Below are positions 1 through 64,000 of a DNA stretch of 64,000 nt, piece by piece. The notes beneath the pieces were generated by a model. The model searched no databases, was not told where the DNA came from, and was given only the letters and a program-made list of their open reading frames with translations. Each line of letters starts with the position of its first letter. Position 1 is the stretch's first letter. Origin of the DNA: Nymphaea colorata. Its lineage: Eukaryota; Streptophyta; Magnoliopsida; Nymphaeales; Nymphaeaceae. The stretch spans positions 24,693,716-24,757,715 of the forward strand of contig NC_045144.1 in NCBI RefSeq assembly GCF_008831285.2, written 5' to 3'. The position numbers and the translations under genes are program-made.

Positions 1-179
1 TAAGAGAGACGCCCACGGCTAGTAATCCCAATCTCGAGAGCGGCAGACCAAGATAGGTAATTGTCCTTGGTCAGACGAATGGAGGTGACCTGGATCGGCA
101 CGTTCTCAGTCTTGGAAGCGCTGCCTGCGTCAAGAACAGCATCTTTTTGAGTCCCCATCGCGTCTGCCATCACAAACAT
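1..179 (-). CDS. Copia gag N-terminus, element A (partial)
   Basis: Structural (capsid) protein of the retrotransposon, which would form the cytoplasmic virus-like particle. The minus-strand frame from ATG 179 (or in-frame ATGs at 170 and 158) reads through to the edge without a stop. It includes the motif IRLTKDNYLSW, the usual start of the copia gag domain that follows a short variable leader. The window cuts it at about residue 59. The start at 170 gives the leader MADAMGTQKD; 179 adds three residues. No zinc knuckle is in view because that part lies outside. Confidence 0.8.
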   Translation of the reverse strand, partial: MFVMADAMGTQKDAVLDAGSASKTENVPIQVTSIRLTKDNYLSWSAALEIGITSRGRLS

Positions 180-182
180 GCA

Positions 183-396
183 CACAGCAACAAGAGGCAC
201 AGCGGCGAGAACGAGGCAGCGGCGACGGGAATGAGGCAGCGGCGACGGAAGGCAGGCGGCGACGACAGGGCAGGGCAGCGCTGGGAACAACGGCGGCGGC
301 GTTCCTGATCACAGCAACAAGAGGCACAGCGGCGAGAACGAGGCAGCGGCGACGGGAGTGAGGCAGCGGCGACAGAAGGCAGGCAGCGACGTTCCT
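183..396. repeat. Leader duplication in element A
   Basis: About 85 bp beginning cacagcaacaagaggcac at 183 recurs at 310 with a few substitutions (offset 127 bp). The unit is itself built of GC-rich ggcagcggcgac repeats. It lies in the untranslated leader between PBS and gag. Confidence 0.8.
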
Positions 397-539
397 GGGC
401 GGCGGAAAAAAAACGACGGCGGCGCTGGGAACGTCAGCACTGAAACCAGCAATAGCGGTGGCGCTGGAAACGGCAACGGAGGCAGCACGAGAACGGCGGA
501 AAAAACACTACTTGCACACCAACGATCGCACACGCGGTG

Positions 540-551
540 GCTCTGATACCA
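540..551 (-). promoter_or_regulatory. tRNA-Met(i) primer-binding site, element A
   Basis: TGGTATCAGAGC on the minus strand directly inside the LTR, the classical copia minus-strand primer site. Confidence 0.9.
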
Positions 552-835
552 TGTAGAAACACGAACCACAAGAAGAGAGCAGAGAAAGAACACACAATAT
601 ACGTGGAAAACCTCAAAAAGAGGTGAAAAACCACGGGGAGGCTCTGACCTAGGGGCAAACCGCAACCCTAGGAGAGAGAAAATTATATTCACTTAAATCA
701 ACACTTATACATAAGTGACAATATATAGAGGGAGAGAGGAGAAGCCGCCTAGGGTACCGAGCCCACCTCGGTACCCGCGCCCCATAAAACCGGGTCCAGA
801 TATGGACCCGGTTCCCACAACAACATATTCTAACA
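552..835 (-). repeat. 5' LTR of element A
   Basis: A 284-bp LTR with TG...CA ends (plus-strand start tgtagaaaca, end tattctaaca). It abuts a primer-binding site (540-551) that reads TGGTATCAGAGC on the minus strand, complementary to plant initiator-Met tRNA. The R/U5 side carries the acgtggaaaacct motif seen also in elements D and F. Two perfect hairpins with 10-bp stems lie in U3, at 752-776 and 788-813. Confidence 0.9.
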
Positions 836-3125
836 ATTTGCAAGGATTTAACATGAATATATACTGAGAGAGAAGCCACAATGCTCTGTAAGATCTTGGC
901 AGGTAGCAAAATGAGTGTTGAGAGATGGGCTCGGGGCTTGTGTAGTTGTTCCTCTGAGTCAGTAATCAAGAGTTCCGGGTAGGCATAAAGCTGATTTATG
1001 TCTATTTTACGAAAATAATGACTTACGAACCTTTGCCTCGTCGAAAACCCGTAAGGTGAAGCGGGTTGGACACATGACAAAGCTACACATAACCACCAAA
1101 GCGGTGGAGCTTCGTAGTAGCCTTTGAGGTGGTGAGGTATTCCCTTGAAGGTGAAGGTCGGCCTGAAAAAAAAAATCAAAGAAAAAAAAATAGCAAAAAG
1201 CTAAATGCAAAAGAAAGAAAAACAAAAAAACTAAGAAAAAAAAAACAAAAGGTGCCTGCCAAGAGATGAAAGACATGAAGGTTGAACTCGCAGGAATTGA
1301 ATGTAACGATCTTTTGTGGATGTGCGAATTTGGGGTCAATATCTGCTCCTTTTTTTTATTACTAAGATGTCGAGGATGATTCCTTTATGTTCACATTTTG
1401 GAAATTGAAAGATATCCCTTCTAGAGGTTCGACGACATTGATGTGAAATGAATCCTAATCCTTGTATGGTGCTATGGATAAGTGAATGACAAATTACTTG
1501 CACAACACGAGCACTCAAGCTTATGAGTTAAAGTGATAATTTTGAACTATTTCAAAGTCAAAACTTGACATCTTTTGTTATATTTCGAGGTTTTCTTGGC
1601 ATAAGAGGAACTAACCAATCCCCTTTGGTCTTGAAAGGTGTTTGCCATTTCATTAACAAGCTACTAGTCCATTCATGGAATAGATGGAACTCTTCAAACC
1701 TAGTCCACTTATGCTGAATGTGACAATTTGTCCATCTTTTCCTTTGTCTTAGGAGAGGCACATCATTTGGGAACCTGACCCATAATTCCATCTTAACTGA
1801 GTGTCTTCAACCCGTTGAAATGTCTTTATCCTATTTTTCAATGACATAACCTAGACTTAGGGTTGAGGCTATCATGGAAGATCTCTTATCTGTTTTCAAA
1901 AGAACTGGTCGATTTTGACGTTTTTGAAAAGTTCTATCCTTTGAAGTTGAATGAATTTTGTTCTTGGCTTCATCTAATATTTGTCTTGGCTTGCAATACA
2001 TGGTTTTGCAAAATGAGGTGGAGTTATTCTTCATCGCCACCAACTACCCACCCATGCCTTTGCTTCGACAGTTGGGTCCTTTATGGTTTCGGACCAGGTT
2101 AGTATTCAGTTTCTTCTTGTGTCATGTTAGTTGAGTGTTATGGATATTTATCATATTTTGACTAATATGTGTTTTGTTTGTCCATAAATGAGGGCAGTAT
2201 TCAGCATTGGGGAAACTGTGGCTTATGGTCCCACTGTTCAAATGTGCGTATATTGTGTTTTTATTTTCAGAGCTAACATGTCAATTCATACAGTTAAAAG
2301 CATGCTTTCTTTTTGTGCTCGTAGCTAAATCTTAGTTATGTGATCTAATTGCAGGACTTGCCTTTGGTTGCTCAATTTTATTGCAGGTGGGACATTTGCA
2401 TTGTACTCACTGATATGCAAGCATGTAAAGCTCTGTCTTCTTCCAAACCAATTTTCATCTGATGCTCGTATCAAGTTCAACTAAAGGTGCCACCTCCACA
2501 GCTTGAGATGTCAATAATGATTAAAGAAAGGAGGTATGTAAGCTTCATTGTCACTGAAAAGGATGTTCTCATTTGTTCTTGTTGGTACTTCATAGAAGTG
2601 ACCACTATCTTTTGATGTCATTGTTGAATGTCTCCAAGATAGTAAGGGTTCAACTAGATATAGGATTTTAATGCTACTATGTTACTATGTTCTAATTTCA
2701 GTTTGTTTTTGACTTTTTTTATGGAACAGGCAATTGCTTTATAGATTACCACAATTATGGTGTGCCTATGAATTATTTTTTCCTCCAAAATATTTCACAC
2801 ATTTGATGTAGAAGGTTTGCAGTCATATGGATTCAAGCTGGACTTTGGCAAGTTCTTGTATGAAAACCCCTGTATTATAACAATTTTTTTTTCCTTGTAC
2901 ACCTGAAAATCTAATTATGAAGGAAAATGAAGAAATTGAAGAAACATGAGAAAGTGACTTAAAGTAGAAGAGACCATATTATTCATATAGGATGTATGAA
3001 GCAAATTCTTGTTCTTTCTTACAAATGATACGTGCCTCATAGGGAGAGTTACTTATGCAAGTTTTTTGTCCATGCAGTTGATTGCCACAACTTCTCTTTT
3101 CCAGGGGGGGACTCCTCATCTCCTG
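836..3125. repeat. Duplicated block R1, copy 1
   Basis: From 836 (gcaaggatttaacatgaat at 840) to about 3125 this segment matches 12698-16255 closely, with many shared long words, and its first 0.8 kb matches 26577-27545 more distantly. Copy 2 carries about 1.3 kb (14035-15370) that copy 1 lacks. The left end of copy 1 is hidden by insertion of element A. On the minus strand (about 870-1170) there is an open frame that stays open in all three copies and contains EQLHKPRAHLSTLILL; I do not recognise a family. The right part holds a KUP transporter fragment. Confidence 0.85.
2216..2533 (+). pseudogene. HAK/KUP potassium transporter fragment, copy 1
   Basis: Membrane K+ transporter of the HAK/KUP/KT family; only a piece is present. 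At 2216-2260 the frame reads LWLMVPLFKCAYIVF, matching the TLTLIPLLKYVFIVL helix of the family. After an intron ending ttgcag, the exon 2387-2533 reads GGTFALYSLICKHVK, the family signature, then after a frame change KVPPPQLEMSIMIKERR, and ends at a gtatgt donor. A one-base deletion near 2480 shifts the frame and gives an immediate stop. No further exon (channel core, C-terminus) is recognisable. The same lesion is in copy 2, so it predates the duplication. Confidence 0.75.
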
Positions 3126-5118
3126 AACACTGAAGGCTGCTTTTGAAAATTGCCATAAGCACAACTTTCCATTTTGCTCCTATTTTCTTTCTGCTGTGAG
3201 CATCTGTGAATGGTCTATTTGTCATGACCAGTGACCACTTTAATGATGCTGCAACAGAAGATGCCAGATATTAGGGGCTGTTTGGCCTTCATCTTGATCA
3301 AAAGAGAAACAGATTATGAATTGTAGCTGTGGATCAAATTGCTGGCAAACTACGGTGGATGTAGACTTGCCATTTATCACTTTTTTGTTATTTTCTCAAG
3401 TCTTTTAAGATTTTTCTTATTTATATATTATTTATTTTTTGACAAAAGTAGATAATATTTGTTTCTAAGCCCAACTGATTGAGTCTTTGAATCAGCCAAT
3501 TCACCAAATGGGCACCCTAACCAATTTGATTCACAGTGAGATTTTTATAACACTGATTAAGACTTGATTGGAAAAGTGCTCATTGGCAGCCAAGGTACAA
3601 GCATCTCTCTCTTTCATTTCCATTAGAAATGAGGGCTGGCCAAAAAGCCCTGTGTTTTGGGTCTGTTCTCTCTCTCTTTCACTAGGAGATGCTCATGCCG
3701 ATTTACAACAACTGGAATTCTGCAACAACCTGCATCGATTTCCTTTTCCAATTTTGATTTTTTTTTTTTTAAATATCAATTGACGACGGATGGACGGATT
3801 AGTCGAAGGTCATGACCTTTTGCCGAGGAGACCTTGGTTGAGAAGGCAGAGGTTGTGGCCATTGCTGGCGGAAGGTAGTGCTGAGGTAAAAAAAGCAAGG
3901 GTAAAAAAAGTCAAGGATCTGGAACTTGACATAGCTGAGAAACCAACCGAAGCCTGAGCATTTTGGTTTTCTTTATTATTGATTTGCCTGTTTCTTGGCT
4001 GTTTTTCTTTTCTTTTTTGTGCGCTGCAGAAGCTCTCCCGCATGCATCTGCTCACGTCTGCATCAGCTCCTCTTCCTCATCGGCAGCTGCTCACGTCTGC
4101 ATCAGTTCCTCTTCCTCATCTCTGTCGAGGTAAGGCGCAGGCTTGCCTCTTTCGATCGCGTTTTATTCTCATGTCTGCCTGTGTTTCCTGTCTGCCTTTC
4201 CCCAAATCACAGCCCTAGTTGTCTTCTACACCCTTTTAACATAAGGAGGGTCGTTTTAGATATGCTTTATCTTTGAAAAAGTAGATGATATTTGTTAATT
4301 AGCCCAACTGATTGAGCCATTGAATATCTTAAGGTGGCCAAAATTTATTGGATCTTTGTTGCCTTTGCTGTATTTGAGGAACATGTGATCACTATCCTCA
4401 TTAGATTGCTTACACATGACGGTAAGGGTTCTCCTTGAGGTTCAGACAACTCGCGATTTGCAGAGGCAGACCCAGCTATGCATCGGCCTGCCCTCCTCTT
4501 TCCAAACCCTCTCCTCTTTTAAGTCTGGCCACTTCCATCTCCTCTGTATTAAACCATGTCATATCATATCATAGAGTTCTTGGCTCCCTTCACTTTGGGC
4601 CCCACATAGGATTTGCCAAGTTGGACAAGTTTCATATGCTAATAGGTAATTGAATTTAGAGAATTGTTAATTTTGTTGGAGAACGTGTGCTGAAGGCTTC
4701 ACTGGTTGTGACCCTTCACTCCAAAAATTCTTTACCATGCACCTCTTTATTTCGCACCCATTCAAGAGCCAGAGCGGTTTCAATAGTTGAAAAATTTTTG
4801 AGGATCAGTCCCTGCTCACCTTCAATGTTTAGCACCTGTGTTCGTGTTCATTGACAGTAGCCATTAGCTGAAGAGATTATCCATCTTCATTTTTCATTCT
4901 TCTCTAGTTGTGTATCATGACAAGAACCGGTATGCATCTTACAGGTTTATATCTACGTGTGAACTTGTGCATGTGAATCTAGATTATTTCAACAATTGGT
5001 AGCAGAGCTGGTTAATGCCCTATATCATGTCTTCTTTGTTTGGAACCGTATGAGAGACCAGTAGATATCTGTCCACCATACTGATCAACGAGGGACAACG
5101 TCTACCGGCGGTCTCTCT
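3126..5118. other. Non-coding interval with small repeats
   Basis: No gene is supported. It holds a possible hAT-like MITE (3273-3515: ends aggggctgtttgg and ccaaatgggcaccct, no convincing target duplication), and a direct repeat of about 55 bp at roughly 3444-3500 and 4275-4330, both containing agcccaactgattgag. It also has a 39-bp tandem duplication at 4048-4120 (ctgctcacgtctgcatcag). The short open frames here are low-complexity and not conserved. Confidence 0.5.
4048..4120. repeat. 39-bp tandem duplication
   Basis: ctgctcacgtctgcatcag at 4048 recurs at 4087; the two units differ at one base over the first 34 bases. It lies in non-coding DNA. Confidence 0.85.
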
Positions 5119-5592
5119 TGTAAATCAGGCCCAAAGAAACAACCTCTTCAAGTAATATCAGCCTTGAAGCTTTCACCAACAAGTCAATCTCACAAACCCT
5201 CAAACAAGAGGTGAAGAAGAACTTAAATTAATCACACAAAGAGATACAAGAAGTAGGCTAAAAAGCCATACCATAAACAATGGGAGAGCTGCCCTATTTA
5301 TAGAGGAGAGGGGCAAAGAGAAGAAGGAGGAGGCAGTCCCAACGGCTAGAAATCTAGCCGTTGGGACTAGTCTCCCTCTATGAAAAATAGAAAAAGGAGA
5401 GGGATAAAAGGGGAAAACAGAAAATAATACATAAAGAAAAAATACATAAAGAAAGTGAAAATTACATAGGTGTCCTAAGTACCCAAAATATAAAATATAT
5501 ATATATATATATAAAGCATATATTAGATGACTAATATATGTGATATATATAAATGTATATATGTATACATATGGGATACATACATTCTAACA
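5119..5592 (-). repeat. 3' LTR of element B
   Basis: 474 bp, plus-strand ends tgtaaatcag ... cattctaaca. The inner side is followed by a run of C (5593-5599), i.e. a minus-strand polypurine tract GAGGGGGGG, the plus-strand primer. Confidence 0.95.
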
Positions 5593-5605
5593 CCCCCCCT
5601 CAAAC

Positions 5606-7477
5606 TTACGGTGTGATAACCGAAAGTTTGCCAAGGAGAAAATTAAATCTGGTAGCAGCGAGAGCTTTAGTGAAGAAATCGCCAAGTTGATACTCTGATT
5701 GGACATAGGAGAGATCTATGTTTTTCTGAAGGAACTCTTCACGAACATAATGGCAGTCCATCTCTATATGCTTTGTTCTTTCATGGAATGTGTGATTGCT
5801 AGCAATATAGATTGCACTTTTGTTGTCGCAACAAAGCTTGACAGGATTCGTAATATGAATTCCCATATCTTTCAGTAAGCTTTTGAGCCACACTATCTCC
5901 ATTGTTGTAGTTGCCATTGCTCGATATTCAGCTTCTGTTGATGATAGCGATACCTTATTCTGTTTCTTGCATCGCCAGGAAATTAAGGAGTCACCTAAAA
6001 ACACACAAAAACCAGTGGTGGAGTGCCTATTATTGGGATCTCCACCCCAATCAGCATCTGTATACGCAACTAATTCTAATATAGAAGAAGAAGACAGAAA
6101 TAGTCCTTTGTTGATAGTGTCTTTCACATAACGGTCAATCTGCATTGCCGCTCCCATATGTACTGAGGTGGGTCTTTGTTGAAATTGGCTTATCACATGC
6201 ACAGCATGAGCAATGTCAGGTCTGGTGATGGATAGATAAGAGAGAGCGCCAACTATTTGCCGAAAATGAGTGGGATTCTCCAATATCTCTCCATCATCAA
6301 TTTTCATTTTTACTCCCAGTGCTGCTAGAGTATCCACAACTTTGTCATCTGAGATACCTGTTCTGTCAACTAATTCACTAGCAAACTTCATTTGAGAAAG
6401 AAGATAACCTTGTTTGCTATAAGCAACTTCAATTCCAAGAAAATAAGTTAGTCTTCCCAAATCAGTCATTTGAAAACATTTGCTAAGAAAGTGTTTTACC
6501 TCTATAATCCCTTCATCATCACTCCCAGTAATAACCATATCATCAACATACAGTAATAAAACAATTACACCTACGGAGGTAGTTTTTACAAACATGGCAG
6601 TATCAGAGTAGCAAGATTTAAAACCTTGATTAAACATGACACTACTAAACTTGTCAAACCAGGCTTTGGGAGCTTGTTTTAAACCATAAAGAGCTTTCTT
6701 AAGGCGTAAAACTTTGTTTTGGGGTAGATCAAAACCAGGGGGAGCACTCATGAAAACTTCTTCTTGTAGGTGACCATTTAAGAAAGCATTTTTAACATCC
6801 ATTTGAAAAATAGTCCAATGTTTAACAGAGGCAATGGCAATAAGGGTTCTAACAGAAGTCATGCGAGCAACAGGAGCAAAGGTTTCTTCATAATCAATCC
6901 CATATTCTTGAGCATATCCCTTGGCAACAAGTCTGGCCTTATATCTTTCTAAGGTTCCATCACTTCTAGTTTTGATTTTATAGATCCATCTACAACCAAT
7001 AGTCTTTTTCCCCGTTGGTAGAGGCACAATATCCCAAGTTTCATTGCTTTCAAGAGCTTTAAGCTCAAGATTCATGGCTTCAATCCAATTGGGATCTTCT
7101 TTAGCTTCAAGGTAAGAAGATGGCTCATGAAAAGAATGATGTGCCATAATACAAGCTCGAAATTTTGGAGAAAAAGACTCATAATAAGAGACAAATCTTT
7201 GAGGAGGCCTAATGTGCCTTTGGGATCTCCTAGGAAGAGATTGATTAGTTTCTTGATTTTGGGGGTCTCTTCTTCTATAAACTAAGATCTCTTTTGGAGG
7301 GATGATATGAGTAGAATTATCATTGTTGACTTCTTCAATTGGTACCTCTATACCTTTATCGGGTTCATCATCATCAATATCATCATCATCATCAATATCA
7401 TTAGTCCAAAGAAAAGTATAATCTTCTAGTTTCTTGGGTTCATCTTTGAAACCATCTTCATTTTCTAAAAAGATCAT
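5606..7477 (-). CDS. Element B reverse transcriptase-RNase H (C-terminal part of polyprotein)
   Basis: 623 codons with an uninterrupted frame. An acidic linker (IDDDDDIDDDEPD, residues 28-40) precedes the RT: WIYKIKTRSDGTLERYKARL, then QMDVKNAFLNG, KKALYGLKQAPKAWF and the catalytic YVDD at about 310-313. RNase H follows with YTDADWGG (D474/D476) and SSTEAEYRAM, and the protein ends 13 bases before the LTR-adjacent polypurine tract. All catalytic residues are present. It has no stop of its own upstream and would be made only as part of the polyprotein. Confidence 0.95.
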   Translation of the reverse strand: MIFLENEDGFKDEPKKLEDYTFLWTNDIDDDDDIDDDEPDKGIEVPIEEVNNDNSTHIIPPKEILVYRRRDPQNQETNQSLPRRSQRHIRPPQRFVSYYESFSPKFRACIMAHHSFHEPSSYLEAKEDPNWIEAMNLELKALESNETWDIVPLPTGKKTIGCRWIYKIKTRSDGTLERYKARLVAKGYAQEYGIDYEETFAPVARMTSVRTLIAIASVKHWTIFQMDVKNAFLNGHLQEEVFMSAPPGFDLPQNKVLRLKKALYGLKQAPKAWFDKFSSVMFNQGFKSCYSDTAMFVKTTSVGVIVLLLYVDDMVITGSDDEGIIEVKHFLSKCFQMTDLGRLTYFLGIEVAYSKQGYLLSQMKFASELVDRTGISDDKVVDTLAALGVKMKIDDGEILENPTHFRQIVGALSYLSITRPDIAHAVHVISQFQQRPTSVHMGAAMQIDRYVKDTINKGLFLSSSSILELVAYTDADWGGDPNNRHSTTGFCVFLGDSLISWRCKKQNKVSLSSTEAEYRAMATTTMEIVWLKSLLKDMGIHITNPVKLCCDNKSAIYIASNHTFHERTKHIEMDCHYVREEFLQKNIDLSYVQSEYQLGDFFTKALAATRFNFLLGKLSVITP

Positions 7478-7869
7478 ATTTCTAGAAACATAAACTTTAT
7501 CTTTTTTAATATCATAACATCATAACCCTTTTGAGTTTCGGAATACCCAATAAAAACACAACAAATAGCTTTGGAGGAAAGCTTATCGTCTTTGTCATTT
7601 AACACAAAACATTTGCAACCAAAGACTTTAAGTCTATTGTAATTAGGTTTAACATGATGAAGTCTTTCAAAAGGAGAAATATGTTTCAAAAGTTTGGTAG
7701 GCATTCTATTAATTAAATAGGTTGAAGTCAAAACAGCCTCGGCCCAAAAAGTTTTTGGGAACATTTTTAGATAAAAGAAGGGCTCTAGTAGTTTCAATAA
7801 TGTGCCTATGTTTACGTTCGGCCACTCCGTTTTGTTGTGGAGTGTTAGGACAAGATCTTTGATGAACAA
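7474..7869 (-). pseudogene. Element B out-of-frame linker (C-terminal integrase)
   Basis: Between the two frameshifts the true polyprotein continues in another frame: FWAEAVLTSTYLINRMP, then VFGCKCFVLNDKDDKLS and GYSETQKGYD, all standard copia integrase C-terminal motifs. A second, opposite frameshift near 7514 (one base lost in the codon after KGY) returns reading to the frame used by gag and by RT. About 75 residues lie out of frame, including the stop at 7709. Confidence 0.85.
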
Positions 7870-9715
7870 TGTCTTTTTCTTTTAGAAATTGTTGAAATTC
7901 ATTTGACATAAATTCTCCTCCCGAATCACTTCTAAAGACTTTGATATTTAAGCCAAATTGGGTATAGATCATGTTGTAGAAATTCTTAAAGTTTGTGAAT
8001 ACTTCCGATTTGTGCTTGAGAAAATAAACCCAAGTATGCCTAGAATAATCATCAATAAAGATCACATAGTACAATAATCCTCCTTTTGACATAATTGGAG
8101 CGGGTCCCCACACATCCGAATGCACCAAATCAAAAGATTTTTGGGCAATAAAATTTCTATTATCAAAAGGTAAGGCTTTCATTTTAGCCTTAATACAATC
8201 ATTACAATCAAAGTTCTTTTGACAAAAATTCTCCATGAATGGAAGATGAGACATTTTTTCTATATTTGAATGTCCAAGTCTTTGATGCCAAGTTTGAATG
8301 TCACATTCTTTGGAGATATTGCAAGATGGTCTTGAAAGGTCCAAAAAGTTTATGTAGTAGAGATTATTTGTTCTAAAACCTTCCCCAATCATCTTCTTGG
8401 ATATCCGATCCTGTATCAAACATTTGGATTGTGAGAAGATTACATCAAAACCAAGGTCGGCTATTTGAGAAACGGACAATAAATTTAAGTTTAATTTAGG
8501 AATATGTCTTACTTGAGGTACTTTTAAAATTTTGGATCCAAAAGCTAGGTCAAGATTTCCAATAAAATCAATTTCAAGAGAGGTACCATCCGCCGTTTTC
8601 ACAAAGGAATAAGAATCATTTTTAGTGCATTCGGTGAGAAGGGATTCATAAGGAGTCATATGAAAAGATGCACCCGAATCAATAATCCAAGAGTACTTAC
8701 TTGAAGAAGTAGATGCCACGGTCGCTCCCAAAGTCGAAGGTGTGCTTCCCCCTTTTAGAAAAGGTTGAAGAGCACTTATGAGTTGCTCAAGTTGGAATGA
8801 ACTTGCTTCTTTCTTCTCTTCTTGAATTTGAGCCGCAACATTGCTTCTTTTATCAAAAATTCTAAGTTTTGGACATCTTGGCTTGGTATGTCCTTCTTCT
8901 TGACAATGATAGCAAATAATTTTTCTCCTTGTTCCTTCATTTGTACGATTGAAGTGAGGAGGTCTATAAGGTCTCAAGTGGGCCCCCGGCCTAGATGTGG
9001 CAAGCACATTGTTGACTTTCTCTTTATCAAGACAAAGACGATTTTCCTCCATTTGAAGTTCCGCAATAGCCTCATTCATAGATGGTGTTTTAGAACGATG
9101 AAGTAAAGCGGTTTTGACACCATCAAATTCCGGTCTAAGACCTATGATAAACTTGTAAAACTTCTCACGTTGTATTTGCTTTTCTCTAAGAATAAGATCT
9201 TGTGTCCAATGTGGTTCAAAAATACTCAATTCATCATACAATTGATCCATTTCAGCCACATAATCTTTAATGGATCTATCTCCTTGTTGAAGATTGTGAA
9301 TTTTGAGTTGAACATGATGCATATAAGCAACATCTCTCATGGTATGAGTTTTCTTTAGATATTCCCAAGCTTCTAGGGCAGAATTTAATTTAGAGATTTG
9401 CCCGCTAGTAGCATTGTCAACACAAGTCAAGATCCAAGTAATGATTTTGTGATGACCAACACTCCATTCTTCCCATTTTTTGTTGTATTCAGCCATTACC
9501 TTCTCTTTTTCGGTTGCATCCAATTCCATAGCCCTTCCATCAACAACTTTCGTAAGGACTAGTTGTGGTTCAAGTTTTGTCCCATCAACTAGTCCCCAAA
9601 AGCTTTTACTACGAATAAAGTGTTCCATAGTTCTAGCCCATTGTATATAATTTGTTGATGAGAGTTTGGGAAAAGGAAGAGAAGAGACTTTGTCATCCAT
9701 GGGCACAATCAACAA
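7709..9715 (-). CDS. Element B gag-protease-integrase (N-terminal part of polyprotein)
   Basis: 668 codons. The better start is the internal ATG at 9700 (MDDKVSSLPFPKLS), since upstream residues are not typical. Domains: copia gag to about residue 240; zinc knuckle C268-C271-H276-C281; aspartic protease with WIIDSGAS (D346); GAG-pre-integrase around 475-517; integrase core with D534 (HSDVWGP), D597 (RSDSGGEF) and E633 (NGVAERKH), the D,D-35-E triad complete. The frame goes out at about 7735 (run of A/T, near PKNFLGRG) through a one-base gain and ends in a stop at 7709. It should join to the RT-RH part downstream. Confidence 0.93.
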   Translation of the reverse strand: MLIVPMDDKVSSLPFPKLSSTNYIQWARTMEHFIRSKSFWGLVDGTKLEPQLVLTKVVDGRAMELDATEKEKVMAEYNKKWEEWSVGHHKIITWILTCVDNATSGQISKLNSALEAWEYLKKTHTMRDVAYMHHVQLKIHNLQQGDRSIKDYVAEMDQLYDELSIFEPHWTQDLILREKQIQREKFYKFIIGLRPEFDGVKTALLHRSKTPSMNEAIAELQMEENRLCLDKEKVNNVLATSRPGAHLRPYRPPHFNRTNEGTRRKIICYHCQEEGHTKPRCPKLRIFDKRSNVAAQIQEEKKEASSFQLEQLISALQPFLKGGSTPSTLGATVASTSSSKYSWIIDSGASFHMTPYESLLTECTKNDSYSFVKTADGTSLEIDFIGNLDLAFGSKILKVPQVRHIPKLNLNLLSVSQIADLGFDVIFSQSKCLIQDRISKKMIGEGFRTNNLYYINFLDLSRPSCNISKECDIQTWHQRLGHSNIEKMSHLPFMENFCQKNFDCNDCIKAKMKALPFDNRNFIAQKSFDLVHSDVWGPAPIMSKGGLLYYVIFIDDYSRHTWVYFLKHKSEVFTNFKNFYNMIYTQFGLNIKVFRSDSGGEFMSNEFQQFLKEKDIVHQRSCPNTPQQNGVAERKHRHIIETTRALLLSKNVPKNFLGRGCFDFNLFN

Positions 9716-10016
9716 GGTAGATCCACTTACAAGTTATGAAGAAGATGGCAGCCACGTGAAAAGAAGTCCACGGCAAGGATAAAAACTCAACAATGATAGA
9801 AACCAGTCACCCTTTCAACAGCCACGAGCTCACCACCAAGGGAGCTAGATTTCGTCAAGAAATCACCAAAAAGAAGCCAGCAAAAACACTCTTCTTCTTG
9901 TGTAAAACTGCAGCAAGCAATATCTCGAACACTTGGAGTGCTTCACAGCTCCAACGCAAGAATAAAAACTGAACCTTCAATCTTGAATGGCAGCAAGACA
10001 AAGAGCCAAAGACGAG

Positions 10017-10028
10017 GCTCTGGTACCA
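10017..10028 (-). promoter_or_regulatory. tRNA-Met(i) primer-binding site, element B
   Basis: TGGTACCAGAGC on the minus strand next to the LTR: one mismatch to the usual TGGTATCAGAGC. Confidence 0.85.
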
Positions 10029-10504
10029 TGTAAATCAGGCCCAAAGAAACAACCTCTTCAAGTAATATCAGCCTTGAAGCTTTCACCAACAAGTCAATCT
10101 CACAAACCCTCAAACAAGAGGTGAAGAAGAACTTAAATTAATCACACAAAGAGATACAAGAAGTAGGCTAAAAAGCCATACCATAAACAATGGGAGAGCT
10201 GCCCTATTTATAGAGGAGAGGGCCAAAGAGAAGAAGGAGGAGGCAGTCCCAATGGCTAGAAATCTAGCCGTTGGGACTAGTCTCCCTCTATGAAAAATAG
10301 AAAAAGGAGAGAGATAAAAGGGGAAAACAGAAAATAATACATAAAGAAAAAATACATAAAGAAAGTGAAAATTACATAGGTGTCCTAAGTACCCAAAATA
10401 TAAAATATATATATATATATATATAAAGCATATATTAGATGACTAATATATGTGATATATATAAATGTATATATATATACATATGGGACACATACATTCT
10501 AACA
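10029..10504 (-). repeat. 5' LTR of element B
   Basis: 476 bp, near-identical to 5119-5592. This is the promoter-bearing copy, since the element is transcribed on the minus strand. Confidence 0.95.
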
Positions 10505-10845
10505 TCTCCCACATAGGGATCTCTCTTTTTGTCCCGTTAAGCTCGTTTATTTTATTAGAGACCTCATTGAAGCAGGAAATATGGTTAAACTGATGATAAA
10601 AATATGATTCCTTATTGTCTTCCTTCTGCTCCTCTTCCTTTTAGTGATTATTAAATTGTCTCTTAATCCTTAAATATTGAAATCCCACCAGTGATTACAA
10701 TTTTTTTTTTAAACATAAAAGCTATTGACCCACTTATCTCTTCTCATAGCATTTATCGCCTGTGTTTCCGTTGTGTTGTTAGGTACTGGCAAGGCTTAGT
10801 CAGTAGCATTTGCTCCAGTAGCGGATTTTCATATCTGAAAGGGCA

Positions 10846-10878
<33 letters not shown>

Positions 10879-12329
10879 ATATATATATACACAGCAACAC
10901 CTTCCAGCTATGAACTAGCATGCTTTGGAAAAGGGTCTGCTTACAAGATGGATGTTATATGAATATCGGACTTTCATGTGTTGTTGTTTTTCTTTGTCGG
11001 TTGCTAAATACTTTTATCTGTTTAGTGATATTTGGTCATGTCCATTGTACTTCCTAGCATTAATGACATTATTGGCTTTTGCTTCAAATTGTATTGTTTC
11101 TTGTCCTATCCTTGCCTAGTTCTAAATGTTGCTTAGATCTGATCTTTCCTCTAATTTTGCTTTTCTTGTATTTGCAGTTATGACTTGTGACCTAATTTTG
11201 CTTATGGCGGGTCAAATTTGTGGTGAGAAAGAGAAGGCTCAATGAGGCAGCGCATTGTTCTGCACTTGTCTAAGACAGTCTTATTGTCAACAAATGTTTC
11301 CCCTTAATGCAGCTCCAATTAATTGTCATGGTAACCTTTGGGGATATGATGAAGGTTCATGGTCTATTACAAGAAGTGAGTTACTTTGTTCTTTGAAGAG
11401 AAAACCTGTTTTCTATAAATTTTATAGAATAATGTGATTTCTTTGCTAATGTCCTTTACATTTGGGTTTCTTTTTATTTGTATTATTCTTGCCCTGTGTG
11501 CTTGAGTATTGTATGTTCATCTTGGGTGCAAGCATTTTGTTGGTGGACTGCACTTGTCTAAGACAGTCTTATTGTCAAAAAATGTTTCCCCTTAATGCAG
11601 CTCCAATTAATTGTCATGGTAACCTTTGGGGATATGATGAAGGTCTATTACAAGAAGTGAGTTAATTTGTTCTTTGAAGAGAAAATCTGTTTTCTATAAA
11701 TTCTATAGAACAACATAGCTTGATTTCTTACATTTGGTTTTCTTTTTATTTGTATTATTCTTGCCCTGTGTGCTTGAGTCTTGTATGTTCATCTTGGGTG
11801 CAAGCATTTTGTGTTTTGATCTTCTTGCATCTGATTATAGTTTTCTGAATTTTCTGTGTTTTTTTACTGACCTTTAATAGTTTAATTAGGAAAAATTGTT
11901 TTTGAGAACTTTTAGTCTGTTGTACTTTGTACAAAAATTGGGAAGAATAAAAAATGCCAAAATTGTTCAAAAAATTCTGAACTTTGGTTTTCTAACATCC
12001 TCTAATTTTGTAGAGTAAAAAAATCCTTAGTTTTCATATCGGCTCTTTACAATATAATGTCTTTTTAACCCAGATTTGTGAACCTGTCTGAAATCGAAAA
12101 GTCTACCTCTGAAATCGAAAAGTCTGCCTCTGTTCTATATCCAAATACTTTTTTACTTTGTCTTTCTGTAGACAACCTTACATTCAGAGTCTAACAATGT
12201 CCAATCCCATAGTTGTCATCATCATTTCCCTAATGATTTTACAAAAGCCACTGCGTAGGACTGGCTTATGCTGGCCTTCGTTCAAGGAAAAATAAGAACT
12301 TAACGTAAACCTCTTGCAAAACTTTCAAT
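10505..12329. other. Non-coding interval
   Basis: No gene recognised. It holds a (TA)n tract near 10849-10890 and the 288-bp tandem duplication listed separately. Short open frames at 10.7-11.7 kb lie in these repeats. Confidence 0.6.
11261..11818. repeat. 288-bp tandem duplication
   Basis: Unit 1 (11261-11548) and unit 2 (11549-about 11818) both begin tgcacttgtctaagacagtc and end near caagcattttgt. Unit 2 has lost 7 bases of aggttcatggtctatt and about 11 bases further on. No protein similarity seen in either. Confidence 0.9.
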
Positions 12330-14034
12330 CAGTTGATGACCTAACATTTATGGGAACATGTCACCCTTAAACCAACCTTTTATGTAGAATGTCATACTTT
12401 TGTGAGAAAGTTGGCGAAGTTCGATCTCCTACTCAGTCTACCCATCTTGTTTTGCATCCACCCATCTCTTTAGGGGGTAGAGTTCATGCCTCCTCGTGAT
12501 ATACCATTTGATGTCAAGAACATTTGTAAAATAAAAAAAAATTCCCGAGTAGGAGAAACTTTCAAGTTTTTGTTGTCAAGCAATGGAAGTGGAAAGCTGA
12601 AAAAATCCTGGATCTGAACAGTAAGGAAAACTCCTCTGAAGCAGACATAGTTAAGACTAGGAAATGCTATTGACTCTTGACTCTGGTGTTCAAACATTTT
12701 TGCAAGGATTTAACATGAATATATACTAAGAGAGAAGCCACAATGCTCTGTAAGATCTTGGCAGGTAGCAAAATGAGTGTTGAGAGATGGGCTCGGGGCT
12801 TGTGTAGTTGTTCCTCTGAGTCAGTAATCAAGAGTACCGGGTAGGCATAAAGCTGATTTATGTCTATTTTGCGAAGATAATGACTTACGAACCTTTGGCT
12901 TGTCGAAAACCCGTAAGGTGAAGCGGGTTGGACACGTGACAAAACTACACATAACCACCAAAGCAGTGGAGCTTCGTAGTAGCTTTTGAGGTGGTGAGGT
13001 ATTCCCTCAATGGTGAAGGTCGGCCTGAAAAGAAAATCAAAGAAAAAAAAATGGCAAAAAGCTCAATGCAAAAGAAAGAAAAACAAAAAAACTAAGAAAA
13101 AAAAACAAAAGGTGCATGCCAAGAGATGAAAGACATGAAGGCTGAACTCACAGGAATTGAATGTAGTGATCTTTTGTGGATGTGCGAATTTGGGTGTCAA
13201 TATCTGCTCCTTTTTTTATTACCTAAGATGTCGAGGATGATTCCTTTATGTTCACGTTTTGGAAATTGAAAGATATCCCTTCTAGAGGTTTGATGACATT
13301 GATGCGAAATGAATCCTAATCCTTGTATGGTACTATGGATAAGTGAATGACATATTACTTGCACAACACGAGCACTCAAGCTTAAGAGTTAAAGTGATAA
13401 TTTTGAACTATTTCGAAGTAAAAACTTGACACCTTTTGTTATATTTCGAGGTTTTCTAGGCATAGGAGGAACTAACCAATCCCGTTTGGTCTTGAAAGGT
13501 ATTTGTCATTTCATTAACAAACTACTAGTCCATTCATGAAATAGATGAAACTCTTCAAATCTAGTCCACTTATGCTGAATGTGACAATTTGTCCATCTTT
13601 TCCTTTGTCTTAGGAGAGGCACATTATTTGGGAACCTGACCGATAAGTCCATCTTAACCGAGTGTCTTCAACCTGTTGAAATGTCTTCAATCTGTTTTTC
13701 AATGACATAACCCAGACTTAGGCTGTTTTCAAAAGAACTGGACATTTTTGAAAAGTTATATCTTTTGAAGTTTGAAGTTGCATGAGTGTTGTTCCTGGCT
13801 TCATCTAATATTTGTCTTGGCTTGCAATACATGGTTTTGCAAAATGGGGTGGAGTTATTCTTCATCGTCACCAACTACCCTCTCATGCCTTTGCTTTGAC
13901 AGCTGGGTCCTTCATAGTTTTGGACCAGGTTAGTATTTCTCTTTCTTCTTGTGTCATGTTAGTTGAGTGTTCAGATATTTTGACTAGTATGTGTTTGTTT
14001 ATCCATAAATTAGGACAGTATCCTGCATTGGGGA

Positions 14035-15370
14035 AAAATTATGATATTATTGAATCTTTTCTCATTGATGCTATTTATGTTGTCACTCATTTAAGGCTGG
14101 TTATTTGACCTACTCACTCATTTAAGGCTGGCTATTTGACCTACTCCCCGTCGGTTGCTTTTAATCCGGTTTTTCCCCTTCCCATAATCGAGATGTTTTT
14201 CCTACATTGGAGGAGAAGGTGAGCTGAGATTGGTCCAAAATTATGTCAGAATGTAAGTTTTTTAGGCGTGAAAATAACAACTAATGTTTATTTTAGAATG
14301 TCGTGGAAAGCTTGTTTTCTGATGCGAGCCTAAATCTGTCTCGGCCGATGATGGCTGAGGGAGTGGCCGAGGCCAGGCCAAAGGCTCGCAACCAAGGTGT
14401 AAGCCTAGGCAAGGCCGGTCGAAAGTAGGCTGCCGAGCAAGAGATGTCAAGGCCGAAGGAAGACGTGGCCCATCATGCGGCCGTGGAAGGGCGCCAGCCA
14501 AAAAAAAGAAGCGTCGATGTGGCCTACAAGGCCAAAGCATACTCGGGTAAGAAGGGTCAGGCATGTAGAGCTCACGTCGAAATGATGATGTTGGGCATGA
14601 GCAGCCTCCCAAGGCTTGAAGAGACAGGACGTAACGATAGAAGAATTCAGGCTTAAGGAGGTTAACATGGTACTTGGAGGTGCTACAGTGGGCACCAAGT
14701 ACGGGCAGAGCAGAGACAGACTTGAAGATGGGCACGGCGTAGAGAAACGGACCTAGATCCGGTAGAGGTAAAGTCAAACCTAGTGTCGAGTCCTAACCCA
14801 AGTCAAACGGGGAAGTCTAGGCCCGAACCTAGACAAGTTACCTCTCGGGCTCACAAGGCCCGAGTCAAACTCGAACTCTGAGATGTCTCGTCTCATTTGC
14901 TTTAGTTTATTTGCTTTTGTTGAGTCGTTTTGTTTTTAGTATAAGTGCCTCGGTTCATTCCTAGAACCGGTTCTTTGTGAGCTTATATAAGCTCGATGTA
15001 AGTTGTTTTTATTAGGGAATGGAATATTGAATAGAAAGAAGAAAGTTTGGTTCGTTGTCTCTATTCCCCGTGTGGGAATTTCTCTCTTCCCCTCATCGGC
15101 CTTGCTGGCGGTGATCGGAATCTCAAAGGCTACAACCCGTGGCTCTGGCTGAAGCATATGGAAGATATGACTCAGGGTCTTTGTCATGAACATGTGTGTG
15201 TGTCTCTCTCTCTCATACCCAAGTAGAAAGATACGTTCACGTGCACCCAAGTACCGAAAAACATGTATTTGTTGATGTGGAGCTTGTGCTTGAATTCTTA
15301 TGGCATTTCTAAAATATCACAATGCAGGTGGAATATGGTTGATTGGTGTATTAGTGCAGCCTAGAAGGCT
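14035..15370. other. 1.3-kb segment present only in R1 copy 2
   Basis: A GC-richer segment with an LTR-like look: two adjacent perfect palindromes, agaaccggttct (14963-14974) and gagcttatataagctc (14979-14994), the latter a TATA-box-like core. It also has a 31-bp tandem duplication at 14085-14146 (actcatttaaggctgg). I could not find matching ends or a target duplication, so a solo LTR is only a guess. The last 60 bases (IGVL in frame before LWLMGPLF) look like KUP coding sequence, which argues that copy 1 lost DNA rather than copy 2 gaining all of it. Confidence 0.4.
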
Positions 15371-15692
15371 AAAACTGTGGCTTATGGGACCACTGTTCAA
15401 AAGTGCATATGTAGTGTTTTTATTGTCAGAGCTAACATGTCAATTCATACAGTTAAAAGCATGCTTTCTTTTTGTGCTCGTAGCTAAATCTTAGTTATGA
15501 GATCTAATTGCAGGACTTGCCTTTGGTTGCTCAATTTTATTGCAGGTGGGACATTTGCATTGTACTCAGGGATATGCAAGCATGTAAAGCTCTGTCTTCT
15601 TCCAAACCCATTGTCATATGATGCTTGTATCAAGTTCAACTGAAGGTGGCACCTCCACAGCTTGGGTTGTCAATAACGATTAAAGAAAGGAA
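15309..15692 (+). pseudogene. HAK/KUP potassium transporter fragment, copy 2
   Basis: Same fragment as in R1 copy 1 but a little longer on the left: IGVL...KLWLMGPLFKSAYVVF at about 15343-15420, then exon 15546-15692 after a ttgcag acceptor with GGTFALYS and, after a frame change, a PPPQL motif, ending at gtatgt. The one-base deletion before ctgaagg is shared with copy 1. Only about 70 codons of a protein that is usually 700-800 residues remain, so it is a dead fragment. Confidence 0.75.
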
Positions 15693-16256
15693 GTATGTAA
15701 GCTTCCTTGTCACTGAAAAAGCACGTTCTCGTGTTTCTTCTTGTTGGTAACATTAGTGTCCACTGTCTTTTGATGTCATTCATTGTTGAATTTCTCCCAA
15801 CTAGTTTTCATATAGGTTTTTAATGTCATTATGTTACTATGTTTTAATTTCACTTTGTTTTTTACTTCTTTTTTTTTATGGAACAGGCGATTGCTTTAGA
15901 GATTACCACAATTATGATGTGCCTATAAATTATTTTTTCCTCCAAAATATTTCACACATTTGATGTAGAAGGTTTGCAGTCATATGGGTTCAAGCTGGAC
16001 TTTAGGCAAGTTCTTGTATGAAAACCTGTATTATAACATTCTTTTTTTCCTTGTACACGTGAAAATCTAATTATGAAGGAAAAGGAAGAAACTGAAGAAA
16101 CATGACAAAGTGACTTAAAGTAGAAGAGACCATATGGAATGCACTAATGATATGTGCCTCATAGAGGGAGTTACTTATGCAAGTTTTTTGTCCATGCAGT
16201 TGATTGCCATTTCTCTTTTCTTAGCTACAAAGTCTTTGCAGAAGGGACTCATCTCC

Positions 16257-16805
16257 TTGTGCAGTTATTGCATCCGGAAACACCATGGAGGACGCTCTGC
16301 AATCCACCTTTGGCACTAATGCTTTTCAAAGTTGTGATTGAAATGCAAAATTGCAATATGGCTTTGCACAAAGTATTCCCAAAGCGGGCTTTTCTTGTCC
16401 TGAATTCTGGTAGCATTTGCATGAGCTTCTTGGTTGTGCTTGGCTGTGACGCACAGGTACTGTGAGAGTCTCCCAGTCCCTCCTTTGTGCTTCTATGTTA
16501 TGGTGAGAATGGACCTGAGCTATTTTGGTATATGGGCGAAGATCTCATCATTTCACATTTGACCAAGTTTTTTTAACCTGCAGTTTTTCATTTCATATCT
16601 GTTTTTCTTGTAAGATCATGCTTTAGGCACGCGTGAATTTTTTTTCTTCATATACGTAGGACAGCATGGTTATGGAGAACATTCACATAACATATGTTTG
16701 TATGCCGCTGATTGATTTATCCCTTTTTACAGGCTGTCCTGAGGGATATACTTGAAAACTTTTTACGAGGTGATGTTCATAAGAAATCAAATGGTAGGAT
16801 AAGTG
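16257..16805 (+). pseudogene. Patatin-like phospholipase fragment (plus strand)
   Basis: Pieces of a plant patatin-like lipid acyl hydrolase. 16257-16345 reads CAVIASGNTMEDALQ, part of the exon following the GxSxG nucleophile (the nucleophile itself is missing here). After an intron ending tttttacag, exon 16733-16805 reads AVLRDILENFLRGDVHKKSN, a well conserved block of the family, and ends at a gtaacc donor. The first exon block is about 90% identical to the minus-strand fragment at 50560-50705. No other exons seen, so non-functional. Confidence 0.8.
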
Positions 16806-16809
16806 GTAA

Positions 16810-17693
16810 CCATCATTCACCTGTTTTTGTTTCAGAACAACTTGATCCATCTTTTTTCATGGTATGTACAGTTGTTTTGCTTCAGCATGAGTACTCTTGT
16901 TTTCATCCTTAAGGAGAATAGAGATGAATGGGACCTGTTAAGTTTAGTACCTATGGGACTTATAGGCCATATGTAAAGGAATTGGCCATCATATTGCAGA
17001 TACGCAGTCAGAGCTGCTTCAGAATTGTGACCTTCCAACTCCATATCAGAGGAGAAGTCTGAAGAATTCCATGGGGTGAGAGAGGAACAAGCCTGCTGAA
17101 CCAACAAAATCTTTTTAGTCAGATAATGATTGTTTTCTGTTACGGAGGTCGGTTGTGTTTCCATTCCCCTCTGTTTTTGCCTATTTATTTTCATTCAAAT
17201 TATAGGGTCTATCATTTGTCTTCGCAAGAGAGTTGTGGAGTTATAGTGTTTCTTGTTTATTTTACTTTGCTGAGAGTACTTTGTGTTTAGAATGATTTTG
17301 TGTTGTTTTTTCACACTTTTATCTCTCTTTCAGTTATATTCAAAATTCTTCTGCTCCTGGAAGAACCTAGGCTTCTTTCTTGTTAACAATAAGTTACCTG
17401 ATGAAGTATTGTAAATAAATTATGATTTGCATTGGCTGTCTGTGCCAGTGAAATTTGGCACATTAAAATAAAAGCCAATATGAGTTTATGGGTTTACATG
17501 TTTGTGGGAGAATCGAAATGAATCGGTATTCAGTTTGCACAATTTGATACATTTGGCCATTTGCCAAGATCAGACAAAAATGAGTGCACAATCCAATAGT
17601 AGCAAAGGCAAGGGCTGAAGGTTGGTAGTAGTGATTGGACCACATTAACTCTTACGTAAGTAAACATTTGAAATTAGAGTCACACTTGAATTG
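16810..17693. other. Non-coding interval
   Basis: AT-rich; no gene or repeat structure that I can support. Possibly intronic and 3' remnants of the patatin fragment to its left. Confidence 0.5.
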
Positions 17694-17698
17694 GTTGC

Positions 17699-17855
17699 TG
17701 ATGAATTTAAGAGAGCTGAACTTTGATTAACAACAAAAGAATCCCTAACTCCTCTTTATATAGACTAGAGGAGAGGGATAAGTTACAAGAAAGTCATTAA
17801 AAGAAACATTAAGTGCCCTCTCAAGCCTAATACTGAGTATAAACACGTCTTAACA
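17699..17855 (-). repeat. 3' LTR of element C
   Basis: 157 bp, ends tgatgaattt ... cgtcttaaca. Followed inward by ctccccctcaag (17856-17867), the minus-strand polypurine tract. Contains ctctttatatagac, a TATA-like promoter core on the plus-strand text. Confidence 0.95.
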
Positions 17856-17862
17856 CTCCCCC

Positions 17863-18378
17863 TCAAGTTGGAGCGTATATGTCAAACAAGCTCAACTTGG
17901 AACAACAACTTTGGAATGGTCCTCTTGCAAGAGCTTTAGTAAAAATATCAGCAGTTTGCCCTGTAGTTGAAATATGGGAGGTACTTACAAACCCCTTTTG
18001 AATCATGTCTCTGGTATAGTGACAATCTACTTCAACATGCTTGGTTCTCTCATGGAAAGCAGGATTATTAGCAATAAACAGAGCAGCTTTGTTATCACCT
18101 AACAATTGCATAGGAAGAGGCACTTCCACAGTAAGATCCAACATCAGAGATCTAACCCACATAACTTCAGCAGTAGCCTGAGCCATAGCTCTATACTCAG
18201 ATTCTGCACTTGATCTGGCAACCACTGTCTGCTTCTTACTCTTCCATGTGACCAAGTTGGATCCAATAAACACACAAAACCCAGTAGTGGATTTTCTGTC
18301 AAGGTGACATCCCGCATAATCAGCATCAACATACACAGATATAGTGAGAGATGTACCATTTTGAAAGAAGAGTCCCAT
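17863..18378 (-). pseudogene. Element C RNase H domain, split off by a one-base frameshift
   Basis: 171 codons in the +1-shifted frame: VDADYAGC, DRKSTTGFCVFIG, SSAESEYRAMAQ, then NNPAFHERTKHVEVDCHY and the standard copia C-terminus TADIFTKAL. The active-site acidic residues are there. It continues directly from the RT if one A in the homopolymer at about 18392-18398 is removed; that could be a real mutation or an assembly error. Confidence 0.93.
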
Positions 18379-21300
18379 TCCTGGTGAATTTTTTTAGATA
18401 CCTGAGAATCATCATAGCAGCATCCCAATGGACTTTCTTGGGCTTATCCATAAATTGACTCACTCTGCTGACAGCATAGGCAATATCAGGTCGAGTAACA
18501 GTGATATATAGGAGCTTCCCAACAATCCCTCTATATTGTCTAGCATCAACATCTTCAGTATCATCATCATACAAGCGAGTATTGATGTCCATGGGTGTAG
18601 AGGCAGGTCGACATCCTAGCATACCTGTCTCTTGCAAAACATCAGTAACGTATTTCCTTTGGCACATGATAAGACCCTTCTGATTTCTGGCAAACTCAAT
18701 ACCTAGGAAATAGCGTAGCTCACCAAGATCCTTGGTGACAAAGTGTCGTCCAAGGATGCCCTTGATGTTGGAAATCCCCTGAATATCATCCCCTGTAACA
18801 ATGATATCATCAACATAGAAAAGAACTATCACTGTACCTGTAGAAGTTTTCTTGACAAAAAGGGAATGATCGGTCGAAGAACGTCTGAAGCCCTCATTCT
18901 CAATATTCTCTGATAATTTTTGGAACCAAGCTCGAGGACTTTGTTTCAGACCATAAATTGCCTTTCTCAATCTGCACACTTTCTGACACTCCCCCTCAGC
19001 AACAAACCCTGGTGGTTGCTGCATATACACTTCTTCATGTAGGTCACCATATAGAAAGGCATTTTTGACATCAAGCTGTGATAGAGACCAATTCTTGCTG
19101 ACGGCAACAGCGAGAAGAACCCGTAAAGAAGCATGTCGTGCCACAGGAGAGAAGGTATCATAATAATCAACCCCATAAGTCTGAGTATAGCCTTTAGCAA
19201 CCAGGCGAGCCTTATATCTCTCAATGCTGCCATCTGCTCTGTATTTAACAGTAAATACCCATCGACAACCAACAATAGCTGCATCAGATGAAGGAGTAAC
19301 TAGTGTCCAGGTGCCTCTAGACTGAAGGGCATCCATCTCTTCTTGCATTGTTGCGGCCCATTTGGGATCAGAAAGAGCGTCCATGGGAGTCTGTGGAAGA
19401 GCTACAGCCAACAGTCCCATGACAAACTGTCGGTAAGTAGGAGTGAGTCTATCCATGGATAAATGACCAGAGAGAGGATGCAAAGTGCAACGGCGTTTGC
19501 CTTTCCTTTGAGCAATGGGCATATCAAGTTCATTAATATGAGGACCAGGAGCATGCTCTGGAGAGTCCCCTGTGTCATCATCACATAAAGAATTGTCAGC
19601 AGGATTGGTGTGTTCAGGAAGTACCTTGGGCATGCTGGGTGAAGGCACAGGAGCACAGGGGGCAGGTTGAACAGGTTTAGTGCGACGTTGGTAGATAGCC
19701 CCAAAACGCGAAGCAACGGGTTGTGGATAACTCATGAGAGGTAAAGGAAGGTGGACTTCATCACTAAATTCAGGCACCCTTAATTGAGTTCCATTTGGAG
19801 AGAAATAAGAGGTTGACTCAAAAAATGTAACAACAGCACTCACATAATATCGACGAGTAGAAGGATCATAACAACGATATCCCTTTTGAGTGCGGGAATA
19901 ACCAACAAAGATCGTTTTGATAGCCCGAGGGGATAACTTATCTCTCCCAGGACCAAGCAACTGAACAAAGGCAACACATCCAAAAATACGAGGTGCAACA
20001 GAAAACAATTCTCTGTCAGGAAAAAGGAGAGAGAAAGGAATAAGATCTCCCAACACAGATGACGGCATGCGATTAATAAGATAGCATGCTGTAAGAACAG
20101 CATCTCCCCAATAAGAATGGGGAACATGGCTGTGTATGATAATGGTTCTGGCGACATCAAGAATATGGCGGTGTTTTCTTTCAGCAACCCCGTTTTGTTG
20201 AGAGGTATAGGCACAAGAAGTTTGGTGAATGATACCCTTATCCCTGAAAAATTGTTCTAAAGAGGAAGCACAGAACTCAAGAGCATTGTCAGAGCGCACA
20301 ATCTTGACACAAGTATCAAACTGAGTCAGAACTTCATTGATAAAATTTTTGATTACATGACCCGCTTCAGATTTGTGTTTCATAAGAAAAACCCAACTAA
20401 CACGACTGTAATCATCAACAGCAACAAGATAATACCGATGACCCTGAAGGTCAGGAGTACGACTCGGGCCCCAAACATCAAAATGAAGTAACTCAAACAC
20501 AGAGTGGCTACTTCTACTGGACCGCGGAGGAAAGGATGACCGATGGTGTTTGCCTAACTGACAAGACTCACATTGAAAAGACGACTTATGAGACAGCTGA
20601 GGGAGAACATGCAGCAGTTTCTGAAACGGGAGATGTCCAAAACGTAAATGCCAAGTATAAGCTGAGGATGAGGAGGACCCCGACGAGGTAGATCCAGCAA
20701 AGGGAAAGGAATGCACTAGCCTGTAGAGACCTCCCTGTTCACGGCCACTGCCAATCACCCTGCCCGTCAGTATATCCTGAAACACAAGAGAGGAAGAGTC
20801 AAATATAGCACGACAATTTAATTCTCTGGTAATCTGACTGATAGAAAGTAGGCTATGGGGGAATTCTGGTGCATGAAGAACGTGCTGCAGCGGCAATGAT
20901 GAAGTAAGTTGGACCTCTCCATGTCCAACAACTGGTGAATATTTTCCATCTGCTAGAATAACCGAACGACCCGGTGGAGTAGGGATGTAAGAGGTGAATT
21001 GCGTCTTATCCCCACAGAGATGTGTCGATGCACCAGAATCAATAAGCCAATCTGTAGTGTCAGTAGCAGAGCAGACTGTACAGGCAGAATACATACCAGA
21101 TGAAGAAGCATTCGCAGCGGTAGGAATAGTAGAAGTGGTCGGACCAGGGGCTTGATGGGCGCTGTCGCCAATCAAGTGCCTCAACTGAGAGAGAATGTCA
21201 TCTACATGCAGCTCACTGGAGGAGGCAGTGTGCTGAGGCTTAGGCTGCTCAGGAGAATCAGTAGATACAGTCTGATTTGCAAAAACTGGACGGCCATGTT

Positions 21301-22102
21301 TCTGCCAACACTTATCCACAGTATGACCAATGCGGTGACAAAACTGACATACAGGGCACGAAGGGGTATTGCCACGGCCACGGCCCCCTCGTCCTCTGGC
21401 AAAAAAGGGTCCACCTCTGCCACGAGTAGCAAGCATAGCAGAAGTGGTATCAGGAACAGTCGATGCAGAGATCGGAATTCTGCTGAGCCTACTGTAAGCC
21501 TCATCAATAGGAGGAATCGAGGGACTAGTAAGCATTTGGTTCTTTGCGGATTCATAAACAGAGTCTAAACCAGAAAGAAAGACCCCTACCATAAGCATAT
21601 CTCTGTATGCCTTTTGTTGTTCACACTTGCATGCGGGAAAGTAGCTATTCAGTCTCTCAAACATGGACTTGAGACTAGAATAATAAGTGTGAAGAGGTCG
21701 GCCATCTTGTCGCATCTGATGAATATCATGATGAAGCTGCATAATGCGCGTTTCATTTCTTGCCTGTGAATACGTGGCAGCAAGGGAATCCCACATATCC
21801 TTTGCACTGTCCTTGTGCAAGACTTCATTTGCAATTTCTTGAGAGAGAGTACCAACAATCCATACCATAACCAACGAATTATCTTTAAACCAAGTAGTAT
21901 ATTTTCCTACCTTCTGTACGGGCTCGGGCTCCAATATGAGATGTTCCTTCTCATGAGCGATCAAGGTTCTTTTTACTTGCGTGGCCCACATCTCGTAATT
22001 ACCCCCATCCATTTTGGTGATAATGCAGGAAAATGGGGAACTCTTCATCTCTCCCGACGATACAAAGGAAGAGGTATTAGTGCCACTGCTAATTTCAGAC
22101 AT
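18326..22102 (-). CDS. Element C gag-pol polyprotein (to RT end)
   Basis: 1,258 codons from ATG 22102. Domains: gag (copia UBN2 type) to about 210; Arg/Gly-rich linker 227-244; zinc knuckle C252-C255-H260-C265; protease WLIDSGAS (D355); GAG-pre-integrase 483-523; integrase D542 (HFDVWGP), D605 (RSDNALEF), E641 (NGVAERKH); RT with YKARLVAKGY at about 964-973, QLDVKNAFLYGD, and YVDD at 1096-1099. The last 20 codons are spurious: after LRYLKK an extra A shifts the frame, so the protein stops before RNase H. All catalytic residues seen are intact. Particle assembly, cDNA synthesis and integration are the expected roles. Confidence 0.95.
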   Translation of the reverse strand: MSEISSGTNTSSFVSSGEMKSSPFSCIITKMDGGNYEMWATQVKRTLIAHEKEHLILEPEPVQKVGKYTTWFKDNSLVMVWIVGTLSQEIANEVLHKDSAKDMWDSLAATYSQARNETRIMQLHHDIHQMRQDGRPLHTYYSSLKSMFERLNSYFPACKCEQQKAYRDMLMVGVFLSGLDSVYESAKNQMLTSPSIPPIDEAYSRLSRIPISASTVPDTTSAMLATRGRGGPFFARGRGGRGRGNTPSCPVCQFCHRIGHTVDKCWQKHGRPVFANQTVSTDSPEQPKPQHTASSSELHVDDILSQLRHLIGDSAHQAPGPTTSTIPTAANASSSGMYSACTVCSATDTTDWLIDSGASTHLCGDKTQFTSYIPTPPGRSVILADGKYSPVVGHGEVQLTSSLPLQHVLHAPEFPHSLLSISQITRELNCRAIFDSSSLVFQDILTGRVIGSGREQGGLYRLVHSFPFAGSTSSGSSSSSAYTWHLRFGHLPFQKLLHVLPQLSHKSSFQCESCQLGKHHRSSFPPRSSRSSHSVFELLHFDVWGPSRTPDLQGHRYYLVAVDDYSRVSWVFLMKHKSEAGHVIKNFINEVLTQFDTCVKIVRSDNALEFCASSLEQFFRDKGIIHQTSCAYTSQQNGVAERKHRHILDVARTIIIHSHVPHSYWGDAVLTACYLINRMPSSVLGDLIPFSLLFPDRELFSVAPRIFGCVAFVQLLGPGRDKLSPRAIKTIFVGYSRTQKGYRCYDPSTRRYYVSAVVTFFESTSYFSPNGTQLRVPEFSDEVHLPLPLMSYPQPVASRFGAIYQRRTKPVQPAPCAPVPSPSMPKVLPEHTNPADNSLCDDDTGDSPEHAPGPHINELDMPIAQRKGKRRCTLHPLSGHLSMDRLTPTYRQFVMGLLAVALPQTPMDALSDPKWAATMQEEMDALQSRGTWTLVTPSSDAAIVGCRWVFTVKYRADGSIERYKARLVAKGYTQTYGVDYYDTFSPVARHASLRVLLAVAVSKNWSLSQLDVKNAFLYGDLHEEVYMQQPPGFVAEGECQKVCRLRKAIYGLKQSPRAWFQKLSENIENEGFRRSSTDHSLFVKKTSTGTVIVLFYVDDIIVTGDDIQGISNIKGILGRHFVTKDLGELRYFLGIEFARNQKGLIMCQRKYVTDVLQETGMLGCRPASTPMDINTRLYDDDTEDVDARQYRGIVGKLLYITVTRPDIAYAVSRVSQFMDKPKKVHWDAAMMILRYLKKFTRNGTLLSKWYISHYICVC

Positions 22103-22758
22103 CTTTCAACACAAAGGAGGAAACCGAGCCACGGAATAGGAAGTGCAGGCAAAAAGAATACAATCACATATCGAAAGACAACATGATGATCATGAAGCAA
22201 TATGCAGTTAACGCATGTAGCAATCCAGAAGTCTGAGGAGCTGAACGAAGAGAGATCCCAGAGACGACGCTGAGAAGAAAATCAGCGTGCAGAACCTCGG
22301 GCAGAGCAGCGGCAGAACAGCGGCGGAGCAGCGTGCAGCGGAGGAGCAGCGTGCAGAGCAGCGGCGGAGCAGCATGCAGCGGAAAGACGTTGAGAGGAAA
22401 AAATCAGCATTGAGGCGGCGGCGAAGATGACAGGCGAAGCAGCAACGGGCGCAGGCGTTCAGTCTACTGGGCGGAGCAACGGCAGAGTGCACACACGGCG
22501 GCGGCGCAGGCAGACGGGCGCAGGCGCACAATGGGTAGGGCGACGAGGGGCAGCAGGGCTGGGTCGGGCGGCAATGGACAGGGCGGCAATGGGCAGGGCT
22601 GGGTCGAGCGTCGAGCGGCAATGGACAGGGCTGGGTCGGGCGGCAATGGACAGGGCGGCAATGGGCAGGGCTGGGTCGGGCGGCGGCAGCTGACGCCGAT
22701 CAGGCGGCGGCCGGCGCCGCTTAGTCGGCGACAACTCGCTGAGGAGGAGACGGCTGGT
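22103..22758 (-). other. GC-rich leader of element C with minisatellite
   Basis: Untranslated leader between PBS and gag. It contains repeats of ggcaatggacagggc / ggcaatgggcagggctggg (about 22566-22680) and of gagcagcggcggagcagc (about 22300-22380). Open frames on both strands here are a by-product of the repeat and are not genes. Confidence 0.75.
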
Positions 22759-22770
22759 GCTCTGATACCA
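22759..22770 (-). promoter_or_regulatory. tRNA-Met(i) primer-binding site, element C
   Basis: Perfect TGGTATCAGAGC on the minus strand, directly inside the 5' LTR. Confidence 0.93.
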
Positions 22771-22934
22771 TGATGAATTTAAGAGAGCTGAACTTTGATT
22801 AACAACAAAAGAATCCCTAACTCCTCTTTATATAGACTAGAGGAGAGGGATAAGTTACAAGAAAGTCATTAAAAGAAACATTATTACACAAGTGCCCTCT
22901 CAAGCCTAATACTGAGTATAAACACGTCTTAACA
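22771..22934 (-). repeat. 5' LTR of element C
   Basis: 164 bp; matches 17699-17855 apart from one 7-bp insertion. Confidence 0.95.
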
Positions 22935-22939
22935 GTTGC

Positions 22940-23214
22940 AAGGGCGGGTTTCATCTTGTTTTACATGTTATTTCTCATCCCATGCCATTTGAATGGAATG
23001 CTGAAGAATATAAAGAACCTGTTAACTTTTGGTGCCTTGCTGTGGATTTTGCTTTTTTACTTTTAGCATTGGAGAAGTAAACACATTGGTGTTCCCATTT
23101 GAATTTGAAGTGACTTTTATCTTGAAAATCATTGGTTTTTAGGGCATTTATTTTCTGTTTTCATGTTTAGCTTCATTCCCAATGTTTTGAATTGAATGGT
23201 TAATTGCAGTCATA
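22940..23214. other. Intron-like DNA before eS7
   Basis: AT-rich, ends with ttaattgcag 8 bases before the eS7 ATG. Probably the 5'-UTR intron of the eS7 gene copy. Confidence 0.45.
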
Positions 23215-23661
23215 ATGTATACAACAAGGAGGAAAATTTAGGAAGACAAGGGCGCTGATCCTTCTATGTTTGAGGAGATAGTTGCACGGGTTAAGAATTT
23301 GAGCTGTGTAGCTACTTTAAAGCATAAGTTGAAGTATTCTATTCACCAACAGTAAACATTTCTCACCTTGCTGGCTTTTTCTGACCTTGAGAACACCAAC
23401 CAGGAACTGAAAAGTGATATGAAGGATCTGTTCATCAACTCAGTTGTGTAAGGACTTCATGTTTGTTTTATATGCTTGATGAAAGTCTTTTTACAAAAGG
23501 GATTTAATGTCGCTTTAGTGTCTATGTTCTCGGTAGCACTCTTACGCTAATTGATGTTTTTTTTTTCTCATTTTGGACATTAAAGCCAAATTGACATCTA
23601 TGGGAACCTGAAGGCAGTGGTGATCCATGTTCCTTACAAATTGCGGAAGGCTTTTCTGTAA
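23215..23661 (+). pseudogene. RPS7: Ribosomal protein eS7 (RPS7) pseudogene
   Basis: Copy of the gene for the cytosolic 40S protein eS7, with introns. Exon 1 (23215-about 23289) starts MYTTRRKI, then a stop replaces the expected Gln, then EDKGADPSMFEE. Exon 2 (23374-23448) reads SDLENTNQELKSDMKDLF; its acceptor is ttgctg instead of ttgcag. Exon 3 (23586-23661) reads IDIYGNLKAVVIHVPYKLRK and stops at taa 23659. The normal protein is about 190 residues; only the N-terminal 75 or so survive. Retained introns show it is not a processed retrocopy. The in-frame stop, lost acceptor and missing C-terminal half make it non-functional. Confidence 0.9.
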
Positions 23662-24658
23662 CATGGATTACACAAGAGGAATCAAATGTACAAGTATTAT
23701 GATGCTTCAAATGGTTCTATATGATGTCAATGACATGATTTTTTTTTTTTTGTTTAGGTCCTAGAACTGTTTTTTTCAAACGTTTTCTTTTATTATCCAA
23801 CATCAAAGGGGGTGGAACACCCCGTATCTCTAGCCTAACCAGTAACCAATCTCCACTGTGGATCAATCTTCTTCTTGTCTACCCTCCACTGCATTCTCAT
23901 TCTCCTTTTTAACTTTTCTCATTCACCCTTCTCCCCCTTGGCTAGTTTGTGCTTATCTTAATAGCAAAAATGAGCGTCCAAGGGTGGAGGTATTCTCAAT
24001 CATCACCAACTATCCAGCCATGTCTTCATTAACTAGGTCCTTCATGATTTTTGACCAAGTTGGTATTCAATTTCTTCTTGTGTCTTGTTAGTTGAATGGA
24101 TGTCTGAGGTATTGTAAATATCCAACATAGGTTAAAGTCATTGGTTTGATTAGTTTTCAGTAGGAGCATATTCAGTTAGATTTATTTTAATTTTGTTGAG
24201 TTGGGCAAATGTTGGTTTGATTTTATAGTGGTTCAATCTTCTCTTTTATATTCTGCTTTAGTGGTTTTCCAGCATAACGCTCATTGTGTTTAGTTCTCAC
24301 TTTCATTGTGTCATGGGTTGTTTAGGAGCTTTGTTGATTTAGTTGTTGGGTTTTCATTTTTCAATGACTTTGCCGGATTCTTTGATAAATGAAATCTTAT
24401 CAAGTCTAGTCATGAATATGTGTGTACGTGTACTATTTCAATGTCTTTCTACCTGCAGTTAATTTTTTTTTTTATGTATTAGAGTTCTTATTTCAGCCAA
24501 GGCCCCCCTTGGATTCTTAAAAGCTTCAATACTTGTGTAACAATGGTTTATGCCCCCTCCATCCTTCCTCACCTCAAAAATAATTTCTGGCTCCTCCCAT
24601 GTGCCTATTCATGCATTCAAGTTGATGTTGGGGCTGATAGTTCAAATCCAATAGTGAA
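23662..24658. other. Non-coding interval
   Basis: No gene seen. 23975-24080 (tcatcaccaactatcc ... caatttcttcttgtgtc) resembles part of R1 (2025-2130 and 13860-13955), so a third, isolated copy of that sub-segment lies here. Confidence 0.5.
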
Positions 24659-25257
24659 ATTCTAAAAAATATGTAACGTATATACATATATAATATGTTG
24701 TACTATATATTATTGTGTATATGTTATGTACTGTAATATGTAATGCGTATGTATACTCATAATATTAACATATGTATATTAATATTATATTAATTTGTTA
24801 ACATATATAATATTATATTAAAATATGTATCCATATACACATTATATATCTATACAATATACATGCACATATAATATGTATAACATATATGTATACATAT
24901 AACGTTATATGTATATATCTTATGTCTACATAGTTTAACATATACATATATATGGTAGAAATTCTGGAAAATATGTAACTTATATACATATATAATATGT
25001 TGTACTATATATTATTGTGTATATGTTATGTACTGTAATATGTAATGCATATGTATACTCATAATATTAACATATGTATATTAATATTATATTAATTTGT
25101 TAACATATATAATATTATATTAAAATATATATCCTTATACACATTATATATCCATACAATATACATGCACAAATAATATGTATAACATATATGTATACAT
25201 ATAACGTTATATGTATATATCTTATGTCTACATAGTATAACATATACATATATATGG
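24659..25257. repeat. 302-bp AT-rich tandem duplication
   Basis: Unit 1 starts attctaaaaaatatgtaac at 24659, unit 2 starts attctggaaaatatgtaac at 24961; both run through ataacgttatatgtatatat to near the end and are almost identical. Very AT-rich, non-coding. Confidence 0.9.
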
Positions 25258-25494
25258 TATAATGTAGAATGCAAGTTATAGACTATACATACGTATATTT
25301 ATGTTATATGTTATAGGTGTATAATGTTATATATAATGTGTGTGTGTGTGTATATATATATAGATATATTTATTATTTAAATAGTACATACATGAATACA
25401 TCTACATATTAAAACATATATAGCATATGTACACATGCATATGTAAATTGTGTATATTATGCATAATGATATATGTATATATGTAATATAGTAT

Positions 25495-25526
<32 letters not shown>

Positions 25527-25840
25527 CTGTGTGTGTGTGTGTGTATGTGTGTGTGTGTGCATGTGTGTGTGTGTGTGTGTTTAACGTATATATGTATACA
25601 TATTCTATATAGTAGACATATATATGGCACTTATATATGTACATATAATATGCATACGTATAATATATTTTACATTACACATATATGTATATGTATACAT
25701 ATACGTACGTATAAGTAACAACTAACATGTACATACGTATACATATGTATTCATAAAATATGTGTGTACGTGTAGATAACATAACAAATAATACGTATAT
25801 GCATATGTATATATAAAATTTCTAGTTATACATATACCAA
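25258..25840. repeat. (TG)n/(TA)n microsatellite block
   Basis: Alternating TA and TG/CA runs (for example 25501-25526 TA and 25529-25580 TG). The tiny open frames of IYIYIY or THTHTH type here are simple-sequence artefacts. Confidence 0.9.
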
Positions 25841-26199
25841 GGTATCACAATAGGTCTCTCGGAAGAGCCAAACATGTAATTGTCAAAGCATGTTTGGCAT
25901 CTAATTCTGTTCTCATTGCTTGATATCGTTGACTGTTTTTCATTTGTTCTCATTAATATTTGATCAACGGAATTCTTTGTCAAAATTATATATCATTTAT
26001 GGGAGCACGTTTTTGTTCAATGGAAAGCCTTAGTTAGAGCATCAAATGTACTTGGGATCAGATTCAACTTTGATAGATTGGTTATCAGATTTTGTTTAGG
26101 TTCAGGCATTTTTATTTAAATCACTGTCCGTTTGGATCTGAAAAGTGTATGTTTTTTTTATCACTCCTTATCTGATCCAGCATGTTACCTGTCAACTTT
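25841..26199. other. Non-coding interval
   Basis: Nothing recognisable. Confidence 0.5.
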
Positions 26200-27545
26200 T
26201 GTCACTGCCCGTAAGAGAATTGATGAAGTTCATTTTCTTACCTAGTCAATCCATTTGGTTTTCCAAGCACCCTTTTCTTTAGAGAGAGACGAGTTTCTAC
26301 CTCCACTGAGATATTTCATTTGATGTCAAGATCATTTCTAAAAAAAGAACTTTTCCATCTTGCTTAAAAACATTTTAAAAGCGTTTTTTCACACAATGAT
26401 ATGCCTTCATTTTATTTTTAGTACCTCCTAGAGTACTAGGAGAAAATTTCAAACTTTTGTCGTCAATCAATGGAAGAGGAAAACTCGAAAAATCTTGAGT
26501 ATGAACAATGAGAAAAAAATCCTATGAAGCTAAGAAAGTCAAGAATAGGAGATGCTATTGTCTCTGCTAATTAAGCATCTGCAAGGATTTAGTAAGAAAA
26601 TACTCTAAGAGAGAAGCCGCAATGCTCTGTAAAATCTTGACAGATAGCAAAATGAGAGTTGAGAGATGGGCTCGGGGCTTGTGTAGTTGTTCGTCTAGGT
26701 CGGTAATCGAGAGTACCCGGTAGGCATATAGGTGATTTATGTCTATGCCGCGAAGATTACGACTTATGAACTTTTGGATCGTTGAAAGCCCGTAAGGTGA
26801 AGCGGGTTGGATACGTGACAAAACTACATATAACCACCAAAGTGGTGGAACTTCGTAGTAGCCTTTGGGGTGGTGAGGTATTCCCTCAAAGGTGAAGGTC
26901 GGCCTGAAAAATGAAATCAAAAGGCAAAAAGCCAAATGCAAAAGAAGGAACGAAACAAAAAAAAAAAAAACAAAAAAAACAAAAGGTATCTGTCAAGGAA
27001 TGAAAGGCATGATGGCTGAACTTGTAGAAATTGGATGCGACAGTCTTTTGCAGATGTGTAATTTTGGAGTCAATTCTAATCCTCTTTTTGATTTCTTGAG
27101 ATGTTGACGACCATTCCTTTATGTTCATATTTTAGAAATTGAGAGAGATTCCTTCTAGAGATTCAACAACAATTATGTGAAATGGATCTTGATGCTTGTA
27201 TAGTACTGTGAGTAAATGAAAGACATATTATTTGCACAACACGAGCACTCTAGCTTATGAGTTGATGAATGATTTATGAACTATTTCAAACTAAAAGCTT
27301 GACATCTCTTGTTATATTTCTTGGTTTTCTGAGTGTAGGAGAAACTAACCCAATCCCTCTTTGGTCTTGTAATATATTGCCCCTTTCATTACCAAGCTAC
27401 TAGTACATTAATTGAATACACAAAACCTCTCATATACCCAAGTTGAGTGTCATGCCCCATCATCTCCTCTATCTTAAGAGAGACATGCCTTTCAGGATAG
27501 AAGATTAAACCAGAACCGTCATTCCATCTTAATTGTCTTAGTTGT
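26200..27545. repeat. Duplicated block R1, copy 3 (diverged)
   Basis: Matches copy 2 from about 12330 to 13660, at roughly 80-85% identity by eye, e.g. gcaaggattta at 26581 and agatgggctcggggcttgtgtagttgtt in all copies. It lacks the KUP part. The minus-strand frame containing EQLHKPRAHLSTLILL remains open (26567-26941) without frame-breaking indels. Confidence 0.8.
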
Positions 27546-27695
27546 TTGGTTTTCATTTCATTGCCTTCATTTGTGTTGTGGACCAACTATCCCTCAGCAC
27601 CCCATTGGCCAAATAGACTTGAAAAAGTCTGCCCGTGACAACTTGATTCTTTTGATAAGTATAATCTGATCAAATTCATGGGTGTGTTGGTTGTG

Positions 27696-28025
27696 TCACA
27701 TATTCTTTTCTGCAAATAGTTGAGCAATCACTAGGATTGACAATTCAACACATTGTGTCAGCATTGTCAGCATCTTGGACTCCAAGCAAATAGTTGAACA
27801 ATCAGTGGGAAGCTCCTCATTTTTAGTTTCTGTCTGAACAGTTTCTGTCTGAATGTCTTCCTGAGCACGACTTGGGTCATCCAGGGAAGAAGAAGGATTG
27901 GGATTAGGAGTAAAATTAGAAGTAAAATTATCACCATCAGTCACCTTATCCAGGGAACATCCTTCATTCCTTTCATGTTCAAGCACCTCAACAACCGGTG
28001 GACTCTCTTCTCGCTTGTACTCCAA
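27696..28025 (-). pseudogene. Element D linker and truncation junction
   Basis: The frame runs from the integrase-RT linker (NPNPSSSLDDPSRAQED, EELP) into unrelated DNA. At the junction a word of about 20 bp, gcaaatagttga(g/a)caatca, occurs twice, at 27713 and 27785 (72 bp apart). Confidence 0.6.
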
Positions 28026-28038
28026 GAAATTTCCTGGC

Positions 28039-29360
28039 TCAGATAATACTCTTCCCCTGACATTGACTTCTCCCCCTAAAGAGAATTCTCACCAAAATAA
28101 GAGACATGTTCCAAGAATGTGACATCCTTGGTAACGTGTAAACACGACCAGTGGCAGGATCTAGACATTTATACCCCTTTTGAGTAGGAGGATACCCAAC
28201 AAATATTTCCTTGATTGACCTTAGATCAAGTTTTTTTACTATAGGGCTGTGATCATGAATGAAGCAAACACATCCAAAGACACGAGAGGGAAGATGAAAT
28301 GGTTGACGATTCCTTGGAAGCATAGAGTGGGGGGTCCGCCCATTTAACACACGACTAGGCATGCGGTTAATCAAGTATGCATGAGTAAGAACAACATCTC
28401 CCCAGTAATGTTTTGGAAGGTTCTTTGAAACAAGAGGACTCTGGTGACATTAAGCAACTGACGATTTTTCCTCTCAGCGAGCCCATTTTGAGGAGGGGTG
28501 CAACTGCAAGATGTCTAATGAACAATCGCCAGTTTTCAAAGGAAATCCTCAACAGCTTGACAAACATAAATCTTAACAGAACCACCATATTGGTTCTCCA
28601 CAAGAAGAATGAAGGTCTCTATGATATGCGGCACTTCGCTACGATCTTTCAACAGGTAAACAAAGGTATTCCTTAAGTAATCGTCTATAAAGGTTATAAA
28701 ATACTGAAAACCACAACGAGTATGAATTCCAGAAGGCCCCCACACATCGGAATGAATCAAAGAAAAATTTTCATTAGCACGATTGTTTGAAACAGGGTAA
28801 GAAGCCCTAACATGTTTAGCAAACCGACATATGATCAAATTAGAACATAATTCAGGAAATAACTGTTTCAAAACTCCAAAACGGAGATGTCCAAGGCATT
28901 CATGCCAATACAAAAATAACTGAAGACAATCTTCTCTCTTCTTTTCGGTCCTGCTAACAGCTGTCATAAGAGCATTGGCCACACGGATGGGAAGTCGATA
29001 TAAGCCTTCAGACACCAAACCAATCCCAATCCTCTCCCCTGTCACCAAGTCCTGTAAAACACAATGATTTGCAGAGTTCACAATTCAACTCCTTTGTAAT
29101 CTTGCTGACATATAAAAGATTCAAGGGAAGATGAAGAACTTGTAAGGCACTATGCACTAAAAAATTGTTTAACAAAGAAAGACTCCCTTTTCCTACCACG
29201 GAAGTAAAGGAACATCAGCAAGAGAAACACGTTCCTTTCCAGAAGATAGCTTATACTCATGAAAGAGCTTAGAGTTGTCAGTGATGTGATGGGTGGCACC
29301 ACTGTCAACAATCCATTCTCCCATACAAAAATTATTTTTCACCAGAAATGGTCAGTGCAT
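28039..29360 (-). pseudogene. Element D protease-integrase remnant
   Basis: In several frames: protease WIVDSGATHH (about 29300-29330), LHLPLNLLYVSKITKELN, GAG-pre-integrase HECLGHLRFGVLKQLFPEL, integrase IHSDVWGPSGIHTRCGFQYF (first catalytic D present), then MPSRVLNGRTPHSML, VFGCVCFIHDHSPIVKKLD and YPPTQKGYKCLDP. At least three frameshifts separate these blocks. Confidence 0.85.
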
Positions 29361-29684
29361 GATTAACCTTCACATCATCTCACACTTCGGTTTGACCAAC
29401 ATCGATCTGACTATTCTTCTTTTCACAAATCTGTTCAGCTGAGATAGAGGCTTTTCCTCCACTAGAGTTGGTAGCATCAGAAACAGATTTCTTCCCACTA
29501 GATGGTCTCCCTCGACTATTCTTCTTTTCAAGATGGAGGTCCCAACAAAAATCCACTGTATGACCAGTCTTCTTGTAGTGAGTGCACTTGCGGGGAGGTC
29601 GAGCAGCTCCTACAGGACCACGGCTAACAAGGGCAGACCTCTCACTATATGAGATGGGATCCCCCTTTTTTCCACAAGGCGTCT

Positions 29685-30043
29685 CTACTCTTTAGCCTCA
29701 ACATGGGCGTAAACATCTTCAATACTAGGCAGTTCGTCAGGATTAAGGATTTGACTCCTTATACCTTCAAAGTCATCATTCAATTCTGCTAAAAATAGGA
29801 ACACCCTATTCTCCCATTCTTTGGCAAAATGACGCACTTGATCTTGGGGACAAACCCAATGTGTCATCAGAGTAGTAGTCAAGTTCCTCCACTTAGATTC
29901 CTGCGATCCCCATGGTGATTGCAGCAAACCATTGAAGGTAGTTTTTTTTGGTCAGACGACTTGAACTGGAATATGTTCATTTCTAGAGGCACCAACATCA
30001 GTATGGTCCACATTGACAGTAGAAGAAAAAGAAGAATCTACCA
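29685..30043 (-). pseudogene. Element D gag remnant
   Basis: Starts MVDSSFSSTVNVDHTD at about 30043, then EHIPVQVV and a stop caused by base loss before the expected LTKKNYLQW. After ITMG-like sequence the frame jumps directly to SKWRNL...AKEWENRVFLFLAELND and SIEDVYAHVEAKE, so the middle of gag (present in element F) has been deleted. A zinc-knuckle-like segment follows downstream near 29560-29600. Confidence 0.8.
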
Positions 30044-30353
30044 TGAACGGGTTTCAGCACTGTAGCAAGAAACCAAGAGGCGGCAGCAGCAGAGGGACAG
30101 TAAAGCAGCGGTGGAGCTGAGAGCAGCGGTTGAGCAAGGAGTAGCAGCAGAAGTAGGGAGTAGCTGCAGCGTGGCTCAGGAAATGACAGGAAAAAGCTGG
30201 GAGAAGACAACCGCTGCATGGGCCTCGAGCGATAGACGATCACCACTCAAACGGTGATGAGGAATCCTCTGTCCAAACAGAACAGTGACAACATGATCTC
30301 TTCCCCAACACAAGCACAAACGAAAACTTAGAACCAACTCGGCTCTGATACCA

Positions 30354-30560
30354 TGTAGAAACAGGGAAACCAAGAGAGCAAAGAACAACACAGATGTAAC
30401 GTGGAAAACCCCTCAACAAGAGGGAAAAAACCACGGGTGAGGAGGACAACACACTGAAAAATAGGGTTTATCCAGGTTAAATAGGGCCTTAACAGTAACA
30501 CACTGGATTGGGTCCAGACCCAAACCCGGATAGGTGACCCAAATACGACATATGTCAACA
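30354..30560 (-). repeat. 5' LTR of element D
   Basis: 207 bp, ends tgtagaaaca ... tatgtcaaca; PBS TGGTATCAGAGC (minus) at 30342-30353. Contains aacgtggaaaacccct and a 7-bp-stem hairpin at 30508-30523 (ttgggtc/gacccaa). Confidence 0.88.
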
Positions 30561-31015
30561 TATACAATATACATTATGTAATATATATATTATATGTATA
30601 ATGTACATATAATGTACATTATAATATGTATGTACATGTGTACAATCTACATATAATATATGTTATAATATGTATATATGATATATATGTTATATTATGT
30701 ATATATAATACACATATGATATATATCACAGGCATAACATGTATAATATACATGTATATTATATATATTATGTGAAATATAACGTATATGTACAAGTAGT
30801 ATAATACTTGTGTATAATATCATATGTTGTAATTATAATATATTATGTAATGTACATTATATATATATATATATATATATAAAATGTTACATATTATATA
30901 TAATTATACTATGTTATATGACACATTATTTAATATATTATGTATGTACATTTATGATATATATATATACATATATAACATATATATGTATATATGCTAT
31001 GCCTGTTTATCTCAT
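30561..31015. repeat. AT-rich low-complexity block
   Basis: TA-dominated sequence directly outside element D's LTR, with runs such as 30860-30881. No coding content. Confidence 0.85.
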
Positions 31016-32560
31016 TGCAAGTTGAGCTATCTTTATGTCTTAACTTGATGTTTTAGTCTTGTTGTGTAGAGGTATTAGTCCCTAGGGAGTCGTAATAAAA
31101 TTTTTAAAGCTTCATCAATTGCATATGAGTCTTAGTTTGATTTTAGCTGATTTTGATTCTTAGTTTAGTTGAGTTTGGTTTCTAGCTAGACATGTGTTGG
31201 ATAAGTTGGGACGATATGGATGAGGAATAAGGAAACTAGGAGAGAACATGGGTAAGCACGTGATTTTATTTGGTTTCCCTTATGGACACAAATTCGAAGG
31301 ACATCACACTTAATCCCCTCTCCTCACTCATGGGTCCTATTTCTCAATGGCTGTTTTAGGTAGTAGTCTCTTTCCTTTTATTGTTTAGGAAGCATATGCT
31401 TGACGTATTAAGTTTTTGAGAAATGAGTCAAACTCCTTTAATGTCAACTTTGCAAGGAAGACCCAAGGACGTGGCCTTCGGATCCCACTTCCAATTGGTG
31501 TTTTTCTTTCTTTATTTTTTTTTGAAATGTGATTCTAGATTTTATTTGATTTTATTTTTTTCATTTACATAATCTTATACTAGTTAACTATTTCATGTGG
31601 TCTTGCTACGTTTAGTTGTTTTAAAGTGTTGGATATGCTTGAGAAGGCCCCATGGTGTTGCTGGCACATATTCTAGTCATCTAACCATTCATCTTAACAA
31701 CCCCGCGTCTCCAGCATGTTTTAGATTTCCTTCTATTTATCCCTCCTTGTTTGCTCTTCTTAACTGGCGTAAAGAATTTTGAAATGTCCAAAGTGAGAAG
31801 GTGTTCCATCTTCAAGCATCATCTAGCACACTATCCACCATGCTGCTGGGTCCTCCATTGAACTTTCTCTTTACAGGTTGGGACTTGGTTCCATCTGGAA
31901 TCGTGTTAAGGTCAGGTCTTATTGGTGAGTGTCAAACAGGTTTAGAGTCTTTAGACTTTGAGACCTAGGTTCAGTATGTGTCTTTTTTTTATGTTCCATG
32001 TGATTCCAGCCTATGGCCGTGCTCAGTTTAGAGTCAGTTTCATGTAGTTCGTCAGTTAACTAGATTCCTTATCATGTGAGACTATTGTTGAAGGTCAATT
32101 GTTCGGACTTTCTTCTTGTGGTGCTTGACTAGCCTTCTATAGGTGCATATTTTATTTGTAGTTTAATCCAGTGGGAACGTGGGTAGTTTTTTTATTTCAT
32201 GCTTGTTTGAATCTTAGTTAGAGTAGTTGGTGTCTGATTGTTAACTGTCGTGTTTTCTTCATTGAGCTTGTGATTTTGAATATGTATGTTAGTTGCGCAT
32301 GGCATGGTTACACCGATTTATATTTTAGAATGTATATGAATATTATAGTTGTTATGCCTTGGTATTTACTTTGTGTGTTTGTTGCTATCATTAGAATTGT
32401 TTGAAGATGTAGCATATACTTATTGACTATAGGTTCTAGAGGTAGTCAAGCCTTTGTGAATGGCTCGAACCTAGTTAGTTAGCTGAATTGTTTTGCAAAC
32501 ATATATTAGTCATCGATTTGTTTTTTCTTATTTGTCTTTGGCAGTTGACATTCCGTACAT
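31016..32560. other. Non-coding interval
   Basis: No recognisable gene, repeat or RNA. One small open frame near 31597-31782 has no features. Confidence 0.5.
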
Positions 32561-32670
32561 CATAAGCATTCAGTATTGTTGAAGGTCCTCTATTTCCGTT
32601 TTTGGTATCAACTCTTTACAAAGGCAGATCCTTTTAACCATGATTGGCAAACCTGTACAAACTACAAAAG

Positions 32671-33350
32671 TCATTCTCGCCATCGAGGCCATTTGGTGTA
32701 TCCACTGTGGTTTCCGTTGCATACCCTGTTTATCGCTATGGCAAAGGACTGCTCTCTTAGAGCGGAATGGGACTGGAGATCATCATTTGTTTTGTCCACA
32801 TCTCTTGAGAACTTGCCTCCAGCTTCAACACTCTTGTTGTCGTCTCTTATTTGGTGCTTGTCTACATGATCGATCGTCCGTTGTGGCAAGACTCGAAGTG
32901 TTAGAATAGTGTCTTCATCCTCCTGAACTGCACGATGTTTTCTTCTAGTGTTGCCCACGAGCACAGTTTTCGACCCAGCGTCTGGAGCATCTTCTTCAGA
33001 TTTGCCATCTAGAAACTCTTCTAGCATCATATGCATCCACCTGTATTCTGCTACCATAGTCTCCCACATCTCATTTACGTCGTCCCATTTTGGGTCACTC
33101 ATTGCTCCGATCGACACTCTCCAGTACTTGAGGTTTGAAGGTTACCTTGATGAAGAGCTTCTCGCAGCAGCATCACCAGAGGTTGTTGCTCTGTGAAGAT
33201 TGTGTTGTGTCTAGTGTCAACGCCCTCCATCTGCTGCTCAAGTCTTTGAATTCTTCCGTCCGCTGCTTCTAACTCCTCTTCCATGCGCACGTGATAGGCA
33301 TCGCAGCCGCCATGGCCTCTCGAGCCGTGACTCTATCTCTCATGGCTGTC
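32671..33350 (-). pseudogene. Element G gag-like remnant
   Basis: After the PBS the minus strand reads MTTAMRDRVTAREAMAAAM, then with a frameshift MEEELEAADGRIQRLEQQME (a coiled-coil-like stretch), and with another the frame 33117-32671 including MSDPKWDDVNEMWETMVAEY. This resembles the coiled-coil start of plant LTR-element gag proteins, but I see no zinc knuckle and no certain family. Confidence 0.5.
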
Positions 33351-33376
33351 GTCATCTTCCGAGCGCTCTGATACCT

Positions 33377-33597
33377 TGTTAGCTCCTGTTAACTCATGAG
33401 CCCCTTTACAAGAAAACCCACAATCACACACACACACACACACATGCCCTAATCCCATATTAGGGCTTTTTCCTCCCAGAGGTAGAACTCTCTTACACCT
33501 GCGATGTTCCACTGATCTGCCCTACCGACCCTATTTATGGAAGTTATCAGGTCAGTCCAATAGATCCAACCTGTGATCCTATATCCGGTATCTAACA
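33377..33597 (-). repeat. 5' LTR of element G
   Basis: 221 bp with ends tgttagctcc ... gtatctaaca (inverted TGTTAG/CTAACA termini). Abuts AGGTATCAGAGC on the minus strand (33365-33376), one base from the usual primer site. Contains a (CA)n run at 33427-33446. Confidence 0.75.
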
Positions 33598-34126
33598 ATC
33601 TAGGAAACAGACTTTCCAATTTTACTTTTCATGAATTTTTTAGTGAAATTCTCTAGTTATTATTATTAATATTTATTTAGGGCTCTGTATCCATATCAAA
33701 GCCAATACTCCAACCTACACAGGTTTAGACTTTTTGTTTAGTGGGGAGAATTGTGATTTTGCATATATTTGTGTGTTGTTGCTAAGAAAATTATCTACTA
33801 AGGTTTTTGATTGCCTTATTTTGTTCGAGCCCTTCCTCACTTGGGTCTCCTCTAGAGTTAGACCTCAAGCATGTTCATGTCTACGGGAAGGAGTGGGCTG
33901 CCGAGCCACAAGGTCCTTGCTTTAGGATCTCAAGGCGTCACTCTTCCTTGGAGTCCTTGGTGAGTTTGAGGACAGGGATGTGGTGTGACCTCTAGGATGA
34001 GGATAAGGAGGGAGGCATAACATGCTTGGGTGCTTAGGGACTTGGTAGGGATTCATCTTGGCTAGGTGGGTGCTAAGGGAGAGGGGTGTGGAGGGTATGG
34101 GAGTGATTGAAGTCGAGGGATTATAC

Positions 34127-34159
<33 letters not shown>

Positions 34160-34408
34160 GGCTTGAATCTCCCTTGCGCATGTCCTTCATTATTTTCTGT
34201 ACAGCCAATCGAGTTTCTCTAAGTCCAACATGGATCCATTTGGTTGTCCTTATGAAATTTATGTTTTTTCTTGTGAAGAACACATTTTAAATTGAATTTT
34301 CTTGATGTTTTGATCTAGTTTGAGATGCATGGAAGTTTGGTCTTAAATTGAATTTTCTTCTTGTTGCCTTTGTTGCAGCCTTGAAACGTGGAGAGAGAGA
34401 GAGGGGGC
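33598..34408. other. Non-coding interval with (GA)n
   Basis: No gene. A (GA)n run lies at 34129-34157, and a direct repeat ttaaattgaattttctt occurs near 34288 and 34343. Confidence 0.55.
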
Positions 34409-34599
34409 TGAAGACGTGAGAGTTGAGAAGAAAAGAACACATTTAATTCACTAACCCTAATCTCTATTATAAAGAGATTAGGGTAGAAAGAGGATTTACA
34501 GATTACATCAATGTAAAATAAAGAAAATATTAAAGAGATCTTATAACTCTTTCATATTACAAAGAACCACCTAGAAACATAAACATTCTTATTTCAACA
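34409..34599 (-). repeat. Putative 3' LTR of element E
   Basis: Right end tatttcaaca is fixed by the polypurine tract; the left end (tgaagacgtgagag) is inferred from the TG...CA rule and length similar to element C, since no second LTR is available. Confidence 0.6.
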
Positions 34600-34606
34600 C
34601 TCCCCC

Positions 34607-35930
34607 TCAAGCTGGAGCATACATATTAAACATGCTCAGCTTGTCACAACATTTAGAGAAATCACCAATAGGGAGAGCTTTGGTGAAGACATATGCAGCT
34701 TGGTCTTCTGAAGGGACATGAATAGTGGCAATGGTTCCTCCTTGAACGAGATCCCGAATGTAATGACAGTCAACCTCAATATGTTTAGTTCTCTCATGGA
34801 AAACTGGATTATTAGCAATGTATGTGGCTGCACGATTGTCACAATACATCTTCATGGGAAGTGGAATCGACACACTTAGGCTAGATAGCATGGATCTAAC
34901 CCAAGTCATTTCTGTTGCAGTTTGAGCCATAGCTCTATATTTAGATTCTTGACACCATGCCTTGTTTTTTACTTCTCCATGATATGAGGTTGCGTCCCAC
35001 AAATACACAAAATCTTGTGGTAGATTTTCTGTCCTCGACTGAGCCAGCATAGTCAGCATCACTATAGGCTTCCACTTCCAGAGTCTTGCCTTTTGTGAAC
35101 AAAAGGCCTTTGCCAGGAGACGATTTCAGATATTTAACCACCATCAAAGCAGCATCCCAATGAACTTTCCTTGGTTTTTCCATAAATTGATTTAGCTTCC
35201 CCACTGCAAAACTAATGTCTGGTCTTGTCACAGTAACATAGAGTAGTTTTCCAATAAGGGATCTATAAGATCTAGAATCCACTAATTCTGTTTGGTCATC
35301 ATGAAGGTGTATACGTGGATTCATAGGCAAATTAGTCGGTTTAGCTCCTAGCATCCCTGTGTCCTGCAATAAATCAAGAACATACTTCCGTTGAGAGAGA
35401 ACAACACCCTCCCTATTGCGAGCAACTTCTACTCCCAAGAAGTATCGAAGTGGACCAAGATCTTTCGTCACAAAGTGTTTTTGAAGAAACAGTTTTGCAT
35501 CAGAAATTTCTTGATCAGAGTCACCTGTTAGGATAATATCATCAACATAAACCACGAGAACGGTTATACCTCTGGAAGTCTTCTTGATAAACAGAGAATG
35601 ATCAAGAGGAGATCTCACAAAGCCACACTTTGAGACTACCTCGGAAAACTTGTGAAACCATGCATGAGGACTCTGCTTGAGTCCATAAATAGCTTTCTTC
35701 AGCTTGCACACTTTGCCACACTCCCCCTGTTGTTCAAATCCTGGTGGTTGTTGCATATAGACAGTCTCATCGAGATCACCATACAAAAAGGCGTTTTTGA
35801 CATCCAGTTGATACATGTGCCAGTCATGGTGAACAGCCACAGAAATGATAAGACGAATGGTTCCCAACCGAGCAACTGGAGAGAAGGTCTCAAAGAAATC
35901 CACACCGTAGGTCTGCGTGTAGCCCTTAGC
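34607..35930 (-). pseudogene. Element E RT-RNase H
   Basis: Resumes at KGYTQTYGVDFFETFSPVAR with about 20 RT residues missing at the junction; then QLDVKNAFLYGD, KKAIYGLKQSPHAWF, the catalytic YVDD and DPGMLG-type linker, and RNase H SDADYAGS, KSTTRFCVFVG. A frameshift near 34950 moves reading to a second frame with KYRAMAQTATEM, FHERTKHIEVDCHY and the C-terminus ending 8 bases from the LTR. Confidence 0.9.
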
Positions 35931-37005
35931 TGCTTTGTGTTGTGTTGGCCTGAGCCAAAGATAGTCATGGACTTGAGATTTGGCTGACTTTTTGTCATCA
36001 GCTTTTTTTGTAGTAGCTCTAACCAGCTTATGCTTTTAGATAGCCAAACATGAAGGTCCTTTCTATGCACTCTGCTATATTGTGTAGATTGTAAAATGAC
36101 TCGTACTCATGTTGCACAAGGTGATACCTTATGTGCTCTTAGAAACAGCCACTAATCATTGTGAGGGCATGGTCTTCTACTATCAGGGTTGTTATCTTTC
36201 TACTCACAAACTTCCTTCTTTGCATATAATTTTGACAATATTTACCAATTCTTGTTGTATCCTACAAGAGTATCAATTGTGAGGACTTCAGAACAATTGG
36301 ACTCGTACTGGTCAATGAAGGCATTTACAACCTCATCAAAATCCTTCATTTTGGTGGTGTTTATATGCTTCATATATCATTGTGCTGCCATCACTTCTAA
36401 GATCCTTGGGAAACATAACAAAAGACTTTTGTCACTATCTTAAAATTTGTGACACTTTGCAAAGAAAATACCTTATTGGACATGTGGGTTGTCAATCCCT
36501 TTCGAAGTTGTTGAATTTCCTTTGAAGTCCTTTTAAATCTTCACCATCGAAGCCCTCACACAAGTCCCTTTTTGTATAGAGCTGTTTGCTTTTTGTCTGA
36601 ATGTGGTGCACTATCTTTTCCATCTAATCATTTCAGGACTGGATGGCTTTTGATTTGCCAAAGCCATTTTTTCCAAATGATAAGGCTGAATTCTACAAAT
36701 TATTGTAAAAAACATCTAAAACAAATTACGATATATCTTACCATGCTTATGAACGCTAATTTGATGTACAGCATAATTTAATCTGTCTTTTCTATTATCA
36801 AAATTTTAATGTTACAATGGCAGTTAGTTTTGTTATCGTTGACAATGTATTAGTTAACTTAATATGTGTTTCAATCAAATGACTTATAATAGCATATAGA
36901 AGTTATGCGTCCAAAGCCGTTTGATATTTATCCCTGACTTAACAGGTCTGGCAGGTGCTAACAACGCATGCACACATGTATATATATATATATATATATA
37001 TGCAG
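35931..37005. other. Foreign DNA inside element E
   Basis: About 1.08 kb separating two adjacent RT segments. Ends in (TA)n (36979-37000). No terminal repeats, no target duplication and no recognisable gene. Confidence 0.6.
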
Positions 37006-38053
37006 CTGTGAATTCCCACTTTGAGCCAACAATATCACAACGAGGAGGAGGATCAACAAGTTCCCAAGTGCCTCTCTGCACTAAGGCATCCATCTCATCT
37101 TGCATAGCCCGTCTCCATTGGGTGTCTAATAAAGTCTGCTGGTGACACGTAGGAACTGTATAAGCAGCCAGAGCTTGAATGAACTGTTGCATATTTTTAC
37201 CAACACCGTCAGTAGACAAAAAATGAGATATAGGATGTAAAGTACATTGTCGCCTGCCTTTGCGAAGAGCAATAGGTAAATCTTGACGGGGATCAGAATG
37301 ACTAGGGCTATGCACTTCAGATGTACTTACCTCTTGAGAAACCATTGGCGAAGGATTATGAGAAGGGTCCTATCGACGTGTGTAGACCAGCGGAGGATCA
37401 CGAAACTTGGACACCACAGTAGAAGGAGATTCAGAAGGAAACGACTCCAAAGGAATAGGAGGAATAGGTAGTGGGTCTGGTGATGGTGGCATCTCAGGAA
37501 GGATGGAAGTGGAGCTATAATAAGGCTGAAACTCAAAGAATGTGACATCCGCACTGATATACTCCTTTTGAGTTAAGGGATCAAAGCATTTGTAGCCCTT
37601 ATGGTTTCTGGAGTAGCCTATAAAGATACACTTAATGGCTTGGGCTCCCAATTTATCACGTGTGGTTCCAAGTATGTGAACGAAGCATGTGCAACCAAAT
37701 ACTTTGGGAGCCACTGGAAATAAAGGTCGTTGTGGATGCACAAGTTTAATGGGAACCTTGTTGTCAATGGAGGATGAGGGTAAACGGTTGGTTAAGTAAC
37801 ATGCCGTGAGGATGGCATCTCCCCAAAAAGATGCAGGTAACTTGGTATGAAGCATTAGGGAACGAGCCACATTTAGGAGTTGGCGATGTTTACGTTCAAC
37901 TACTCCATTTTGTTGGGAGGTATGGGGACAAGTAAACTGAGGAGAAATGCCATTATCGGAGTAAAACTTCATTAAGGTTGAGGCTTTGAACTCAAGGGCG
38001 TTATCAGGGCGAATGTTTTTAACAAGAATACCAAATGCATGGATCATGTGCAT
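37006..38053 (-). pseudogene. Element E integrase C-terminal half and RT start
   Basis: Reads RPDNALEF (second catalytic D region, with P where S is usual), TSQQNGVVERKH (catalytic E), FWGDAILTACYLTNRLP and VFGCTCFVHILG. A single in-frame TAG at 37370-37372 interrupts the linker, then LPIALRKGRRQCTLHP and TWELVDPPPRCDIVGSKWEF before the inserted DNA at about 37005. Confidence 0.88.
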
Positions 38054-38419
38054 GGATCTGCTCTTTGGGTAGCTACTTCACTATATTGCCTTTTCTTCGT
38101 GGTTATGAAGAGGTTTTGATTTCTGTTCTATATTTGATCATGTGCATGGATCTTACATACATCCTATTTGTTCCATTTGCATATGCAATGCAACTGTTTT
38201 TCTTCTCAAATAACGATAGATTAGCACTGCAAATGTGGATTTTTTTTTCTACTCAATTGCAAATGCAGATGTTTCTTTTTCCTCTAGTCAGATCATTTGT
38301 GGTACCTATAGTTATGAGCTGCTGTCTGGTAGGCCTCTGACCTGCATTAGTAACTGTCTCTAATGAGAATATGTAGAACATATAGGCCTGATGAGAACAG
38401 GCCTCTGACAGGACTGTTC

Positions 38420-38481
<62 letters not shown>

Positions 38482-39474
38482 CATAAGGAGGAGGGAGTGA
38501 ATCATGGAAGGAGTAGGGGCTAAAGTGGTTAGGTTCAAAGCAAGAGGAGAATGTTATGGTTGACCCGGGCCAGGTTGGTTCTGCTGCTTCTGCACTGCTT
38601 ACCCATAGGCCATAACTGGCCTCCTCTATTCAAATTGTTGTGGTCAGATAGGCATGTCTTAAGTCTTAACCTGTGCAAAGTGTATCTCTGCCTCAAATAA
38701 TCTGCTGACTGTTTTGTTTGGTAAATGTGCTTCATCGGGTCCACATTCCTTCTTCCTTTTTTTGTTATTTTTCTGAGCTGCTCTAACTCCTTATATCAGA
38801 TATGCTGTGAGACATGGCTTAAAGCTTGGTGTAGGCTGCTTGGACCTAAACGCCTAAATAAAAATATTTAGCTTAAACCCATAAGTCTGTAACATATCAA
38901 GCATGATGGTGTTTGCAATATTTGCTAGTATAGTATGTGGTATTGTAGTGTTTTATTATGAAATCCTTGTGTGAGTAGAGCTAGGGGCTCTTATTTCACC
39001 AAATTGTTCCTTTATGTGCTTTTGTTACAACTTACAGTCTTACACTACACACAGAAGAAGCTTAATTAGCAGAAGGTTCATTGGAAATCAGTTTATCAAT
39101 TCAAGAAATGGAGTTTCGTCAAAAGACAACCTGTTGCTTGGCCAATCAATATTTATACTCTATGGTGACTATACATTACTTTGAGGGAAAAAAATCTAAT
39201 GACAAGGAATCGCTGAAAATTATCTAAAATACGATGTTTTTGTTTTAAGTCACATGAGTACATGTGATCTTACCACCTACCCATGTCGATATGTGAATAA
39301 GGTGACACAGGTACGTTGGTACGGCTGTATAGGCTGTATTTTAAAACAAAAAAAATTATATTTTGATACTTAATTTTTTCTTTAATTTTGATTTTTCCCT
39401 TCTTTTTTATTTTTCTTCCATCAAGATTCTATATTTTCTTCTCATTTTTCATTAAGTTTGAGAATTTTTGTGGA
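38054..39474. other. Non-coding interval with (GA)n
   Basis: No gene recognised. A 57-bp (GA)n tract lies at 38423-38479. The word atcatgtgcatggatct occurs at about 38042 and again at 38137, the first copy straddling the break of element E. Confidence 0.55.
38423..38479. repeat. (GA)n microsatellite
   Basis: 57 bp of uninterrupted AG dinucleotides. Confidence 0.97.
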
Positions 39475-39530
39475 TTGACCTCACACCCTTCCTCAGGGCA
39501 ATGGGAAGCTCGTCATTTTCTTTTTCAACC

Positions 39531-41232
39531 TCATCTTGAGTCTTCCAGGGAAGGAATGGCATTGGGATTGGAATTAGACCTCGCACCACAAGTCACCTCC
39601 TCTGTCCGAGCACCTTGTCTAGAGTAGACCTGTCCAAACAAACGAAGGCCTTCCTTCTCAGTCCCGGTGTTACACCCTTTCTCCTTCTCAGGCATATCAA
39701 CAACTGTGAGAGGTTTTGAACATCCTTTCTCCCTTTCATACCCATAATCAACTGTGATAGGTTCTTCTTTCTTGTAATCCAAGAAGTCTGTAAATTGAAT
39801 CTCTTGACTCTGAGAATACTCTTCCCTAACCACAGACTTCTCCTCCTGAAGAGTATTCTCACAAAAGTAAGATGCATGTTCCAAAAAGGTAACATCCCTT
39901 GTAACATAAACTCGACCAGTAGTAGGATCAAGACATCTATACCCTTTCTGAGTGGAAGAATACCCAACAAACACACCCTTGATAGACCGGGGGTCAAGTT
40001 TCTTAACATTTGGACTGTGATCATGAATAAAACACACACAACCAAACACACGAGGGGGGAGAAGAAAAGGTTGACGACTTCCCGGAAGTAAGGAATGAGG
40101 AGTCCGACCATTCAGTACACGACTGGGCATGCGGTTGATCAGGTACACACTAGTAAGAACTGCATCACCCCAATAGTGTTTGGGAAGATTTCTCTGAAAC
40201 AAAAGGGCTCTAGTGACATTAAGGAGCTGGCGGTTCTTCCTCTCAGCCGCCCCGTTTTGAGGGGGGGTATAACTACAGGACGTCTTATGAACAATCCCCC
40301 TTTTTCGAAGAAAATTCTCAACTGACTGACACATATACTCACGGGCATTATTGATCGAAAAGTTTTAACATTTCCACCATATTGAGTTTGCACAAGAAGA
40401 ATGAATGTCTCTATGATTTAAGGTACCTCACTGCGATCTTTTAACGAGTACACAAAGGTGGTCCTAGAGAAGTCATCAATAAAAGTAATAAAATATTGAA
40501 ACCCTTGACGGGTATGAATTCTCAAAGGCCCCCACACTTCAAAGTGAACCAAGGAAAAAGCTTCATTAACACAACTAGTAGAAATAGGGTACGAAGCCCT
40601 CACATGTTTGGCAAACTGACATACATCACAAGAAATCAAAGACAAATTCAGAGTGGAACACAAATCGGAAAACAACTGTTTTAAAATCCCAAAAGGTAAA
40701 TGCCCAAGGCGTTCATGCCAATACAAAAAGGACTGAAGACAATCTTCTCTTCTCTTTTCTGTCTTGTTGATCGCTGTCATAAGAGCCGTGGCGTATGAGA
40801 AGACGATATAAGCCATCAGACGCCAAACTAATCCCAATCCTCTTCATCACCAAGTCCTGCAAAACACAACGATTTACAGAGAAAATGAGGTCACAATTCA
40901 GCTCTTTAGTAAGTTTACTAACTGATAAGAGATTTAAGGGAAACTGAGGGACATGTAATGCTCCTCGCACATGAAATTTGTCAAACAAGGACAGACTCCC
41001 TTCTCCAGCCACAAAGGTAGAGGAACCATCTGCGAGGGATAACTCGTTCCCTTCCAAAAGCCAACTTATACTCATGAAACAATTTAGGGTTACCTGTCAT
41101 GTGGTGAGTAGCACCAGTGTCAACAATCCATTCTCCCAAGTAGGAGTTACCTATATCCCCTACAATGGCAAGAGCATGATTAGCCTTTGTTTCATATGAT
41201 GTCTCGGCCAGATTGACATCAATCCGACCCAA
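39531..41232 (-). pseudogene. Element F protease-integrase
   Basis: Protease WIVDTGATHHMTGN; GAG-pre-integrase HERLGHLPFGILKQLF with CDVCQFAKH; integrase VHFEVWGPLRI, where the first catalytic Asp is Glu; SYTPPQNGAAERKNRQ with the catalytic Glu; HYWGDAVLTSVYLINRMP, VFGCVCFIHDHSPNVKKLD, GYSSTQKGYRCLDP. The frame between the first and last integrase motifs is broken near 40385, where the second Asp should be. The final open stretch ends LEDSR, and one frame over continues ELPIALRKGV before homology ends. Confidence 0.88.
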
Positions 41233-42175
41233 ATAGGCCGCAGTTCACGAAGCTGTTCAGCAGAAATGGAGGCCTTGCATCCACTAGACTTGGTATCCTC
41301 CGACACAGGCATCTTCCCACTAGAAGATCTCGCCCTGTTATCTCGTTTTTCTGGATGAAGATCCCAACGGAAATCCACAGTATGGCCAGCCTTCTTGCAA
41401 TGAGTGCATCTACGAAGAGGTTTGGGAGCACTACCCAGACCAGGACTAACAAGTGCAGATCTCTCATTATAAGGTATGTGATCCCTCTTCCCCCCAGGGG
41501 GGACAAGTCTTCTCTGTTCTTCAGCCTCAACATGGGAGTAGACATCTTCGATACTGAAGGATTCTTCAGAGTTAAGAATCTGACTCCTGATATTTTCAAA
41601 TTCATCATTTAGCCCTACTAAGAGCAGGAATATCCTATTCTCCCATTCTTTTGCAACGTACTGCATCTGGTTGTCATGACAGTGCCAAGTAGCCTCGGAA
41701 TGGTAGTCAAGATCCTCCCATTTGGATTTTAGAGCTGCATAGAAATCTATGACCGAGACATTCCCTTGCCTGAGAGCATACACATCCTTCATCAGTTGAT
41801 ACACACGAACCTTCCTCTTCTTCTGGCCATACATTTCTTCCAACATGATCCACATATCTCTCACAGTCTTCTTACGAAGAATGAGAGATTGAATATCAGA
41901 CGAGACTGAATTAACAATCCAAGTTTTCACTTGGTTGTCCTCAAGAAACCAAGTATCCCAAGCTATATACTGTTCGCAGCAGGTTCAACCTTACTCCCAT
42001 TCACATATGCAATACGGCCTCGACCAGCTATTCCCATGGTGATGGCGGCAGCCCACTTAAGATATTTTTCCTTAGTAAGGCGAATGGTAGTGACCTGAAG
42101 AGGAATACTCTCGGTTCTATAAGCCACAACTTCATTCTAAACAGTGTTGACGGTCGACGAGGAAGAGGCTGCCAT
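41160..42175 (-). pseudogene. Element F gag
   Basis: ATG 42175 starts MAASSSSTVNTV followed by a TAG, then IPLQVTTIRLTKEKYLKW and ITMGIAGRGRIAYV. A frame change leads to the long open stretch 41930-41160: MKTWIVNSVSSDIQ, VYQLMKDVYALRQG, AKEWENRIFLLLVGLNDEF, SIEDVYSHVEAEEQ, and a zinc knuckle CTHCKKAGHTVDFRWD whose last Cys is replaced by Arg. Dead by its stop and frameshift. Confidence 0.88.
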
Positions 42176-42830
42176 AATTGCAGACCTGCCAAGGGGGCAA
42201 AAAGAAACAGCAGCGGCAAAACATGGACAGCAAAAAAGGAAACAAATGGGCCAAAAACAGGCTCCACCACAGCAGAACCAGGGGCTGAACAGAAACAACC
42301 TGCCGTGCGATGGAATAACATCGGGCGAGGCAACCGGTGGCAGCAGAGTTTCCAGGCGATGCAGTCAGGTGGTGGCGGCAGGAACAGAGCACGGAGTGGT
42401 GACGTTAGGCACTGGCAGAGGCGACAGCGGCAGTCTCGGGCGATCCACTTCGAAGGGCGAAGAGAAAAAAATCTCGGGCGCAGAAGGTGCACTGTCGGGC
42501 ACAGCAACCTTCGCCTGAGTCCACCAAAACTTCACAGCAGCAAGCAGGACAAAAACAGAGAGTCACCAGAATAGAGAGACGCCGAAACTCCAGACGGCGT
42601 CGAGTGCGTCGCCAAAACTCCAATAGTGTCGAGTGCATCGCTGGAAGAGACGCCAGAACTCCACGATGTTAGGCGATGACCAACGTCGGGCAGCGAACAG
42701 TAACGACACGTGATTGGAACCGTCCGGCGATGGGCAATGAACAGTACCGGCACAAGTCCTCCTCTCACACGGCCACAACAGAAACAAAAACACGAATCAG
42801 TCACGCCGGAACTTCACGACTCTGATACCA

Positions 42831-43088
42831 TGTAGGAACACGAGGATCAAGAACAAAGGAATACGATGAACACGATGTAACGTGGAAAAACCCTCAGCAA
42901 GAGGAAAAAAAAAACCACAGACGAGGAGGAACTGGCGCCCACTAGCAACCAGACTCTCTCTCTCTTAAGATTTCATTAACAACTCAAAATTAGGGTTACA
43001 ACCCTTAAGTAAGGCCCAACAAGGGCTACACGATGGATCGGGTATGGATCCAAACCCGGTCCTGAAACCCATTTAACATGCTTCAACA
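42831..43088 (-). repeat. 5' LTR of element F
   Basis: 258 bp, ends tgtaggaaca ... gcttcaaca; PBS on the minus strand TGGTATCAGAGT (42819-42830), one mismatch at its last base. Shares gatgtaacgtggaaaa with element D's LTR. Confidence 0.88.
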
Positions 43089-43804
43089 GTACTGTTAAAA
43101 TTTAGAAACAGCAAACTACTTGAAATTCAATGTTGTTGTGCTACTCCTTTTTCTTGCTTAATGTGCTAATCTCATTATTCAAGAAGATAAATGATGTTGA
43201 CAGCTCCGTGTGAGACATATCTTCGAACAGTAATAGCCTGCAGATATTGACTTCCATGGGTTTTCTAGGAGCAAACTTCCTTTGAGGCCTGAAACTTGCT
43301 GTACAATTAGCTTTACCTTGTTAAAGCTTGTCCAATGGCTTGTCTGAATACTGTTAAAGTGATGCTCTAATGAAGCTTGCTTTTACCTCTCCTTGACCAT
43401 ACTTGATTTTCAGGCTAGACCATTGGTTCCACAGATTCTAACCAGTTTTGGAAACTTAAAATGTCTTTTAAGTCAAAACTCCACTAGTAGATGGAACTGT
43501 GTCTTTCAAGTCAGAACTGTACTAGTTGATGGAACTCATTAATTCAAAGTTGATTTGGGTGTCCACAAAAGCTCATCATTAGACGACCCTTTTGAGCTTT
43601 TCTGTGCGGGTGGAAGGACTCTTCTAAGTTATTTGGTTCAGATTCTCAGAATAGTTATAAAAGCTCTGGGACCAAATTGCAATAAAATGTTTTTAATTAT
43701 GTTCTAATTCTTTCTATCAATTAATTTGTGCATTCTCTTTAAAGAAATTTGATTATTCATGCCATGAAGAATATGTGCTAACTTCGTGAAATTTCTTTTC
43801 ATAG
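43089..43804. other. Intron-like DNA before RadA fragment
   Basis: No exon that I can recognise; two words (tcaagtc/ccactagtagatggaact) repeat near 43480 and 43520. Possibly intronic remnant of the RadA copy. Confidence 0.4.
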
Positions 43805-44045
43805 GCCATTTTTTGAATGTTGTTAGCGGTATGAAGTTGACAGAGACAGCTGGGGATCTTGCAATTGCAGCTGCTATTTGCAGTAGGTATGTATTTCTTG
43901 ATCATCTTGTTACGAGCAAAACTCTTGTTACTCTTTCCATGGATGGCACTGAATTCTGATCGAATGATTATTTTCTCATACTGTTTTCTGGAAATGTGCT
44001 GATAGCTTTTTGGAGTTTCTAATACCTAAGAATGTAGCTTTTATC

Positions 44046-44061
44046 GGAGAAGTGGAGAAGT
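44046..44061. repeat. 8-bp tandem duplication in RadA exon
   Basis: ggagaagt twice in a row; removing one unit restores the family motif GEVGLGG in frame. Confidence 0.9.
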
Positions 44062-45033
44062 TGGTCTTGGTGGCAAGCTTCGAACGGTATGTGATTAGAA
44101 AATTGTGTACATTATAATTGCATCCTTTTTCTTTTTGTCATTTAAATGACAATGAAAAATGGTTTTCATTTTAACATACATAACATGTTACCCTTAAAAA
44201 CATTATTAAAAATATTTCAAACATTGTTTAAGATTATGATTGAGAATGTTGAATGCATGTCGAATGATCGTTAGCACTGTGTTGACATGTACTGTGCGAA
44301 CAGCAACCTCCTCCATCTGTTCTCTAGAAAGGTTTTACGATCAAAGTTTTTGGATGTCCACTATTCTGTATCAATCTGTTCTTTTCGGATGATATCATCT
44401 GACAATCAGTATATGAATACCTTGATAACATCAATGAACTTGGCCAAGGGAATCTGTTCATAGTAAAGAGATTTCTAACGCATGGCTACCATGCCAATCC
44501 TAACCTGTTTGCCCCTCTTTTTGTGCTTAAGATATGAGGTGCATTCCTCTCTTAACAGTTAACATTGAACACATGTCCACGGTCCTTAGCCTTCTGATTG
44601 GTTCCAGCTATCTTTTGATGCTTGGCATCATGACTTAGTAGATTGCATACATTACTTCAACGTTGAAAATATCAATGCATCTCATTTATATCTAAAATGC
44701 TGATTTTTTGTAAAATCCTTTCAAGTGTTTGAGCTGTTTGTCCATTTATTACTTTCTCTAGTTCTTTTGTTTTTTAGAAATTAACGTGAATTTTATGTGA
44801 GCAATCGACTAGATCTCTTGCTTGTATTTGCTTCAGCTTTTCTGAGGTCTGCATGTAGATTTAACCTCTCATACTTGCAGTGCACGGCTAAGTGTGCTGT
44901 GCTTGGATGATGTCATGTTTTAAGTTAGCCAAATATTCATGCTACTTGATAATGCAAGGACAATTTGGATATTTCAGGTTGCAAGAATGGATAAGAGGCT
45001 TAACGAACTTATTAAGTTGCGCAATTTAAGAAT

Positions 45034-45130
45034 TGCGTTATTCCAAAAGTGGCAGAGAAGTTGTTCAAAGCCATTGACAAAGTGCGTTATTCTAAAAGTG
45101 GCAGAGAAGTCGTTCAAAGCCATTGACACA
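45034..45130. repeat. 49-bp tandem duplication in RadA exon
   Basis: tgcgttattc(c/t)aaaagtgg at 45034 and 45083; the duplicated stretch codes for VIPKVAEKLFKAID-like residues and changes the frame. Confidence 0.9.
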
Positions 45131-45199
45131 AGCGGGATAACCACAGTGACTTGTAGCAATCTGAAAGAGGTTCTGAACAAAGTATTTCGGACAGATTAA

Positions 45200-45897
45200 G
45201 TCCTCCTTTGCACAACTTCCCTCGACGCCTTTGGTGCAGTGTTGTACATAACAACTAAGGTTGCAAATGGGCCAATGTTATGAAAGGGCTTCACCATTTG
45301 CTTTATTTTGGTGGGATGTTCATAAAATTTATGGATACAAATGGATCGGATGTTATGGAGGAGCCTCACCATTTACCATTTATTAAATGAATTCAACCAT
45401 TCTTACTGTACTTGGCCGATCCATATTCAACCCGGTTTCTTTCGTACCATCCTGCACTCGATAGCTTTCTTCTGAATGAACGGACTAATACAGACACAGT
45501 TTGCTTCCCCTTGATCGTAACTTTTTTTTTTTTAACATTCTGCAAAATATGAGAAACTGCCAAATATCTTTAATTTTGAGTTGCCATGAGAGACGCGATC
45601 ACTGATATCTGAAATGGATTAAAGTTCAATCAGCGGGCAAACGAAAACTGGCTCCCATTGGCTCACGATCTTTGTAATGGTAATCATTAAAAGGCTGCAA
45701 CTTTAATACGTTTCCTTGAATGTTAGCTGGTACTTCAAGTTCAAGCTAAAACGTGCGTGGACTCCTACGATTTGCGAAGGAGTTTTCACAAAGACACTTT
45801 AATGAAATTATTTTATAAAATAACTCTCAATTAACATAATTGAGAGCTCGCGGGAGCTAGGTTGGTTCGCAAAACTATCGAAATCTCTTGATCCGAA
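45200..45897. other. Non-coding interval between RadA and PFK pseudogenes
   Basis: Convergent 3' flanks of the RadA (+) and PFK (-) pseudogenes. No further feature seen. Confidence 0.5.
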
Positions 45898-47251
45898 TTA
45901 TGACGTCGCCGAGAAATTGCCGTCCTCACTCAAGGCCTTCCCGTCTGCCAAGAACATTTGTAGATCTTGAATGCTCGACTCTCGCTTACTCTTGGCTTCT
46001 TCAATGTCCTCTGGGCTGAGGAAGGTAGGTTGGTTCGCATAGGAAAGCAACCTCGCCCACATACGGTCGGTTATACAGACTTGATTCTGCTTCTCAGTCA
46101 CACGCTGCAAGATCAGGACAATAAAAGCCAGAAATGAGATTCGAATAAATTTCAAACCGAAAAGGAAATTTGACACATTAGACAATCGTGGTGTTTTTCA
46201 GTCACGGAGGAACTTACATAGATAGGTAAGCATGCCTGCCGTTAACAGGACCGACAGTGAAGCCCAAGTATCCAGCCATGGCGCCATGGACAGCACTATG
46301 AACGAGAAGCGTGCAATAGACGTTGTCTGAAGCATTGCTAGGAATGGCACGAATCATGTACGTGGGATCTGCAGACAAATGCCATCGTTCAAATTTAGTC
46401 TTCTAGATCAATCTTTTGTTTGCATCCAAAGTTGCTTTACTCACATACCTATGTATGTGAGGTTCATTACAATCTTTTCCTTGGCAAAGTGGTCCTGCAA
46501 TTCAAAGGAAGACGAGTTTTTTATGGACCTCAAAGACTATTCAACATTGTCACTTACAAGCACTCTGCGTAGGCCTTATCCTCCAGTTGTAATACCTTGA
46601 TGAAATTTAAAGCATACCACATCTCTGCTAGCCAACGTAGAGTACATAGCAATAAATCCTGCAGCATCAAATGTATGACGGAATTAATAATCAGATAGAG
46701 AAATTCATTTCATGAATTGAACCCACTTCAAAAGAGGGGTTGCATTCTTACGGAGAGAATTCAGACATCTCAAAGAAGGCTCCAACTTCCTATTCGACAG
46801 CTACAAAACAATTTGATCTTAGAAAAACTGCACCAAAAGGCCCGGTGGAGTTGCGGCAGTGAGGTGAATTATGAACCTCTTAGAGTTCAAGTTGTATGAA
46901 CTACACCGCACTTCAATTCAAAGAAAACCTGAACATGAATAAACCAACAGCATACCAGCCCCTCAGCTTGACAAGGCCCACACCATTTTCGCCACTTTCA
47001 GCTTCAGACATGCGCTGCGTTAATAGCCCTTTGAGCCTCTTCAACTGCAGTATCAGAAACCAAATGATTTGTCGATAACCTGAAACAAAGGACACACAAG
47101 AGCCATGTAGCATAAGGATCTACTTGGCTGATATCTCCAATGGAATAAAGACTGCTTCAATGCCAAGTTGCAAGCATATTACCGCAATCTCATTATCAAT
47201 AGTCTTTGGAATTCCGACAACTGAAACTTTAAGACCACGCCTTTCAATCTC
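45898..47251 (-). pseudogene. PFK: ATP-dependent 6-phosphofructokinase pseudogene (3' exons)
   Basis: Plant ATP-PFK (glycolysis, fructose-6-phosphate to the bisphosphate), minus strand, introns kept. Exons: 47251-47183 ([20 protein letters not shown], conserved substrate-site region); 47079-46956 (VIDKSFGF...AVEEAQRAINAAHV...GENGVGLVKL); 46658-46618 (GFIAMYSTLASRDV); 46494-46449 (DHFAKEKIVMNLTYI); 46368-46218 ([33 protein letters not shown]); 46104-45898 ([20 protein letters not shown], normal stop). Lesions: two one-base insertions in the second exon, a lost exon end, a missing CCLIPE-region exon, and a small deletion at the fifth exon end. The 5' half is absent. Confidence 0.94.
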
Positions 47252-48467
47252 CTGCAGGGAAGAAAGTCCAGAAGTTTAATATTCATGTTACCATAATGCG
47301 GTGCAATAAACTACGGTGACTCCATGACCAAGCAACATGAAAAGATAAGCGCAGCGACATGAGGTTTTATTCCAAACGATGAATTTAGGTTAGAAAGGAA
47401 AATACCTGCAGGTATCATGACAACTTGCCCTATCTTATTGTAAATTAGTAGTTATAGTTTATACATGGCATGAGGTTTGATAGTATATTTTATCTTTTCA
47501 TATGCCAACAACTGAAATACTGCACCTTTTCTTGGACTACCATTAGGTGGAAAAATATGCATTCATATAGCACAATCACCAAGACATCTATTGCACTCTT
47601 CAAAAACAAGAACGAATAGGTGGCAGCAAATTTCTGAAAAATTTTCTCCACATGCAAATGGGAAGATTAGTTGGTGACATGAAACGAACGTCTCGCATTT
47701 GCAAGAGATACTAATCAAACGTTCAACATAGGCAGGAAGAAGCGAAATGATATACACAAACAAGATTAAAATATTCAACATAAATACACCATGCAACGTA
47801 GATAGCTTCTTGTTATCTACATGAGAAAGGAACTTATGAACAAGACCTCATCTATTCAATGTTTAACCAAGCTAACAGGCCTTCAGTAAACAAGCCAGAT
47901 TATAAAGTTCCAGGAGCATGCAAAGACTTTCTTCATCCAAACAGCATACAAGAACAAAAAAAACCCAAACGACAAATGCAACCTAAATCAAGATATTTTG
48001 CTCTTTTCTTCATCTTAAGAAAGAAAAAAGCTCACAATTGTGAGACATCAAAAAAATTATCTTGATCACAAGGATGCAGCAATCCATTTGGGGTCCGGCA
48101 ATTGTAATAGAGATAAAAATATCAGTTCCATATAAAGAGATACAAAGCTAGAAACAGAATCACATCAGTTTGACACAAGCTCCAACCACTTGGACATCTG
48201 TAATTGGGTCAACACTAAATAATCACAGGTCATTCTTTTATATTAGATCATCTAACCACTTGGACCTGGGAGATTGTCCATTCAGCTATAAAATAGGGTA
48301 CAAGTCATATTCAGCTATAAAATAGCCTACAAGTCATGGAAATATGTTGCATGTCATAGGCCAACTAATTTTTTCATTCTCTACTCTCTCTTCAACCATG
48401 AAAATTTCAGCAATCAAAAGTTCTATTTGGCCAATTCTTCAGGGAAAGAAAAAATGAGTTTATTTAC
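47252..48467. other. Non-coding interval
   Basis: AT-rich, no exon recognised; contains a short repeat (aagtcat ... cagctataaaatag twice near 48280 and 48310). Confidence 0.5.
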
Positions 48468-49012
48468 ATGGAAGATTCCGTGCCCAAAGTGGAGCAAGAC
48501 CCCTGTAGAAGCTGCAGTTACAAAGGCATTTAGCAATTAGAATCAAAGAGATGAACTCAAAGTCTGAAACCATCTTCAGATATACACAAATAACTTCGAG
48601 CAATGAACAAAGAAGCTCCTCCTTACCCTGGCAGGCCTTCAGCTGCATACAATTTTGGAAAGCCATCAACCAATCCTTTAGCATAGTTAGGTTGAGTTCG
48701 CACACGAATTTTGACTTCCTCAAAAGGACAGAGGGCAACATCTGCAATCACTGCTCAACATCTGCAATCACTTGAGCAGATGCACTGCTCAAAAAATAAA
48801 TCCAAGTTCTCCGCCTCCCAGCGACATTTAGCCCAAACGCATCAGCATACGTCTTCTTGAAGTATTCATAAAGGCCAAACTTACAACCTCCTTGTGCAAG
48901 GCGCATATCCATATAACTTCCCAGCCCAACCTCTCCAAAGTCCTAGAACCCCTTGCTCCTTCCATAATACACTAAAATCAGAAAAAATGCTATTGTATTT
49001 TGCTGGATTCAC
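48468..49012 (-). pseudogene. Mitochondrial phosphate carrier pseudogene
   Basis: Fragment of the SLC25-type inner-membrane phosphate transporter. Exon 49012-48627: VNPAKYNSIFSDFSVLWKEQ, LGLWRGWAGKLYGY, then AQGGCKFGLYEYFKKTYADA, WIYFLSSASAQVIADV, and in a shifted frame CPFEEVKIRVRTQPNYAKGL, DGFPKLYAAEGL. Exon 48511-48468: FYRGLAPLWARNLP. A 20-bp tandem duplication (48738-48757 and 48758-48777) introduces a stop right after IADV, and there is a one-base slip near LYGY. First and last exons are missing. The carrier signature region (P-x-[DE] type loop CPFEEVKIRV) is recognisable but out of frame. Confidence 0.92.
48738..48777. repeat. 20-bp tandem duplication in phosphate-carrier exon
   Basis: acatctgcaatcac occurs at 48738 and 48758. 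One unit too many breaks the reading frame after SAQVIADV. Confidence 0.9.
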
Positions 49013-50378
49013 CTACAAAGAAAAATATCACAAAATGAAACACGTTTCAAGCAAAATTCTCTTTCTTTGCTTTACGATTATTTTATGAGTTCGCATTTTT
49101 TTTTTAAGCTGAACTGTTCTTCTGGGGGCCGTTTGATGGCTGGAAATATGAAAACGGAAAAAAAATTCCAGAAATAAATTTCTGGAATTGAGGAATAAGA
49201 AATAAAATTCCATATTTTCAAAACCAGCTTGTGTTTGTTAAGTTGGAAATATTTTTCTGGAAAGAAATTTCTTCGTTTGATGGAAATGGTGGAAATGATG
49301 AGGAAACACAGGGAAAAGGGTAGTTAAGGCTCAAGATAAGCATTTACACATCGCATCAAATCTCTCTCTGTAAACAAGCTCAAGACACCTCCACATTTTT
49401 TTTCTGGAAACGATTATGGCAAAAGATTAAAACGAATATGGAAATCAAAAGCGTGCTGTTCAACATAAATAAAGCCCCAGGTTTTGTCTAATACCTCCAG
49501 TGGCATCAGCGCTGTGGCCTGTGGGGGATCACTGTGTACAGAGAAGAGGGAACATAAGACAAGGGGAAGAAGGGAAGAAAGAGCAAGAAGAAGAAGAAGA
49601 AGAAGAGAACAGCATAATTTGTACACAACATTTGCAACAGAGGAAGAAAGCAGAGAACATCATTTGTAGTGCAAAATTTGTGAAATCCAGGCATTCTCAC
49701 AGCCCATCAATCCTGCACTTCCTCCACCATAAACCGATCACATCCAAATCAACAAACAAAATTCAGGCATTCTCAAAGAAAGTAGATAAAAAAAACTATG
49801 TTGATCATAGAACACAAATAGCCGACCACCGAATCCAGAAAATCAAAAAATCCCCAATTTTCACGACAAACAGCCCGTTCGCAAAGAGAAACCCTAGAAA
49901 TATCTACCGGATCGACCTCACCACCGAATAAATTTTTAGAGAAAAAAAAAACAAAAAAACTTTTTTCTCAACCATCCTCCTCGGCAGAGGAAGAGGAAAA
50001 CGATCGACTGTCGACCGATCCACACCAATTCACGCAAAGAAGAGAACTACAGGAGAAGGAGACGGGCAAAACATGAACGAAATACCTTGCTTGGATGCCC
50101 TAGCCTCCGAAAAAGGGAGGTGATTTTCTCTACTTGCTCTTCATCATCTTCTTCGCCTCCACATTCGTCATTGCTTTCCTCCTGACGAAGTGGCTGTCTG
50201 ATTAGCCCCTTTATTCTTCTTATTTGTTTCCCATTTTTGGACCCTCCCTGTCCCTGGTCTACCATCCATCCCTTCAGCATAGATGTCCTCCGGTGAGAAG
50301 CATTTTCTGGCCATGACCGACCCACAGAGGGCAAGAGGCTTTCGTGTGCAGGCAGGAGGGAGCGATGAGCGTGCCCTA
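49013..50378. other. Interval with unrecognised minus-strand open frame
   Basis: Contains a ttctggaa/ttccagaa-rich stretch (49130-49290) that resembles a hAT-type MITE, GA-rich text at 49560-49610, and a minus-strand open frame (about 50386-50080) including QEESNDECGGEEDDEEQVEK that ends at a possible donor (AAG|gtattt at about 50085). I do not recognise a family; it may be an exon of another captured gene. Confidence 0.4.
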
Positions 50379-50564
50379 ACGGGCAAAAAACAAATTTCCA
50401 GAAAGTTTCCACCTCTCGTGGTGGAAACATTTTTTTGGAAAAAAATTTCAAAATTTCAAAATATTTCCGGTTTATCAAACGCGCGAAATCGGAAATTTTT
50501 TTCCCGAAAAATGTTTCCACGCGAGAGGTGAAAACATGTTTCTGGAAATTTTTTTTTTGCCCGT
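50379..50564. mobile_element. MITE-like element with terminal inverted repeats
   Basis: 186 bp. Left end acgggcaaaaaacaaatttc, right end (inverted) acgggcaaaaaaaaaatttc; the inverted similarity extends about 60 bp on each side including ccacctctcg. No matching target duplication. It adjoins the patatin fragment exactly where homology to the plus-strand copy at 16.4 kb ends, and an 11-bp tandem repeat (tttgggaata) lies next to it at 50565-50586. Confidence 0.7.
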
Positions 50565-50586
50565 TTTGGGAATACTTTGGGAATAT

Positions 50587-51474
50587 TTTGTGCAAAGCCA
50601 TATTGCAATTTTGCATTTCAATCGCAACTTTGAAAAGCATTAGTGCCAAAGGTGGATTGCAGAGCGTCCTCCATGGTGTTTCCGGATACAATAACTGCAC
50701 ACACTATAGCCCCGAAAGATGAACCAGCTAACAGAGTGTTCTCCTGCAGAGATAACCCTAGTTGAGACAAGATCGGATTATGGAGGGGGAAGAAAAAAAA
50801 AGAAAGAAAGAAGTTCATTATTTAATCGAAGCAAGCACTTCCGAGAACTTATGCAGAATTTGTTCTCAACAAATCATCCGACCAAGAAATCCGTCAGCAC
50901 TCAATTTGTCGAAGACACGAAAGAAATTCAGACCTACGAAGATAAAACTAGGCGGAATTCCCATTTACAATGGGTGCTTTTCCTTGAAAACGGCTAAATT
51001 TTTGACGTTCTCACCAAAGTATCAAATTGCGAGGCAATCAGAAAAGCACACGGTTGGGTCTAAGCATGAGTCAGAACACAGAGAATCACGGCATCAAGAT
51101 CACAGATATAATCCAATTGCAGTTGCACACGACAAAAGCAACACAGAGCGATAAACTCTTTCCCTCTTCATTACCCGAATGTACCCCTTCTCCAGGACAA
51201 TCTGCGTGACGCCGAGATGGTAAGGAAACGAAAGCCCCGCAGCGGAGAAGCTGAAGCCGGGGCTCGTAATCTTCGACCGCTCCCTCTCCGCTTCGACGTC
51301 CTTCTCCCTCTGCTCCCAGAAGACGGCGGACTCCGCCTCACCAACGATCATGGCAGCCACACCAACTCGATCGCCCTCCTCGGAACCTCCGCCCGAACGC
51401 CGCGTCCTCAGGAGCGAGGATGCGAGGCCCATGAAGAAATCGCCAGTAGCGACGACGAACGACCGACTGGGCAA
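50587..51474 (-). pseudogene. Patatin-like phospholipase, first two exons
   Basis: Plant patatin-like lipid acyl hydrolase. Exon 1 (51474, or ATG 51432, to 51175): SAVFWEQREKDVEAERERSK, then SPGFSFSAAGLSFPYHLGV and LEKGYIR, the oxyanion-hole region; donor gtaatg. Exon 2 starts 50743 after ctctgcag: ENTLLAGSSFGAIVCAVIVS with the GxSxG nucleophile elbow (GSSFG), then GNTMEDALQ and a stop at about 50618. Reading frame and splice phase fit between the exons. The catalytic Asp (DGG/DGA) and all later exons are missing, replaced by a MITE and other DNA, so at most a truncated product is possible. Confidence 0.85.
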
Positions 51475-51526
51475 CTAGTCCCGTGCCTTCTCCTGCACCG
51501 TGGCGAATAATCTGAGGGCTTCTTGG

Positions 51527-51916
51527 TAAGGGTGGGCATCGGGCCGGCCCGGCCCGATAAAGAACCGTCGGGAACGGCCCGACGGGCCGCTGGGTCGGGC
51601 CCGGGCCCGGCCCGGATATTTAACGGGTCGGGCCGGGCCGGGCCCGGATTAAAATAATATTATTTTTAATTTATAAAATATTTTTTAAAAATAAAATAGT
51701 ATTTATTAATGATAAATATATAATATTAAAATTAAAAAAATTAAAAAAATATATTTTAATTTTTAACGGGTCGGGCCGGGGCTGACTCGGGCCGACATAT
51801 CAGGCCCGGACCCCGTTAACAGTTTTTCCCGGGCCCGACCCAGCCAACTTTTTCCAGGCCCGAGGCGGGCCGGGTACCGGGTACCCGGCGGTGGCCCGGC
51901 CCGGTGCCCACCCTTA
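51527..51916. mobile_element. hAT-type MITE
   Basis: 390 bp with terminal inverted repeats taagggtgggca...cgggccgg and a perfect 8-bp target duplication cttcttgg (51519-51526 and 51917-51924), the hAT signature. GC-rich arms made of gggccggcccgg-type words surround an AT-rich core (51650-51765). It lies just upstream of the patatin exon 1 ATG. Confidence 0.93.
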
Positions 51917-52393
51917 CTTCTTGGTAGTCGGCAGAAGGAGGGAGTGTTGGCGAAAGGCGCCTTGGAAGCTTCGAGTTGAAGAAATCTCGTCGCTTGGTCA
52001 CATTCTCCTTCTGTTTTGTGTTCTCTATTTTATCATTGTGGAGGAACGCCGTGTGTAATTTGTATCGTAGAGATCCAGGGGAAAACTTGAACGAGGAGGA
52101 AATGGCTCCAGTTATATGGACCCGAAACGAAGTTTACGTCCATAAAATTGGTGTTAATTTCATAAATGGGTCATACATTTTCGAAAATGTTGTGAACGCT
52201 TACTTTTTTTTTTCTAAAAGCAACGTAACTTTTATACATCATGAAGATATTGGGATGGACAGCTATGTCTCGCTCTCTTCTAGTGGTGTAGGCACATTAT
52301 TGCCCATACCAGCCTCTTAAAAGTTTTTTATTTTTAAATAGAAATATTAAATATTTATTCTTAGATATATATAAGTGATCTACAAGATTTAAG

Positions 52394-52394
<1 letters not shown>

Positions 52395-52481
<87 letters not shown>
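52395..52481. repeat. (TA)n microsatellite
   Basis: About 87 bp of uninterrupted TA. Confidence 0.97.
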
Positions 52482-52485
<4 letters not shown>

Positions 52486-52628
52486 GTATATACAGTATAT
52501 TTGTGAACGCCGATCGATTTGTCGGTGGAAGAAAACGGAAGAAAAAGAAAGAAGAAAAATGAAAGGAGGTAAGAAAGTCCGATGGAGGGAGAGAAAAAGT
52601 GTTCGCTCTGTGTTAAGCGTCTCCATAA

Positions 52629-52780
52629 GCTGATTATTAAACAATTTCTCACAACACGTTGTGACAGAGGTGCAAATGATGATTATTAGACCGTTTCACA
52701 TGACACGTTGTAACAAAGGTGAAAGTGAGTTGTTATACCACTTCGCACAACACATTGTGACATAGGTGAAAATGATGACA
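52629..52780. repeat. Three imperfect 50-bp tandem repeats with a palindrome
   Basis: Units start near 52629, 52680 and 52730; each contains a version of cacaacacgttgtgacagag followed by gtgaaaatgatga-like text. The core acaacacgttgt is near-palindromic. Confidence 0.8.
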
Positions 52781-53845
52781 TATGAACAACACTTTCGATG
52801 ATATTTTGAAGTTCAAACCATTGTTACATATAATTGCGAAATTTTAAAAAATAAAAAGAAAAATGTGCAAAATTTGTTTTGTTACTGAAAATATATTTGT
52901 GGGGTTGTTATTGCATTTTGTTCATGTTTTCTTGTTTTCTCCTTTTTTACTTGCATGTCATCATGAATTCAAATTTAAAATTAGAAAAGGTTTTTTATCA
53001 TCATTTTAATCATCGTCAAAACATTATTTGGATCATTTTATCTTGTTTTAGTGTTTTTTTATTAATTTTTATCATTTATTTTACTTTTACCAAATTTCAA
53101 TTTTTATTTTTCCAAATAAAAATAAATTCTACGAAAGATATCATAAACAACTCCTTAGCACTTGGTGCCCACTATCACACACCAATCTGTAATTTGTAAA
53201 CCAAATTCCATCGCGATCTTGAAAACCACCCTAATTCCATCGGCCCAAGCCACAATACATATTTTGCATGTAGATGAAACCTCTTTTCAATAATATGTCA
53301 CTAATATGCGATACAGCTAGCCGCCATACTTTCACAGCACTAGAAACATGGTTTACATATAAACAAAAAAATATGCAAAATTATCAGTTGTCTTTTATAA
53401 ACAATACATATATTTCACTATAATATCCTACGACATATGTTCTACTGCCTCAAGGCTTACTCCCGCCTCATTGCTTTTAACAATATTGATCTAAGTTTTC
53501 CTTGTTGCACACATTAAAATTGTCTCACACACACACACCTGCTTATGAAGATATGCACGTGATGTCGCACTGCACCCATATAATGCATTTCTCCTTCATT
53601 GTCCGAAGATTGAACCAAATTTAATGGTGCCATGCACTTTATAGGGATTAGTGTTATTGGTGCTTTAAATATGCTATATATTCCTTCTCGACTGGATAGA
53701 TGTTTGTCGATGAACTTCGATGACACGACCAGTGCACCACGGAAAGCGAATTTGATCCCATAGCGCATCGCCTTGTTTTCTACAGGCAAGCATTCGCAAG
53801 CAAGTGGTTGTTATAAATGTACCTTAAGCTACGGTTTTCAGTGAC

Positions 53846-53876
<31 letters not shown>

Positions 53877-55339
53877 TCCAAATGCAATGATATGACTGGA
53901 TTGTGAGGCTTGCTTAGACTTGGTGGAATCCCCCTACTTACATGAAACTATATATATTTTGTTCCAAAGCAAATTGTGTTCCCCCTTATAAAGGAAGAAA
54001 AAAAAAAAGTTGTGGCTATAGTGGATAATCTCATTTTAAAACTTAGGTTTTGTACCTAGCTTCAAATTAAAATTCAATTTTTGCAAGAATACCCTTTGAT
54101 TTTGACTTCAAACAATCTCTCTCTTGAGTGTGTTCGGTTTGACTTGAGCTCATTGGGGTTTTGACCTAGTGGTCTAATTTTAAATTATAATGAGTTACAG
54201 ATTTTTCCATCTATAAATTCAATAATCAAACTTAACTTACACAGATTTAAAAGCCATTGTGTTAAATTAAATTGGAAAGAACTTTTTTGTCCAAAATTTG
54301 ATTGAAAATGGGGTTGACTTGATCAAAACCCTCGAATCTATATTGTTCAATTGCATACTTGGCTCAGACAATTTATGAGTTCAATTACATAATTGAATTG
54401 TATAAAACCCTAATTTAGAATTTTATTGATTGAATTGGGCTGAGAATGGCAATTTTGTTCCAAAATTGAATTGACTGTATGGTTTGACCATGATCGACAT
54501 CCCATTTATGTTTTAACTTCCACAAATTTGACAAGTCTAATAGCATTTGATACTCAAAAACATTTAATTATGTTTTAACTATGTTAAATTTTGAAATGAG
54601 CTTCAATTGAGCCTAGTCAAGGCATTGTTGGTTCAGTCAAGGATTAATTATGTCCTGTAACTGGATTGGTCAATGGGTACAAACCTGGCCTGTTTGACTG
54701 GGTTCATGTTTGACACAAACTAGTAGATGGGGCAGCACATCACAGTGAGCCTGGTTCAAACCCACTTGAAATTAAGTGGGTTTGAGACATGCTCATTATG
54801 ACGTGTAAATGAGGTCAATGCATGCTGGGCTCTTTAAAGCATGTCTTGATTATTCAAATCTTCCCATTTTTCATGTTAGTTTTGCTTTCTTATTTTTTTA
54901 GATTTTTCAATTATTTTAATCTCTTAGGTCAAAAGGAACCCTTTTTAATTGATTTTAATGAAAGTACGCCCCCCCCCCCAACACCCTGCCTTGGGTGGGC
55001 CACCCTTGCACATGTAGGCCAGCTAGGGCCTACATGTGAGTTCCACCTGGTGTTCTAAGTCCATACCATAAATTTGAATTTCGATTTCAAATGACAATTG
55101 TCATTGGTTTTGAGTTAGAACCTTCATTTTCATAGTTTATGCACCTTAAGGTCTAAGGCTCACTGCTCATGATTTTTCAAAAGAATGATGCACATTTGCA
55201 AAGCCGTTTGCAACTTCAGTCAATGGTATATAGGTGAAAGGAGAATTCGGTTTTGGGTGGATATGAACACCCCCCATTTCTCTCACCTAAAGAAAGATCC
55301 ATGTTTGATTACTCTGCCCAATTATCATTGAAGGATGTT

Positions 55340-58143
55340 TATTGAACCACTAAGTCATTCCATACGTATGTAACAACAAGTTAAGCATATTCAATTAAAT
55401 ATAAGTGGTCAAATGAATCACTTAATCTCCCAATTAAATATAAGTGATCAAATATATATAAACAAGTGAAAAACATTAGATTAACTATAATGGATCAAAT
55501 GAATTACTTGAATCTCATTCATTTTCATACAAACTTGTGATTTCAATTCACCAAATCTATCAATATGGATGTGACAACAAAGTAAGCACACTCAATTAAG
55601 CATGCGTGATCATATGAATCACTTAAATCTCACTCATATTGATACAAACTTGTAATTTCAATCTCTTAGATCGTTCAATATAGATGCAACAGCAAGTTCA
55701 ACTCGTTGGACAAATTACAATGGATCGAAGTAATGCATTGATCTCATTTATATCCATATAAACTTGTGATTTTAATCATTTAAATCATTCACTATAGGCG
55801 TAATAACAAATGAAACACATTAGATTAACTATAAGAGATCAAATGAATAAATTGGATCTCATTCATTTTCATACAAACTTGTGATTTCAATCCCTAAATC
55901 ATTCGATATGAATTTGATAACAAGCTAAGCACACTTAATTAATTATGCGTGATCAAATGAATCACTTAAATCTTACTTGCATTGACACAAACTTGTGATT
56001 TCAATCCTTTAAATCGTTCACTATAAATGCGACAAGTTCAACTCATTGAACTAACTACAAGGGATAAAAGTAATGCATTGATCTCATTTGTCTCCATACG
56101 AACTTGTGATTTCGATCAATGAAATCCTTCATTATAGATGTAATAACAAGCGAAACACATTAGGTTAACTATATAGCAAAAGATGAATCACTCGAATCTC
56201 ATTCATTTTTTTACAAAGTTGTGATTTCAATGCACTAATTCATTCAATATGGATATAACAACAAGTTAGGCACATTCAATTAAGTATGCGTAATCAAATG
56301 AATAACTTAAACACCACTCACTATAAATGTAACTATAAACTAATGTGTAGATCTCATTTATATCCATATAAACTTCTTATTTTAATAATCTAAATCATTC
56401 ATTATAGATATAATAACAAGTGAAATACATTAGATAAACTATAACATATTAAATGAATTACTTGAATCTAATTTATTTTCATACAAACTTATGCTTTCAA
56501 TCCACTAAATCATTCAATATGGATGTAACAACAAGTCAAGCACATTTAATTACAAATGTGTGATCAAATGAATCACTTAAATAATTAATATTGGTACAAA
56601 CTTGTGATTTCAATTCTTTAGTTCGTTCACTATAAATGTAACGTTAAGTTCAACTTATTGGACTAACAGTAAGGGATCAAAGTAATGCATAGATCTCATT
56701 TTTATCCATATAAACTTGTGATTTCAATAATTTAAAATCGTTCAATATAAATGTAATAACAAGTGAAACACATTAGGTTAATTATAAGACACCAAATCAA
56801 TCACTCGAATCTCATTCATTTTCATACAAACTTATGATTTCAATTTACTAAGTCGATCAATATAGATGTGACAACAATTTAAGTACATTCAATTAAGTAT
56901 GTGTGATCATATGAATCACCTAAATCGCACTAGTATTGATACGAACTTGTGATTTCAATCTTTTAGATCGTTCACTATAGATGTAACAACAAATTCATTT
57001 CATCGGACTAACTACACGTGTTCAAAGTAATGCATAGATCTCATTTGTATACATATGAACTTGTGATTTCAATCATTCATTATATATATAATAACAAGTG
57101 AAATACATTAGATTAATTAAAAGGGACCAATTGAATGACTTGACTCTCATTCATTTCCAAACGAATTTCTTATTCTAAACCACTAAGTCATTCCATACGT
57201 AGTAACAACAAATTAAGCACATTCAATTAAATATAAGTGATCAAATGAATCACTTAATCTCTCAATTTAATATAAGTGATCAAATATATGTAATCACAAG
57301 TGAAAAACATTAGATTAACTATAATGGATCAAATGAATTACTTGAATCTCTTTCATTTTCACACAAACTTATGACTTCAATTCACTAAATCGACCAATAT
57401 GGATGTAACAAGAAGTTAAGCACACTCAATTAAGCATGTGTGATCATATGAATCACTTAAATCCCACTCGTATTGATACAAACTTGTAATTTCAATTTCT
57501 TAGATCATTCACTATAGATGCTACAACAAAGTTCAACTCATTGGATAAACTATAAATGATCAAAGTAATGCAGAGATCCCATTTATATCCATATAAACTT
57601 GTGATTTTAATAATTTAAGTCATTCATTATACACATAATTACAAATGAAACACATTAGATTAAATACAAGAGATCAAATGAATAAAATGAATCTCATTTA
57701 TTTTCATACGAACTTGTGATTTCAATCTCTAAATCATTCAATATGGATGTGACAACAAGTTAAGCACATTTAATTAATTATGCATGATGAAATGAATCAC
57801 TTAAATCTTACTCGCATTGATACGAACTAGTGATTTCAATCCTTTAAATCGTTCACTATAAATGTGACAAGTTCAACTCATTGGACTAACTACAAGGGAT
57901 AAAAGTAACACATTAATCACATTTGTCTCCATATGAACTTGTGATTTCGATCATTGAAATCTTTCATTATAGATGTAATAATAAACGAAACACATTAGGT
58001 TAACTATAGGGGAAAAGATGAATCACTCGAATCTCATTCAATTTCCTACAAAGTTGTGATTTCAATACACTAATTCATTCAATATGGATGTAACAACAAG
58101 TTAGGTACATTCAATTAAGTATGCGTAATCAAATGAATAACTT
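55340..58143 (+). repeat. Satellite array, segment 1 (forward)
   Basis: Monomers of about 113 bp sharing acttgtgatttcaatc and aacaacaagt boxes, in three types told apart by gaaacacattagattaac, aagcacattcaattaa and ttcaactcattggac. They follow one another in fixed order as a trimer of about 336-344 bp (e.g. third-type box at 55697, 56037; 57534, 57870). A longer unit starting aaccactaagtcattccata repeats at 55345 and 57178 (1,833 bp). Non-coding, AT-rich. Confidence 0.93.
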
Positions 58144-58767
58144 TACTTGTTGTTACATCTATAATGAATGATTGAAATCACAAGTTCATATGGATACAAA
58201 TGTGATTTATGCATTACTTTGAACACGTGTAGTTAGTCCGATGAGTTGAATTTGTTGTGACAAGTATAGTGAATGATGTAAAGGATTAAAATCACAAGTT
58301 CGTACCAATACAAGTGAGATTTAAGTGATTCATATGATAATGCATACTTAATTGAATGTGTTTAACTTATAGTCACGTCTATATTAAAAGATTTAGCATA
58401 TTGAAATCACAAGTTTGTATGAAAATGAATGAGATTCGAGTCATTCATTTGGTGTCTTATAGTTAACTTAATGTGTTTATCTTGTTATTACATTTATAAT
58501 GAACGATTTAAATGATTGAAATCACAAGTTCATATGGGTACAAATGAGATCTACGCATTAGTTTGATCCCTTGTAATTAGTCTAATGAGTTGGACTTGTA
58601 GTTACTTCTATAATGAATGATCTAAGAGATTGATATGACAAGCTCGTATCAATATGAATGAGATTTAATTGATTCATTTGATGACACATATTTAATTGAA
58701 TGTGCTTAACTTGTTGTTACATCTACATTCAATGATTTAGTGGATAGAAATCACAAGTTTGTATGAA
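58144..58767 (-). repeat. Satellite array, segment 2 (inverted)
   Basis: The same monomers in reverse orientation (boxes read gattgaaatcacaagttcat). Its first 430 bp are the inverted copy of about 56680-57110, sharing the diagnostic variant acacgtgttcaaagtaatgc. Confidence 0.9.
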
Positions 58768-60720
58768 TGTAACAATAAGTCAAGCACATTCAATTAAATA
58801 TGTGTGATCAAAAGAATCACTTAAATCCCACTCATGTTGATAGGAACATGTGATTTCGATCCCTTAAACCGTTCAATGTAGATGTAGCAAGAAGTTAAAC
58901 TCGTTGGATTAAATACAAGAGATCAAACAAATGCATTGATTCCATTTGTATCCATATAAACTTGTGATTTCAACGATTCAAATCATTTATTATGATTGTA
59001 ATAATAAGTAAAACATATTATTTTTACAATAAGACATCAAATGAATGACTTTAATATCATTCATTTTCATACAAAGTTGTGATTTCAATCCACTAAATCG
59101 TTCAATATGTATGTAATAACAAATTGAGCACATTCAATTAAGTGTGTGTGATCAAATGAATCAATTTGATCCCACTTTTATTAATACAAACATGTGATTT
59201 TAATCCCTTAGATCATTCATTATATATGTAACAACAAGTTCAACTGTTTGGATTAACTACAAGGGATCAAACTAATGTATAGATCCCATTTGTATACATA
59301 TGAACTCGTGATTTCAATCATTTAAATCATTCATTATAGATGTAATAACAAGTGAGACACATTAGATTAAATATAACTGAGCAATTGAATCATTTGAATT
59401 TCATTCATTTTCATTTAAACTTGTGATTTCAATCCACTAAATCATTCAATATGGATGTAACAACAAGTCAAGCACATTCAATTAAATCCACTAAATCATT
59501 CAACTATGTGAGATCAATTGAATCTCTTAAATCCTACTCCAACTGATATGAATTTGTGATTTCAATCCCCTAGCTATAGATGTCACGACAAATTCAACTC
59601 ATTATATTAAATACAAGAGATTAAACAAATGCATTAATCCCTTTTGTATCCATATAAACTTGTGATTTCAATGATTTAAATCATTCATTATGATTGTGAT
59701 AATAAGTAAAACACATTATTTTTACTATAAGGTATCAAATGAATTACTTGAATATCATTCATTTTCAAACAAACTTGTGATTTCAATACACTCGTTCAAT
59801 ATGGTTGTAACAATAAATTGAGCACATTCAATTAAGTGTGTGTGATCAAATGAATCAATTTGATCCTACTTTTATTAATACAAGTCTGTTATTTCAATCC
59901 CTTAGATCATTAATTATAGATGTAACATCAAGTTCAACTGATGGGATTAACTACAAGGGATCAAATAAATGCATAGATCCCATTTGTATACATATGAACT
60001 TGTGATTTCAATAATTTAAATAATTCATTATAGATGTGAAAAGAAGTGAGACACATTAGATTAAATATAAGTGAGCAAATGAATCACTTGAATTTCATTA
60101 ATTTTCATTTAAACTTGTGATTTCAATCCACTAAATCATTCAATATGGATGTAACAACAAGTAAAGCACATTCAATTAAATATGTGTGATCAAAAGAATC
60201 ACTTAAATCCCACTCGTGTTGATAGGAACATGTGATTTTGATCCCTTAAATCGTTCACTATAGATGTAGCAAGAAGTTAAACTCGTTGGGTTAAATACAA
60301 TGGATCAAACAAATTCATTGATAATAACAAGTAAAACACATTATTTTTGCATCAAATGAATTCTTTGAATATAATTCATTTTCAAACAAACTTGTCATTT
60401 CAATCCACTAAATCATTCAATATGGTTGTAACAATAAATTGAGCACATTCAATTAAGTGTGTGTGATCAAATGAATCAATTTGATGCTACTTTTATTAAT
60501 ACAAGCATGTGATTTCAATCCCTTAGATCATTCATTATAGATGTAACAACAAGTTCAACTAATTGTCAAACTAATGCATAGATCCCATTTGTATACATAT
60601 GAACTTGTGATTTCAATCATTTAAATCCTTCATTATAAATGTAATAAGAAGTGAGACACATAAGATTAAATATAAGTGAGCAAATGAATCACTCAAATTC
60701 CATTCATTTTCATTTAAACT
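58768..60720 (+). repeat. Satellite array, segment 3 (forward)
   Basis: Forward monomers again, with variants not seen in segment 1 (gagcacattcaattaagtgt at 59126, 59819 and 60440; aggaacatgtgattt at 58852 and 60224), indicating its own higher-order periods of about 620-710 bp and about 1.38 kb. Confidence 0.9.
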
Positions 60721-63700
60721 AAAATCAGAAGTTTATATGAATATAAATGAGATGTATACATTAGCTTATAGTTACGTCTATAGTGAACGATCTAAGGGAT
60801 TGAAATAACAAGTTCGTAACAATACGAGTAGTATTTAAGTTATTCATTTGATTACGCACGCTTAATTGAATGTGCCTAACTTCTTGTTACATCCATATTG
60901 AATGAATTAGTGTATTAAAATCACAATTTTGTAAGAAAATGAATGAGATTCGAGTGATTCATTTTTTGCCCTTTAGTTAACCTAATGTGTTTTGCTTGTC
61001 ATTACATCTATAATGAAGGATTTCAATGATCGAAATCACAAGTTCGTATGGAGACAAATGCGAACAATAAATTACTTTTATCCCTTGTGGTCACTACAAG
61101 GAGTTGAACTTGTCACATTTATAGTGAACGATTTAAATGATTAAAATCACAAGATCATGCATAATCAATTAAATTTGCTTAACTTGTTGTCACATTTATA
61201 GTGAACGATTTAAAGGATTGAAATCACAAGATCATGCATAATCAATTAAATTTGCTTAACTTGTTGTCCAATCCATATTGAATGATTTGGGAATTGAAAT
61301 TACAAGTTCGTATGAAAATAATGATATTCAATTTATTCATTTGATCTCTTATAGTTAATCTAAGGCGTTTCATTTGCTATTATGTCTATAATGAATGATT
61401 AAAATCACAAGTTTATATGGATAAAAATGGGATCTATGCATTATTTTGATCCCTTGTAGTTTGTCTAATGAGTTGAGTTTGTTGTTACATTTAAAGTAAA
61501 GATCTAAACAATTGAATTCACAAGTTCGTAACAATGTTAATGATTTAAGAGATTCATTTGATGACGCATTTACAATTAAATGTGCCTACCTTTTTGTTAC
61601 ATTCATATTGAATGATTTAGTGGATGGAAATCATAAGCTTGTATGAAAATAAATTAGATTCAAGTAATTCATTTATTATGTTATAGTTTATATAATGTAT
61701 TTCACTTGTTATTACTTTAATAATGAATAATTTAAATGATTAAAATCAGAAGTTCATATTTATATAAATGAGATTTATACATTACTTTATAGTTACATCT
61801 ATATTGAACGATCTAAGGGATTGAAATAACAAGGTCGTAACAATATGAGTGGTATTTAAGTTATTCATTTGATTACGCATGATTAATTTAATGTGCCTAA
61901 CTTGTTGTTACATCCATATTGAATGAATTAGTGTATTGAAATCACAATTTTGTAAGAAAATGAATGAGATTTGAGTGATTCATCTTTTGCCCTGTAGTTA
62001 ACCTAATGTGTTTTGCCTGTTATTACATCTATAATGAATGATTTCAATTATCAAAAGCACAAGTTCGTATGGAGACAAATGGACAAATCATTACTTTTAT
62101 CCCTTGTGTTCACTACAAGGAGTTGAACTTGTAACATTTATAGTGAACGATTTAAGGTATTGAAATCACAAGTTCGTATCAATGCGAGCAAGATTTAAGT
62201 GATTCATTTGATAATGCATAATCAATTAAACGTGCTCAACTTGTTGCCACATCCATATTGAATGATTTGGGAATTGGAATCACAAGTTGAAAGTAAATGA
62301 GATTCAATTTATTGATTTGATCTCTTATAGTTAATCTAATGTGTTTCATTTGATATTACGTCCATAATGAATGATTTAAACATTTAAAATCACAAGTTTA
62401 TATGGATAAAAATGGGATCTATGTATTACTTTGATCACCTGTAGTTTGTCTAGTGAGTTGAGTTTGTTGTTACATCTATAGTAACGATCTAATAAATTGA
62501 ATTCACAAGTTCATAACAATGTTAATGATTTAAGAGATTCATTTAATGATGCATTTAAAATTAAATGTGCCTAACTTATTGTTACAAACATATTGAATGA
62601 TTTAGTGGATGAAAATCATAAGCTTGTATGAAAATAAATTAGATTCAAGTAATTCATTTATTATGTTATAGTTTATATAATGTATTTCACATGTTATTAC
62701 TTTTATAATGAATGATTTAAATAATTAAAATCAGAAGTTTATATGGATATAAATGAGATTTATACATTAGTTTACAGTTACATCTATATTGAACGATCTA
62801 AGGGATTGAAATAACAAGTTCGTAACAATACGAGTGGTGTTTAAGTTATTCATTTGATTACGCATGCTTAATTTAATGTGCTTAACTTGTTGTTACATCC
62901 ATATTGAATGAATTAGTGTATTGAAATCACAATTTTGTAAGAAAATGAATGAGATTCGAGTGATTCACCTTTTGCCCTGTAGTTAACCTAATGTGTTTTG
63001 TTAGTTATTACATCTATAATGACGGATTTCAATGATCGAAATCACAAGTTCATATGGAGACAAATGGGAACAATGCATTACTCAACTCCTTGTGGTCACT
63101 ACAAGGAGTTGAACTTGTCACATTTATTGTGAACGATTTAAAGGATTGAAATCACAAGTTCGTATCAATGCGTGCAAGATTTAAGTGATTCATTTGATCA
63201 TGCATAATCAATTAAATGTTCTTAATTTGTAGTCACATCCATATTGAATGATTTGGGAATTGAAATCAAAAGTTCGTATGAAAATAAATGAGATTCAATT
63301 TATTCATTTGATCTCTTATAGTTAATCTAATGCGTTTCATTTGCTATTACGTCTATAATGAATGATTTAACCGATTAAAATCACAAGTTTATATGGATAA
63401 AAATAGGATCTATGCATTACTTTGATCCCTTGTAGTTTGTCTAATGAGTTGAGTTTGTTGTTACATCTATAGTAACGATTTAAACAATTGTTATTACTTT
63501 AATAATGAATAATTTAAATGATTAAAATCAGAAGTTCATATTTATATAAATGAGATTTATACATTACTTTATAGTTACATCTATATTGAACGATCTAAGG
63601 GATTGAAATAACAAGGTCGTAACAATACGAGTGGTATTTAAGTTATTCATTTGATTACGCATCCTTAATTTAATGTGCCTAACTTGTTGTTACATCCATA

Positions 63701-64000
63701 TTGAATGAATTAGTGTATTGAAATCACAATTTTGTAAGAAAATAAATGAGATTCGAGTGATTCACCTTTTGCCCTGTAGTTAACCTAATGTGTTTTGCTT
63801 GTTATTACATCTATAATGAAGGATTTCAATGATCGAAAGCACAAGTTCGTATGGAGACAAATGGACAATGCATTACTTTTATCCCTTGTGTTCACTACAA
63901 GGAGTTAAACTTGTAACATTTATAGTGAACGATTTAAAGTATTGAAATCACAAGTTCGTATCAATGCGAGCAAGATTTAAGTGATTCATTTGATAATGCA
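60721..64000 (-). repeat. Satellite array, segment 4 (inverted, runs off the window)
   Basis: Reverse monomers to the window end. aaaatcagaagtt marks repeat starts at about 60721, 61742, 62728 and 63523, giving units of about 1021, 986 and 795 bp. A 77-bp tandem duplication lies at 61114-61267. A hairpin motif ccttgt(g)gtcactacaagg recurs at about 61084, 62102, 63088 and 63883. Confidence 0.92.

What the first reader, a model, noticed from the sequence alone, without database searches (positions are those of the whole stretch)
55340..64000. Trimeric higher-order satellite array with repeated orientation switches
About 8.7 kb of AT-rich satellite is built from ~113-bp monomers of three types in fixed order, i.e. 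a true higher-order repeat of about 340 bp. Orientation switches near 58143, 58767 and 60720. Higher-order organisation plus frequent inversion is typical of centromeric or pericentromeric arrays and could mark a lineage-specific centromere satellite.
Basis: partly seen in the sequence, partly recalled or inferred. Interest (0 to 1): 0.75.

Follow-up and report, generated by a model that had tools for sequence, protein, structure and literature searches.

The report
Water-lily satellite with layered higher-order repeats
The window ends at the worn edge of a large satellite-DNA array, very probably of the water lily Nymphaea colorata; the satellite recurs on most chromosomes in nested repeat units, some of which regularly flip direction, and is probably, though not proven, part of the (peri)centromeres.

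Summary
In detail: from window 55,344 to the end lies a satellite of ~115-bp monomers of three types in cyclic order, with orientation switches near 58.14, 58.76 and 60.7 kb. The window holds only its edge; the array runs on to C7:24,835,876 (two scaffold gaps) and resumes at 24.858-24.866 Mb. The ~340-bp trimer is an old level (third neighbours ~76-80% identical); the homogenised unit beyond the window is a 9-mer of ~986 bp (up to 98%). The window's switches separate layers of different subfamilies. The genome is very probably Nymphaea colorata. The satellite was read on 13 of 14 chromosomes (C1 only six monomers; none found on C10). Units are head-to-tail on C5 and most of C7; on C3, C4, C6, C8, C9 and C12 the ~1.2-2.1 kb unit itself contains inversions. 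Such inverted-unit satellites are known from flour beetles; my paper searches showed none in plants. A (peri)centromeric place is likely but unproven: no CENH3 or FISH data, several blocks per pseudochromosome, C7 blocks near both ends of a Hi-C draft.

The parts
55344..58143 (+). Outer stratum of the satellite array, 25 monomers of ~115 bp, types mostly in cyclic order with missing members (8- and 16-monomer periods); 20 of 24 monomers compared are closest to arrays on C15 (mean best identity 0.92)
58110..58761 (-). Inverted block of about 5-6 monomers between two orientation switches; the inversion also lies inside a 98.7% identical copy at C7:0.276-0.280 Mb
58762..60712 (+). Mixed stratum, 18 monomers, lag-3/6/12 identity 0.80/0.89/0.91, no single nearest subfamily (16 monomers compared, 7 groups)
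60761..64000 (-). Beginning of the C7 9-mer higher-order repeat (~986 bp), which runs on beyond the window
54000..55340 (+). Flank of the array; 9 copies of at least 93% identity were scored, 7 on C7 (this one included) and one each on unplaced C182 and C778; for 6 of them the junction with the satellite was read
54000..55129 (.). Dispersed repeat inside the flank, with partial copies of 64-96% identity elsewhere in the genome

Best explanation
This is the left edge of a (peri)centromere-type satellite array on chromosome 7, very probably of Nymphaea colorata. A ~115-bp monomer diversified into three types that became an ordered trimer; trimers were amplified into longer higher-order repeats (9-mer and 18-mer on C7, 18-mer on C5, 6-mer on C11, units of 11-19 monomers containing inversions on C3, C4, C6 and C8 and ~1.2-kb units of that kind on C9 and C12), each spread by unequal exchange or amplification along or between particular chromosomes. 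New units expand inside an array and leave older, diverged layers at its edge; in this window the three orientation switches separate such layers. Shown: monomer types, order, nested units, higher neighbour identity in the core than at the edges, strata, genome-wide spread, two groups of units. Inferred: the mechanism of amplification, the relative age of layers, and that these arrays carry or flank kinetochore chromatin.
For: Lag-9 identity along the C7 block is 0.91 (stretch that begins in the window), 0.95, 0.98, 0.92 (only 17 monomers), 0.96, 0.87 and 0.76, while lag-3 stays at 0.76-0.78. Window strata differ by nearest subfamily: 20 of 24 monomers of the first stretch are nearest C15, 25 of 26 of the last nearest the C7 core. 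The type order exceeds all 500 shuffles in 17 of the 19 loci tested outside the core that defined the types. A 9-mer marker has 24 genome hits, 22 on C7 and 2 on an unplaced contig. The window part is AT-rich, has no ORF of 60 aa or more and no Rfam match. Satellite was read in fetched loci of C2-C9 and C11-C14. Species: an N. colorata chr3 SSR primer (PMC9601493) has a single genome match, on C3.
Against: C10 gave no hit in any listing that reaches it (exact patterns only) and of C1 I read only a 6-monomer piece. C2 (5 of 36 pairs ordered, shuffles up to 6) and C13 (13 of 26, shuffles up to 14) do not show the order. The last C7 stretch (lag-9 0.76) does not exceed its shuffles (0.769). Blocks lie at several sites of one pseudochromosome (C3: 6.0, 14.2, 29.1 Mb) and near both ends of C7, which a single centromere would not give unless the draft scaffolds are wrong. 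C5 and one C7 block share an 18-mer at 93% and C7 also has three group II marker hits, so units are not strictly chromosome-specific. No CENH3, FISH or methylation data were available.
Confidence: 0.68

Rival explanations
1. A heterochromatic but non-centromeric satellite (subtelomeric or interstitial knobs), as for many plant satellites; the nested units arise by the same amplification but carry no kinetochore role.
For: On C7 most blocks lie at 0.24-1.35 Mb and 24.75-24.87 Mb of 25.52 Mb; C2 has one at 33.8 of 36.3 Mb and C12 one at 0.09 Mb; several blocks per chromosome. The N. minuta assembly paper names another tandem repeat, Cen-42, for its centromeres (PMC13254204, passages seen).
Against: Other chromosomes have blocks well inside (C8 12.4 of 25.1 Mb, C12 14.4 of 23.0 Mb, C9 10.8 of 25.2 Mb). 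Fourteen samples of 4-6 kb from C7:24.88 Mb to its end hold no satellite. The assembly is a Hi-C draft of 1,429 contigs (PMC7015852) with 100-N joins inside this very array.
Confidence: 0.25
2. The edge with its inversions is part of a mobile or duplicated block (a large transposon or segmental duplication) rather than a centromere edge. (Not exclusive of the best explanation.)
For: The flank exists in 9 copies of at least 93% identity, six of them read across the junction besides the window, and an unplaced contig matches as far out as window 41.6 kb.
Against: All placed copies scored are on C7 (7 of 7), the other two on unplaced contigs, which fits local duplication or uncollapsed haplotypes; no flank copy at that identity was scored beside the arrays of other chromosomes (40 of 69 candidates scored). 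Ends of a mobile unit were not searched for.
Confidence: 0.12
3. The multi-site and inverted arrangement is largely an assembly artefact (mis-joined or palindromic long-read contigs). (Partly compatible with the best explanation.)
For: Two 100-N joins within the C7 array, one at an orientation switch; near-mirror blocks at C7:1.316/1.353 Mb and C5:20.616/20.679 Mb.
Against: The window has no N; the first two switches recur inside another copy; units containing inversions recur on six chromosomes, neighbours 91-99% alike by TRF on C3, C4 and C6.
Confidence: 0.1

Closest known systems
Primate alpha satellite (chromosome-specific HORs, suprachromosomal families, layered edges); comparison from recall
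   Same: Nested monomer types and multi-monomer HORs shared by sets of chromosomes; homogenised core with diverged layers and inversions at the edge
   Different: ~115-bp monomer, trimeric ancestor, no CENP-B box in the window; one group of HOR units contains inversions; centromere function untested
Soybean CentGm-4 chromosome-specific HORs (PMC11447526, passages seen)
   Same: Plant satellite with HOR forms that differ by chromosome
   Different: CentGm-4 HORs are described there as monomers to tetramers and the terms inversion, inverted and orientation do not occur in the text; here units reach 9-19 monomers and some are bidirectional
Switchgrass HORs with truncated monomers (PMC4053949, passages seen)
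   Same: Long HOR units that include a shortened monomer, like the 81-bp step of the C7 9-mer
   Different: Unrelated repeat length (175 and 166 bp); 'inverted' does not occur in that text
Cuscuta europaea CUS-TR24 (PMC8091179, passages seen)
   Same: Plant satellite arrays with neighbouring arrays in the opposite orientation (10-15% of neighbourhoods), so switches between arrays as such are not new in plants
   Different: Switching lies between arrays, not described as built into a repeating HOR unit
Tribolium satellites with inverted subunits and macro-dyads (TmSat2 of T. madens, T. brevicornis 1061-bp satellite; PMC13081366, 12 of 26 passages seen)
   Same: A ~110-bp progenitor builds longer units whose subunits face both ways and could fold into long hairpins; probable (peri)centromeric place
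   Different: Insect; no sequence comparison made; here one group of chromosomes has inverted units while another is head-to-tail
N. minuta centromeric tandem repeat Cen-42 (PMC13254204, passages seen)
   Same: Same genus, proposed centromeric repeat
   Different: Its sequence is not in the passages seen, so it could not be compared; neither 'satellite' nor 'monomer' occurs in that main text

Membership tests
Higher-order-repeat satellite | Distinct monomer types in fixed order | tested here: met
   not met at the C2 and C13 loci
Higher-order-repeat satellite | Multimer units much more alike than the monomers within them | tested here: met
   C7 core: lag-9 identity up to 0.98 against 0.64-0.65 for neighbours
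Centromeric satellite | Present on every chromosome | tested here: inconclusive
   read in loci of C2-C9 and C11-C14, a 6-monomer piece on C1, no hit on C10; exact patterns only, several listings truncated
Centromeric satellite | One compact region per chromosome at the primary constriction | tested here: inconclusive
   several blocks on C3, C4, C5, C7 and C8 in a gapped Hi-C draft
Centromeric satellite | Bound by CENH3 | not testable with these tools
   needs ChIP or CUT&Tag
Centromeric satellite | CENP-B box (primate type; not required in plants, recalled) | tested here: not met
   0 matches in the window, 0.09 expected by chance
Centromeric satellite | Accompanied by centromeric retrotransposons (CRM) | not tested
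   not searched for; the six window ORFs scanned point to Copia-type elements
Satellite with inverted subunits (Tribolium-like) | Repeat unit contains monomers of both orientations, recurring unit after unit | tested here: met
   C3, C4, C6, C8, C9 and C12; not in the C5 and C7 loci read; C11 has one 87-bp reversed piece in each of its first two 663-bp units
Satellite with inverted subunits (Tribolium-like) | Unit could fold into a long hairpin | tested here: met
   predicted DNA folding z -12 to -22 in 4 of 4 stretches against -1 to -4 in 3 of 3 head-to-tail ones, 10 shuffles each; prediction only
Subtelomeric satellite | Next to telomeric repeats | tested here: inconclusive
   no tandem telomere repeat in the loci held, among them the first 2 kb and last 6 kb of C7; other chromosome ends examined only in their first 2 kb, two of them all N

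The most novel reading that the evidence does not exclude
An early-diverging flowering plant has two coexisting architectures of one centromeric satellite: head-to-tail HORs on some chromosomes and, on at least six others, a family of bidirectional HORs whose ~1.2-2.1 kb unit itself is an inverted repeat able to fold into a long hairpin. That would be the flour-beetle dyad principle arisen independently in plants and a natural test of whether satellite orientation matters for CENH3 loading.
Probability: 0.4. Interest if true: 0.8.

Novelty: new variant of a known kind. Interest (0 to 1): 0.58.

Why it matters
Water lilies are one of the first branches of flowering plants, and in the papers found here their centromere DNA is described only through tandem repeats 'like Cen-42' in N. 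minuta (PMC13254204, passages). A satellite with HOR forms that differ between chromosome groups gives markers for N. colorata chromosomes and lets array ageing be read from edge to core. The bidirectional group allows a within-species comparison of head-to-tail and inverted-unit arrays, a point raised for Tribolium, where a 2026 paper states that macro-dyads formed by satellite arrays are documented only in that genus (PMC13081366, passages).

Tried and rejected
A 3-cluster cut of all 775 monomers of the C7 block by average linkage gave only two groups (that script then stopped on an error); I attribute this to truncated monomers and redid it with the 67 full-length window monomers and with the core's nine consensus monomers.

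A CENP-B box was sought and not found. Structured RNA (window 50,000-64,000) and coding content of the array were tested and rejected. The idea that the window's inversions are relics of the bidirectional family was not supported: group II is never the nearest subfamily among the 72 window monomers compared. Centromeric retrotransposons (CRM) were not searched for. Pfam: 6 of the 16 window ORFs of 150 aa or more were scanned, 5 of 6 with a match above the curated cut-off, the matches pointing to Copia-type elements. Paper searches for N. colorata centromere satellites and for inverted HORs (one search returned no paper at all) showed no plant counterpart in their listings; of the listed papers I saw passages of PMC13254204, PMC7015852, PMC9601493, PMC13081366, PMC4053949, PMC8091179, PMC11447526 and PMC12692304 and no whole text; the library is open-access only. 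A 37-mer and a 33-mer chosen to map later contigs gave only 1 and 5 hits.

Limits: reference subfamilies include L008 (C15), which was fetched because it resembled the window, so nearness to C15 may be inflated; the C7 core reference is the same array. Pattern listings stop at about 100 places, so C12-C16 and the unplaced contigs are under-described. Ten shuffles per stretch give rough z-scores, and for C8 only a 1,200-base slice of its 2,068-bp unit was folded. Type labels come from the C7 core, so L012, which lies in that core, is not an independent test. One of 13 published primer pairs, and of it one primer, was used for the species.

Full report
What was checked. The window is C7:24,693,716-24,757,715 of a 407.8-Mb assembly of 783 contigs; C7 is 25.5 Mb long. 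Order is beyond chance: 62 of 76 neighbouring pairs follow one cycle against a maximum of 41 in 2,000 shuffles. In the first stretch (55,344-58,143) the cycle has gaps: lag-3 identity (0.76) does not exceed the shuffles (0.779) and the strong lags are 8 and 16 monomers.

Which organism. The forward primer of SSR locus Ny-3.2, N. colorata chromosome 3 (PMC9601493, passages seen), has exactly one match in the genome, on C3. Only this primer was tried, and that paper tested its markers in nine waterlilies, so the primer alone does not exclude a relative. The published N. colorata assembly is 409 Mb, 1,429 contigs, 14 pseudochromosomes scaffolded with Hi-C (PMC7015852, passages seen); N. minuta is given as 382 Mb (PMC13254204). 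From the SSR densities, chromosomes 1 and 2 come to about 43.1 and 35.0 Mb, against 44.0 and 36.3 Mb for C1 and C2. I take the genome to be N. colorata; C15 (7.3 Mb) and C16 (1.3 Mb) would then be unplaced scaffolds.

What lies beyond the window. Reading on along C7, satellite runs from 24,749,059 to 24,835,876 (775 monomers), with a 2.4-kb non-satellite insert at 24,783,251-24,785,693 and two 100-N gaps. It is present again at 24.858-24.866 Mb; 14 samples from 24.88 Mb to the contig end and two at 24.60 and 24.65 Mb hold none.

Nested units. Along the C7 block neighbouring monomers are 0.64-0.69 identical and third neighbours 0.76-0.80. Ninth neighbours, in the stretches from the one that begins in the window to the far end, are 0.91, 0.95, 0.98, 0.92 (17 monomers only), 0.96, 0.87 and 0.76 identical; the last does not exceed its shuffles. 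So the ~340-bp trimer is a less alike, presumably older level and the homogenised unit is a 9-mer of ~986 bp, one of whose spacings is only 81 bp. In the window, the first stretch is nearest C15 arrays (20 of 24 monomers), the short inverted block is mixed (3 of 6 nearest C15), 58,762-60,712 is mixed (16 monomers over seven groups), and the stretch after 60,761 is the C7 9-mer (25 of 26). The second and third switches clearly coincide with a change of subfamily; the first separates two stretches that are both nearest C15. A copy at C7:0.276-0.280 Mb aligns without break over window 55,835-59,487 at 98.7%, so the first two switches are not local assembly errors. The flank of the array exists in nine scored copies of at least 93%, seven on C7 and one on each of two unplaced contigs (40 of 69 candidates scored); seven edges compared with the satellite included are 96.7-99.5% alike.

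Across the genome. One 20-mer has 776 exact hits, its reversed control none. Of 19 loci tested outside the core that defined the types, 17 show the order above every one of 500 shuffles; C2 and C13 do not. Two groups of units appear. Group I is head-to-tail in the loci read: C7 (9-mer, ~986 bp; 18-mer, 1,973 bp, lag-18 identity 1.00), C5 (18-mer, 0.95), C15 (weaker periods). C11 (6-mer, 663 bp, 0.82) belongs here but has one 87-bp reversed piece in each of its first two units. The C5 and C7 18-mers are 93% alike, while the 9-mer marker has 22 of 24 hits on C7 and 2 on an unplaced contig. Group II units contain blocks of both orientations: about six or seven monomers one way and four or five the other on C3 (1,185 bp; TRF 99% over 3.4 copies), C4 (1,211 bp, 91%), C6 (1,210 bp, 94%), C9 and C12 (~1.2 kb); four alternating blocks in a 2,029-bp unit on C4; blocks of 8 and 11 in a 2,068-bp unit on C8 (lag-19 identity 0.92). 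Group II loci of different chromosomes are 88-93% alike and 71-78% like the group I loci compared. The C14 locus has both orientations without a clear unit. A group II marker has 389 exact copies; the 100 listed lie on C3 (28), C4 (29), C6 (3), C7 (3, at 5.24 Mb), C8 (19), C9 (3) and C12 (15), and the listing stops there. So C7 carries both groups.

Folding. Single stretches of group II are predicted to fold far better than shuffled sequence (z -12 to -22, four of four) and contain long self-inverted matches; three group I stretches do not (z -1 to -4, no inverted match). This is a prediction from ten shuffles each, not evidence that hairpins form.

Interpretation. The anatomy (nested HORs, homogenised core, diverged inverted edge, sharing by chromosome sets) is what unequal exchange and repeated amplification inside (peri)centromeric arrays produce (established knowledge, recalled). 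I judge a (peri)centromeric place likely at about 0.68. Against it: positions on C7 near both ends, several blocks on C3, C4, C5 and C8, no hit on C10. The gaps within the array and the draft scaffolding make misplacement a real possibility, but that is not shown.

What is new. HOR satellites that differ by chromosome are known in plants (soybean CentGm-4, PMC11447526, passages seen), and oppositely oriented neighbouring arrays too (Cuscuta, PMC8091179, passages seen). Long inverted subunits within satellite units are known in Tribolium, whose authors call such long dyads uncommon and array-level macro-dyads so far documented only in that genus (PMC13081366, passages seen). I found no report of HOR units with built-in inversion in a plant in the listings (one search returned nothing), nor of this satellite in N. 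colorata; the library is incomplete, so this is not proof of absence.

Noticed in passing
window 5119-10328: Copia-type retroelement on the minus strand (ORFs 5606-7477 and 7709-9715) flanked by direct repeats 99% identical over 300 bp, 4,910 bp apart: probably a recent insertion.
   Followed up: partly
window 837-2106 and 12699-13937; 2213-2846 and 15372-16003: Further direct repeats (87-97% identical) spaced about 11.86 and 13.16 kb, bracketing the Copia element: probably an older element with nested insertions.
   Followed up: no
window 24656-25259: 302-bp unit duplicated in tandem, 97% matches.
   Followed up: no
L011 5750-8190 (C7:24783251-24785693): 2.4-kb non-satellite insert in the otherwise regular array, unidentified.
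   Followed up: no
C7:1316206-1317544 (+) and 1352742-1354081 (-); C5:20.616-20.633 (-) and 20.669-20.679 (+) Mb: Mirror-image pairs of array edges or markers, outer members about 36-62 kb apart: large palindromes or palindromic assembly artefacts.
   Followed up: no
C1:34.96 Mb; C2 left end: 56-base telomere pattern has 5,815 hits on one strand and none on the other; one run is interstitial on C1 (listing truncated). It hints at scaffold orientation or joining problems.
   Followed up: no
L032 (C182:1-2000) against window 41613-46124: The unplaced contig C182 is collinear with the window far outside the satellite, with deletions: segmental duplication or an uncollapsed haplotype.
   Followed up: no
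L055 (C2:33795001-33799000): Satellite block without type order, mostly one monomer type, mean identity 0.77 to C7 monomers: a possible old monomeric relic.
   Followed up: partly
L062 (C11:19688001-19692000), 670-756 and 1333-1419: One reversed 87-bp piece per 663-bp unit in the first two units of an otherwise head-to-tail 6-mer: a possible intermediate between the two groups.
   Followed up: no
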